DNA from: a virus | Direction: 5' to 3' (one strand) | DNA: 30,506 nt | Virus record (IMG/VR): IMGVR_UViG_3300025853_000418 | Span: 1-30,506 of that record | In this document: in pieces, positions 1 through 30,506 of the stretch | How positions within the stretch are numbered: the stretch's first letter is position 1 | How the letters are laid out: each line of letters begins with the position of its first letter | Notes under the pieces: model-generated | The model's database searches: none | The model's input: only the letters and a program-made list of their open reading frames with translations | What the model was told of the DNA's origin: nothing | Translations under genes and position numbers: made by a program

Positions 1-138
1 TAGATTTTCATGATCAGACCAACGTGACAGTTTACGTTCCAATCTGATCTGCTCTGGGCTTTTAGTCAGGCCATCCATAAACGTCACAGACTTCAACGCT
101 TCGGATAGCATGACCAATTCATTGGCAGTAAGCTCCAT
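1..138 (-). CDS. Partial hypothetical protein (N-terminal 46 residues)
   Basis: An ATG at 138-136 on the minus strand opens a frame that runs without a stop to the window edge (46 codons, beginning MELTANELVM). The start overlaps the stop of the upstream gene by one base (TAATG), the usual translational coupling in this genome, so it is very likely the next gene of the same leftward operon. The visible part is mostly helical by composition with charged residues and no motif I recognise. The C-terminus lies outside the window, so function cannot be judged. Confidence 0.6.
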   Translation of the reverse strand, partial: MELTANELVMLSEALKSVTFMDGLTKSPEQIRLERKLSRWSDHENL

Positions 139-515
139 TACAGAGCCTCTACTTTTACACCAATTTTTCCAGATTTAGTTGTGAATGCCTTGGCAATCTT
201 TGACCATAGGCGCGGTTCTTTTTCCGCTAAATATCTACAGCCAGCGGCATCCGCAGATACGCTTACCTTTACTGGGTGTAGGTTACTTGGGATTTTATCT
301 TTAACTTTATCCCATGCAATAGCATCAACCTTACGAGACACAGGCTGTGATAACGTAACTTTATGCTCTGATAATTTGTGGGATATTGAGCCTTCATCTT
401 TGGCATCTAGTGCCTCTGTGATCTGCTCTTCTATCGCATGACGCTGTGCGATAATCTGCTTTTCTAACGCCTTTACTTCTAGCCACTCGGAGGCAAGTCC
501 ATCGATATTGCTCAT
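138..515 (-). CDS. Conserved hypothetical phage protein, 125 aa
   Basis: The start is at 515, preceded by a good ribosome binding site (AAAGGA, then about 7 bases). Residues 5-40 are a charged helix likely to form a coiled coil. The remainder alternates Lys-rich strands and ends in a small basic domain (around KIAKAFTTKSGKIGVKV). The size and arrangement resemble small early phage proteins of the DUF7173 type, which lie near replication or recombination genes; this resemblance is from memory and the function is unknown. It is the first gene of the leftward unit that diverges from the regulator at 628, so its transcription probably depends on the 516-627 control region. It is coupled by TAATG to the partial gene downstream. 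Confidence 0.7.
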   Translation of the reverse strand: MSNIDGLASEWLEVKALEKQIIAQRHAIEEQITEALDAKDEGSISHKLSEHKVTLSQPVSRKVDAIAWDKVKDKIPSNLHPVKVSVSADAAGCRYLAEKEPRLWSKIAKAFTTKSGKIGVKVEAL

Positions 516-627
516 GGCAATTTCCTTTCTTTCTTTTTTTCACTCATTCTCTACAGAATCTTGTTTACAGAAAGATTTTCACTATGTAAAGATGTTTTTA
601 CAAATAATGCAAAAAAGGATCAAAATA
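516..627. promoter_or_regulatory. Divergent control region with TGTAAA/TTTACA operators
   Basis: This spacer separates divergent genes. It holds a palindrome, TGTAAA-N6-TTTACA (585-602), and a further TTTACA at 564-569, spaced 15 bases before it. A rightward promoter candidate is TTGTTT (561-566), 16 bases, TATGTA (583-588); its -10 box overlaps the palindrome. On the minus strand TTGCAT (609-604) could be a -35 box for the leftward gene, with a weaker -10. The arrangement fits autoregulation by the helix-turn-helix protein encoded at 628. The operators are seen directly; the binding protein is inferred. Confidence 0.5.
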
Positions 628-813
628 ATGCAAACACTACTACCACTGGACGATATACGTGAGGCGTTGCAAGATCGACGCTTAACTGTTGTCGCTGAGA
701 AATGTGGGCTATCTCACCCAACTGTAAAGGGGATCGCATCAGGAGATGGCGTTGACCACATCAGTTTAACAACTTGGAAGAAACTTAGCCAATATCTGAC
801 CGAATCAGCATGA
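628..813 (+). CDS. Small helix-turn-helix regulator (Cro-like), 61 aa
   Basis: The start at 628 is chosen because AAAGGA lies 8 bases upstream; the frame is open further upstream to 508 but that stretch is the control region. Nearly the whole protein is one HTH domain: residues of the type LTVVAEKCGLSHPTVKGIASG (about 17-37) give helix 2, turn and recognition helix, followed by a helix containing LTTWKKLSQYL. Size and lack of a second domain match Cro/Ner-type or XRE-family DNA-binding proteins. It sits at a divergent promoter with inverted repeats, so a role as early transcriptional switch is likely. Its stop overlaps the start of the primase gene (ATGA), so the two are co-translated. Whether the phage is temperate cannot be decided here: no integrase or CI-type repressor is in view. 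Confidence 0.75.
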   Translation: MQTLLPLDDIREALQDRRLTVVAEKCGLSHPTVKGIASGDGVDHISLTTWKKLSQYLTESA

Positions 814-3107
814 GCTTTCAGATAGAAGATTACTGCTCAAAGCTGAGTTGGTATCTGGTAACAATCCCTGCTGGCTCCAAAGGGCCAACGAGATTTGGTT
901 GGCAACAACCAGAGAAGGCATTGTCAGATCCAGATCAGGCCAGACTATATTATGAGCAGAACCCAAATCACAATGTAGGATTACTGCATGGTGCATCTGG
1001 AACTTGTGCTATCGACATAGATAATGTCGAGCATACAAAAATTATCTTTGAACATCTGGGAATAGATTTTTCTGAGTTGATGCAATCTGCACCACAGATT
1101 ATCGGACGTGAAAATCGTGGCAAGCTGATCTTTAAAGCTCCACCTGATTTAATCACGCACAAGATATCGTGGCCTGTCGAGGGAGATCCACGCAAGACCG
1201 AAGTGGTATTTGAATTGCGTGCAGGCTCTGTTCAGGATGTACTTCCGCCAAGTATCCATCCAGATACAGGTCGTCCATATGAATGGGCGGGGAGATCAAT
1301 CTTCGATGGCATCCCAGAACTACCACCACAAATTTTAACATTGTGGCGTGAGTGGGATAAGTTTCGTCCACAGCTTCAAGACATATGCCCTTGGAAAAAG
1401 AAGGCAGAGTTTCAGCCAACACGAAAGCCAAGACCTAAAAGTGATAGCACTTCAGTAATAGATGCATTCAATGATGCACATGACATGCACACTTTGATGG
1501 TTCAGTATGGATACAAGCCAACGTCCAAGGGTAGATACCTATCTCCCAACAGCACGTCAGGATTAGCTGGTGTTAAACTATTTGATGATGGCAGAGCTTA
1601 CAGCCACCACGCATCCGATCCATTTGATAATGCCCATACATTTGATGCATTTGAATTGTGGTTACAGTTCGAACACATGGGCAACGTCCAGAAAGCGGTC
1701 AAAGAAGCCGCTCAAATATTAAACGTAACGCAAGACGAAGAGTATGATTTAGACAAGGAAGCAATCGAGCATGGCGCAAGAGTCGCCAAGAATATTATGT
1801 CTACAAAATCAAAAGAAGTAGACACACCACTAGGTGAAATACCTGAACATTTACTAAGTGTGCCTGGTGTTCTTCAGGATGTTGTAAATTACTACACTGT
1901 ATCTGCAATTAAACCCCAACCTCAATTTGCTGTGCAATGTGCAATTGCATTTGGTTCAGTTGCAATGGGTCGTCGGTGGGTGACTGATCAGAGAAACTTC
2001 TCTAGCTTATACTTCTTAAATATTGGTGAGACAGGATCTGGTAAGGAACACACAAAAACTGTCATTGAGGAATTACTTGAACAGTCTGGGTTAGATGAAT
2101 TAATAGGGCCTGCTGGCTATACTTCGAGTGCAGGTGTTTTATCTACACTAACTAAAAAGCCAACGCATGTCTCTGTAATTGACGAACTTGGGCGACAATT
2201 AAAGGCGGCATCTGCAAAGGGTATGCAACATAAAGCTGACGCAATAACTGCAATCATGGAATGCTTTGGACGCCAAGATGGAACTTTAAGGCAACAAGGT
2301 TACGCAACCAACACAATGAAATCGGCAGACGCAGAGAAGTTGGAGAAGGTTGTGAAGCGTCCATCTCTCACATTAGTTGGAATGTCTACACCATCAGAGT
2401 TTATGCAAGCTATTGGTGGAGGTGATGTTGCATCTGGATTGCTCAATCGTTTTATAATTGTGAAGTCTGAAATTGGTGTGCAGATGTCCCAGAAGAAACG
2501 TAGGTCAACAATATCTGATCGACTGGCTACTTGGGCAAAGGATCATGCCAATGCAAATGAGGGTGATTTAGATACTGGCAACAGCCATGACATGCCACCA
2601 CATCCACTAGAAGTTGCATTTACTCAGGAAGCTGAAGATCTTCTGCGTGAGTACGAGCAGAGATTGGTTAATGCAATTAAGAAGGAGACAGGTACAGGTC
2701 TGGAGGCTATGTACAATCGTAGCCGTGAGATTGCCATGCGTTTGTCTTTGATTATCGCTCGGTCAATGGGTCAGGACGAAATAGGTTCAGATGCAATGCA
2801 GTGGTCTATTGATTATGTAGATCACTATGCAATCCAAACTATCGAGATGTTCAGGTCTAATATGTCAGAAGGACCATTTGAAGCGGCATGTAAGGCAGTC
2901 TACGCACGAATAGAAAAGGCTGGGTTAACTGGCTTAACTGAACGTGAGTTAGCCAGAAGTGTATCAGCTTTTGCAAATATGGATAGGCGCAGACGTGCTG
3001 ACATTCTCGATGCACTGCAAACTGACAGAGGTATTGAATGTAGAAATCAAAACGAAGGTGCAAAGGGTAGGCCAAGGTTTGCTTACTTCTCACCACCAAT
3101 AAATTAA
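810..3107 (+). CDS. Primase-polymerase / helicase fusion (replication protein)
   Basis: 765 aa. Residues about 10-185 match a bifunctional primase-polymerase (PrimPol) domain: the metal-binding DxD is AIDIDN (D69, D71), followed by a basic strand GRENRGKLIF and the late motif IHPDTGRPYEW (149-159). Residues about 225-305 form the linker segment seen in phage primase-helicases (SPNSTSG, then SHHASDP). Residues about 350-700 are a P-loop ATPase of the DUF3987/D5-like kind: Walker A is GETGSGKE (406-413), with Glu after the Lys instead of Ser/Thr, a variant I recall from related phage proteins; Walker B is VSVIDELG (454-461); a possible arginine finger is in LLNRFII (R547). The C-terminus (about 690-765) looks like a winged helix. 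It should prime and unwind at the phage origin. It is coupled (ATGA) to the upstream regulator. Confidence 0.88.
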   Translation: MSFQIEDYCSKLSWYLVTIPAGSKGPTRFGWQQPEKALSDPDQARLYYEQNPNHNVGLLHGASGTCAIDIDNVEHTKIIFEHLGIDFSELMQSAPQIIGRENRGKLIFKAPPDLITHKISWPVEGDPRKTEVVFELRAGSVQDVLPPSIHPDTGRPYEWAGRSIFDGIPELPPQILTLWREWDKFRPQLQDICPWKKKAEFQPTRKPRPKSDSTSVIDAFNDAHDMHTLMVQYGYKPTSKGRYLSPNSTSGLAGVKLFDDGRAYSHHASDPFDNAHTFDAFELWLQFEHMGNVQKAVKEAAQILNVTQDEEYDLDKEAIEHGARVAKNIMSTKSKEVDTPLGEIPEHLLSVPGVLQDVVNYYTVSAIKPQPQFAVQCAIAFGSVAMGRRWVTDQRNFSSLYFLNIGETGSGKEHTKTVIEELLEQSGLDELIGPAGYTSSAGVLSTLTKKPTHVSVIDELGRQLKAASAKGMQHKADAITAIMECFGRQDGTLRQQGYATNTMKSADAEKLEKVVKRPSLTLVGMSTPSEFMQAIGGGDVASGLLNRFIIVKSEIGVQMSQKKRRSTISDRLATWAKDHANANEGDLDTGNSHDMPPHPLEVAFTQEAEDLLREYEQRLVNAIKKETGTGLEAMYNRSREIAMRLSLIIARSMGQDEIGSDAMQWSIDYVDHYAIQTIEMFRSNMSEGPFEAACKAVYARIEKAGLTGLTERELARSVSAFANMDRRRRADILDALQTDRGIECRNQNEGAKGRPRFAYFSPPIN

Positions 3108-3120
3108 GAAAGGAGTTGAG

Positions 3121-3780
3121 ATGTCAAATTTAAAAGTTTTACCAATTAAATCTGTTGATACTTACAATTGGTTATTGAAAAAACATTACGCAAAAAGAAT
3201 ACCAAACATAACAAATGCATTTGGATTGTTTGATGAATCTGAACTAATTGGTGTTGTGACTTATGGTATCCCCCCATCCCCAGCTCTCTGTATGGGTGTT
3301 TGTGGCGAGGAACATGCAAGTAAAGTAGTAGAGCTAAATAGATTATGCCTACAAGATAATGATAAGAATCAATCTTCTTTTCTAATATCTCAATCTTTAA
3401 AGATGCTACCAAAACCAAAAATTGTAATTTCATATGCTGATATAAGTCAGGGTCACGTTGGATATGTTTATCAGGCAACTAATTTTTTATACACTGGCCT
3501 GAGTGCAAAGAGAACAGAGTGGAGGATTATAGGATCAAACCTACATTCCAAAACCATCACTGAGCAAAGCACAATCGAAGAAAGAAAAAGCAATCCAGAC
3601 AAATATGAATACATAGATAGGCCACGCAAACATAGGTATATTTATATTGTTGGAAGTAAGAAAGATCGAAAACTTTTAACTAAGTCTTTAAACTACGATC
3701 AGTTCCCTTACCCTAAAGGTGAAACAAAACAATATAACTCTGGAAGTAAAGTTATTACTCAAATGGTATTAGAATTATAA
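3121..3780 (+). CDS. mom: Mom-like DNA modification protein (GNAT-type adenine modification)
   Basis: 219 aa, start preceded by GAAAGGAG at 5 bases. It shows the sequence pattern of the phage Mu Mom family: a KKHYAKRIP-like N-terminus (about 20-28), a strand GVVTYGIPPSP (44-54), the signature ELNRL (71-75), and SYAD followed by GHVGYVYQATNF (104-122). Mom proteins are acetyltransferase-fold enzymes that convert adenine in phage DNA to a carbamoylmethyl derivative and so protect it from host restriction. That chemistry is known for Mu; here it is inferred from the family. The C-terminal 70 residues are very basic (RPRKHRYIYIVGSKKDRK), which fits DNA contact. No com-like gene lies directly upstream as in Mu; the gene follows the primase with 13 bases between. 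Confidence 0.75.
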   Translation: MSNLKVLPIKSVDTYNWLLKKHYAKRIPNITNAFGLFDESELIGVVTYGIPPSPALCMGVCGEEHASKVVELNRLCLQDNDKNQSSFLISQSLKMLPKPKIVISYADISQGHVGYVYQATNFLYTGLSAKRTEWRIIGSNLHSKTITEQSTIEERKSNPDKYEYIDRPRKHRYIYIVGSKKDRKLLTKSLNYDQFPYPKGETKQYNSGSKVITQMVLEL

Positions 3781-3793
3781 GAAAGGAAAACAA

Positions 3794-4159
3794 ATGGCTA
3801 AATGGGCTACGAGCAAACATATAGAAGAAGCAACGCGAGGTGACATCCTCGACACTGCCAAGAAATATGTAACGAAAGATAGGGCGTCTGATCATGGCGA
3901 CATGGAGGACAACTTCAAGATGATTGCAGACTTCTGGTCAACTTACTTAGGTGTAGAGGTAAAGACACATGATGTAGGTGTTATGATGAACCTCCTGAAA
4001 GTTGCACGAATCAAATCAAATCCAGAACATCCTGACAATTGGGTCGATGGGGCTGGCTACATGGCGTGTGGAGGTGAGATCGCAAGCAAAAGGAAAAGAA
4101 CTACAATTCCGAAACTTGATGCCAACGGAAAGTTCGAAAAGCATAAGGAGGCGTTATGA
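3794..4159 (+). CDS. DUF6378-like phage protein, 121 aa
   Basis: The start has AAGAAAGGA 6 bases upstream. The conserved core is HGDMEDNFKMIADFWSTYLG (about 34-53), followed by a segment containing MMNLLKVARIKSNPEHPDN and then WVDGAGYMACGGE. This pattern is that of the phage family I know as DUF6378, common among small early genes of tailed phages, often near nucleotide-metabolism or replication genes. No catalytic function is established for it. The C-terminal 25 residues are basic and probably disordered. It belongs to the rightward early operon and overlaps the next gene by ATGA. Confidence 0.75.
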   Translation: MAKWATSKHIEEATRGDILDTAKKYVTKDRASDHGDMEDNFKMIADFWSTYLGVEVKTHDVGVMMNLLKVARIKSNPEHPDNWVDGAGYMACGGEIASKRKRTTIPKLDANGKFEKHKEAL

Positions 4160-4374
4160 CTTTCTACACAATGCTTGTCCTGACATATGTCATAGATGGT
4201 ACAGAGATCCAAAAGAAAACTTTGTATAGAACTGCATATGAATGCGGCAATGCACTGCCAGAAGCATACAAACCATATGAGGATATGGATAGCATGGGTC
4301 AGTGTATAGAGACAGACAAGGTATCGTCTAGCACTCTCATGCCAAAACTAAGACCGATTGATTTAGGAAAATAG
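4156..4374 (+). CDS. Hypothetical small phage protein, 72 aa
   Basis: The ATG overlaps the stop of the preceding gene (ATGA), which supports it as a real, coupled gene, and a GGAGG lies 4 bases upstream. The sequence begins with strands (FYTMLVLTYVIDGTEI), then a Cys-containing helix and a Pro/Leu-rich tail (MPKLRPIDLGK). I do not recognise the family. It is the last gene of the rightward early unit; the next genes run in the opposite direction. Confidence 0.65.
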   Translation: MTFYTMLVLTYVIDGTEIQKKTLYRTAYECGNALPEAYKPYEDMDSMGQCIETDKVSSSTLMPKLRPIDLGK

Positions 4375-4375
4375 T

Positions 4376-4494
4376 CGTGTAAGGTGGCGGTTATATTCGT
4401 ATTAATGTTAGCGCATTTGGTAGCGAATATGCCTGAAGTGAGATCTGATATTAACATGCCCGATAATAACTGATTTCATTTAACCACCTTACCG
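4376..4494 (+). other. Long inverted-repeat structure, candidate structured RNA
   Basis: It begins one base after the stop of the last rightward early gene. The outer stem pairs CG(t)GTAAGGTGG (4376-4387) with CCACCTTACCG (4484-4494): 11 pairs with one bulged T. Inside are TTA/TAA (4391-4393 with 4481-4483), ATATTCG/CGAATAT (4393-4399 with 4424-4430) and TATTA/TAATA (4449-4453 with 4464-4468), which would give a branched fold of about 119 nt. No T-run follows the outer stem, so it is not a normal terminator. It has no open frame of note and does not resemble a tRNA (no T-loop consensus). It could be an untranslated RNA, a 3'-end protecting structure, or a DNA-level site. Confidence 0.4.
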
Positions 4495-4528
4495 CATAAC
4501 TATAAAGTTTGATGATGTCTAAGGCAAT

Positions 4529-4574
4529 AAAAAAAGACCCACCTTTGCAGTGCGAAACCTGGCCAAGTGGGTCT
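4529..4574 (-). terminator. Rho-independent terminator of the leftward early operon
   Basis: On the minus strand AGACCCAC (4574-4567) pairs perfectly with GTGGGTCT (4542-4535), with a 24-nt loop, and is followed by a run of Ts (the plus-strand A-run at 4529-4535). It lies about 70 bases beyond the stop at 4644. Confidence 0.75.
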
Positions 4575-4584
4575 AGTTTAGTAA

Positions 4585-4623
4585 GACAAGGATACAGGAA
4601 GAGAAAAGAAAAGATCCTTTGTC
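4585..4623 (-). other. 3' hairpin ahead of the terminator
   Basis: GACAAGGAT (4585-4593) pairs with ATCCTTTGTC (4614-4623) with one bulge, around a loop that is purely purine on the plus strand apart from its first bases. It would form in the leftward transcript between the last stop codon (4644) and the terminator. A role in RNA 3'-end stability is inference. Confidence 0.45.
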
Positions 4624-4643
4624 GAGCAGTCAAATTCTTCTTA

Positions 4644-4949
4644 TCACAAAACCATCAGTCCTACAACTACAATTAAAAGTGTGGCAACTAACAGAAATCC
4701 AGAGAAGATTTCCTTTGTCAGTCCAACATTAAATAGTAGCTTTGGTTTCTTATCGTGGACTTCAATGTGACCACGCAAGTTAATTGATATCCACTTGCCA
4801 CTTTCGATGGGAACTTCACCTGACTGTGTGTATACCCACAAACTCTTGTGGCCTAACCTTTTGCCTGAGTTCATCTTAATCCAATCAGGGAAGTCATTGG
4901 TAAAGGTTATGTGGTTGAAACCTTTAAACTTCCATCTCTTAATAATCAT
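4644..4949 (-). CDS. Small membrane-anchored hypothetical protein, 101 aa
   Basis: I take the second Met (4949) as the start: AAAGGA is 6 bases before it, while it abuts the alternative start at 4955 directly. The first 75 residues are soluble and basic with strand-like segments (MIIKRWKFKGFNHITFTN, WISINLRGHIEVH). The last 21 residues (IFSGFLLVATLLIVVVGLMVL) form one clear transmembrane helix, so this is a tail-anchored protein facing the cytoplasm. I recognise no family. Last gene of the leftward early operon; small membrane proteins of this kind in phages often interfere with host envelope or superinfection, but nothing here proves that. Confidence 0.65.
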   Translation of the reverse strand: MIIKRWKFKGFNHITFTNDFPDWIKMNSGKRLGHKSLWVYTQSGEVPIESGKWISINLRGHIEVHDKKPKLLFNVGLTKEIFSGFLLVATLLIVVVGLMVL

Positions 4950-4961
4950 ACTCATTCCTTT

Positions 4962-5162
4962 CTAAGTTTCTTGAAATATTTCTTCTGCCAGATGTAACGG
5001 CAGTTCGATTGTGGTTACCCTATAGTCACACTTAGGGCAAACCTTTCGACGTTTTGTAGTTAAAAATCCAAAGGCAGAATGCGCCCTAGAATCCTTTGCC
5101 GCTAGTTTTATACTGCGACAGTGAGGGCAGTAACTAGACGACAATTTTTTTATTGGTTCCAT
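4962..5162 (-). CDS. NrdR-like zinc-ribbon protein, 66 aa
   Basis: Two Cys pairs, CPHC (12-15) and CPKC (42-45), frame a zinc ribbon. Between and after them are DSR (24-26) and RRKVCPKCDYRVTTIE (38-53), which line up closely with the N-terminal zinc ribbon of the bacterial repressor NrdR (DSR, then RRRREC..C..RFTTFE). The ATP-cone that follows in NrdR is absent: the protein stops soon after. NrdR represses ribonucleotide reductase genes by binding NrdR boxes; a ribbon-only phage version could compete for DNA or act on its own target, which is inference. Mu Com, a zinc-binding activator of mom translation, has similar size and Cys layout, so that is an alternative worth noting given the Mom-like gene at 3121. 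Confidence 0.65.
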   Translation of the reverse strand: MEPIKKLSSSYCPHCRSIKLAAKDSRAHSAFGFLTTKRRKVCPKCDYRVTTIELPLHLAEEIFQET

Positions 5163-5163
5163 T

Positions 5164-5499
5164 TTAAAATCCTAACCAACGCTTTAGTTTTGGAAACCAA
5201 TTGCTTGGCTTGATGTCTTCTTCCATTTCCTCAAGCGCATTTTTAAGAGATTGCATTTCACTTGCTTGCTTCTCTTTTTCTGTTTGAACTGTGTCAGGCT
5301 CACCAAATGCAACACCAACGGATGCAATCTCATCGATAACACTTGGCTTGCCATATGGTATGTCTTTAACAGCTATGCGGTTCATAACTGACGAGGGTGA
5401 ACGCTTTAACGCTTTGGCGATCTCCTTGGTAGATACCTTGGCTTCTCGCATTAATACAAGCTCTGCGTCCTCCGCTTGTGTCCAATATTTATAACCCAT
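5164..5499 (-). CDS. Myb/SANT-like DNA-binding protein, 111 aa
   Basis: Residues 5-45 have the pattern of a Myb-like helix-turn-helix: WTQAEDAELVLMREA, then TKEIAKALKRSPSSVMNRI, with the early Trp and acidic pair and the Arg-rich recognition helix. The rest is an acidic linker (about 60-95, coiled-coil-like, EKQASEMQSLKNALEEMEED) and a basic aromatic tail (NWFPKLKRWLGF). It probably binds DNA as an early regulator. RBS AAAAGGAGAA precedes the start, and the gene overlaps the upstream one by 11 bases. It is one of the candidates for the protein that binds the operators at 6585 and 24354, though nothing shows that directly. Confidence 0.65.
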   Translation of the reverse strand: MGYKYWTQAEDAELVLMREAKVSTKEIAKALKRSPSSVMNRIAVKDIPYGKPSVIDEIASVGVAFGEPDTVQTEKEKQASEMQSLKNALEEMEEDIKPSNWFPKLKRWLGF

Positions 5500-5689
5500 T
5501 TTTATTCTCCTTTTTAATTAGACTTTTCAAGCCTTGTTCAAAACCACGTTGAAAATCATTGTCTGCTGGATCTTGTGCAAACAACATCAATGAACTTTCT
5601 ACGCAGTAAATTTCTCCAGATGCGACTTCTTCTTTCGCGCATTTATACCCTTGTGAGTAATCAGAATTTAAAAATATTACGTTACCCAT
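5489..5689 (-). CDS. Hypothetical protein, 66 aa
   Basis: Starts on a TAATG overlap with the upstream gene (stop at 5691-5689, ATG 5689-5687) and overlaps the next gene by 11 bases, so it is embedded in the leftward operon. The sequence contains DYSQGYKCAKEEVASGE and FQRGFEQGLKSLIKKE; the G-Y/F repeat pattern suggests two short amphipathic helices. No family recognised and no cofactor motif. Confidence 0.6.
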   Translation of the reverse strand: MGNVIFLNSDYSQGYKCAKEEVASGEIYCVESSLMLFAQDPADNDFQRGFEQGLKSLIKKENKNGL

Positions 5690-6297
5690 TACGCCACCTC
5701 CTTAAAAGTTTCTTTGTTGATAGCAATTGCCTGTAAAATTGTTGGAACACGACGCCCTTTAGTTGTCACTGCAACAGCTTCATATTCGTCTGTTTCAATT
5801 GCGCCTTTTTGAATAAGGCTAGAGATAACACCCCTATATACTTTTGGGTCTAAATCATATTTTGTGAATATTGTTAAATTTTGTGGCCTACCATCAATAG
5901 TAAGCTCCCATGTATCAAGGTGAGGATACTCCCCATCATCTGATTGCCATTGACCATTATCATCCAAGTTTTTGTGATTGTTAGCTAAAATGTTAAGAAC
6001 ATTCATTTCAAGGTCTGTGAAATTAGATGACTTGTTAGACTTAACTTCATTGCCGTGAAAGATTTCAGTACAATAACCAACACTGTCTATCATTATGATG
6101 CAGTCAAAGTTTGGATAGTTTTCAATTTCATCGCGTGTGGCAAAGATGTGTTTGATATCCCAACCACCAACTGCATTAGTTTCTTCCATTTTGCCGTGAT
6201 ACATTACAGGCTCTGGGTTAGATGTATAAATTTCAAAAGGGCGGTATCCCTTGTCCCAAAGTGTATTGATTTCAGTTTGTGTAATATTAAGTGACAT
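5689..6297 (-). CDS. Hypothetical early protein, 202 aa
   Basis: Starts on a TAATG overlap with the gene at 6297-6563. The N-terminal half (1-90) is a mixed alpha/beta region with several aromatic residues (GYRPFEIYTSNPEPVMYH, GGWDIKHIFATRDE). A segment around 92-130 contains LEMNVLNILANNHKNLDDNG and DTWELTI. The C-terminal third (about 140-190; VYRGVISSLIQKGAIET and AVTTKGR) has the rhythm of a winged-helix domain. I recognise no family. A DNA-binding or regulatory role is possible but only from the fold-like pattern and operon context. Confidence 0.6.
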   Translation of the reverse strand: MSLNITQTEINTLWDKGYRPFEIYTSNPEPVMYHGKMEETNAVGGWDIKHIFATRDEIENYPNFDCIIMIDSVGYCTEIFHGNEVKSNKSSNFTDLEMNVLNILANNHKNLDDNGQWQSDDGEYPHLDTWELTIDGRPQNLTIFTKYDLDPKVYRGVISSLIQKGAIETDEYEAVAVTTKGRRVPTILQAIAINKETFKEVA

Positions 6298-6563
6298 TAT
6301 ACTTCCCCCTCAAGTGCTTCATCAATTTTATCTAGGTCTTCCATAGTTAAAACCTCAGTTCCTTCAGACAATTGAGCAATTTTATTTAAAAGATATTGAA
6401 TGTTACTATTAGCCATTTCAGCTTTCTTAGCTTCAACATTTATTTCTTTGTGAAGGTCAGATATTTTATCAGCCAAAGTTGGTGGATTATCTGCAATAGA
6501 TTGCATTCTTCTGCCATAAGCAGATCGTTGATCAAATTTTCCATTTTTAGTTTTGTTTAACAT
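6297..6563 (-). CDS. Hypothetical helical protein, 88 aa, first gene of leftward operon
   Basis: The ATG at 6563 follows AAAAGGAATACAAAA, with AAGGA at 8 bases. The protein is basic at the N-terminus (KTKNGKFDQRSAYGRRMQ) and then largely helical with coiled-coil character (LADKISDLHKEINVEAKKAEM, YLLNKIAQLSE), ending acidic. No family recognised. It is the promoter-proximal gene of the six-gene leftward unit behind the palindromic promoter at 6585-6619. Confidence 0.6.
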   Translation of the reverse strand: MLNKTKNGKFDQRSAYGRRMQSIADNPPTLADKISDLHKEINVEAKKAEMANSNIQYLLNKIAQLSEGTEVLTMEDLDKIDEALEGEV

Positions 6564-6584
6564 TTTTGTATTCCTTTTCTCTTT

Positions 6585-6619
6585 CTACATACATTATGTA
6601 GCATACTGTATATAGTATA
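6585..6619 (-). promoter_or_regulatory. Leftward early promoter with palindromic operators
   Basis: On the minus strand a -10 box TATACT (6619-6614) has only a weak TTTTTA 17 bases upstream as -35. Immediately downstream is a perfect palindrome CTACATA-N3-TATGTAG (6585-6601). The -10 region itself is part of a second symmetric stretch, ATACT-N6-AGTAT (6603-6618). The 17-bp palindrome has the same layout as the one at 24354-24370, so both promoters are probably bound by one regulator. Confidence 0.55.
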
Positions 6620-6643
6620 GCAATAGGAAAAGTGAATAAAAAT

Positions 6644-6672
6644 AAAAAAAGTTTAAGACATATCCATCTTAA
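6644..6672 (-). terminator. AT-rich terminator after the 6653-7009 gene
   Basis: On the minus strand TTAAGA (6672-6667), an 8-nt loop and TCTTAA (6658-6653) form a stem that covers the stop codon, followed within two bases by seven Ts and then TTTTT after one A. The stem has few GC pairs, so termination may be partial. Confidence 0.5.
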
Positions 6673-7009
6673 CTGGTAAGTACCAACCCTTACGGCGATC
6701 TCGCTCACCCTCGTTGAAGTTGCGCTCCCATCTGAGGACGTTCACAATATCACAGTTTTCAGAGGCTACCATACATGCAATCATCACAGCTACTGGATCT
6801 CCGCCACCAGCCCACAGTAGATAGTCATCTTCACTAAACGACTGAAGGATAACTCTCGCAATGTTTATAGCTCGGCTCGGATTAAATTGTGGTTTCTCGT
6901 CAGGCTCAAAGATAACCTGTAACTTACCATACTTCGTGGCGTCAGATAAATCTGGAGTCCATCCAAACTTATTTTCTCTGGGTCGTGTCACAACGTAAAC
7001 TGTACTCAT
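6653..7009 (-). CDS. Conserved hypothetical phage protein, 118 aa
   Basis: Start at 7009 with AGAAAGGA 6 bases upstream. Recognisable segments are VYVVTRPRENKFGWTPDLS (4-22), KPQFNPSRAINIARVIL (39-55), EDDYLLWAGGGDPVAVMIA (60-78) and LRWERNF with a basic tail ending in a Tyr-Leu-Pro-Val motif. I recall proteins with this YLLWAGGDP pattern from several marine and alphaproteobacterial podoviruses, where they lie next to the terminase module; the function is unknown. The gene has its own terminator and faces the repeat-rich region at 7010-7427, whose left repeat cluster starts about 20 bases upstream of it, so those repeats may control it. Confidence 0.7.
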   Translation of the reverse strand: MSTVYVVTRPRENKFGWTPDLSDATKYGKLQVIFEPDEKPQFNPSRAINIARVILQSFSEDDYLLWAGGGDPVAVMIACMVASENCDIVNVLRWERNFNEGERDRRKGWYLPVKMDMS

Positions 7010-7032
7010 ATCTGTTCCTTTCTCACGTTTTT

Positions 7033-7138
7033 ATTTATGGCAGTATTTATGGCAGTATTTATGGCATACTATTTTTTGGCTTTTTTATCAATAAAATAAG
7101 GGCGAAAGTGATTTATGGCATTTTTGGCATATATGGCA
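7033..7138 (+). repeat. Left cluster of ATTTATGGCA repeats
   Basis: Three tandem copies of ATTTATGGCA at 7033, 7045 and 7057 (12-bp period, the first two with GT following) and three more GGCA repeats at 7111, 7121 and 7130 (9-bp period, ATTTATGGCA, TTTTTGGCA, TATATGGCA). The whole 7010-7427 stretch contains no convincing gene; it holds this cluster, C/G tracts, an (AT)n run and an oppositely oriented cluster. Spacing close to one helical turn is typical of protein-binding iterons. Confidence 0.8.
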
Positions 7139-7142
7139 TGTA

Positions 7143-7210
7143 CCCCCTAATAGATCCCCCCTATTTTTTACCCCCCCATACCTATACCTGTGGGGGAGAA
7201 GGGGGGGGTA
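7143..7210. other. C/G homopolymer tracts and strong hairpin
   Basis: Three C runs (7143-7147, 7156-7161, 7171-7177) are followed by two G runs (7192-7196, 7201-7208). TACCCCCCC (7169-7177) pairs with GGGGGGGTA (7202-7210). Such long G/C tracts are unlike the AT-rich surroundings. The minus strand has three G runs, one fewer than a standard quadruplex needs. Immediately downstream is an AT-only stretch (7225-7258) that would melt easily. Confidence 0.7.
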
Positions 7211-7289
7211 TGACAGTATGACATAAATAATAATAATAATATATATATATATATAATAACTATATAAATAAGGAGTATAGAGTAGATGA

Positions 7290-7339
7290 ATTATGGCAGA
7301 TTTGGTATATGCCATAAATATGCCATAAATGACATAAAT
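7290..7339 (-). repeat. Right cluster of repeats, mostly inverted (TGCCATAAAT)
   Basis: One direct copy, ATTATGGCA (7290-7298), is followed by TGCCATAAAT at 7310 and 7321 and TGACATAAAT at 7330, the reverse complement of the left-cluster unit, at 9-11 bp steps. Two weaker ATGACA units lie at 7210 and 7218. The remaining 90 bases before the small-terminase gene hold a TATATT (7381-7386) that could be a -10 box, with no clear -35 box. Confidence 0.75.
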
Positions 7340-7427
7340 AGATTTTTGATCTGATACTTTTCTTTTTTTAAGAGTTAGGCTATATTTCGTTAAATACAGC
7401 TAACCACTGAAAAGAAAGGTCAACACT

Positions 7428-7901
7428 ATGTCAGATGTCAAAACTAAAAATCCAGTCGGTAGACCGAAGTTCGAGATCACCGATGAAGTTTTGCTTAACG
7501 TAGAAAATCTTATGACCAAGGGATTAACGAAAGAACAGGCGGCTGGAATGCTAGGCGTTTCAGTGTCAACTTTCATGCTTCATCAGTCAGAAAATTCGGA
7601 ATTTTCGGATGCAATAAAAAGAGGACAGTCTCGTGGCATAGATGCCGTGACTAACGCGCTCTTTGAAAAGGCCACGATTGATAGAGATAATACAGCGATG
7701 ATATTCTTCCTGAAGAACAGAGCTGGGTGGGTGGACAAGCAAGAGGTTGCAACCACTGTCGAACAGAAACACGTCATAGATTTAACAAGGATACCAGATG
7801 ATCAGCTCAAATCAATTGAGGACGCATTTAGCAGGACTGACGTTGGAACAGGTGAGAGCGGAGAAGTATCGCAGATCATTGAGGGAATTTACGAAGGCTA
7901 G
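7428..7901 (+). CDS. terS: Terminase small subunit
   Basis: 157 aa; GAAAGG lies about 8 bases before the ATG. The N-terminus has the GRPKFEITDEVLLNVENLMTKG pattern and a helix-turn-helix (TKEQAAGMLGVSVSTFMLH, about 34-52). The middle has the typical oligomerisation region (AIKRGQSRGIDAVTNALFEKA) and the segment AMIFFLKNRAGWVDKQEV (about 88-105) frequent in small terminases. It recognises the phage packaging site and hands DNA to the large subunit. Its immediate position before the large subunit supports this. The repeat-rich region directly upstream is a plausible binding site (pac or cos). The C-terminal 35 codons overlap the start of the large subunit in another frame. Confidence 0.8.
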   Translation: MSDVKTKNPVGRPKFEITDEVLLNVENLMTKGLTKEQAAGMLGVSVSTFMLHQSENSEFSDAIKRGQSRGIDAVTNALFEKATIDRDNTAMIFFLKNRAGWVDKQEVATTVEQKHVIDLTRIPDDQLKSIEDAFSRTDVGTGESGEVSQIIEGIYEG

Positions 7902-9309
7902 TTGGCCTACGATTGAACCTGGCGTTCCCTTCAAGAACAACTGGCACATCGATGCGATCAGTGATCACCTTCAGGCTGTAGTCGAAGGCGACATCAAACG
8001 TCTGATTATAAACGTGCCACCTCGACATATGAAATCAATCAGCGTGGCTGTTGCTCTGCCAGCTTGGACGTGGGCGCACCAACCTCACAAAAAGTTTCTA
8101 TATGCATCTTACGCAAGCTCCTTGTCGATCAGGGATAGTACGAAGTGTAGAAGGTTAATCGACAGTCCGTGGTATCAGGCGCATTTTGGCGATAAGTTTA
8201 ATTTAACAGATGATCAAAACCAAAAGCAGAGATTTGAAAACGATAAGACAGGCTATCGAATCGCAACGTCAGTCGGTGGTGCGTTAACTGGTGATGGTGG
8301 TGATATCATATGCATCGATGATCCACACAACTCTGTAGAGGCAGATAGTTCTAAAGTGCGTGAAGGTGTATTGGATTGGTGGGATCAGGCCATGCAGACA
8401 CGACTAAACGATCCGCAGACTGGTGCATTTGTAATTATTATGCAGAGGCTACACGAACAGGATCTCACAGGTCACGTCTTGGCAAATCAACTTGGAGATG
8501 AGTGGGATCACCTAATGTTGCCTGCTCGTTACGAAGTGGGTGCGCCGAATCCGATGAAGTCGTCACTTGGGTTTACAGATCCAAGAACAAAGGAAGGTGA
8601 GTTGCTGTGGCCTGACAGAATTGACGAGAAAACTTTATCTATTCTGGAAAGATCTCTTGGCTCTTATGCATCTGCTGGTCAGCTACAGCAAAGGCCATCG
8701 CCAAAAGGTGGTGGTATTCTCAGGGCATCGTGGTGGGTTCCTTGGGAAAAGCAAGACTTGCCAGAGATAGAATATGTTCTTCAGTCATGGGATACTGCAT
8801 TCGAAGCCAAGGAAAGCTCTAGCTTTAGTGCCAGAACAACTTGGGGTGTATTCAGACACAAAGGCGCAATGTGTGCGATTGTATTGGAGGCTTGGTACGA
8901 TAAGGTGAGCTACCCAGAGTTAAGGCGGATTGCACAAGAGGCTTACGACGATTGGGAGCCAGACGCTGTGTTGATCGAGAAGAAAGCGTCAGGTCAATCT
9001 CTACTGCAAGATTTACGCATGGCTGGAATACCAGTTTTAGCTTATTCTCCTGATCGAGATAAGGAAGCCAGAGCGCACGCATCGAGCGCACTTTTAGAAG
9101 ACGGAAGAATTTACTACCCTTCTGATCGAAAATGGGCTAAAGATTTAATAGACATATGCGCGGCCTTTCCTGCACACCCCAACGATGACGTTGTTGATAC
9201 TTGTACACAGGCTTGGTTGCGTTTACGAAAAGGATGGTTTGTTGGTCACAGTGAAGACCCTGAAGACGACGAGCCAGTAGAAAAACAAAGGATTACGCTC
9301 TATGGCTGA
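7798..9309 (+). CDS. terL: Terminase large subunit (ATPase and nuclease)
   Basis: 503 aa. The ATPase domain has a Walker A-like PPRHMKS (74-80), Walker B IICIDDP (170-176) and the coupling motif IIMQRLHEQD (213-222). The RNase H-like nuclease domain has SWDTAFEAK (D332), LIEKKASG (E394) and NDDVVDT (D463, D464, D467). It pumps DNA through the portal and cuts concatemers. The start at 7798 has AAGGA 6 bases upstream, giving an unusually long 104-base overlap with the small subunit; GTG or TTG codons near 7842-7851 would shorten it, at the cost of N-terminal residues. The stop overlaps the portal start by 8 bases. Confidence 0.93.
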   Translation: MISSNQLRTHLAGLTLEQVRAEKYRRSLREFTKASWPTIEPGVPFKNNWHIDAISDHLQAVVEGDIKRLIINVPPRHMKSISVAVALPAWTWAHQPHKKFLYASYASSLSIRDSTKCRRLIDSPWYQAHFGDKFNLTDDQNQKQRFENDKTGYRIATSVGGALTGDGGDIICIDDPHNSVEADSSKVREGVLDWWDQAMQTRLNDPQTGAFVIIMQRLHEQDLTGHVLANQLGDEWDHLMLPARYEVGAPNPMKSSLGFTDPRTKEGELLWPDRIDEKTLSILERSLGSYASAGQLQQRPSPKGGGILRASWWVPWEKQDLPEIEYVLQSWDTAFEAKESSSFSARTTWGVFRHKGAMCAIVLEAWYDKVSYPELRRIAQEAYDDWEPDAVLIEKKASGQSLLQDLRMAGIPVLAYSPDRDKEARAHASSALLEDGRIYYPSDRKWAKDLIDICAAFPAHPNDDVVDTCTQAWLRLRKGWFVGHSEDPEDDEPVEKQRITLYG

Positions 9310-11770
9310 CCCAAATATTATACCATTTGCTGAAGGCGCACCTAGTGATGAGTTAATGATCGAGGAGCTTGCAGATGGCGATGTTCTGATTGGTGACCCA
9401 GAGTTAGATGCAATGGACGAGGCAGATGCCGCAGAATTTGATTCCAACTTAGCTGAACAGATGGATGAACGAGATCTCGCACGAAAAGCGCAAGAACTTG
9501 TAGGTTATTACGAAAATGATGAGGAAGCTCGGTCAGAGTGGAAGGAACGCTACAAAGAAGGATTGAAGACGCTCGATCCAGATGGCGGACTTGACGAAGG
9601 CGAAGATGAACGTGGCACACGCGGACTTTCAGTTGTAGTGCATCCGTTAATCGCAGAAGCGGCAACTCAATTCAATGCGAAGGCAATTGCAGAGCTTTAC
9701 CCATCAGGTGGGCCAGTTAAATCTGTAATCATAGGCAACCCAGACGAAGAGCTAGAAGAGCAAGGTCGTCGTGTTCGTGAGTTTATGAATTACCAAATCA
9801 CTCAGGAAATGCCTGAGTATTTCCCTGACTTAGATCAGATGCTATTCCACCTTCCGTTAATCGGTCATACCTTCAAGAAGGTTTGGTGGGATGTAAACAT
9901 GGATCGCCAATGCAGTAGTTTTGTGAAAGCAGAAGACTTTGTGGTAGCACCAGAAAGTAAAGACTTACACACATCGCCACGCTACACGCATATTATTCGT
10001 ATGCCAAAGAACGACTTCAATCGTTATGTTCAGAACGGATATTACCTACCGACTAAGTATGTTGGCGGAGATACGATTGATCCATCAGGTGATGTAATTG
10101 GCGAGATTGAAGGCGTCGATGAATACGATGATAGCAACGATGATGTAATGACACTGCTCGAAATGCATGTGTACGATTTGTTTGACGGATTCGATGGCGA
10201 AGAAATGGTTGATGGCGAATCTGACGATAATGCAGTTGCATTGCCGTATGTGATTACGATTGACTATGAAAACCAAAATGTTGTGAGCATTAGACGCAAC
10301 TGGAAGCAAGAAGATGAGATGAAACAACGCCGCGATTGGTTTGTGTCATATAAGTTCTTGCCAGGTTTAGGGTTCTATGGCTTTGGCTTGTACCACATGA
10401 TTGGTGGCTTGGGTAAAGCGGCAACTGGATCATTGCGTGCATTACTAGACAGTGCCGCATTCAGCAACATGCAAGGTGGATTTAAATTGCGTGGTCGTGT
10501 CCAAGGTGGCGACATGCAGATTAGTCCAGGCGAGTTTAATGATATCGACAGTACAGTTGATGATATCAACAAAGCTATTATGCCATTGCCGTTTAAGGAG
10601 CCAAGTGGATCTCTGTTTAATTTGCTAGGCTTTATGGTTGATGCTGGTCAGAGATTTGCAAGTACGGCAGATTTAAATGTCGGAGATGTAAATCCGAATG
10701 CACCTGTTGGCTCAACTGTTGCGTTGATCGAGCAAGGATCGAAGGCATTCAGTGCGATACACAAGAGATTGCATTATGCACAAGGCCAAGAGTTTAAGTT
10801 GTTAGCGCAATTAAATGCTGAAAATTTACCTGACGAGTTTAGTTTCTCACAAGCTGGTGCGGATGATATCATCTATCGAACTGACTTTGATGATCGAATT
10901 GATATCATACCAGTTAGTGATCCAAACATATTCTCAACAGCACAGCGCATTGCACAGGCACAAGCTGTTCTGGAGATGTCACGATCTGCTCCACAATTCC
11001 ATGATTTATACGAGGCATACAAACGTATGTACGAAGCACTTCGGATTCCGAACATAGATCAAATATTGCAGAAGCCAGAAGAAGCTGTGCAAATGGATCC
11101 AATTGACGAGAATATGAGCGTATTGTACGGCAAAGGTATTCGTGCATTCCCAGAGCAAGATCACGATGCACACATTGCAGTTCACATGCAGTTCTTGCAA
11201 GATCCGTCATTAGCAGGAAATCCTGGTGCGAAAGCTATGCAACCTGTATTAATCGCACATATAGCAGAACATATTGCGCTTCTCTATCGTCAACGCATGG
11301 AGGCAAGTATCAATATGCCTATGCCCATGTTGCCAAACTTCAAAGATCCTAAGTTTAAATTTGAAGCAGTAGATCCAGAGATGGATCGTCTAATCAGTCA
11401 ACGTGCGGCTGAAGTTGTGAAGGCATCACCTCAGATGAAACAAATCGAGGCAATGAAAGGCATGATGGGCGGACAACAAGGTCAGCAAGGCAATCCACTG
11501 CAATATGCACAGGAACTTGCTAAACTTGAAACCGAAGCACTCAAGGCTAGAACGCAAGCACAAATTCAGGCGGATCAAGCTAAAGCAAAATCAAATATCG
11601 AGATCAAGCAAGCTGAAGCGAGACAAGACATGGAGATCGAAATGGCGAAGGCGCAAGCTGACATGCAAGCCAAGATCACTAAGTTGGAGGCAGACCTACA
11701 GCTAGAACGAGAAAAAAATAACGCTAAAATTCAAATGGAGGCAATGAAGAATGTACCCCCCACAGTATAA
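9302..11770 (+). CDS. Portal protein
   Basis: 822 aa, directly after the large terminase and overlapping it by 8 bases. After an acidic N-terminus (1-60) comes the portal core with RSEWKERYKEGL, TRGLSVVVHPLIAEA, KAIAELYPSGGP, an HTFKKVWWDVN strand, EDFVVAPESKDL and, further on, GFYGFGLYHMIGGLGKAATG, LRALLDSAAFSN and PNAPVGSTVALIEQG. This order is that of the large P22-like portals in marine podovirus genomes. The dodecameric portal is the DNA entry and exit pore and the nucleus of head assembly. The last about 100 residues are Gln-rich and strongly coiled-coil (repeats of the type QAQADMQAK), as in other long portals with a barrel-like extension. The C-terminus overlaps the next gene by 20 bases. 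Confidence 0.88.
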   Translation: MADPNIIPFAEGAPSDELMIEELADGDVLIGDPELDAMDEADAAEFDSNLAEQMDERDLARKAQELVGYYENDEEARSEWKERYKEGLKTLDPDGGLDEGEDERGTRGLSVVVHPLIAEAATQFNAKAIAELYPSGGPVKSVIIGNPDEELEEQGRRVREFMNYQITQEMPEYFPDLDQMLFHLPLIGHTFKKVWWDVNMDRQCSSFVKAEDFVVAPESKDLHTSPRYTHIIRMPKNDFNRYVQNGYYLPTKYVGGDTIDPSGDVIGEIEGVDEYDDSNDDVMTLLEMHVYDLFDGFDGEEMVDGESDDNAVALPYVITIDYENQNVVSIRRNWKQEDEMKQRRDWFVSYKFLPGLGFYGFGLYHMIGGLGKAATGSLRALLDSAAFSNMQGGFKLRGRVQGGDMQISPGEFNDIDSTVDDINKAIMPLPFKEPSGSLFNLLGFMVDAGQRFASTADLNVGDVNPNAPVGSTVALIEQGSKAFSAIHKRLHYAQGQEFKLLAQLNAENLPDEFSFSQAGADDIIYRTDFDDRIDIIPVSDPNIFSTAQRIAQAQAVLEMSRSAPQFHDLYEAYKRMYEALRIPNIDQILQKPEEAVQMDPIDENMSVLYGKGIRAFPEQDHDAHIAVHMQFLQDPSLAGNPGAKAMQPVLIAHIAEHIALLYRQRMEASINMPMPMLPNFKDPKFKFEAVDPEMDRLISQRAAEVVKASPQMKQIEAMKGMMGGQQGQQGNPLQYAQELAKLETEALKARTQAQIQADQAKAKSNIEIKQAEARQDMEIEMAKAQADMQAKITKLEADLQLEREKNNAKIQMEAMKNVPPTV

Positions 11771-12029
11771 CTTGCCACCAATAAATCCTGCGGCTTTTGG
11801 AGGTTTACCACAAGAAAGACCACAAGGTGCGCCCCCACTGCCCTCCCAAGGTGGGGGTCAGCAACCAATTGACATGAATAAGTATCTGGTTGATAAAGTA
11901 ATGGAGATTAAGCGTCGGATGGCAGGCGGCGGTGATGTGGGTGCGTTAGGCGCATTTACAAGCGCAATGCCACAAGCACAACAGCCACCTATGTCGGGGC
12001 AACCAAATCAACCACCTATGAGAGCGTAG
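11751..12029 (+). CDS. Pro/Gln/Gly-rich small protein, 92 aa
   Basis: The ATG has GGAGG 8 bases upstream, inside the end of the portal gene. The sequence is low complexity: PPQYNLPPINPAAFGG at the start, PLPSQGGGQQP, then a single charged helix (NKYLVDKVMEIKRRMAGGG) and a Pro/Gln tail. It is probably a flexible virion or assembly protein that docks through the short helix. No family recognised. Confidence 0.6.
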   Translation: MYPPQYNLPPINPAAFGGLPQERPQGAPPLPSQGGGQQPIDMNKYLVDKVMEIKRRMAGGGDVGALGAFTSAMPQAQQPPMSGQPNQPPMRA

Positions 12030-12033
12030 AATT

Positions 12034-14244
12034 ATGATCAGTAATTTATTTCCAAAGAATCCAGTTTTTATGTGCTTCGGTGGTGGAGGTTCAGGTGGAT
12101 CTAGTTCTGGAGCGGCAAGTAGTGGCGGAGGATCAAGGGCAGATAGAAAAGGTGCGGCGGCAGTTTTCTCTGCACCAAAGCCAGTATATACGCCACCAAA
12201 GCCAACAGTAGTTAATACATCAAGAGATAGACGAGATCGCACTCCTGCTGTAAATTATGGAGCTTTACCATCATCTCCCCCTCCTAGTGTTATTGCTTCT
12301 GCTCCCTCAGTAACTGATAATTTAAATAATGTTCAGCTTGTTTCTAACGAAGATCCTTTTAAAACTAATGACATAGTAAATGTAGCAGAAAATGCTCTTA
12401 ACAATGTTTCAGGCATAGTAAATGTCGCAGAAAATGCGTTGGATACTCCTAGATATATGACATCTGGAACACCGAGTCTTCGTCCAAAAGATTTAAGCAT
12501 CGATCCAATATCTATGGATGGTGACAACGGCGCACTTGGTCAAGTTAGTAGATATGGTGTTTATGCTGGCGATGGATTTGAATTTAAAGATAGTGGTCAA
12601 GGATTCCAAACAAGAACATACACTGGCGCACCAGAAACAATGAACAATCTTGGTCAAGATGTCATTATAGCAAATGAAATTGCCTATGGTAGCCCAGAAG
12701 ATAGGGAAAGATTTAGAAAAATAGGTCAAGCATCATTTGATGAAGGCAGTGAGTTTGCCCTTTCACCAGGGTCTGCAAATGATGGAGATTGGGTAAATTT
12801 TATTAAAACAGGTAAATTTGGTGCAAGTCCATCATTCGTTGATCAATATGGATTAAGAAATGCTGAACCTGTAGTTGGAGGTGAGCAAGTGGGTGCATTG
12901 TCGTCGGTTGCGTCAGGAAACGCTCCTCAGTTTGCGACGACGACAGCAAATTACACTGGACTTGAGAATGTATACAACTCGCAAGGCGAGGAAATGGCTA
13001 ACTTCTTTACACCAGATGATGGAGCTTCATATGTTCGTGGTCAGCTTATAGATGATGCTACAGGTCTACCATTAAAGCCTGGTGATAAAGCATCATCAAC
13101 TGGCAAAGTAATTCGTGGTACTTTTGATAATCAAACAAATAACATTGAAGGATTCGGTGGGCTTGGTGGTGCGCCGATATTAAATTCAAGTAGAGAGACA
13201 ATGGCAAACCTACTAACGCCTGGTGATAGAGCCGCTTATGTAAATGGTCAGTTGGTTAATACTATGACTGGTGAATCACTAGAAGGTGGTGGCTATACTT
13301 ATGATGCTGAAGGTAAAAATCCAGACTACGTTTACGGCGTATCTGATGACTTCAGCAACAATCTACAAGTTGATACAACTGGTATGGATACAGGTGCGGC
13401 TAATGCGGCAATAGCAAATCAAATAATGAAAAGAGATATACCACCAAGTGATTTGGCATACTTTACATCATTCTTGCCAGGTATGGCTGTTCCTTTAGTT
13501 GGTGGCTATTTAGGTGAGAAGATGTTGGAAGGTGGCATCAATGATCGAAAAGCTGTTATAGCTGAACAGACTGCGGCGTTACAAGCTGGAGCTACTCCAA
13601 TATACAACGAAAAAGGTGAGTATGTTGGGTACAACGATGGTACAGCCACTGTAAATTATGATCCAAGTAGCTATAGAGGCAGTTCAAAAGACAGAGTTGA
13701 TCAAATCCCGACATCTACTTTTTCCCAAGCAAGAGATGATCGTATGAGTAGATCAGACGATAACAAGACAACTCTGAACGATAGATCAAGAAGTGACGTT
13801 GCTAATGATATATTCAGTAGATACTACAAAGGTGGGTCAGGCGTAGGTATGCCAGATTGGTTGCGTAGATACGCATCTGGAATAAGAATTGATGAATTGC
13901 TAACAAAAGAAACTTTAGACGATGGTACAGTAATGTATAAAACTCCAGACGGAACATACATTGAAGAAAAATATTTAACTGGCGCAAGAATGAGTGAAGA
14001 CGAAGATAGTACGAGAATGCCAGAAGGCACTGATAAAAAAGGTGAATTTAATAATGAGTTAATACCTGAAATAGATCAAGGTTTTTATGACTCTGACATA
14101 TACAAAAACTTTATAAATGATGAAGCTAATAGTGTAGGTAGTATGGATGTGTATGATAGCCCTTATTTTGGAAGAATAAGTTCTGGTAGTTTTGGTAAAG
14201 CGCAAGATAGAGCATACGAAGAATATTTAGCTAGTTTAAATTAA
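12034..14244 (+). CDS. Large Gly/Ser-rich protein, probable internal virion protein
   Basis: 736 aa, coupled 4 bases after the previous stop; the RBS is weak, and Met 13 (MCFGGGG) is an alternative start typical of similar phage proteins. Residues 13-40 are a Gly/Ser stretch around a lone Cys, then a Pro-rich linker. Two internal duplications are visible: IVNVAENAL occurs twice (about 112-136), and a 27-residue unit beginning MANFFTPDD is repeated later as MANLLTPGD. A hydrophobic helix-like segment FTSFLPGMAVPLVGGYLGEKML lies near 485. The C-terminal part has DEDS/acidic clusters. No enzymatic motif is seen. Position after the portal and the single hydrophobic segment suggest an ejected or internal head protein. 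Confidence 0.6.
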   Translation: MISNLFPKNPVFMCFGGGGSGGSSSGAASSGGGSRADRKGAAAVFSAPKPVYTPPKPTVVNTSRDRRDRTPAVNYGALPSSPPPSVIASAPSVTDNLNNVQLVSNEDPFKTNDIVNVAENALNNVSGIVNVAENALDTPRYMTSGTPSLRPKDLSIDPISMDGDNGALGQVSRYGVYAGDGFEFKDSGQGFQTRTYTGAPETMNNLGQDVIIANEIAYGSPEDRERFRKIGQASFDEGSEFALSPGSANDGDWVNFIKTGKFGASPSFVDQYGLRNAEPVVGGEQVGALSSVASGNAPQFATTTANYTGLENVYNSQGEEMANFFTPDDGASYVRGQLIDDATGLPLKPGDKASSTGKVIRGTFDNQTNNIEGFGGLGGAPILNSSRETMANLLTPGDRAAYVNGQLVNTMTGESLEGGGYTYDAEGKNPDYVYGVSDDFSNNLQVDTTGMDTGAANAAIANQIMKRDIPPSDLAYFTSFLPGMAVPLVGGYLGEKMLEGGINDRKAVIAEQTAALQAGATPIYNEKGEYVGYNDGTATVNYDPSSYRGSSKDRVDQIPTSTFSQARDDRMSRSDDNKTTLNDRSRSDVANDIFSRYYKGGSGVGMPDWLRRYASGIRIDELLTKETLDDGTVMYKTPDGTYIEEKYLTGARMSEDEDSTRMPEGTDKKGEFNNELIPEIDQGFYDSDIYKNFINDEANSVGSMDVYDSPYFGRISSGSFGKAQDRAYEEYLASLN

Positions 14245-14265
14245 AACATACAAAAGGAGGCAGTT

Positions 14266-14694
14266 ATGCCAAACATCGAAGAAAACCCTGACTTTCAACT
14301 GCTAAAGCAATTTCTGCAAAGCATTAATCCGAATGACATGGATGAAGAATCCGCAAAAGAATTAATGGATCTTGGCAAAATGATCCAAAATGGTGGCGCA
14401 CTTACTGATCGCCAACGTGAGATGTTTGGTAGTGTTGTGGGTGCGATGCCTGATTCTGGTGCAATTTCAGAAGCTGAACGTGAGTTGGCTATGAACCAAG
14501 CATTGCCAACAAATCTTAGTGAAGAAGAAATGCGAAGGTTTATGGAACAAAAATATGCCGCTCAAAAACGTCTGGAGTTCGATGCAAGGCAACGTGACAT
14601 AGAGGCTGGTAATTTACCTACTGGTGAAGCGGCAGGTATGACTGAAATGACATCCCCAATGCCTAGAATGCGCCCAAGTAACTTAGGAGGTTAA
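14266..14694 (+). CDS. Hypothetical acidic helical protein, 142 aa
   Basis: AAAGGAGG lies 6 bases before the ATG, one of the strongest ribosome sites in the window. The protein is helical and Met/Glu-rich (DEESAKELMDLGKMIQNGG, LSEEEMRRFMEQKYAAQKR) with a Pro-Met-Arg tail. No family recognised. It lies in the late operon between the portal and capsid genes; a structural or assembly role is inferred from position. Confidence 0.6.
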   Translation: MPNIEENPDFQLLKQFLQSINPNDMDEESAKELMDLGKMIQNGGALTDRQREMFGSVVGAMPDSGAISEAERELAMNQALPTNLSEEEMRRFMEQKYAAQKRLEFDARQRDIEAGNLPTGEAAGMTEMTSPMPRMRPSNLGG

Positions 14695-14695
14695 A

Positions 14696-14995
14696 ATGGC
14701 TGAAGTAAATATCGGAAACATGGAAGACAATGCAATTCTCTTTGAAGAGAAAATGGGCTTCCCACATGACGCTGATGGATTAGAACTATCAGATGATCAA
14801 CTCGTTAACTTTTTATTGTTGTGCCACCAAGAGCATGTACTCGGCGACGAATACGATGAAGATGACGAAGAAATGATGTACGAAGATGACGAAGAAATGA
14901 TGGAAATGCCAGATGGCAGAGATGTCAAAGTAAAAGTTATGAAACTTGATGGCGGTAGCGTCCACGACATGATGAACAAACTTCTAGGAGGCTAA
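14696..14995 (+). CDS. Small very acidic protein, 99 aa
   Basis: AGGAGG precedes the ATG by 5 bases. The middle (about 51-72) is a run of Asp/Glu with a repeated EDDEEMM block, encoded by a short direct DNA repeat. The N-terminus shares the FEEKMGFP pattern with FEQKFGMP in the 178-aa protein at 20035. Its strong negative charge contrasts with the very basic small proteins that follow, so it may pair with them. Function unknown. Confidence 0.6.
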   Translation: MAEVNIGNMEDNAILFEEKMGFPHDADGLELSDDQLVNFLLLCHQEHVLGDEYDEDDEEMMYEDDEEMMEMPDGRDVKVKVMKLDGGSVHDMMNKLLGG

Positions 14996-14996
14996 C

Positions 14997-15125
14997 ATGC
15001 CATACAGTAAGTATTCCCCAAAACAAAAAAAGTTAGCGGCGGTTGCAGGTAATAAAAAGAAAATTACTGGTGCTGATTTAAAAGCTGTTTCGAAACGTAA
15101 GAAGAAAAAGAAAGCTAAGAAGTAA
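14997..15125 (+). CDS. Tiny Lys-rich protein, 42 aa
   Basis: Starts MPYSKYSPKQKKLAAVAG and ends with KRKKKKKAKK. AGGAGG lies 5 bases upstream of the ATG, and its stop overlaps the next start (TAATG). More than a third of residues are Lys, so it must bind nucleic acid or acidic partners non-specifically. A protein of this MPYSKYSPKQ pattern is familiar from marine phage head modules, where it has no assigned role. Part of a set of small basic genes in this cassette. Confidence 0.6.
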   Translation: MPYSKYSPKQKKLAAVAGNKKKITGADLKAVSKRKKKKKAKK

Positions 15126-16459
15126 TGAGTATATTAAACTTTGGAAGACGCGCATTACAAGAAGCTGTTGATTATGCAGGTAAAAAAATAGGTGCGCTTT
15201 CAGATCTTGGTGACACTCCATCTCCTGCACCTTTAAGTATGTATGATGCACCTGCTGGATCTAAACCAGAATATCGTGGAGCGGCTCCAGATAGATCTGA
15301 CCTTACATACCTCCGATACAAGCCAGCAAAAGGCTACAGTGAACGTGTTCAAACCTCTCTTGAAGCATTAAGAGATCCAGAAAATCCAGTTAGAGCAGAG
15401 CTTCTTAAAGACATTCGCCGTGGCGAAGAGATTGGCGGCAATGATTGGTACAACACAGAAGAACTAAGAGATTGGTTTGTAGGCGAACTTGGTGAAGCAC
15501 AAGGTGATGCTGAGTGGCGAGAGTTCTTGTATCTTATGGGTACGACTAGCCCAGGTTCTAATGTTCCTATGAATATGGCTAGTGCTTCGGCAACGCGAGG
15601 TAGATTTTTTAATGATCCAGAATATGTTGATCAATTATTAAATGTTGAAAATTTAAAAGATGCTCAAGAAATAGCAAAAACACGTCCAAAAGGTTATGGT
15701 CACAAGACTGCTGGTTTACAAGAAATGAACACATCTAAATTATTAAAAGGTGTGTATGGAGCTTTGCCAGAGCCTGATGTTTCTCCAGGTAAAGGATCTT
15801 GGGCAGAACAACCAAAGCCAAAAGGATTTACAAATAGTTTACTTGGAAACCGAAGAAACATTGCGGCTGACTTGCATTTTACACGTTACATGGCAATGGC
15901 ATCTAAACACCCAGATTGGTTGAATACAGGAACAGATGTTGGTTATGATTTTATGGAAAATGTTATAAATACATTCCCAGAAGCAGAACAATATTTTTCA
16001 GTTCGTAAATTTAAATCAGGAAAAGTTGAAAAAGAAATACCATCATTTAACTTTAAAAAAGCGGCTAAAGAAGGCGCAATAGATCTTAATGTACCTATAG
16101 ATGAAACAGGTAAAACAATTGCCGATGTGCCACAAGCATGGGCGCAAATGCCAAACAATAATGAGTATGGTGCATTTGAAGACTTTATAAACGAATTAGC
16201 TGATGAATTAGGTCAAACTCCAGCGCAAGTTCAAGCTAATATGTGGATGGGTGGCGCAGACAGAACAGGTGTTGCTGAAAGTAGCCAAGGCACATTTATG
16301 GAATTAATCCGTGAAAGAGCTAAAAATAAAGCAATAAAAGAAAATAAAACCCCTAACGAAGTTTTGCAAAATTTTATAAGAAATGGTGGATTTTTAACAT
16401 TACTTGGTGGAACTGGAGTTGGTGCGCTTAATAACATTGCCGAAGAGGATAAAAGTTAA
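15125..16459 (+). CDS. DUF7178-like / polyvalent-type protein, 444 aa
   Basis: TAATG coupled on both sides. The N-terminus (1-25, ILNFGRRALQEAVDYAGKKI) is an amphipathic basic helix. The best marked region is WYNTEELRDWFVGELGE (108-124) with AEWREFLYLMGTTSPGS after it (129-145), and further on NNIAADLHFTRYMAMAS-like helices; this is a pattern I associate with DUF7178, found in phage and prophage polyvalent proteins. No catalytic residues can be named. The C-terminal 40 residues hold GGFLTLLGGTGVGAL, a short hydrophobic stretch. Position and domain type suggest a protein packaged in the head and delivered with the DNA, which is inference. Confidence 0.55.
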   Translation: MSILNFGRRALQEAVDYAGKKIGALSDLGDTPSPAPLSMYDAPAGSKPEYRGAAPDRSDLTYLRYKPAKGYSERVQTSLEALRDPENPVRAELLKDIRRGEEIGGNDWYNTEELRDWFVGELGEAQGDAEWREFLYLMGTTSPGSNVPMNMASASATRGRFFNDPEYVDQLLNVENLKDAQEIAKTRPKGYGHKTAGLQEMNTSKLLKGVYGALPEPDVSPGKGSWAEQPKPKGFTNSLLGNRRNIAADLHFTRYMAMASKHPDWLNTGTDVGYDFMENVINTFPEAEQYFSVRKFKSGKVEKEIPSFNFKKAAKEGAIDLNVPIDETGKTIADVPQAWAQMPNNNEYGAFEDFINELADELGQTPAQVQANMWMGGADRTGVAESSQGTFMELIRERAKNKAIKENKTPNEVLQNFIRNGGFLTLLGGTGVGALNNIAEEDKS

Positions 16460-16626
16460 TGCCTGCAAAGAAAAAAGCTAAACGAGACGCATGTTATAGA
16501 AAAGTAAAAGGCAGATACACACGCAATGGTGGTACATGGCCTTCTGCTTATGGGTCAGGTGCTTTAGTTAAATGTCGCAAGGTAGGCGCAAAAAATTGGG
16601 GTAAGAAAAGTGCCAAAAAAAAGTAG
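16459..16626 (+). CDS. Small basic two-Cys protein, 55 aa
   Basis: The ATG overlaps the preceding stop (TAATG). The sequence contains DACYRKVKGRYTR, then WPSAYGSGALVKCRKVGA and a Lys-rich tail. The Cys pair with the WPSAYGSG motif is a known pattern of small marine-phage and large-virus proteins (DUF5872-like). The function is not known to me. The end overlaps the next gene by 17 bases. Confidence 0.65.
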   Translation: MPAKKKAKRDACYRKVKGRYTRNGGTWPSAYGSGALVKCRKVGAKNWGKKSAKKK

Positions 16627-16840
16627 TAACAGCTTAAAAACTTGGTTCTCTCAAAACAATGGCAAAGGTTGGGTTGACTGCAAGACAGGTAAGCCTTGTG
16701 GTCGTAAGTCACGCACAAAGACTAAACGAGGTTACCCAGCATGTAGACCAACTATGGCACAATGCAAAAGCAAGGCGAGTAAAACAGCCACTAAGAAAAA
16801 GACATCTAAAAAGCGCATAAGTTGGAAAGGCAAGAAGTAA
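16610..16840 (+). CDS. Small basic Cys-rich protein, 76 aa
   Basis: It begins with GTG at 16610, inside the end of the previous gene. Motifs are LKTWFSQNNGKGWVDCKTGKPCGRK and RGYPACRPTMAQC, four Cys in pairs that could bind a metal or form disulphides, followed by a basic tail (KKKTSKKRISWKGKK). The combination of a WVDCKTGKPCGR segment and a GYPACRP segment recurs in marine phages next to the WPSAYGSG protein, so the two are probably partners. Function unknown. Confidence 0.65.
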   Translation: MPKKSSNSLKTWFSQNNGKGWVDCKTGKPCGRKSRTKTKRGYPACRPTMAQCKSKASKTATKKKTSKKRISWKGKK

Positions 16841-16986
16841 TGGTTAAGAAGACAGTACAAGCACCAAAAGGTTACCATTGGATGAAGTCTGGTAAAGGCT
16901 ATAAGCTGATGAAGGGCGAATACAAACCACATAAAGGTGCTGTAAGAAAAGCGTCATTTGATATTCAGAAAGTACATAAGAAGTAA
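16840..16986 (+). CDS. Tiny basic protein, 48 aa
   Basis: TAATG overlaps on both sides make this a convincing gene in spite of its size. It contains YHWMKSGKGYKLMKGEYKPH and ends with KVHKK; Lys, Gly and aromatic residues dominate. The YHWM...GKGYKLM pattern is one I recall from other phage head modules, without function. Confidence 0.6.
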   Translation: MVKKTVQAPKGYHWMKSGKGYKLMKGEYKPHKGAVRKASFDIQKVHKK

Positions 16987-17675
16987 TGTTTGGCTCCCTA
17001 AGTAAATTAGCTATGTCTCTGGGTCGTGAGTTGTTTGGTCTTAATGTTAAGTCCAACCAAAAACTTGCTGACATTGCAAAGCAAATTGGAATAGACACAG
17101 ATGACATTGCATCTGCATCTGATGAAGCTATTCAGGCTACATTGGAAACTGCCGCTCGTTCAGGTGTTATCGATCCTCGTGAAGCTAACGCAATTACAAT
17201 ACAAATTGCCAAAGATGCACAACCTACACTGAAAGTGGACAACCCAAACGAAGATTGGCTTGCAAGCAAAATAAGATTTGCTGAACGCTCAAAAGAGAAT
17301 GCGCCTCCAAATACATATCGGGCAAACTTAGGTAACTCAGATGGTGTAACTGGATACTTTAGCAAGCCAATAGAAATTGATCCAAATATGCTTGTAGATG
17401 TTAGAGGCTCAATGGGTGAAGAGAGCTTTAGACCTGACGCAAGAAAAATGCAAGATCTCAGGGAAAGTATTGCAGAGGGTGGCTACGAGGCTTCTCCAAT
17501 TCTTATCCATGTGCGTGAAGATGGCGTGCCATTTGTGGTTGAAGGCAACCATAGGATCATTGAAGGCATAGAAAGTGGTAGGTCAACTATACCTGTAGAA
17601 CTTAAATATCTTAGAGGTTCTGAAGATATAGAAGATGGCATACTAAGCCCAACTAATTTAGGAGTTAAACGATAA
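16986..17675 (+). CDS. ParB/Srx-fold nuclease-like domain protein, 229 aa
   Basis: Coupled by TAATG on both sides. Residues 1-20 (MFGSLSKLAMSLGRELFGLN) form an amphipathic helix like those at the start of the 444-aa and 636-aa proteins. The C-terminal half is a ParB-like domain: PIEIDPNMLVDVRG (128-141), MQDLRESIAEGGYEASPILI (155-174), VPFVVEGNHRIIEGIESG (181-198) and IPVELKY. The GNHR motif is the equivalent of the GxxR box of ParB/Srx proteins, which include nucleases, ATPases and sulfiredoxin. Such domains are frequent in phage polyvalent proteins. A DNA-cutting or regulatory role in the newly infected cell is possible but unproven. Confidence 0.7.
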   Translation: MFGSLSKLAMSLGRELFGLNVKSNQKLADIAKQIGIDTDDIASASDEAIQATLETAARSGVIDPREANAITIQIAKDAQPTLKVDNPNEDWLASKIRFAERSKENAPPNTYRANLGNSDGVTGYFSKPIEIDPNMLVDVRGSMGEESFRPDARKMQDLRESIAEGGYEASPILIHVREDGVPFVVEGNHRIIEGIESGRSTIPVELKYLRGSEDIEDGILSPTNLGVKR

Positions 17676-17932
17676 TGGCAAAATACCAAGGTAGAACTGT
17701 AACTCTAAACAAGCCACGCAGAATAGCTAAAGGTGAACCATCTTATGGCAAGAAGAAGTCTGTTGTATATGTTACTGATGGCGATAAAGTTAAGAAAGTT
17801 ACCTTTGGGGACGCCAATATGAAGATTAAGAAAGCACAGGCAGGCCGCAGAAAGAGCTTCAGAGCGCGTCATAATTGTGATAACCCTGGCCCAAAGACAA
17901 AGGCCAGATACTGGTCATGTAAAGCGTGGTAA
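17675..17932 (+). CDS. Small basic protein with SCKAW tail, 85 aa
   Basis: TAATG coupled to the gene before. Starts KYQGRTVTLNKPRRIAKGE, has a strand segment VVYVTDGDKVKKVTFGD (about 31-47) and ends with the pattern FRARHNCDNPGPKTKARYWSCKAW, which is characteristic of a small phage protein family seen in marine head modules. Two Cys only. It is basic throughout and may bind DNA. I know of no assigned function. Confidence 0.65.
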   Translation: MAKYQGRTVTLNKPRRIAKGEPSYGKKKSVVYVTDGDKVKKVTFGDANMKIKKAQAGRRKSFRARHNCDNPGPKTKARYWSCKAW

Positions 17933-17933
17933 T

Positions 17934-19844
17934 ATGGTTAACTTAGTAAAAACTTTTGGATCTCTAGCAAAATTGTTTAGCCCATCGTTGAAGGCGGCTA
18001 AAGATTTGACTCAGAATAAAGGTTCTTACGAACAGTTAAAAGCTATGATGATTAAGAATGGCGCAAAGGCAGATGAGCTTGAGTGGTCTGGCGCAGATAA
18101 TTTCTTTGAAGGTAAGAAAGTTACCAAAGATGAAATTGTTGAATATCTTAGTCAAAACGATCCAAGATTATATACAGAGCGAAGAGTGGCTCCTGAAGGG
18201 TTAACTGGTGGGAATGATAATGGTAGAACTCTTTTTGAAAATCGTGATATTGCTGTAGAAGAAGCAATGCAAGATACAACTATGGTCAATGAGGCTAAGT
18301 TGGAGGTTCTTGATGATATGAAGTCTAACCCATCTGATCGTGAAACATTTTATGAATCTGGTGAATTTAGTAATTCAGAGTTTTTAGAAGCCATGAAAGA
18401 AGAAGGTGATGATAAATTAGATGCTTACTTGGAAAGACGAGTTCGTAACGAACTTGGCCAAGAATTTTTGCTAGACCCACCAGAGTTTATGAATAGATTT
18501 AACATACAGCAACCTAATAGTTTTGAAGCAGGTGACACACAATATTCAAGTTATTTTCCAGCAGGCGCAGAACGATACATGGAAAATTTGTATCAATACA
18601 CTGATCCTACAGAGAAAATACCTTTTAATCAATTTGCTGGCAGTAAGCACTTTGGCGACGATGATATTGGTACAATATTTCATACTCGTACAGGAGATTT
18701 CCCAGTAGACTCAGCTTCTGAGACAGGTGGAGGTTTTGGATCAATTGCTAGATATGTAGGTGAAATACAATCAGATCCACAGCAAGCTCTAAAAGGGGAT
18801 AGAAAACCGCGTAGCTACAATGAAACCATATTAGTTTCTAGGCTAAATGACCTAAACGAAAAAATGATAGCTGACAAAAAGAAACTTAGAGAAAATAATC
18901 GAAAGATGTTTGCCAATAATTTAAGCGAAGAAGAGTTGGGTAGACTTGGGCGTGAAGCGGCTATTTTTCAAATAAACAAAATAATTAAAGACCCTACAAA
19001 GCAAAACGATAGCTTTAAAGACATGGCGAGTGCTTTTAAAATTAAAGATGAGCTTCCATTAGATACATCATTAATGAATGAAGATGAACTGGAGTTTTTG
19101 CACTTACAACTTTACAACTTTGACGAGTTTAGAGGTGTAAATCTACTTGCCAGTGATGACAAAAGAAAAGCTGATGAACTACTGTCTGCTAGAATGCAAG
19201 CCGCTTGGACTAGAGAACCATTGGGCGTAGAGAATGTTCAGGAATATATGGCTTCAAAGCCAGTAGATTGGCTAAATGAAGGCTTCAGAAGATATTATGG
19301 CAATTTAAATGCTGATAATATGCTACTTGAAATGGATATTGCCGATACTGTTAGTGAATACAGAAAAATAAAAGATGATCACTTTGAGGGTGGTGAATCT
19401 TATAAGAATCCAGGCGCACCTTTCCTATCATCTCAAAACAAGTGGGTGGATCAGGCACTCAATAGATCTATTATGGATGCAGTAAATGATCCTAATATTG
19501 ATTATTTAACATTTCCTGACGATATAGGTGCTATTGGCAAAGTTGGTGGTACAGACAACCCAAGAGAAGGCGCAGTAAACTTTTATCAACGTGATGTTCA
19601 GAACAGATTAAAGAAACTTCTTGGTAAATTTGATAAAAACGCTCAAATAGAGCAAATAGACTTGTCACCACCATCAATTCAAGGTGAAACTACTGATATG
19701 TTTAGAACTAAAGGTTTTAAGATAACGCCAGAATTTAGAGAGCAAGTAATTAAAAAGGGTATACCTACTTATGCACTTCCACCTGTAATTGGTTATGGTG
19801 CTTTAAATAGTATGGGTGAAAGCGAAAACGGAGATCAAATGTAA
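17934..19844 (+). CDS. Polyvalent-protein-like (LPD-type) protein, 636 aa
   Basis: The frame is open from 17877, but the Met at 17934 is chosen because it follows the previous stop by one base and starts an amphipathic helix (VKTFGSLAKLFSPSLKAAK) like those of neighbouring proteins. Residues 41-72 (KNGAKADELEWSGADNFFEG, then KKVTKDEIVEYL) match a segment typical of large polyvalent proteins of phages and conjugative elements. GEIQSDPQQ (276-284) corresponds to the EIQSDWHQ-like motif, NPGAPF and DYLTFPDD (492-530) to the later block, and FKITPEFREQVIKKGIPTYA (595-614) to the usual C-terminal ITPEMREKVL end. Polyvalent proteins are injected with DNA and act on host defence or DNA. Which activity this one has cannot be read from sequence. 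Confidence 0.7.
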   Translation: MVNLVKTFGSLAKLFSPSLKAAKDLTQNKGSYEQLKAMMIKNGAKADELEWSGADNFFEGKKVTKDEIVEYLSQNDPRLYTERRVAPEGLTGGNDNGRTLFENRDIAVEEAMQDTTMVNEAKLEVLDDMKSNPSDRETFYESGEFSNSEFLEAMKEEGDDKLDAYLERRVRNELGQEFLLDPPEFMNRFNIQQPNSFEAGDTQYSSYFPAGAERYMENLYQYTDPTEKIPFNQFAGSKHFGDDDIGTIFHTRTGDFPVDSASETGGGFGSIARYVGEIQSDPQQALKGDRKPRSYNETILVSRLNDLNEKMIADKKKLRENNRKMFANNLSEEELGRLGREAAIFQINKIIKDPTKQNDSFKDMASAFKIKDELPLDTSLMNEDELEFLHLQLYNFDEFRGVNLLASDDKRKADELLSARMQAAWTREPLGVENVQEYMASKPVDWLNEGFRRYYGNLNADNMLLEMDIADTVSEYRKIKDDHFEGGESYKNPGAPFLSSQNKWVDQALNRSIMDAVNDPNIDYLTFPDDIGAIGKVGGTDNPREGAVNFYQRDVQNRLKKLLGKFDKNAQIEQIDLSPPSIQGETTDMFRTKGFKITPEFREQVIKKGIPTYALPPVIGYGALNSMGESENGDQM

Positions 19845-20035
19845 TGGCTAAAGCGGCAGTTAAAAAAGTAGCGCAAGCAGAGATCAGAGCGGCAAAGAGC
19901 TTCTTAGAACGCCGTGGTCTAAAGTCTGATGACATTTCTCCCAGAAAGTTTGCAATAGCCGCTAAAGAGCTAGATAAAGGCTTTGCGGATACATTAAAGA
20001 TACTGGCGCGTGAGTTGTCAGGTGGGAGTGTGTAA
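19844..20035 (+). CDS. Small basic helical protein, 63 aa
   Basis: TAATG overlaps at both ends. Ala/Lys-rich helices (AKAAVKKVAQAEIRAAKSFLE, FADTLKILARELSGG) with a middle ISPRKFAIAAKEL. No family recognised. Its charge and small size align it with the other basic proteins in the cassette, although it lacks their Lys-only tails. Confidence 0.6.
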   Translation: MAKAAVKKVAQAEIRAAKSFLERRGLKSDDISPRKFAIAAKELDKGFADTLKILARELSGGSV

Positions 20036-20571
20036 TGGCTGATGAAGGTGCATTGTCTGGTGTAGGCGAAGTAGATTACGAAGACTACTTGTTTGAACAA
20101 AAATTTGGTATGCCTCGCGCTCAGTATGAGAAAGAGCAAGGCACAATACAAAACAGCATGACGCCTACTAGAGATAGATTAAACGTATTTCTTGAAAGAA
20201 ATACTCCACTTAATCCTAATCAAGTAGACAATTTAATTGGTGGTCAAGGACGTGGTTTTTTAGACATGGGTTTATCTGATGTAACTGTGTTTCCTATGCT
20301 TTTAGATTCTTATGATGCTTACAATAGATTGCAAAAAACACGAAAGACTGATGAATTTTCAGATTCAGAAGAAGGTGTAATTACAAGTAGTCCATTTATA
20401 TTAAAAGTTGCTAATATACTTTCATCTAAAGATAATAGATTTAAAGATTACTATGATGGTAAAAAATCTGATATTGCTACTATTGCCTTTGGCCCACTTG
20501 GTTTTTTAGGAATGAAGGCAGGAGCATTAAAAATTCTTTCAAAGTTTAAGAAAGGTGCAATGTACAGATGA
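20035..20571 (+). CDS. Hypothetical protein, 178 aa, cassette member
   Basis: TAATG coupled. It begins acidic (GEVDYEDYLFEQKFGMPRAQYEKEQG), has a middle with LDMGLSDVTVFPMLLDSYDAYN, and ends in a Gly-rich hydrophobic stretch (ATIAFGPLGFLGMKAGALKIL) with a basic tail (SKFKKGAMYR). The hydrophobic end may contact membrane during ejection, which is inference. The first motif is shared with the 99-aa acidic protein at 14696. Overlaps the next start by ATGA. Confidence 0.6.
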   Translation: MADEGALSGVGEVDYEDYLFEQKFGMPRAQYEKEQGTIQNSMTPTRDRLNVFLERNTPLNPNQVDNLIGGQGRGFLDMGLSDVTVFPMLLDSYDAYNRLQKTRKTDEFSDSEEGVITSSPFILKVANILSSKDNRFKDYYDGKKSDIATIAFGPLGFLGMKAGALKILSKFKKGAMYR

Positions 20572-20696
20572 ACCGCGCAAGTTTTGGAAAGTTAATGAAA
20601 GGAGGAAGTAAAATGAAGTACGGAAAAAAGAAGGCTGTTAAAAAAGTTAAAAAGAAGGTAAAGAAGAAAAAGGCCAAATCAAAAGGGAGATATTAA
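20568..20696 (+). CDS. Tiny Lys-rich protein with capsid-like N-terminus, 42 aa
   Basis: ATG at 20568 overlaps the previous stop (ATGA). The sequence MNRASFGKLMKGGSK is followed by a Lys-rich tail that ends SKGRY. An internal ATG at 20613 has a perfect AGGAGG 7 bases upstream and would give a 27-aa Lys-only version; both may be made. The first ten residues, MNRASFGKLM, resemble residues 3-12 of the major capsid protein (MNRASFAKML). Confidence 0.55.
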   Translation: MNRASFGKLMKGGSKMKYGKKKAVKKVKKKVKKKKAKSKGRY

Positions 20697-20830
20697 TGGC
20701 TTCAGAAAGTAAAGACGTAACTGTTCATGTTACAGGTGTCTCCATGACAGGAGGTGTCAAGAATGACAGTCAGCGATCTGCTCCAACAGATCCGAAAAAA
20801 TCTGGAGAAGGAGAAGCTAGAAATAGCTAA
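20696..20830 (+). CDS. Possible small protein, 44 aa
   Basis: TAATG coupled to the previous gene. The sequence starts MASESKDVTVHVTGVSMTGG and ends DPKKSGEGEARNS. Its last 68 bases overlap the next gene in another frame, with the ribosome site of that gene (AGGAGG) inside it. No RBS of its own other than coupling. I cannot confirm it by family; the overlap lowers confidence. Confidence 0.4.
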   Translation: MASESKDVTVHVTGVSMTGGVKNDSQRSAPTDPKKSGEGEARNS

Positions 20831-20960
20831 AAGTATGGTTGAAGGTCGGATTTCCGATTTCAACTCATATCAAAAAAACGTGGGTATATCTGAAGGCTTA
20901 ATGCAAGCGTCAGATATTATCCTCGAAACGATTAAAAATATAAACGAAGAGGATGTATAA
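20763..20960 (+). CDS. Small helical phage protein, 65 aa
   Basis: ATG at 20763 is chosen over GTG at 20754 because AGGAGG lies 8 bases upstream. The protein is almost all helix: VSDLLQQIRKNLEKEKLEIA, ISDFNSYQKNVGISEGLMQA and SDIILETIKNINEE. This size and pattern, with a conserved DFNSYQ and G...GL.QA.D, is common just upstream of scaffold and capsid genes in marine phages, without known function. It overlaps the next gene by 8 bases. Confidence 0.65.
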   Translation: MTVSDLLQQIRKNLEKEKLEIAKSMVEGRISDFNSYQKNVGISEGLMQASDIILETIKNINEEDV

Positions 20961-21366
20961 CGTGTCTCATCAACATGACAAAATATATAAAGACGAAGAA
21001 ACTGATTCAGAGATCAGTTCAAAGCAACTGCCGATACCTTTAAATTGGAAGGTCTTGGTTCAACCTAATCAGGTTAAAACTAAAACAGCAGGTGGTTTAC
21101 ATCTGCCAACAATATCACAAGACAATGAAGAATACCTTACCGCTCATGGCACAGTTTGCGCCTTGGGTGATTTAGCGTATCGGGACAGAGACACTGGCAA
21201 GCGATGGCGTGCCGATGTAAGTCCAAAGGTCGGAGATCGCATAACCTATGGAAAATATGCTGGTCAGAAACTTGTTGTAAAAGGCGTTAAGTTCCTTCTG
21301 CTAAATGATGATGAGATAACATCAATTTTGCCAGAAGGTGTTGAAGTCGCCGCGTATGTGGGGTGA
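20953..21366 (+). CDS. groES-like: Phage GroES-like co-chaperonin (cpn10), 137 aa
   Basis: The sequence has the phage cpn10 pattern: PLNWKVLVQPNQVKTKTAGG (about 29-48), LPTISQDNEEYLTAHGTVCA, then KVGDRITYGKYAGQKLVVKG (about 92-111) and FLLLNDDEITSILP. GroES caps the GroEL chamber; phage versions such as T4 gp31 adapt host GroEL for folding the capsid protein. Its place immediately before scaffold and capsid genes fits that use. No GroEL gene is present. The start at 20953 has GAGG directly adjacent; a GTG at 20962 with better spacing is an alternative. The first 25 residues are a charged extension not usual in bacterial GroES. Confidence 0.75.
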   Translation: MYNVSHQHDKIYKDEETDSEISSKQLPIPLNWKVLVQPNQVKTKTAGGLHLPTISQDNEEYLTAHGTVCALGDLAYRDRDTGKRWRADVSPKVGDRITYGKYAGQKLVVKGVKFLLLNDDEITSILPEGVEVAAYVG

Positions 21367-22286
21367 ACCAAATGGTAGAAAGCAATGTAATGAAAGAAAT
21401 CGAAGACGAAATCAAAAGGGCTAAAGGAAGCTCTGAAGATTTTGAAATCGAAGTCGTAGAAGATCCAGTTCAGGAAGCGGCTGAAGAGGCGAAGGATGTT
21501 GCAGAAGAAAAGCAACAAGCACAGCCAGAACAAGAAGAAGACGACTATGGGCCGAAAGTCCAGAAGCGTATTCAAAAACTTGTCAGTCAACGTAGAGACG
21601 CTGAAATACAATCTCGACAGATACAAGAGCAAAATGCACAGCTTCAGAAACGACTAGAGCGACTAGAGCAAGGCTCTCAGCAATCCGCAGAGCAACTGTT
21701 CAATGATCGCTACAGCCAAACCAAACAGGCTTTACATAAGGCTGTGGAGGAAGGTGACACAGAAGCTCAAGTAAATTTCCAAGAGCAAATGGCTGATATG
21801 AGAGCGGCTATGCGAATTGCAGAAATGCAAAAGCAACAACAACAGCAACGTGCTGTATCTCCAACAGTTGGGCGCGCACAACAAGCTGTGCAAAACCCAG
21901 CTCCACAAAAAGCTATGTCGTGGTGGCAACAAAACAATTGGTTTAATGCCGCTGGCTTTGAGCGTGAAACTGCGGCGGCTCGTGCAATTGATGTCCAACT
22001 TGACTTAGAAGGTTACGACAAAAATTCTGATGAATATTACGATCATCTAAACAATCGTTTACAAAAGGTTTTTCCTGAGTTATCTTCGGGATCAAGTCCA
22101 AGTAGACCACGAGCAAAAAGTAGACCCCCAGTCGCCCCAACTACAGGCGGTTCGTCAAACTACAAGGGCAATAGAGTGAGAATGTCGCAAGAACAACTCA
22201 AAATGGCTAGAGAACTTGGAATCACTGATGAAAAAGGTCTTAAACAATATGAAGCTGAAATACGGCGTCAAAAAGGAGCCAGATAA
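21363..22286 (+). CDS. Head scaffolding protein
   Basis: 307 aa with GTG start overlapping the previous stop (GTGA); the ATG at 21372 is equally possible. Long acidic and Gln-rich coiled coil (about 20-150: AAEEAKDVAEEKQQAQPEQE, KRIQKLVSQRRDAEIQSRQI), Pro-rich hinge (VSPTVGRAQQ, APQKAMSWWQQNNWF), and a basic C-terminal region (RPRAKSRPPVAPTTGG, MSQEQLKMARELGI) able to bind the capsid shell. These features and the location two genes before the decoration and capsid genes are those of procapsid scaffolds. Coupled by TAATG to the next gene. Confidence 0.8.
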   Translation: MNQMVESNVMKEIEDEIKRAKGSSEDFEIEVVEDPVQEAAEEAKDVAEEKQQAQPEQEEDDYGPKVQKRIQKLVSQRRDAEIQSRQIQEQNAQLQKRLERLEQGSQQSAEQLFNDRYSQTKQALHKAVEEGDTEAQVNFQEQMADMRAAMRIAEMQKQQQQQRAVSPTVGRAQQAVQNPAPQKAMSWWQQNNWFNAAGFERETAAARAIDVQLDLEGYDKNSDEYYDHLNNRLQKVFPELSSGSSPSRPRAKSRPPVAPTTGGSSNYKGNRVRMSQEQLKMARELGITDEKGLKQYEAEIRRQKGAR

Positions 22287-22768
22287 TGACTGAGAATAGA
22301 AATGTGCGCGCAGACGAAACTCGAAACTCTGTGAGAGATGAGCAAGCTCGTCAAGAAACCTCATGGAAACCCCCAGCACTTTTGGATGCACCCGAAGCTC
22401 GTCCAGGTTTCGTCCAAAGGTGGGTAGCTACCTCGATTCAAGGGAAGGATACGCCAGACAACGTATACAAACGTATGCGTGAAGGATGGGAAGCACGCAA
22501 AGCTGAGACTGTGAAGAGTAAGTTGTTTCCGACTATCAATCACGGACAGTGGGCAGGTTGTGTAGGAATTGAAGGAATGTTGCTTTGTGAAATGCCAGAA
22601 GAACGGCATAGATCAATGAAAGAATACTATTCTAGTAAGAATGGTGAGCAAAATGAATCAATTGCTAGTGATCTAGATGCTTTAGGACGACGTAACGGAT
22701 TACCAATCCATCAGGAACGGAAATCTTCCTCAAGTCGCGGTAGAAATCTTTCTGCCATGAGCGATTAA
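22286..22768 (+). CDS. Head-module hypothetical protein, 160 aa
   Basis: AGGAG upstream and TAATG coupling. It contains SWKPPALLDAPEARPGFVQR (about 26-45), RWVATSIQGKDTPDNVYKRM and LFPTINHGQWAGCVGIEGML. This arrangement, with WKPP and a central RW, occurs in a conserved protein between scaffold and capsid genes of many marine podoviruses. Basic disordered tail (KSSSSRGRNLSAMSD). Role in head assembly inferred from position. Confidence 0.65.
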   Translation: MTENRNVRADETRNSVRDEQARQETSWKPPALLDAPEARPGFVQRWVATSIQGKDTPDNVYKRMREGWEARKAETVKSKLFPTINHGQWAGCVGIEGMLLCEMPEERHRSMKEYYSSKNGEQNESIASDLDALGRRNGLPIHQERKSSSSRGRNLSAMSD

Positions 22769-22792
22769 CTCTAACGCTATAGGAGCGAAAAA

Positions 22793-23347
22793 ATGGCAAA
22801 TGTAGACGCCGCATTCGGGTTCGTCCCGATTCGTCACATGAGCGGTAATGCGCCTCGCACCAACAAATATACTATTGCAAGTGGACTTGCAGAAAACATC
22901 TTCAAAGGTGATATGGTTATTGTTGTTGCGGCTGGTACTATTACTCCTCATACTGCAACAGAAACCAACAACATTGGTGTATTCGATGGCTGTTCATATA
23001 CAGCCTCAGATGGATCATATGTTTACAGTGAGTATTGGCCTTCAGGCACAGTTGCTACTGACATCATTGCTTATGTATATGATGATCCGTACACAGTGTT
23101 TAAAGCACAGTCTGCTGGATCTCCTGCACAAACAAATATCATGAATTGCTGTGATGTTGTTGCAGGGGCAGGTTCGACTTTAACGGGTCAATCTGGATTT
23201 GAATTGAGTGGCACAATGGCGGCAGGAATAGCTTCTTGCAAGATCGTTGCGCTTTACGATGCACCTGACAATGCTTTTGGTGCGAACGCGATCATGGAGG
23301 TTACGATTAACGAACACCTTCTTGGTACTAATGTCGCTGGTATTTAA
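22793..23347 (+). CDS. Head decoration / minor capsid protein
   Basis: 184 aa, RBS AGGAG 6 bases upstream. Starts ANVDAAFGFVPIRHMSGNAP and continues as beta strands rich in Thr, Val and Ala (MVIVVAAGTITPHTATETN). The opening motif and beta-rich composition match decoration-like proteins that directly precede the capsid gene in related phages; they stabilise the shell from outside. The assignment is by pattern and position. It contains no signal peptide or membrane helix. Confidence 0.7.
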   Translation: MANVDAAFGFVPIRHMSGNAPRTNKYTIASGLAENIFKGDMVIVVAAGTITPHTATETNNIGVFDGCSYTASDGSYVYSEYWPSGTVATDIIAYVYDDPYTVFKAQSAGSPAQTNIMNCCDVVAGAGSTLTGQSGFELSGTMAAGIASCKIVALYDAPDNAFGANAIMEVTINEHLLGTNVAGI

Positions 23348-23362
23348 GGAAGGATTTAAATC

Positions 23363-24262
23363 ATGGCTATGAATAGAGCAAGTTTTGCTAAAATGCTTGA
23401 GCCAGGTCTAAACACCTTGTTTGGCCTCGAATATGACAGTTACCCTGCTGAATACGAAGCAGTCTTTGAATCAAACACTTCACAAAAAGCGTTTGAAGAA
23501 GATGTACTTTTATCTGGCTTCGGTTCTGCTCCAACAAAGAACGAAGGATCTGCTGTATCATATGATTCTGCGTCTCAACAATGGACTGCACGTTACCAAC
23601 ACGAAACGATTGCATTGGCATTCTCAATCACTGAGGAAGCTGAAGAAGATGGTCAGTATGGCTCAATCGCTTCTCGTTATACAAAAGCACTTGCACGCTC
23701 AATGGCTTCCACTAAGGAAATCAAAGCGGCAAATGTTTTAAATAACGCAACAACTGCAAATGGTGGAGATGGTACTACTCTTTTAAGTACATCTCACCCA
23801 ACGCAAAATGGTAACCAGTCTAACACGTTAGCAACTGCGGCTGACTTGTCTGAGACATCACTAGAGTCAATTCTTATCCAAATAGCGGATATGAAAGATG
23901 ATCGTGGTCTTAGAATTGCCGCTCAAGGTACGCAGTTGGTTATCCCAACAGCTTACACTTTTGTTGCAGAGCGTTTGTTGGAATCACAACTTCGCACAGG
24001 TACTGCGGACAATGACATCAATGCGATTAAATCTGGCGGCTACTTGCCAAAAGGTTATCATGTGATGCGTCGTCTGACAGATGCAGATGCGTTCTTTGTG
24101 ACAACTGATGTTCCAGATGGACTGAAAATGTTCCAACGTTCGCCTATGAAAAAAGGCATGGAAGGTGATTTCGAAACTGGTAACGTGCGCTACAAAGTGC
24201 GTGAGCGTTATTCTTTCGGCTTCACTGACTGGCGTGGTATCTTCGGATCAGAAGGCGCGTAA
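23363..24262 (+). CDS. Major capsid protein (gpT-like, HK97 fold expected)
   Basis: 299 aa, strong RBS (GGAAGGA). Sequence landmarks are FAKMLEPGLNTLFGLEYDSY (8-27), FESNTSQKAFEEDVLLSGFG, EGSAVSYDSASQQWTARYQH, the central ALAFSITEEAEED (about 84-96), LSTSHPTQNGNQSNTLA and the end YSFGFTDWRGIFGSEG. This order of motifs is that of the Mu gpT-like major head subunits common in marine podoviruses. It assembles the icosahedral shell with the scaffold at 21363. It is followed by a strong terminator, so it ends a transcription unit or gives differential expression. Confidence 0.88.
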   Translation: MAMNRASFAKMLEPGLNTLFGLEYDSYPAEYEAVFESNTSQKAFEEDVLLSGFGSAPTKNEGSAVSYDSASQQWTARYQHETIALAFSITEEAEEDGQYGSIASRYTKALARSMASTKEIKAANVLNNATTANGGDGTTLLSTSHPTQNGNQSNTLATAADLSETSLESILIQIADMKDDRGLRIAAQGTQLVIPTAYTFVAERLLESQLRTGTADNDINAIKSGGYLPKGYHVMRRLTDADAFFVTTDVPDGLKMFQRSPMKKGMEGDFETGNVRYKVRERYSFGFTDWRGIFGSEGA

Positions 24263-24269
24263 TATAATA

Positions 24270-24321
24270 AATCAAATTATTTTGATTAATCGAGGCGGTC
24301 TTAGGGTCGCCTCTTTTTTTT
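24270..24321 (+). terminator. Terminator after the capsid gene
   Basis: An upstream hairpin AATCAAA-TTAT-TTTGATT (24270-24287) precedes the main one: GAGGCGGTC (24292-24300), loop TTAG, GGTCGCCTC (24305-24313), nine pairs with two G-U, then eight Ts (24314-24321). Its core is nearly identical to the terminator at 24980. Confidence 0.85.
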
Positions 24322-24331
24322 ACTTACCCCC

Positions 24332-24370
24332 TTGCATTACTCTATTTAGTGTACTATATATTGTATATAG
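24332..24370 (+). promoter_or_regulatory. Strong promoter with palindromic operator
   Basis: TTGCAT (24332-24337), exactly 17 bases, TATATA (24355-24360): a good sigma-70 promoter. The -10 box lies in a perfect palindrome CTATATA-N3-TATATAG (24354-24370), the same layout as CTACATA-N3-TATGTAG at 6585. It drives the gene at 24395 alone. Bound regulator would block the polymerase. Confidence 0.75.
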
Positions 24371-24394
24371 GTAGAGAAATAAAGGAATTATAAA

Positions 24395-24967
24395 ATGGCA
24401 TATGTAGATAATCACCCAGGCGAAGCTAACTATTACAGTAGTATTCGCAATTACAAAATGGCTAATGCCGCTAATACAAAGCGTAAAAACTGGATCGCGT
24501 CTGATGATCGCGCTCAAGAAATTATTGATTTTGTTCAATTTGAAGATTCAAATGGTGCAGGTTTTTTATCAGCCGTTAAAAGAGGTGTTGATCAGTTTGG
24601 TAAGCCAACTGATAATATGCGTAACGCTATGGTCAAGATGATTGACAAGCGTGCGGCTCAAAAAGCTGAGTGGGCTACTAGAGATGGCAAGTGTGAGTTT
24701 GTCGGCACAGTAGGAGAGCGTCAGGCTTTTACTCTCACAGTTAAGCACGTTGTTGAGTTGGATGGTGGAAACTGGGGTACAAGCTACATCAACATCTGCC
24801 GCGATGCTGACGAGAATATTGTGATATACAAAGGTTCTAATGAGTGGGGCAAAGGCAATGCAGTTGAGTGTATGGCTAAAGTCAAAGATCATGGTGTTCG
24901 AGAAGGTGTAAGGCAGACTATCATTCAACGTCCTACCAAAGTAAAAATCAATGGCAAAGATTGGTAA
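24395..24967 (+). CDS. OB-fold-like protein in its own transcription unit, 190 aa
   Basis: AAAGGA lies 8 bases before the ATG. The N-terminal half is helical (YKMANAANTKRKNWIASDDR, FLSAVKRGVDQFGKPTDNMR, MVKMIDKRAAQKAEWA). Residues about 104-185 look like an OB-fold of the kind I know in phage nucleic-acid-binding proteins: VGTVGERQAFTLTVKHVVEL, then WGTSYINICRDADENIVIYK, VKDHGVREGVRQTII and KVKING. Single-stranded DNA binding is the likely function, not proved. The gene is flanked by its own promoter (24332) and by twin terminators, so it is expressed separately from the structural genes around it, like a moron. Confidence 0.7.
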   Translation: MAYVDNHPGEANYYSSIRNYKMANAANTKRKNWIASDDRAQEIIDFVQFEDSNGAGFLSAVKRGVDQFGKPTDNMRNAMVKMIDKRAAQKAEWATRDGKCEFVGTVGERQAFTLTVKHVVELDGGNWGTSYINICRDADENIVIYKGSNEWGKGNAVECMAKVKDHGVREGVRQTIIQRPTKVKINGKDW

Positions 24968-24979
24968 TCAACAAATCAA

Positions 24980-25009
24980 AGGCGGTCTTCGGATCGCCTC
25001 TTTCTTTTT
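24980..25009 (+). terminator. Terminator after the OB-fold-like gene
   Basis: AGGCGGTC (24980-24987), a UUCG tetraloop, GATCGCCT (24992-24999), one G-U pair, then TTTCTTTTT. C(UUCG)G loops are especially stable. Over 23 bases it differs at two positions from the terminator at 24294-24316. Confidence 0.88.
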
Positions 25010-25037
25010 AATTAAAGCTGTTGTAGTGTACTTTTAT

Positions 25038-25078
25038 CCCTGACAGTCGCATGGTGTGACTGACTTTAACCCTGACAG
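25038..25078 (+). repeat. CCCTGACAG direct repeat with hairpin
   Basis: CCCTGACAG occurs at 25038-25046 and at 25070-25078, the second forming part of the AGGAG ribosome site of the next gene. Between them CAGTC (25044-25048) and GACTG (25058-25062) can pair. No clear promoter can be identified in this 120-base spacer. It may be a leader that controls the decoration gene. Confidence 0.4.
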
Positions 25079-25087
25079 GAGATTATT

Positions 25088-25558
25088 ATGGGTACAACTA
25101 CATTTTCAGGCCCAGTACGGGCTGGTACTATCAAAAACACAACAGGCACAACAGTTGGAAGCGACATAGCAAATGTCGGTTATGTTGTTATGATGCAAAC
25201 GCACACAATGGATCTATCAAATGGAGCTATTGCGGCAGGTGCAACCAACATGGTTATTCCAGCAAAATCTAAAATTATTGATTGTAAAGTTGATATGTCT
25301 ACTGCGGCTAACACAACAACAAACTTGAGTGTTGGTGATACAGTTGGTGGTGCAACAACAATCTTAAATACATTGGCATCAGGCACAAGTGCTGGTCTTA
25401 AAACTGTAACTACACAAGGTGGTGGTACAGGTGAGTGGGCTGACACAGGAACTGCCGATCTTAAACTTACAGTGACAAGCAGTGCAGGAACTACTGCTGG
25501 TGTTGCAGTTATTACGATTTTATATGCTCAAGCGTACAACTCTCCTGTTCGTCCATAA
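25088..25558 (+). CDS. Beta-rich virion protein (decoration or fibre-like), 156 aa
   Basis: CAGGAG lies 7 bases before the ATG. The start, MGTTTFSGPVRAGTIKNTTG, is typical of a phage virion protein group (TTFSGPVRS...). The rest is Thr/Gly/Ala-rich beta sequence without charged clusters (GAIAAGATNMVIPAKSKIID, NTTTNLSVGDTVGGATTILN). Likely a head decoration or capsid-surface protein, inferred from composition, motif and position after the capsid gene. Followed by a perfect hairpin. Confidence 0.65.
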   Translation: MGTTTFSGPVRAGTIKNTTGTTVGSDIANVGYVVMMQTHTMDLSNGAIAAGATNMVIPAKSKIIDCKVDMSTAANTTTNLSVGDTVGGATTILNTLASGTSAGLKTVTTQGGGTGEWADTGTADLKLTVTSSAGTTAGVAVITILYAQAYNSPVRP

Positions 25559-25566
25559 AACTTTAT

Positions 25567-25586
25567 GGTGGGGATGAAACCCCACC
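25567..25586 (+). other. Perfect intergenic hairpin, no T-run
   Basis: GGTGGGG, a 6-base loop ATGAAA and CCCCACC form seven GC-rich pairs between the two virion genes. No T-run follows, so it is more likely an mRNA stabiliser or processing point than a terminator. Confidence 0.6.
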
Positions 25587-25606
25587 TACAACTATAGGAG
25601 TAGCAA

Positions 25607-26020
25607 ATGGCGGATATTAAAACAGTAACAAAAATTTCAGAAAACACTAGGGAAGTAGTTTTTGCTTTTCAGTATCAGTATGTAGATGGTGGCAACGAAA
25701 GTGCCGTTAGTAAAATTGATGTTTCTGCTCTTACTAAAAGTGCAAATGGAGACACTTGCACAGGATTAAGAATTGCAGAATGTTGGTGGGTTATTAAGGC
25801 AATGACTGTAGAGGTATTAGCAGACGCTGATGCTGACGTTATAGTTATGCACCTTGATGAAAATCAATCAGGTTATCAAGATTTTTCTAAATTCGGAGGT
25901 TTACCAAACACTGCCGATTACGGAGCAAATGGTACTGGTGACATTAAATTTACAACAACTGGTGCAGGTGCAGTTGGAGATGCGTATCAAATAGTGATGC
26001 GCGCAATTAAGCAATACTAG
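25607..26020 (+). CDS. Hypothetical virion protein, 137 aa
   Basis: AGGAG lies 6 bases upstream. Beta-rich protein with KTVTKISENTREVVFAFQYQ, YVDGGNESAVSKIDVSALTK and DVIVMHLDENQSGYQDFSKF, and a C-terminus ending GDAYQIVMRAIKQY. The FQYQYVDGG and DVSAL patterns occur in conserved proteins between capsid and neck genes of marine podoviruses; role unknown, probably structural. Confidence 0.6.
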   Translation: MADIKTVTKISENTREVVFAFQYQYVDGGNESAVSKIDVSALTKSANGDTCTGLRIAECWWVIKAMTVEVLADADADVIVMHLDENQSGYQDFSKFGGLPNTADYGANGTGDIKFTTTGAGAVGDAYQIVMRAIKQY

Positions 26021-26029
26021 GAGGGTTAA

Positions 26030-26713
26030 ATGGCACTATCAGGAACTGTAGCCTTTAAACCTAATGTAGAAGAAATAATTGCTGAAGCATTTGAGCGTTG
26101 TGGTCTTGATACCCAAACTCAAACTGGTGATAAGGCTGTGTCTGCAAGGCGCAGTCTTAACCTTCTTTTTTCTGAGTGGGCTAATAGAGGTATTAACTAT
26201 TGGTCTGTAGAGCAGAAAACTCTGACATTGGTGAATGGTCAAACTACGCCATACACATTGCCAGCAGGGACAATTGATATTATGGATGCGGTGATACGAG
26301 ACAGTTCTGGCACAGACACTTCTGACCAGATAATAAATCGTGTATCTATTGCGGATTACAATCAACTTCCAAACAAAACATCTAGCGGTAAGCCAAGTCA
26401 GTATATGTTGGATAGTCAAATAACTCCAAAGATTTATATTTGGCAAATACCTGACAGGACAACATATAGTATGGTCTATTGGGCTGTTAATCAGCTTGAT
26501 GACATTACAGCATCTAATCAAGATGCAGACATTCCATATCGTTGGAACGATTGCATATGTGCTGGGTTAGCAAGTAAATTAGCAATAAAATTTGCAAATG
26601 AAAAATTTACACTTCTAAATGAAATGTATGAACGCGCATTTAGCATTGCATCTTCAGCCGATAATGATGGTGTAAGTTTAAGGATTCGGCCTACTGCGCT
26701 GAACTTATCTTAA
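26030..26713 (+). CDS. Head-tail adaptor / tail accessory factor (P22 gp4-like)
   Basis: 227 aa, RBS GGAGG. Helical N-terminus with VEEIIAEAFERCGLDTQTQT (about 13-32) and ARRSLNLLFSEWANRGINYW (40-59), then strands LVNGQTTPYTLPAGTIDIMD and a C-terminal helical region (NDCICAGLASKLAIKFANEK). The ARRSLNLLxxEWANRGINxW signature is that of P22 gp4-type tail accessory factors, which bind the portal and close the neck after packaging. Position after the capsid genes agrees. Coupled by TAATG to the next gene. Confidence 0.8.
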   Translation: MALSGTVAFKPNVEEIIAEAFERCGLDTQTQTGDKAVSARRSLNLLFSEWANRGINYWSVEQKTLTLVNGQTTPYTLPAGTIDIMDAVIRDSSGTDTSDQIINRVSIADYNQLPNKTSSGKPSQYMLDSQITPKIYIWQIPDRTTYSMVYWAVNQLDDITASNQDADIPYRWNDCICAGLASKLAIKFANEKFTLLNEMYERAFSIASSADNDGVSLRIRPTALNLS

Positions 26714-27720
26714 TGGGGAAATACGCAAGAGGAAAAAAATCCTACGCGATAAGCGACATAAGTGGTCTTCGGGTTAAGTATACCAAACTGAAGACGACTT
26801 GGGATGGCTTGCGTGTTTCACCTGAAGATTATGAGCCAAAACATCCACAACTTACTCCTGCTAAAAATGTTGTGGACGCAACTGCTTTATTTAATGGTAG
26901 GCCAGATAACGATCCAGACAATGTTGTTGTCTATATTGGATTTACACAAGATTGGACAATAGATCCAAGGGCAAGGCCACCTGTTGGAGTTCCGTCTATA
27001 GGCGAAGCTGGTTATGTTGATATACATAATGATCGTATATTTAGCATATCTGGCGTATCTGGAGCGGCTAATGTTGGAACGGCAATTGTATCTGACAATG
27101 AAGATTTAGCTGTTAGTGGTACGGCTGGTACAGGTGCGGTAGGTTCTGAAGTTCCTGAACTAGAAATAAATGAGACAGGCGTATCAGGTACAGGTGCAGT
27201 GGGAACTGAAGTTCCTGAATTAGAAATAAACGAAAGTGGAGTTGGCGGTACAGGTGCTACAGGTACATCTTCATTCTTTATCACAACAGATGCTCCAGTG
27301 TCTGGAACTGGTGGATCAGGTGCAGTAGGAACTGAAGTTCCTGAGATAGAACTAGCTGAGACAGGCGTTGGTGGTACAGGCGCAGTAGGTAATGAAACCT
27401 TTGAAACAGAAATAAATGAAGCTGGGGTTGGTGGTACAGGCGCAATCGGCAGTGAAGTTCCTGAATTAGAGTTAAGTCAATCAGGTGTATCTGGAGATGG
27501 TGAGTCAGAAGGCTTTGGAGTTTCTGGCAATGGTAACATTCAATTGCTTGTTACAGGTATTTCAGGTATAGGTTCAACAGGTGCTGTTGGTGAAGAAGTC
27601 TCTGCTTCTGAAGCTATTGAGACAGGACTTGGCGGATCAGGTGCAGTAGGTTCAGTTAGTCTTGAAATTAGTCTAGGTTGGAGTGAAGGTGCTTGGGGAA
27701 GTGGTACATGGGGTAACTAA
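26713..27720 (+). CDS. Repeat-containing virion protein, 335 aa
   Basis: TAATG coupled. Residues 1-65 are a conserved N-terminal domain (ISDISGLRVKYTKLKTTWDG, then EPKHPQLTP and RPDND), seen in marine podoviruses next to gp4-like genes. From about 114 to 325 it is built of about nine units of 19-24 residues with the pattern VxGTGAVGxEVPELEINExG, and it ends GAWGSGTWGN. Such Gly/Thr repeats fold as elongated beta structures in fibres or surface attachments. No enzymatic residues. The repeat number may vary between relatives. Confidence 0.7.
   Translation: MGKYARGKKSYAISDISGLRVKYTKLKTTWDGLRVSPEDYEPKHPQLTPAKNVVDATALFNGRPDNDPDNVVVYIGFTQDWTIDPRARPPVGVPSIGEAGYVDIHNDRIFSISGVSGAANVGTAIVSDNEDLAVSGTAGTGAVGSEVPELEINETGVSGTGAVGTEVPELEINESGVGGTGATGTSSFFITTDAPVSGTGGSGAVGTEVPEIELAETGVGGTGAVGNETFETEINEAGVGGTGAIGSEVPELELSQSGVSGDGESEGFGVSGNGNIQLLVTGISGIGSTGAVGEEVSASEAIETGLGGSGAVGSVSLEISLGWSEGAWGSGTWGN
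27112..27690 (+). repeat. In-frame tandem repeats of about 60 bp
   Basis: Degenerate 57-72 bp units, each coding for the GTGAVGxEVPELEI pattern, run through the second half of the 335-aa protein. The stretch GGTACAGGTGC and the GAAGTTCCTGA box recur in most units, so slippage or recombination could change their number. Confidence 0.75.
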
Positions 27721-28365
27721 ATGAATTACACAACATTAGTCGCAAATATTCAAAACTTTTTAGAAGACGACTCAACAGAGTTACAGGCGTCAATTGATGA
27801 AATTATTAATCAAGCTGAAGATATGGTTTTTCAGAGATTACCTAATCTCCCATGTTTCAGGCAGACTACAACTGCTAATTTAGTTGCAGGTACAACTGAC
27901 TATGTAGTGACAGGTGCTAGGATGATCAGGCAAGTGTCAATAATTAGCTCAAATGTCGTATCATATTTAGATCATAGGGTTGACTCTTACTTACGAGATT
28001 ATTGGCCTAATGCAACTACGCAAGGTACACCAAAGTTTTATAGCACAAAATCATCTAGTGGAACATCTGGTACATTAGGTGGATCAGGGACTACAATCAC
28101 AATAGCTCCTACACCAAATGCGGCTGATACTTACCAAGTTGACTATATTGCACCAGAAATAGGTATAAGTTCACTTAATCCTAACACATGGATTGGCAAC
28201 AACGCAGAAAATGTGTTATTATCGGCGTGTCTATATGAAGCATCTGCATTTCTTAAAGCTGGAGAGACATTGGCGCTTTATAAAACACAATTTGACGAAG
28301 CGGTACAATTATTTGTACAAGAGATGCAACGCGATTATGCGGCAGAATATAACGGAGGTTTATAA
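27721..28365 (+). CDS. Neck / adaptor protein, 214 aa
   Basis: The ATG follows the previous stop directly. Helical N-terminus (YTTLVANIQNFLEDDSTELQ, IINQAEDMVFQRLPNLPCFR), then TTANLVAGTTDYVVTGARMI, a middle with KFYSTKSSSG, a strand TITIAPTPNAADTYQVDYIA and a C-terminal helix (TQFDEAVQLFVQEMQRDYAA). This order of segments (helix, LP, transition to beta, API-P, helix) is that of the phage adaptor proteins that follow gp4-like genes in SU10/marine podovirus-like genomes. It probably forms a ring under the portal. Confidence 0.75.
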   Translation: MNYTTLVANIQNFLEDDSTELQASIDEIINQAEDMVFQRLPNLPCFRQTTTANLVAGTTDYVVTGARMIRQVSIISSNVVSYLDHRVDSYLRDYWPNATTQGTPKFYSTKSSSGTSGTLGGSGTTITIAPTPNAADTYQVDYIAPEIGISSLNPNTWIGNNAENVLLSACLYEASAFLKAGETLALYKTQFDEAVQLFVQEMQRDYAAEYNGGL

Positions 28366-28787
28366 TGGCTATTACACAAGCAATGTGTACCCAATTTAAA
28401 AAAGATGTAATGCTTGGGTTACATGACTTAGACAGTGATACAATAAAGATCGCTCTCTACACAAGTAGTGCAACTTTAAATGCTACTACTGATACTTACA
28501 CAACATCTAACGAAGTTGCTAATGGTAACGGATACACTACTGGTGGAGTGACACTGGCAAATGCGTCTGTAATTGAAAACGGAACAAGCGGATGTTTTGA
28601 CTCTGATAATCCTGAGTGGACATCAGCTAGTTTTACAGCGCGTGGTGCGTTGATATATAACGATACAGACGGAGATAGAGCTATCGCTGTATTGGACTTT
28701 GGTGGAGACTTCACAGTTTCTTCAGGTACTTTTAGAATTGTTTTCCCTGCTCAGACAGCTTCAAATGCAATTATAAGGATAGACTAG
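28365..28787 (+). CDS. Tail/neck beta protein, 140 aa
   Basis: GGAGG lies 6 bases upstream and TAATG couples it to the gene before. It contains MCTQFKKDVMLGLHDLDSDT, IKIALYTSSATLNATTDTYT, GYTTGGVTLANASVIENG, then FTARGALIYNDTDGDRAIAV and LDFGGDFTVSSGTFRIVFPA. This is a common small phage virion protein (tail-structure or fibre-attachment type), seen before fibre genes. No catalytic motif. Confidence 0.65.
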   Translation: MAITQAMCTQFKKDVMLGLHDLDSDTIKIALYTSSATLNATTDTYTTSNEVANGNGYTTGGVTLANASVIENGTSGCFDSDNPEWTSASFTARGALIYNDTDGDRAIAVLDFGGDFTVSSGTFRIVFPAQTASNAIIRID

Positions 28788-28788
28788 T

Positions 28789-30506
28789 ATGGCCTCAACC
28801 TATGTAAATGACCTTCGCCTCAATGAGATGGCAACTGGCGATCAGTCAGGCTCATGGGGTACAGTAACGAATACAAATCTTGAATTAATTGCAGAAGCGT
28901 TTTCTTATGGCACTGAAGCTATAACGACAAATGCTGACACGCATACAACAACAATAGCAGATGGTGGGACTGATCCAGGTCGTTCAATGTTCTTAAAGTA
29001 TACAGGTACGTTGGACTCAGCTTGTACAATTACAATAGGCCCAAATACTGTTAGTAAACTTTGGTTTATTGAAAATGCCACAAGTGGATCTCAAAACATT
29101 ATTATTAAGCAAGGATCTGGTGCAACAGTTACGATTGCTAGTGGTAAAACTAAAGTAATCTACTCTGATGGCGTAGGCTCTGGTGCTAAAATGGTAGATG
29201 CTTTTGCGGCATTGGATGTTGGGTCTGTGTCAGTAGACAACATAACCATTGATGGTAATGAGATTGACGTAAGCTCTGGCAACCTAACACTAGACGTTGC
29301 AGGAGAACTTATTCTTGATGCTGATGCTGATGGAACAATTCGTTTCAACGATAATGGCACTAACTTCGGAATGGTTTACGGCGCTAGTTCTAATTTTACA
29401 TTGATAAGTAAAGTTCAAGACAAAGACATGATATTCCAAGGCAACGATGGTGGCTCAACCATCACAGCCCTCACCCTTGATATGTCATTAGGTGGTTCAG
29501 CTTCTTTTAATCACGATATTCAAATGGTAGATAATGGTTTACTAAGAATGGGTGCAGGTGGAGATTTAATCCTTACATCTGACGGCACTAATGGAACTAT
29601 TTTTGCTAATAACGGCAACCTAACACTAGACGTTGCAGGAAATATTGTCCTTGATGCTGATAATTTAGGTGTGGTACAAATAAAAGACGGAGGAACTATC
29701 TACGGAACTTTTTTCAAAAATGGAGATAATTTCTTTATAGAGTCAAATGTTTCAGATGGAGATCTAATTTTTAGGGGTAATGATGGTGGTAGTAACATAA
29801 ACGCCCTAACCCTTGATATGTCTAATGGTGGACAAGCTGTCTTTAACAAAGGTGCATCTTTTCAAGACCATGTGTACTTGCAAGATAATGACAAATTAGT
29901 TCTAGGAAACAGTGATGACCTACAGATTTACCACGATGGAGGGTCAGGTAATTATATTGATTCTGTAAATAAAGATTTATATCTAAGATGTAACCTTGAT
30001 GCTGGCATTGCTGGTGGGGATATAATTTTACAACCCAAATCAGGTGAAAACTCTGCCGTATTTAGGGATAATGGTGCAGTAGAACTTTACCACGACAACT
30101 CTAAGAAGATTGAAACAACATCAACAGGCGCAACTATTCGGGGTGATGGCGACGCTATACTTCTCCTAAACACAGCCAGTGATGGAGGGGATAAATCTCT
30201 TATTAGATTTGGGGATAATGGTGATGCAGATGCTGGTTATATTGATTATGACCACGGAGATAACACATTAAGATTTGGAGTTAATGCCGCAGAACGTTTG
30301 CGGATTAATGGTAGCGGAAGGCAAACATACAATGGAAGTAGCACTGCTAATGGTCACGGAAATTTTGTAGGAGAAGTCGGTACTTCTTCTAAAGCTATAA
30401 TCTTTGAACATACTAATGGTGGTGGTGAAGTTGGAAGTATTAGAACTACATCTTCAAATGCTGTTTATTACGGCGATGGCTCTAACCTAACAGGTGTTGG
30501 CGGTAG
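28789..30506 (+). CDS. Tail fibre protein, partial (first 572 residues)
   Basis: ATG at 28789, one base after the previous stop, with AGGA 9 bases upstream. The frame stays open to the window edge. The N-terminus (STYVNDLRLNEMATGDQSGS, then WGTVTNTNLELIAEAFSYGT) is the conserved virion-attachment part of marine podovirus fibres. The body consists of repeated beta units: GNLTLDVAG occurs at about 164 and 276, and two units with the pattern GNDGGSxIxALTLDMS-GG, and DLQIYHDGG. The receptor-binding end is outside the window. Expect a trimeric beta-helical fibre that contacts the host surface. A chaperone or tip domain may lie downstream. Confidence 0.78.
   Translation, partial: MASTYVNDLRLNEMATGDQSGSWGTVTNTNLELIAEAFSYGTEAITTNADTHTTTIADGGTDPGRSMFLKYTGTLDSACTITIGPNTVSKLWFIENATSGSQNIIIKQGSGATVTIASGKTKVIYSDGVGSGAKMVDAFAALDVGSVSVDNITIDGNEIDVSSGNLTLDVAGELILDADADGTIRFNDNGTNFGMVYGASSNFTLISKVQDKDMIFQGNDGGSTITALTLDMSLGGSASFNHDIQMVDNGLLRMGAGGDLILTSDGTNGTIFANNGNLTLDVAGNIVLDADNLGVVQIKDGGTIYGTFFKNGDNFFIESNVSDGDLIFRGNDGGSNINALTLDMSNGGQAVFNKGASFQDHVYLQDNDKLVLGNSDDLQIYHDGGSGNYIDSVNKDLYLRCNLDAGIAGGDIILQPKSGENSAVFRDNGAVELYHDNSKKIETTSTGATIRGDGDAILLLNTASDGGDKSLIRFGDNGDADAGYIDYDHGDNTLRFGVNAAERLRINGSGRQTYNGSSTANGHGNFVGEVGTSSKAIIFEHTNGGGEVGSIRTTSSNAVYYGDGSNLTGVGG
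29279..29640 (+). repeat. 27-bp perfect direct repeat inside the fibre gene
   Basis: The stretch coding for GNLTLDVAG is identical over 27 bases at 29279-29305 and 29614-29640, 335 bases apart, which is more identity than protein conservation alone would give. Confidence 0.85.

Follow-up and report, generated by a model that had tools for sequence, protein, structure and literature searches.

A conserved iteron element as the predicted replication origin of CRP-901-type phages, with their PrimPol-DUF3987 protein as its candidate reader

Introduction

The O protein of phage lambda is a phage initiator that fills iterons beside an AT-rich stretch. It is neither a primase nor a helicase, and its gene contains the lambda origin. 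In PICIs, the origin follows pri-rep and has an AT-rich region between two sets of iterons (PMC6092414), and the SaPI and SCC initiators read iterons behind their own gene with a C-terminal domain (PMC7581432). Proteins like ORF904 of the archaeal plasmid pRN1 were suggested to recognise stem-loops (PMC4234260). For fusions of Prim-Pol, ATPase and winged helix, some of them with DUF3987, origin recognition through the winged helix was predicted (PMC5862659). Replicon modules of the PLE satellites were exchanged at least twice (PMC8263062).

The Roseobacter phages CRP-901 and CRP-902 were assigned to a new genus, described as abundant and as carrying a Prim-Pol gene, and CRP-901-type phages were reported to be widespread and abundant in the oceans (PMC10149686). 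A term search of the same paper found no replication origin described for the genus, and the literature searched gives none for CRP-901-type phages. Here, we describe a repeat element in a related virus and compare it with its counterparts in other phage contigs.

Results

The phage and its relatives

The window, i.e. the whole stretch of DNA that was analysed, is a 30.5-kb virus record with genes for PrimPol, a Mom-like protein, DUF6378, TerS, TerL and portal. Its nearest cultured relatives are CRP-901 and CRP-902, with 87% identity in TerL and 80-81% in PrimPol. Searched as DNA against the phage collection, the repeat region gave no match, because the repeat units differ in CRP-901 and CRP-902. 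In bacterial genomes, a related PrimPol was found on two MAG contigs only. Contig JAALKB010000131.1 (L337), filed under a Gammaproteobacteria MAG, encodes a PrimPol whose best segment is 99% identical; it probably represents phage DNA that was binned with the MAG.

Behind PrimPol, the window carries a Mom-like DNA modification gene (3121-3780), at the site of which some relatives have a DNA methyltransferase or no such gene. The predicted protein of 26713-27720 contains many repeats of the kind GVGGTGAVGxEVPELEINE, and is perhaps a repetitive virion protein.

Layout of the iteron element

In total, 11 units matching ATTTATGGCA with at most one mismatch were found within 7010-7427, spanning 7033-7339 (Table 1). 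The same count in 2000 dinucleotide-preserving shuffles had a mean of 0.16 and a maximum of 2, and the top count for any 10-mer over 60 shuffles was 5. In the rest of the window, matches to ATTTATGGCA were scattered and always had one mismatch. Only 7030-7340 is conserved; the remainder of 7010-7427 is flank that varies among relatives. The 12-bp step of the outer-left iterons is retained across lineages.

Table 1. Positions of the iteron element and of its candidate reader in the window.
Feature	Position	Strand	Remarks
PrimPol initiator: Prim-Pol domain, DUF3987 helicase-like ATPase, C-terminal winged helix	810..3107	+	PF09250, PF13148; model
C-terminal winged-helix domain (residues 689-765), predicted iteron reader	2874..3104	+	covariation, model
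Codons of R712 and E713, class-tracking residues	2943..2948	+	column comparison
Whole element, predicted replication origin	7030..7340	+ (relative to PrimPol and terS)	conserved unit, 86 distinct PrimPol contigs
Outer-left iterons, three ATTTATGGCA units at 7033, 7045 and 7057	7033..7066	+	12-bp steps
Inner-left iterons at 7111, 7120 and 7129	7111..7138	+	9-bp steps
C-tracts then G-tracts, hairpin-capable	7143..7208	.	in most lineages despite sequence variation; weak
AT-rich stretch (88-97% AT), predicted melting region	about 7210..7269	.	in all lineages read
Lone iteron in the central part	7219..7228	-	at most one mismatch to ATTTATGGCA
Iteron facing the right-hand cluster	7289..7298	+	at most one mismatch to ATTTATGGCA
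Right-hand iterons at 7310, 7321 and 7330	7310..7339	-	steps of 11 and 9 bp

The first-pass annotation had counted at least ten units spaced 9-12 bp, in agreement with the 11 units and the steps of 9, 11 and 12 bp within clusters. It had also described two clusters facing each other across C/G tracts and an AT stretch. These parts are present as described, but the symmetry is imperfect, with one unit (at 7219) sitting in the supposed spacer. Long-range pairing of the left with the right repeats into a stem was dropped as an explanation, because the spacings differ (12 and 12 bp versus 11 and 9 bp) and the arms are thereby unable to pair in register. A hairpin of the C/G tracts is predicted in most lineages. 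This evidence is weak and only suggestive, because homopolymer runs fold easily and the shuffles used for comparison were mononucleotide. A search of the region against known RNA families gave no match near the gathering score. GC skew, earlier proposed as a means of locating the origin, tracks gene direction and does not locate it.

Distribution, orientation and position

Using a profile of the element, we found it in 40/40 distinct CRP-901-type contigs that hold both the PrimPol 3' end and TerL. Overall, the element occurred in 86 distinct PrimPol contigs, in the orientation of PrimPol in all 86, and it was absent from none of the contigs with at least 6 kb downstream of PrimPol. It is single-copy: second matches that we inspected were its own symmetry on the opposite strand.

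The distance between the PrimPol stop codon and the element ranged from a few-base overlap to 5.1 kb. In several lineages the element lies directly behind PrimPol, starting at most 12 bp away in 14 of the 86 contigs, whereas it is 3.9 kb from the PrimPol gene in the window. In most relatives it is not adjacent to terS. In L122-L128, it lies upstream of a gene related to 6653-7009, and all genes are co-directional. The window lineage has seven minus-strand genes (4644-7009) that are inverted with respect to CRP-901 and most relatives, in which the homologues run toward terS; the element of the window therefore lies between divergent genes.

An unbiased repeat scan and reading of the sequences revealed the same architecture in CRP-901 and others, with TTGCA replacing TGGCA.

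One 6-kb contig, listed as both L020 and L091, contains two different terS genes in opposite orientation (59-529 on the minus strand and 2353-2814 on the plus strand), with the element beside one of them. This contig is either a chimeric assembly or a rearrangement intermediate.

Repeat classes and concerted change of the units

We classed the elements by the base at core position 7 of the unit, by counting the motifs TGGCA, TGACA, TGTCA and CGTCA for class G and TTGCA and CTGCA for class T. This left 0 elements ambiguous. The units of one element change together, such that core position 7 is G or T throughout. A second concerted change appeared when we compared contigs with near-identical TerS, which carry the same block. 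In L010-L015, the outer units change from ATTTATGGCA to CTTATTGGCA or TGACAATAAG (A to B type) while the architecture remains unchanged; one outer-left unit is degenerate. Since the change is coordinated on both strands and among copies up to 300 bp apart, it points to one sequence-specific reader.

Covariation of PrimPol with repeat class

All 765 columns of PrimPol were scored against repeat class. Among the 65 distinct full-length PrimPols, column 712 was arginine in 26/26 sequences of class G and serine in 39/39 of class T, and column 713 was E or D in class G versus Q in class T. No other column separated the classes, the next best reaching 0.94. With fragments included, 153 of the 153 loci scored agreed at column 712, while column 713 had exceptions (one E in class T, two A in class G); some contigs are represented more than once among these loci, and the weight therefore rests on the distinct counts.

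In the best tree of PrimPol residues 1-690, repeat class changed five times and residue 712 also five times (bootstrap 4-5). At least two of the class switches are forced by well-supported branches, and both pairs on these branches show a concordant change of residue 712 and repeat class. A sign test cannot reach significance with at most five pairs, and the strength of the association therefore rests on the uniqueness of the column.

We looked for a separating column in the other proteins that cover independent lineages, and found none in TerS (best column 0.92), g7 (0.91), g1 (0.89), gp15 (0.89), g5 (0.88) or gp14 (0.83). One column of g2 separated the classes, but it is untranslated in part of the lineages, with stop codons in it, and lies ahead of the likely true start. 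The separating columns in g8, gp17, gp20, gp21, portal and p92 cover too few independent lineages to be judged.

In their primase and helicase sequences, L254 and L263 belong with L252-L257, yet their winged helix (TESQ) and TTGCA element are of the L307 type. This mix indicates that reading domain and element were transferred jointly, as would be expected of an adjacent cognate pair, in a putative exchange of winged helix and origin as a cassette. Along with the A/B change, which affects the other half of the repeat, PrimPol differs at 29 aligned positions, of which five fall in the winged helix. In this comparison, G750S in the wing was found in no other sequence. As the A/B change is one event, its link to these PrimPol differences is only suggestive.

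Model of the winged helix

The winged helix was modelled with fair confidence (residues 689-760, pLDDT mostly 76-86), whereas the helicase core failed to model. Three helices were obtained (689-707, 711-722 and 726-740), and helix 2 has residue 712 in its first turn. Base reading by winged helices usually involves helix 3, and G is commonly read by an arginine that faces it. In the model, residue 712 may touch the base at core position 7; this contact is possibly indirect, because the residue is at the start of helix 2 rather than in helix 3. A sequence search of the PDB with PrimPol returned chance matches only, while the winged helix had no sequence match among solved structures and no match in Pfam. 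Foldseek with the winged helix returned generic winged helices only.

Remote relatives

Two phages with a related C-terminal domain have long gaps beside PrimPol. In Pseudoalteromonas phage C7 (L335, 131-638), the gap of 508 bp before PrimPol contains TGTGCAAAAAGT-like, iteron-like repeats on both strands. In Loktanella phage pCB2051-A (L333, 3742-4252), the gap of 511 bp behind PrimPol contains two long inverted repeats (41 nt at 93% and 56 nt at 79%), which resemble a stem-loop origin of the pRN1 type. Both gaps fit candidate origins next to PrimPol, of two designs.

Discussion

With high probability, the element at 7030-7340 serves as an iteron-type replication origin whose reader is the PrimPol-DUF3987 initiator encoded by the phage itself. 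This reading draws on comparison, i.e. on the universality, single copy and fixed orientation of the element, the concerted change of its units, and the covariation with residue 712. The first-pass annotation had considered an iteron origin with an easily melted AT region, filled by one protein, and this suggestion is now well supported. It had also named PrimPol among the possible binders. With a residue that tracks repeat class, PrimPol is the best candidate reader.

We infer physical binding, ring assembly, melting, priming site and origin activity along the following lines. Copies of the PrimPol-DUF3987 protein would bind the iterons via their C-terminal winged helix, with residue 712 (together with 713) setting the base accepted at core position 7. 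Around the AT-rich stretch at 7210-7269, the bound proteins would form helicase rings, and they would open this stretch. The primase-polymerase domain would then start synthesis, perhaps on the strand that the C/G hairpin leaves exposed.

Two of the readings proposed earlier assign the element to neighbouring genes. According to the first-pass annotation, it might be a pac/cos site bound by the small terminase; packaging would then start beside it. The element of the window is indeed directly upstream of terS, its orientation is fixed relative to the genome, and repeated binding sites for TerS can be part of a packaging site, lambda cosB being an example. In other lineages, however, the element is 2-4 kb or more from terS, adjoining PrimPol or before g13. 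Moreover, TerS does not follow the units: a TerS 97% identical to that of the window pairs with B-type units and one only 80% identical with A-type units, the TerS of L122 is only 37% identical and yet its outer-left units are of the same type, and the best TerS column falls short of separating the classes. TerS was therefore rejected as the reader of the repeats, and a packaging site is highly improbable. An operator, filled by a phage repressor or activator that switches the divergent 6653-7009 and terS, is quite improbable as well. It drew on the divergent arrangement in the window, which reflects the inverted gene block of the window lineage; in CRP-901, L122-L126 and most others, the element lies between co-directional genes. 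The neighbouring genes change while the element stays, and the covarying residue belongs to a replication protein. The HTH protein of 5164-5499 was rejected as the reader, being undetected in lineages with another arrangement. Replication initiators often repress nearby promoters, so that a side role is plausible, and regulation by the element would be at most such a side role.

Other readings concern the element itself. Its sharp, repeat-bounded ends and several gene contexts could suggest a small MITE-like mobile element bounded by inverted terminal repeats, but the element is universal, single-copy and found in one orientation only, and relatives that looked 'empty' have it too, with units of the other class. 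These observations rule a mobile element out for practical purposes. Alternatively, PrimPol might bind the element for copy control, partition or transport, while replication starts elsewhere. Covariation by itself shows recognition and not the step that is served, and in satellite P4, iterons occur at crr as well as at ori. Against this, the element is the sole iteron cluster common to the genomes scanned and contains an AT-rich stretch, which makes a start elsewhere very improbable.

A bolder version of the origin reading is that an origin 'password' was switched repeatedly within one genus, yielding incompatible replicons, and that the origin is a hybrid of iterons and hairpin primed on the C/G strand. 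We advance this combination only tentatively and regard it as somewhat doubtful. If true, one core base in about ten repeats switches together with one or two initiator residues (R712 going with G and S712 with T), and phages that share hosts would have mutually incompatible replicons, possibly driven by satellites or origin-directed nucleases, as in PLE.

Covariation of initiator and origin is already known from the PLE satellites (PMC8263062). New in our comparison are the predicted origin of the CRP-901 genus, the resolution of the putative switch to a single base with one or two residues, and its apparent recurrence. The comparison makes co-change of specificity in initiator and origin precisely and cheaply testable, at the level of one base and one or two residues. 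It also suggests that Prim-Pol/DUF3987/winged-helix proteins, which have received little study although they are common in phages and plasmids, act as initiators that bind origins.

Comparison with known replicons

The element shares with the lambda O system the iterons beside an AT-rich stretch, but the lambda origin lies within the initiator gene. A further counterpart is the pri-rep-ori module of PICI and SaPI (PMC6092414, PMC7581432). Both have an initiator with primase and helicase (sometimes fused in PICI and SaPI), two iteron sets flanking an AT-rich region, allelic variants, and a C-terminal DNA-binding domain, here the predicted iteron reader. The origin is directly behind the gene in PICI and SaPI, and here in several lineages only. 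As in PICI, SaPI and P4-type replicons, initiator domain and iterons covary, in our case residue 712 with core base 7. Unlike these satellite islands, which are integrated and rely on a helper phage to be packaged, the contig has its own TerL, portal and other late genes; moreover, the helicase belongs to family DUF3987, the origin can lie kilobases from the gene, and a C/G hairpin tract is kept.

The alpha protein of satellite phage P4 (cited in PMC4234260 and PMC6092414) is a primase-helicase whose C-terminal winged helix binds the origin at short repeats, to which our protein, with binding predicted, is similar. The P4 primase is of the Toprim (DnaG-like) type, whereas the one here is an archaeo-eukaryotic Prim-Pol (PF09250). 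ORF904 of pRN1 likewise combines Prim-Pol, helicase and C-terminal winged helix in one protein, and its origin behind the gene has a stem-loop without conserved sequence (PMC4234260), which the C/G hairpin here calls to mind. The pRN1 origin has a long stem-loop and lacks iterons (PMC4234260), whereas here iterons dominate and the hairpin is short. The comparison thus argues that some Prim-Pol/helicase/winged-helix proteins may read iterons.

As in the RepA/ori system of the PLE satellites, the DNA-binding domain of the initiator covaries with an iteron origin (PMC8263062). PLE differs in having a RepA_N initiator and semi-palindromic iterons of about 30 bp, and in being a satellite (PMC8263062). 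Here, unlike in PLE, the predicted switch comes down to a single core base together with one or two residues.

Follow-up and report, generated by a model that had tools for sequence, protein, structure and literature searches.

We consider it probable, at roughly 0.6, that the head-assembly region of this virus encodes exchangeable, separate effectors of the polyvalent-protein repertoire, which would be packaged through terminal head-targeting tags and then ejected. The window, which is the whole stretch of 30,506 nucleotides analysed here, belongs to a phage related to the Roseobacter phages CRP-901 and CRP-902, whose portal proteins are 86–87% identical to its own. Its cassette comprises four slots, filled by P1, P2, P3, and a 178-aa protein, and small anchor genes (Table 1).

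Table 1. Features of the cassette and its flanks in the window.
Feature	Position	Strand	Remarks
Portal protein, 822 aa	9302..11770	+	phrog_1216, E 7.5e-33; conserved left boundary
Acidic 99-aa protein	14696..14995	+	Conserved anchor preceding slot 1
Slot 1: P1, 444 aa, DUF7178-like	15125..16459	+	
Basic 55-aa protein, DUF5872-like (sub-threshold)	16459..16626	+	Start on P1 stop
Lys-rich 76-aa anchor protein	16610..16840	+	
Slot 2: P2, 229 aa	16986..17675	+	N-terminal carrier of ~80 aa and ParB/Srx-like domain
HVA1-family basic protein, 85 aa	17675..17932	+	Nearly invariant anchor; phrog_7595, E 4.6e-15
Slot 3: P3, 636 aa	17934..19844	+	
63-aa anchor protein	19844..20035	+	
Slot 4: 178-aa protein	20035..20571	+	
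GroES-like co-chaperonin	20953..21366	+	Conserved right boundary; Cpn10 53.1 bits (cut-off 21.1)
307-aa protein ahead of head genes, candidate scaffold	21363..22286	+	phrog_28737, a PHROG without known function
Major head protein	23363..24262		phrog_371, E 4.6e-23

The cassette genes form a tightly coupled string, with the portal gene on the 5′ side and the genes preceding the capsid protein on the 3′ side. An earlier note on this DNA had described three coupled proteins of polyvalent type between portal and scaffold genes. All three were found at that place, and the coupling was evident as one-base overlaps of stop and ATG after the 444-, 229-, 636-, and 63-aa genes (starts at 16459, 17675, 19844, and 20035). 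The portal assignment was likewise borne out by its PHROG match, and the scaffold assignment is plausible. The 55-aa protein scored 15.3 bits against Pfam DUF5872, for which the cut-off is 27.5, and the HVA1 label of the 85-aa protein was taken from the CRP-901 and CRP-902 records. Relative loci were surveyed by two scans, one retaining 80 out of 210 relatives and the other 80 out of 349, with start codons picked by a rough ribosome-site score; the reading frames of the P1–P3 region were preserved in many relatives. Per-locus figures overcount because several loci come from one contig, and per-family figures use unique protein sequences (224 of the 326 cargo ORFs), with families recounted by domain because chimeras had drawn P2 and P3 into a single cluster (0).

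The survey demonstrated that near relatives with portal, GroES, and small basic proteins 96–100% identical swap or diversify their effectors. Relative L007 shares with the window the portal (99%), the HVA1-family protein (100%), the 63-aa gene (100%), and GroES (99%), while its P3 is 63% identical, its P2 is similar in the N-terminal third only, and P1 is replaced. The small anchor genes stay 97–100% identical while the slot contents change: among near relatives, the 85-aa HVA1-family protein reaches 99–100% and the 63-aa protein 98–100%, the Lys-rich 76-aa protein 97–100% in L003–L012 where present, and the acidic 99-aa protein scores 79–100 as identity × coverage. An unrelated protein of 427–437 aa takes the place of P1 in L004, L007, L011, L012, and CRP-902, and a hydrophobic protein of 175–184 aa occupies slot 4 in L007 and L011. 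In CRP-901 and CRP-902, which share this head module and fill the slots of the cassette differently, P3 gives way to a PBECR5 protein whose tail is of the same type. Same-slot proteins of relatives exceeded Pfam cut-offs for PBECR5 (57.5 bits; cut-off 25), ART-PolyVal (32.9; 31.2), GNAT (21.5; 20.7), and DUF7178 (74.8; 27); the slot proteins of the window itself stayed under the Pfam cut-offs. It is mainly on these domains that the proposal of separate polyvalent-repertoire genes in the head module, for which the earlier note had suggested such a synteny survey, was upheld.

P1 had been labelled DUF7178-like, and this label survived as a similarity but not as membership. P1 scored 15.2 bits against DUF7178 (PF23802), below the Pfam gathering score of 27, so that full membership was rejected; 7 of the 11 members of its family matched below threshold, and hhalign gave a probability of 4% over 32 columns. 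Distant kinship is possible through a motif common to both, K..F.N..(V/A)DxH, and an intermediate protein (L134). P1 consists of an N-terminal amphipathic segment, a body with the motif K[PV]KGFxNxLLG...NIAADxHF, and a C-terminal hydrophobic GAL tag. A PDB sequence search with P1 returned no match; comparison of its predicted structure gave a single row above Z 3, which was 3n5n, a human MutY homologue (172 residues aligned at Z 4.0 and rmsd 5.5). We regard P1 as a weak candidate for a DNA-acting, DUF7178-type protein, perhaps with the HhH-GPD glycosylase fold.

For P2, the proposed ParB-like nature was supported by phrog_1033, which matched 12 of 12 family members (best E 1.5e-5), and not by Pfam, where no ParB match was obtained. 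The ParB/Srx superfamily is marked by a G-x-H-R box. This box is present in P2, which reads VVEGNHRI, and EGNHRI is invariant in all 12 members. A PDB sequence search with P2 yielded nothing meaningful. P2 is likely a ParB/Srx-like DNase or NTPase. Its N-terminal carrier is joined in relatives to at least six kinds of tails, including GNHRI-type ParB, ParBc_2-like, DGRHR-type, GNAT, ART-PolyVal, and other tails of unknown kind, and in L054 the ParB domain carries a long N-terminus that is elsewhere fused to P3.

P3 contains the GAKADELEW, EIQSD (within GEIQSD; GExQSD in the family), and ITPEFREQV blocks described earlier, and ends in a GYGAL tag. Residues R252, E277, Q279, S280, D281, W504, and Y551 were invariant in 40 of 40 sequences, a set de-duplicated to 40 rows in which added rows were trimmed to the matched stretch. 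The predicted structure is a mixed fold with a helical insertion of 190 residues, and this fold recurs in large phage proteins, of which one bears the label ‘Large polyvalent protein associated domain-containing’, with 16 BFVD matches at E ≤ 1e-3. Searches of Pfam, PHROGs, PADLOC, PDB sequences, and 50,697 annotated phage records returned nothing for P3. Sub-threshold Pfam matches among its relatives were scattered and hence unused. In tblastn, the long P3 relative L051 had no match, and L013 matched over 158 residues only, in two cyanophage ‘lysin’ genes; scans of bacterial genomes with alignments A4 and A1 found no relative. A single phosphatase matched by A5 in the PDB (E 0.016) was unrelated. 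Plain Foldseek against the PDB gave noise only (best E 1.9), and the VIA comparison with many GNATs gave Z 5.4–7.2 over residues 75–610, under the stated noise level of 8. In GNATs, the acetyl-CoA loop R/Q-x-x-G-x-G/A follows strand 4; the canonical loop was not seen in P3, where by eye the strand ends GExQSDxxQ in A1. Membership of P3 in the GNATs was rejected on the loop and the low Z, and we tentatively regard P3 as a possible enzyme with a GNAT-like core, in which E277 and Y551 are invariant.

We then compared the termini of the slot proteins, using patterns defined post hoc after inspection of the sequences. A hydrophobic -GAL- tag ended 25 of 27 P3 proteins, 11 of 12 PBECR5 proteins, and 8 of 8 P1 proteins, which are three unrelated families, as well as the DUF7178 protein (3/3), the ART protein of L069 (1/1), and L136 (1/1), after filters for 150 aa and a complete C-terminus had removed fragments. 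Among core proteins, no match occurred in 16 of 17 families, the remaining one being the small protein p11751 (8/43). The tag is not universal in the cassette, being absent from P2-ParB (0/15), P2-GNAT (0/2), and the hydrophobic slot-4 proteins (0/20) and present in 5 of 27 members of the alternative slot-1 family. A six-frame scan for the N-terminal tag M[AG]NP[VIL]K found four genes in CRP-902 and two in CRP-901, a count that includes close relatives; all lie in the cassette, none elsewhere in those genomes, and their bodies differ within each genome. The tags of gp65 and gp66 share 15 of 19 residues, 7 of these 15 through different codons; given these synonymous differences, the tags are not a fresh copy, and recent copying was rejected as their cause. 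The N-termini of the window lack MANPVK, with FGSL[SA]KL alone common to P2 and P3. N-terminal hydrophobic moments were greater in effectors (family means 0.44 vs 0.31; Mann–Whitney P 0.0015). In another phage group (L211), neighbouring proteins of 581 and 816 aa are alike in their first 29 residues only (45%, E 0.001), which suggests, from sequence, that lineage-specific tags may be common; a search of head modules for adjacent proteins that are unrelated yet alike at their ends could therefore reveal further injected effectors. Common tags on unrelated proteins would fit co-targeting to the head, and we infer head targeting as their role; the GAL tail could instead be a membrane anchor.

In the reading that we favour, the effectors would be made late, together with the head proteins, drawn into the prohead most likely by the short terminal tags, ejected with the DNA, and would then act on the new host cell. 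The benefit would presumably lie in host takeover or counter-defence; PADLOC recognised no defence or counter-defence family in the eight of eight proteins scanned. A more specific version, which we put at somewhat short of an even chance, proposes for tailed phages a delivery logic like that of polymorphic toxins within the virion: constant carrier and tag ends would address any effector to the head, and the bodies would pass between nearly identical marine phages with changing hosts and defences. These bodies would comprise ART, PBECR RNase, GNAT, three ParB-like kinds, DUF7178-like, and the GExQSD family.

The location between portal and capsid genes, amid small Lys-rich proteins, would also suit structural internal parts of the head or ejection machinery, serving in DNA condensation, the core, or head-size control and varying under relaxed constraint without an arms race, and DarA of phage P1 serves in both scaffolding and anti-restriction (available part of PMC12810830). 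Unrelated catalytic domains in the slots (ART-PolyVal, PBECR5, and GNAT) argue against this reading, as do HTVC023P, HTVC027P, DSL-LC04, and Caulobacter phage RW, which keep the same portal–GroES–capsid order without the cassette, so that the cassette is not required to build such a head. We therefore consider it improbable. Somewhat less probable still is late accessory action within the producing cell, in superinfection exclusion or late host control, by proteins that are never packaged and whose tags lead to the membrane. The hydrophobic C-tags and the hydrophobic alternative in slot 4 speak for this reading; the place of the genes in the head string, a repertoire shared with predicted injected proteins, and N-tags that are amphipathic with lysine, rather than signal peptides, speak against it. 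Decay of an ancestral giant polyvalent protein into fragments could be read from the larger P3 forms of 848–1189 aa that other members carry in this slot. However, these forms gain an N-terminal region rather than a fusion of P1 or P2 to P3, the frames are intact and translationally coupled, and the seven P3 residues are unchanged; decay was rejected on the frames and residues and is very unlikely.

The favoured reading, packaged and ejected separate effectors, has precedents by analogy in the Dar proteins of phage P1 and the internal proteins of T4, and separate packaged sets are thus already known. According to the available parts of Iyer et al. 2017 (PMC5512222), solo LPD, GNAT, and DdrB-ParB genes adjoin virion genes, DdrB of phage P1 has a ParB-type domain, and polyvalent proteins depart from the secreted-toxin theme of an N-terminal delivery part and a variable C-terminal toxin. 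Across the window and its relatives, the slots hold domains from the repertoire of those polyvalent proteins (ART-PolyVal, PBECR5, GNAT, and ParB-like) and likewise adjoin late virion genes, lying between portal and major head protein. Unlike polyvalent proteins, which combine at least two disparate activities per polypeptide, the cassette has one effector domain per gene in four adjacent slots with common end tags; P1 and P3 have one body each, and P2 joins its carrier to a ParB-like domain, a layout resembling that of secreted toxins.

The head of phage P1 contains several individual internal proteins (DarA, DarB, DdrA, DdrB, Hdf, and Ulx) that are packaged, co-ejected, and counter restriction, with packaging dependent on DarA and Hdf, as described in the sections of PMC12810830 available, which hold no mention of a common short tag; packaging of the cassette is a proposal, and no sequence relation to the Dar proteins was established. 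The T4 internal proteins, in the available part of PMC9026906, have divergent bodies, one short N-terminal peptide, and cargo that varies among relatives, as does the cassette; their propeptides are removed by proteolysis, whereas the cassette also has a C-terminal tag and polyvalent enzymatic bodies. A T4-style N-terminal peptide on non-homologous proteins was found in the four CRP-902 and two CRP-901 proteins, whose virion location is putative. Cassette genes are labelled hypothetical or ‘nuclease’ in the CRP-901 and CRP-902 records, and section 3.2 of the paper on these phages does not discuss the cassette. Of the suggestion that the split form is undescribed, the separate genes as such do not hold, given the solo genes and the Dar set, and slot-swapping with common terminal tags does, in that no description was found in the literature examined.

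These data suggest that the cassette is a plug-in arsenal borne in the virus head. If so, hypothetical proteins of an abundant marine phage group, with CRP-901 and CRP-902 as cultured members, would become a testable delivery system, and domains known from giant injected fusions would also work as separate, exchangeable parts. Common terminal tags on unrelated head-module neighbours would serve as a simple rule by which new injected phage effectors could be recognised and chosen proteins loaded into phage heads.

The window derives from a tailed phage with a 30.5-kb virus record. The genes for three proteins, P1 (444 aa), P2 (229 aa), and P3 (636 aa), all lie between the portal and GroES-like genes, interspersed with small basic or acidic genes, and the 444-, 229-, 636-, and 63-aa genes each overlap the next start codon by one base at their ends. 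The three coupled genes described in the earlier note were borne out; they fill slots 1-3 of the string of genes called the cassette here. Directly after the portal lies the gene for a 736-aa low-complexity protein (12034-14244) that likewise varies rapidly across near relatives (median identity × coverage 69); the related Roseobacter phage CRP-901 has two genes in its place, one with a LysM annotation. Small minus-strand ORFs form a block (4644-7315) that separates the replication genes from the late module.

Features of the head module and cassette in the window
Feature	Position	Evidence
Terminase	7798-9309	Profile searches of window proteins
Portal	9302-11770	Profile searches of window proteins
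P1 (slot 1)	15125-16459	
P2 (slot 2)	16986-17675	
P3 (slot 3)	17934-19844	
GroES-like gene	20953-21366	Profile searches of window proteins
Major head protein	23363-24262	Profile searches of window proteins

A survey of 181 loci, including same-contig duplicates, yielded 326 slot-protein ORFs, 224 of which were unique, at a minimum length of 120 aa. Near-constant in near relatives were the small genes between slots (HVA1-type 85-aa gene, 99-100%; 63-aa gene, 98-100%) and the flanks (GroES, 98-100%; portal, 96-100%). The more distant phages HTVC023P, HTVC027P, DSL-LC04, and Caulobacter RW share the portal-GroES-capsid order with only smaller genes at the cassette site; the cassette thus seems to have been added within the group of the window phage. 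Between terminase and portal, HTVC027P carries two large genes (L184 1953-6084) and DSL-LC04 a PcfJ-like gene (L186 10344-12821); this interval is possibly another cargo place. Two cassettes (L059 1910-2803; L145 11841-12731) encode a protein of ~298 aa with a HEVGH zincin-like motif and sub-threshold Pfam matches only. CRP-901 gp63 (L026 10275-10409) is Lys-rich, 44 aa long, and similar over its first ~29 residues to the start of the major head protein (38%, E 0.006).

Slot 2 provided the clearest case of swapping. P2 consists of a roughly 80-residue N-terminal segment, the carrier, and a ParB/Srx-like domain; phrog_1033 matched 12/12 P2 relatives (best E 1.5e-5), all of which retained EGNHRI unchanged, and Pfam ParB models gave no match to P2. 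In near relatives, P2 often aligned in its N-terminal third only. The carrier preceded the ParB-like domain in the window, a ParBc_2-like domain in L149 and L073 (21.9 and 21.7 bits; cut-off 23.6), a DGRHR-type domain in L171, GNAT in CRP-902 (a second Roseobacter phage) and L145, ART-PolyVal over cut-off in L136, unknown domains in L150 and L008, and almost no tail in L004 and L007. In L054, a ParB domain followed a long N-terminus that elsewhere precedes P3.

P1 matched DUF7178 at 15.2 bits, below the 27-bit cut-off; 7 of 11 family members also gave sub-threshold matches, and profile comparison was weak. Its motif K[PV]KGFxNxLLG...NIAADxHF parallels HKVRNFFNN...VTIDTHA in true members of DUF7178; L134 is intermediate between the two. 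For the predicted structure (pLDDT 67.6), the single structural match over Z 3 was a MutY-type glycosylase (Z 4.0), which may serve as a lead rather than an assignment. P1 was present in 12/42 near-relative loci, many others being fragments ending short of slot 1; an unrelated protein of 427-437 aa occupies the slot in CRP-902, L004, L007, L012, and L011, where it is split into two frames. The window also encodes a Mom-like DNA modification protein (3121-3780; phrog_1384, E 4.3e-59); the phage DNA may contain a modified base, which could bear on the action of injected proteins that target DNA, such as P1.

P3 matched none of the family models searched. Its predicted structure (pLDDT 74.9) matched parts of large phage proteins (E down to 1.9e-16; E ≤ 1e-3 for 16), one of which bears the name "Large polyvalent protein associated domain-containing". 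R252, E277, Q279, S280, D281, W504, and Y551 were invariant in 40/40 relatives. Outside a helical insertion at about 295-483, the model has a GNAT acetyltransferase-like strand/helix order; a second-look structural list contained many GNATs at Z 5.4-7.2, under the tool's own noise level, and the usual acetyl-CoA loop was not seen in P3. Identity drops to about 60-63% in several near relatives, and a PBECR5 protein replaces P3 in CRP-901/902. In a second phage group (L204-L227), P3 lies within a protein of ~780-850 aa starting MN[LF][IL]DF and mostly ending GGLMGYGGL, encoded just before tail-type genes.

The slots are linked by terminal tags common to unrelated effectors. MANP[VI]K starts CRP-902 gp65 (PBECR5 type), gp66, gp68 (carrier and GNAT), and gp72; CRP-901 gp66 and gp68 start MANPVK and MGNPLK, and a six-frame scan of both genomes found no further MANPVK-type starts. 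In L069, an ART-PolyVal-like protein (27.2 bits, cut-off 31.2) and the adjoining PBECR5 protein have such a start in common. Many synonymous differences in the tag DNA suggest that these starts are old and kept. N-termini were more amphipathic in effectors than in core proteins (family means 0.44 vs 0.31, P 0.0015). In L211, from a different phage group also with P3, neighbours of 581 and 816 aa are alike in their first 29 residues only. The second tag is a hydrophobic segment close to the C-terminus that includes GAL or GTL; by patterns that, for both tags, were set after sequence inspection, it occurred in 25/27 P3, 11/12 PBECR5-type, 8/8 P1-type, and 3/3 DUF7178 proteins, in just 5/27 alternative slot-1 proteins and 0/15 P2-ParB proteins, and among 17 core families in p11751, a small core protein, only (8/43). 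In the window, P1 (ending GTGVGALNN) and P3 (ending VIGYGALNS) both carry it, each finishing in a few polar or acidic residues. In L013, directly adjoining P1-type (78-1508) and P3-type (1508-4066) genes both end LLGG[IM], possibly a third tag type.

The earlier note's suggestion of an undescribed split form held in part: polyvalent domains encoded singly close to virion genes are known, as are groups of separate proteins packaged together, and searches of open-licence PMC papers yielded no description of the toxin-like slot-2 layout or of tags common to unrelated effectors. Polyvalent proteins are said to depart from secreted-toxin organization, with an N-terminal delivery part and variable C-terminal toxin (Iyer et al., PMC5512222), which slot 2, unlike them, resembles in its constant N-terminus and variable tail. 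The co-ejected, anti-restriction Dar proteins of phage P1 are one precedent (PMC12810830); T4 internal proteins are another, with capsid targeting sequences for which the first 10 residues of IPIII are sufficient (PMC9026906). Most likely, the cassette would be produced late in infection together with head proteins; its tagged proteins would enter the prohead, be packaged alongside DNA, and accompany it into the next host cell. There, ParB-type, RNase-type, ADP-ribosyl-transfer, acetyl-transfer, or DNA-acting bodies may aid takeover or blunt defence.
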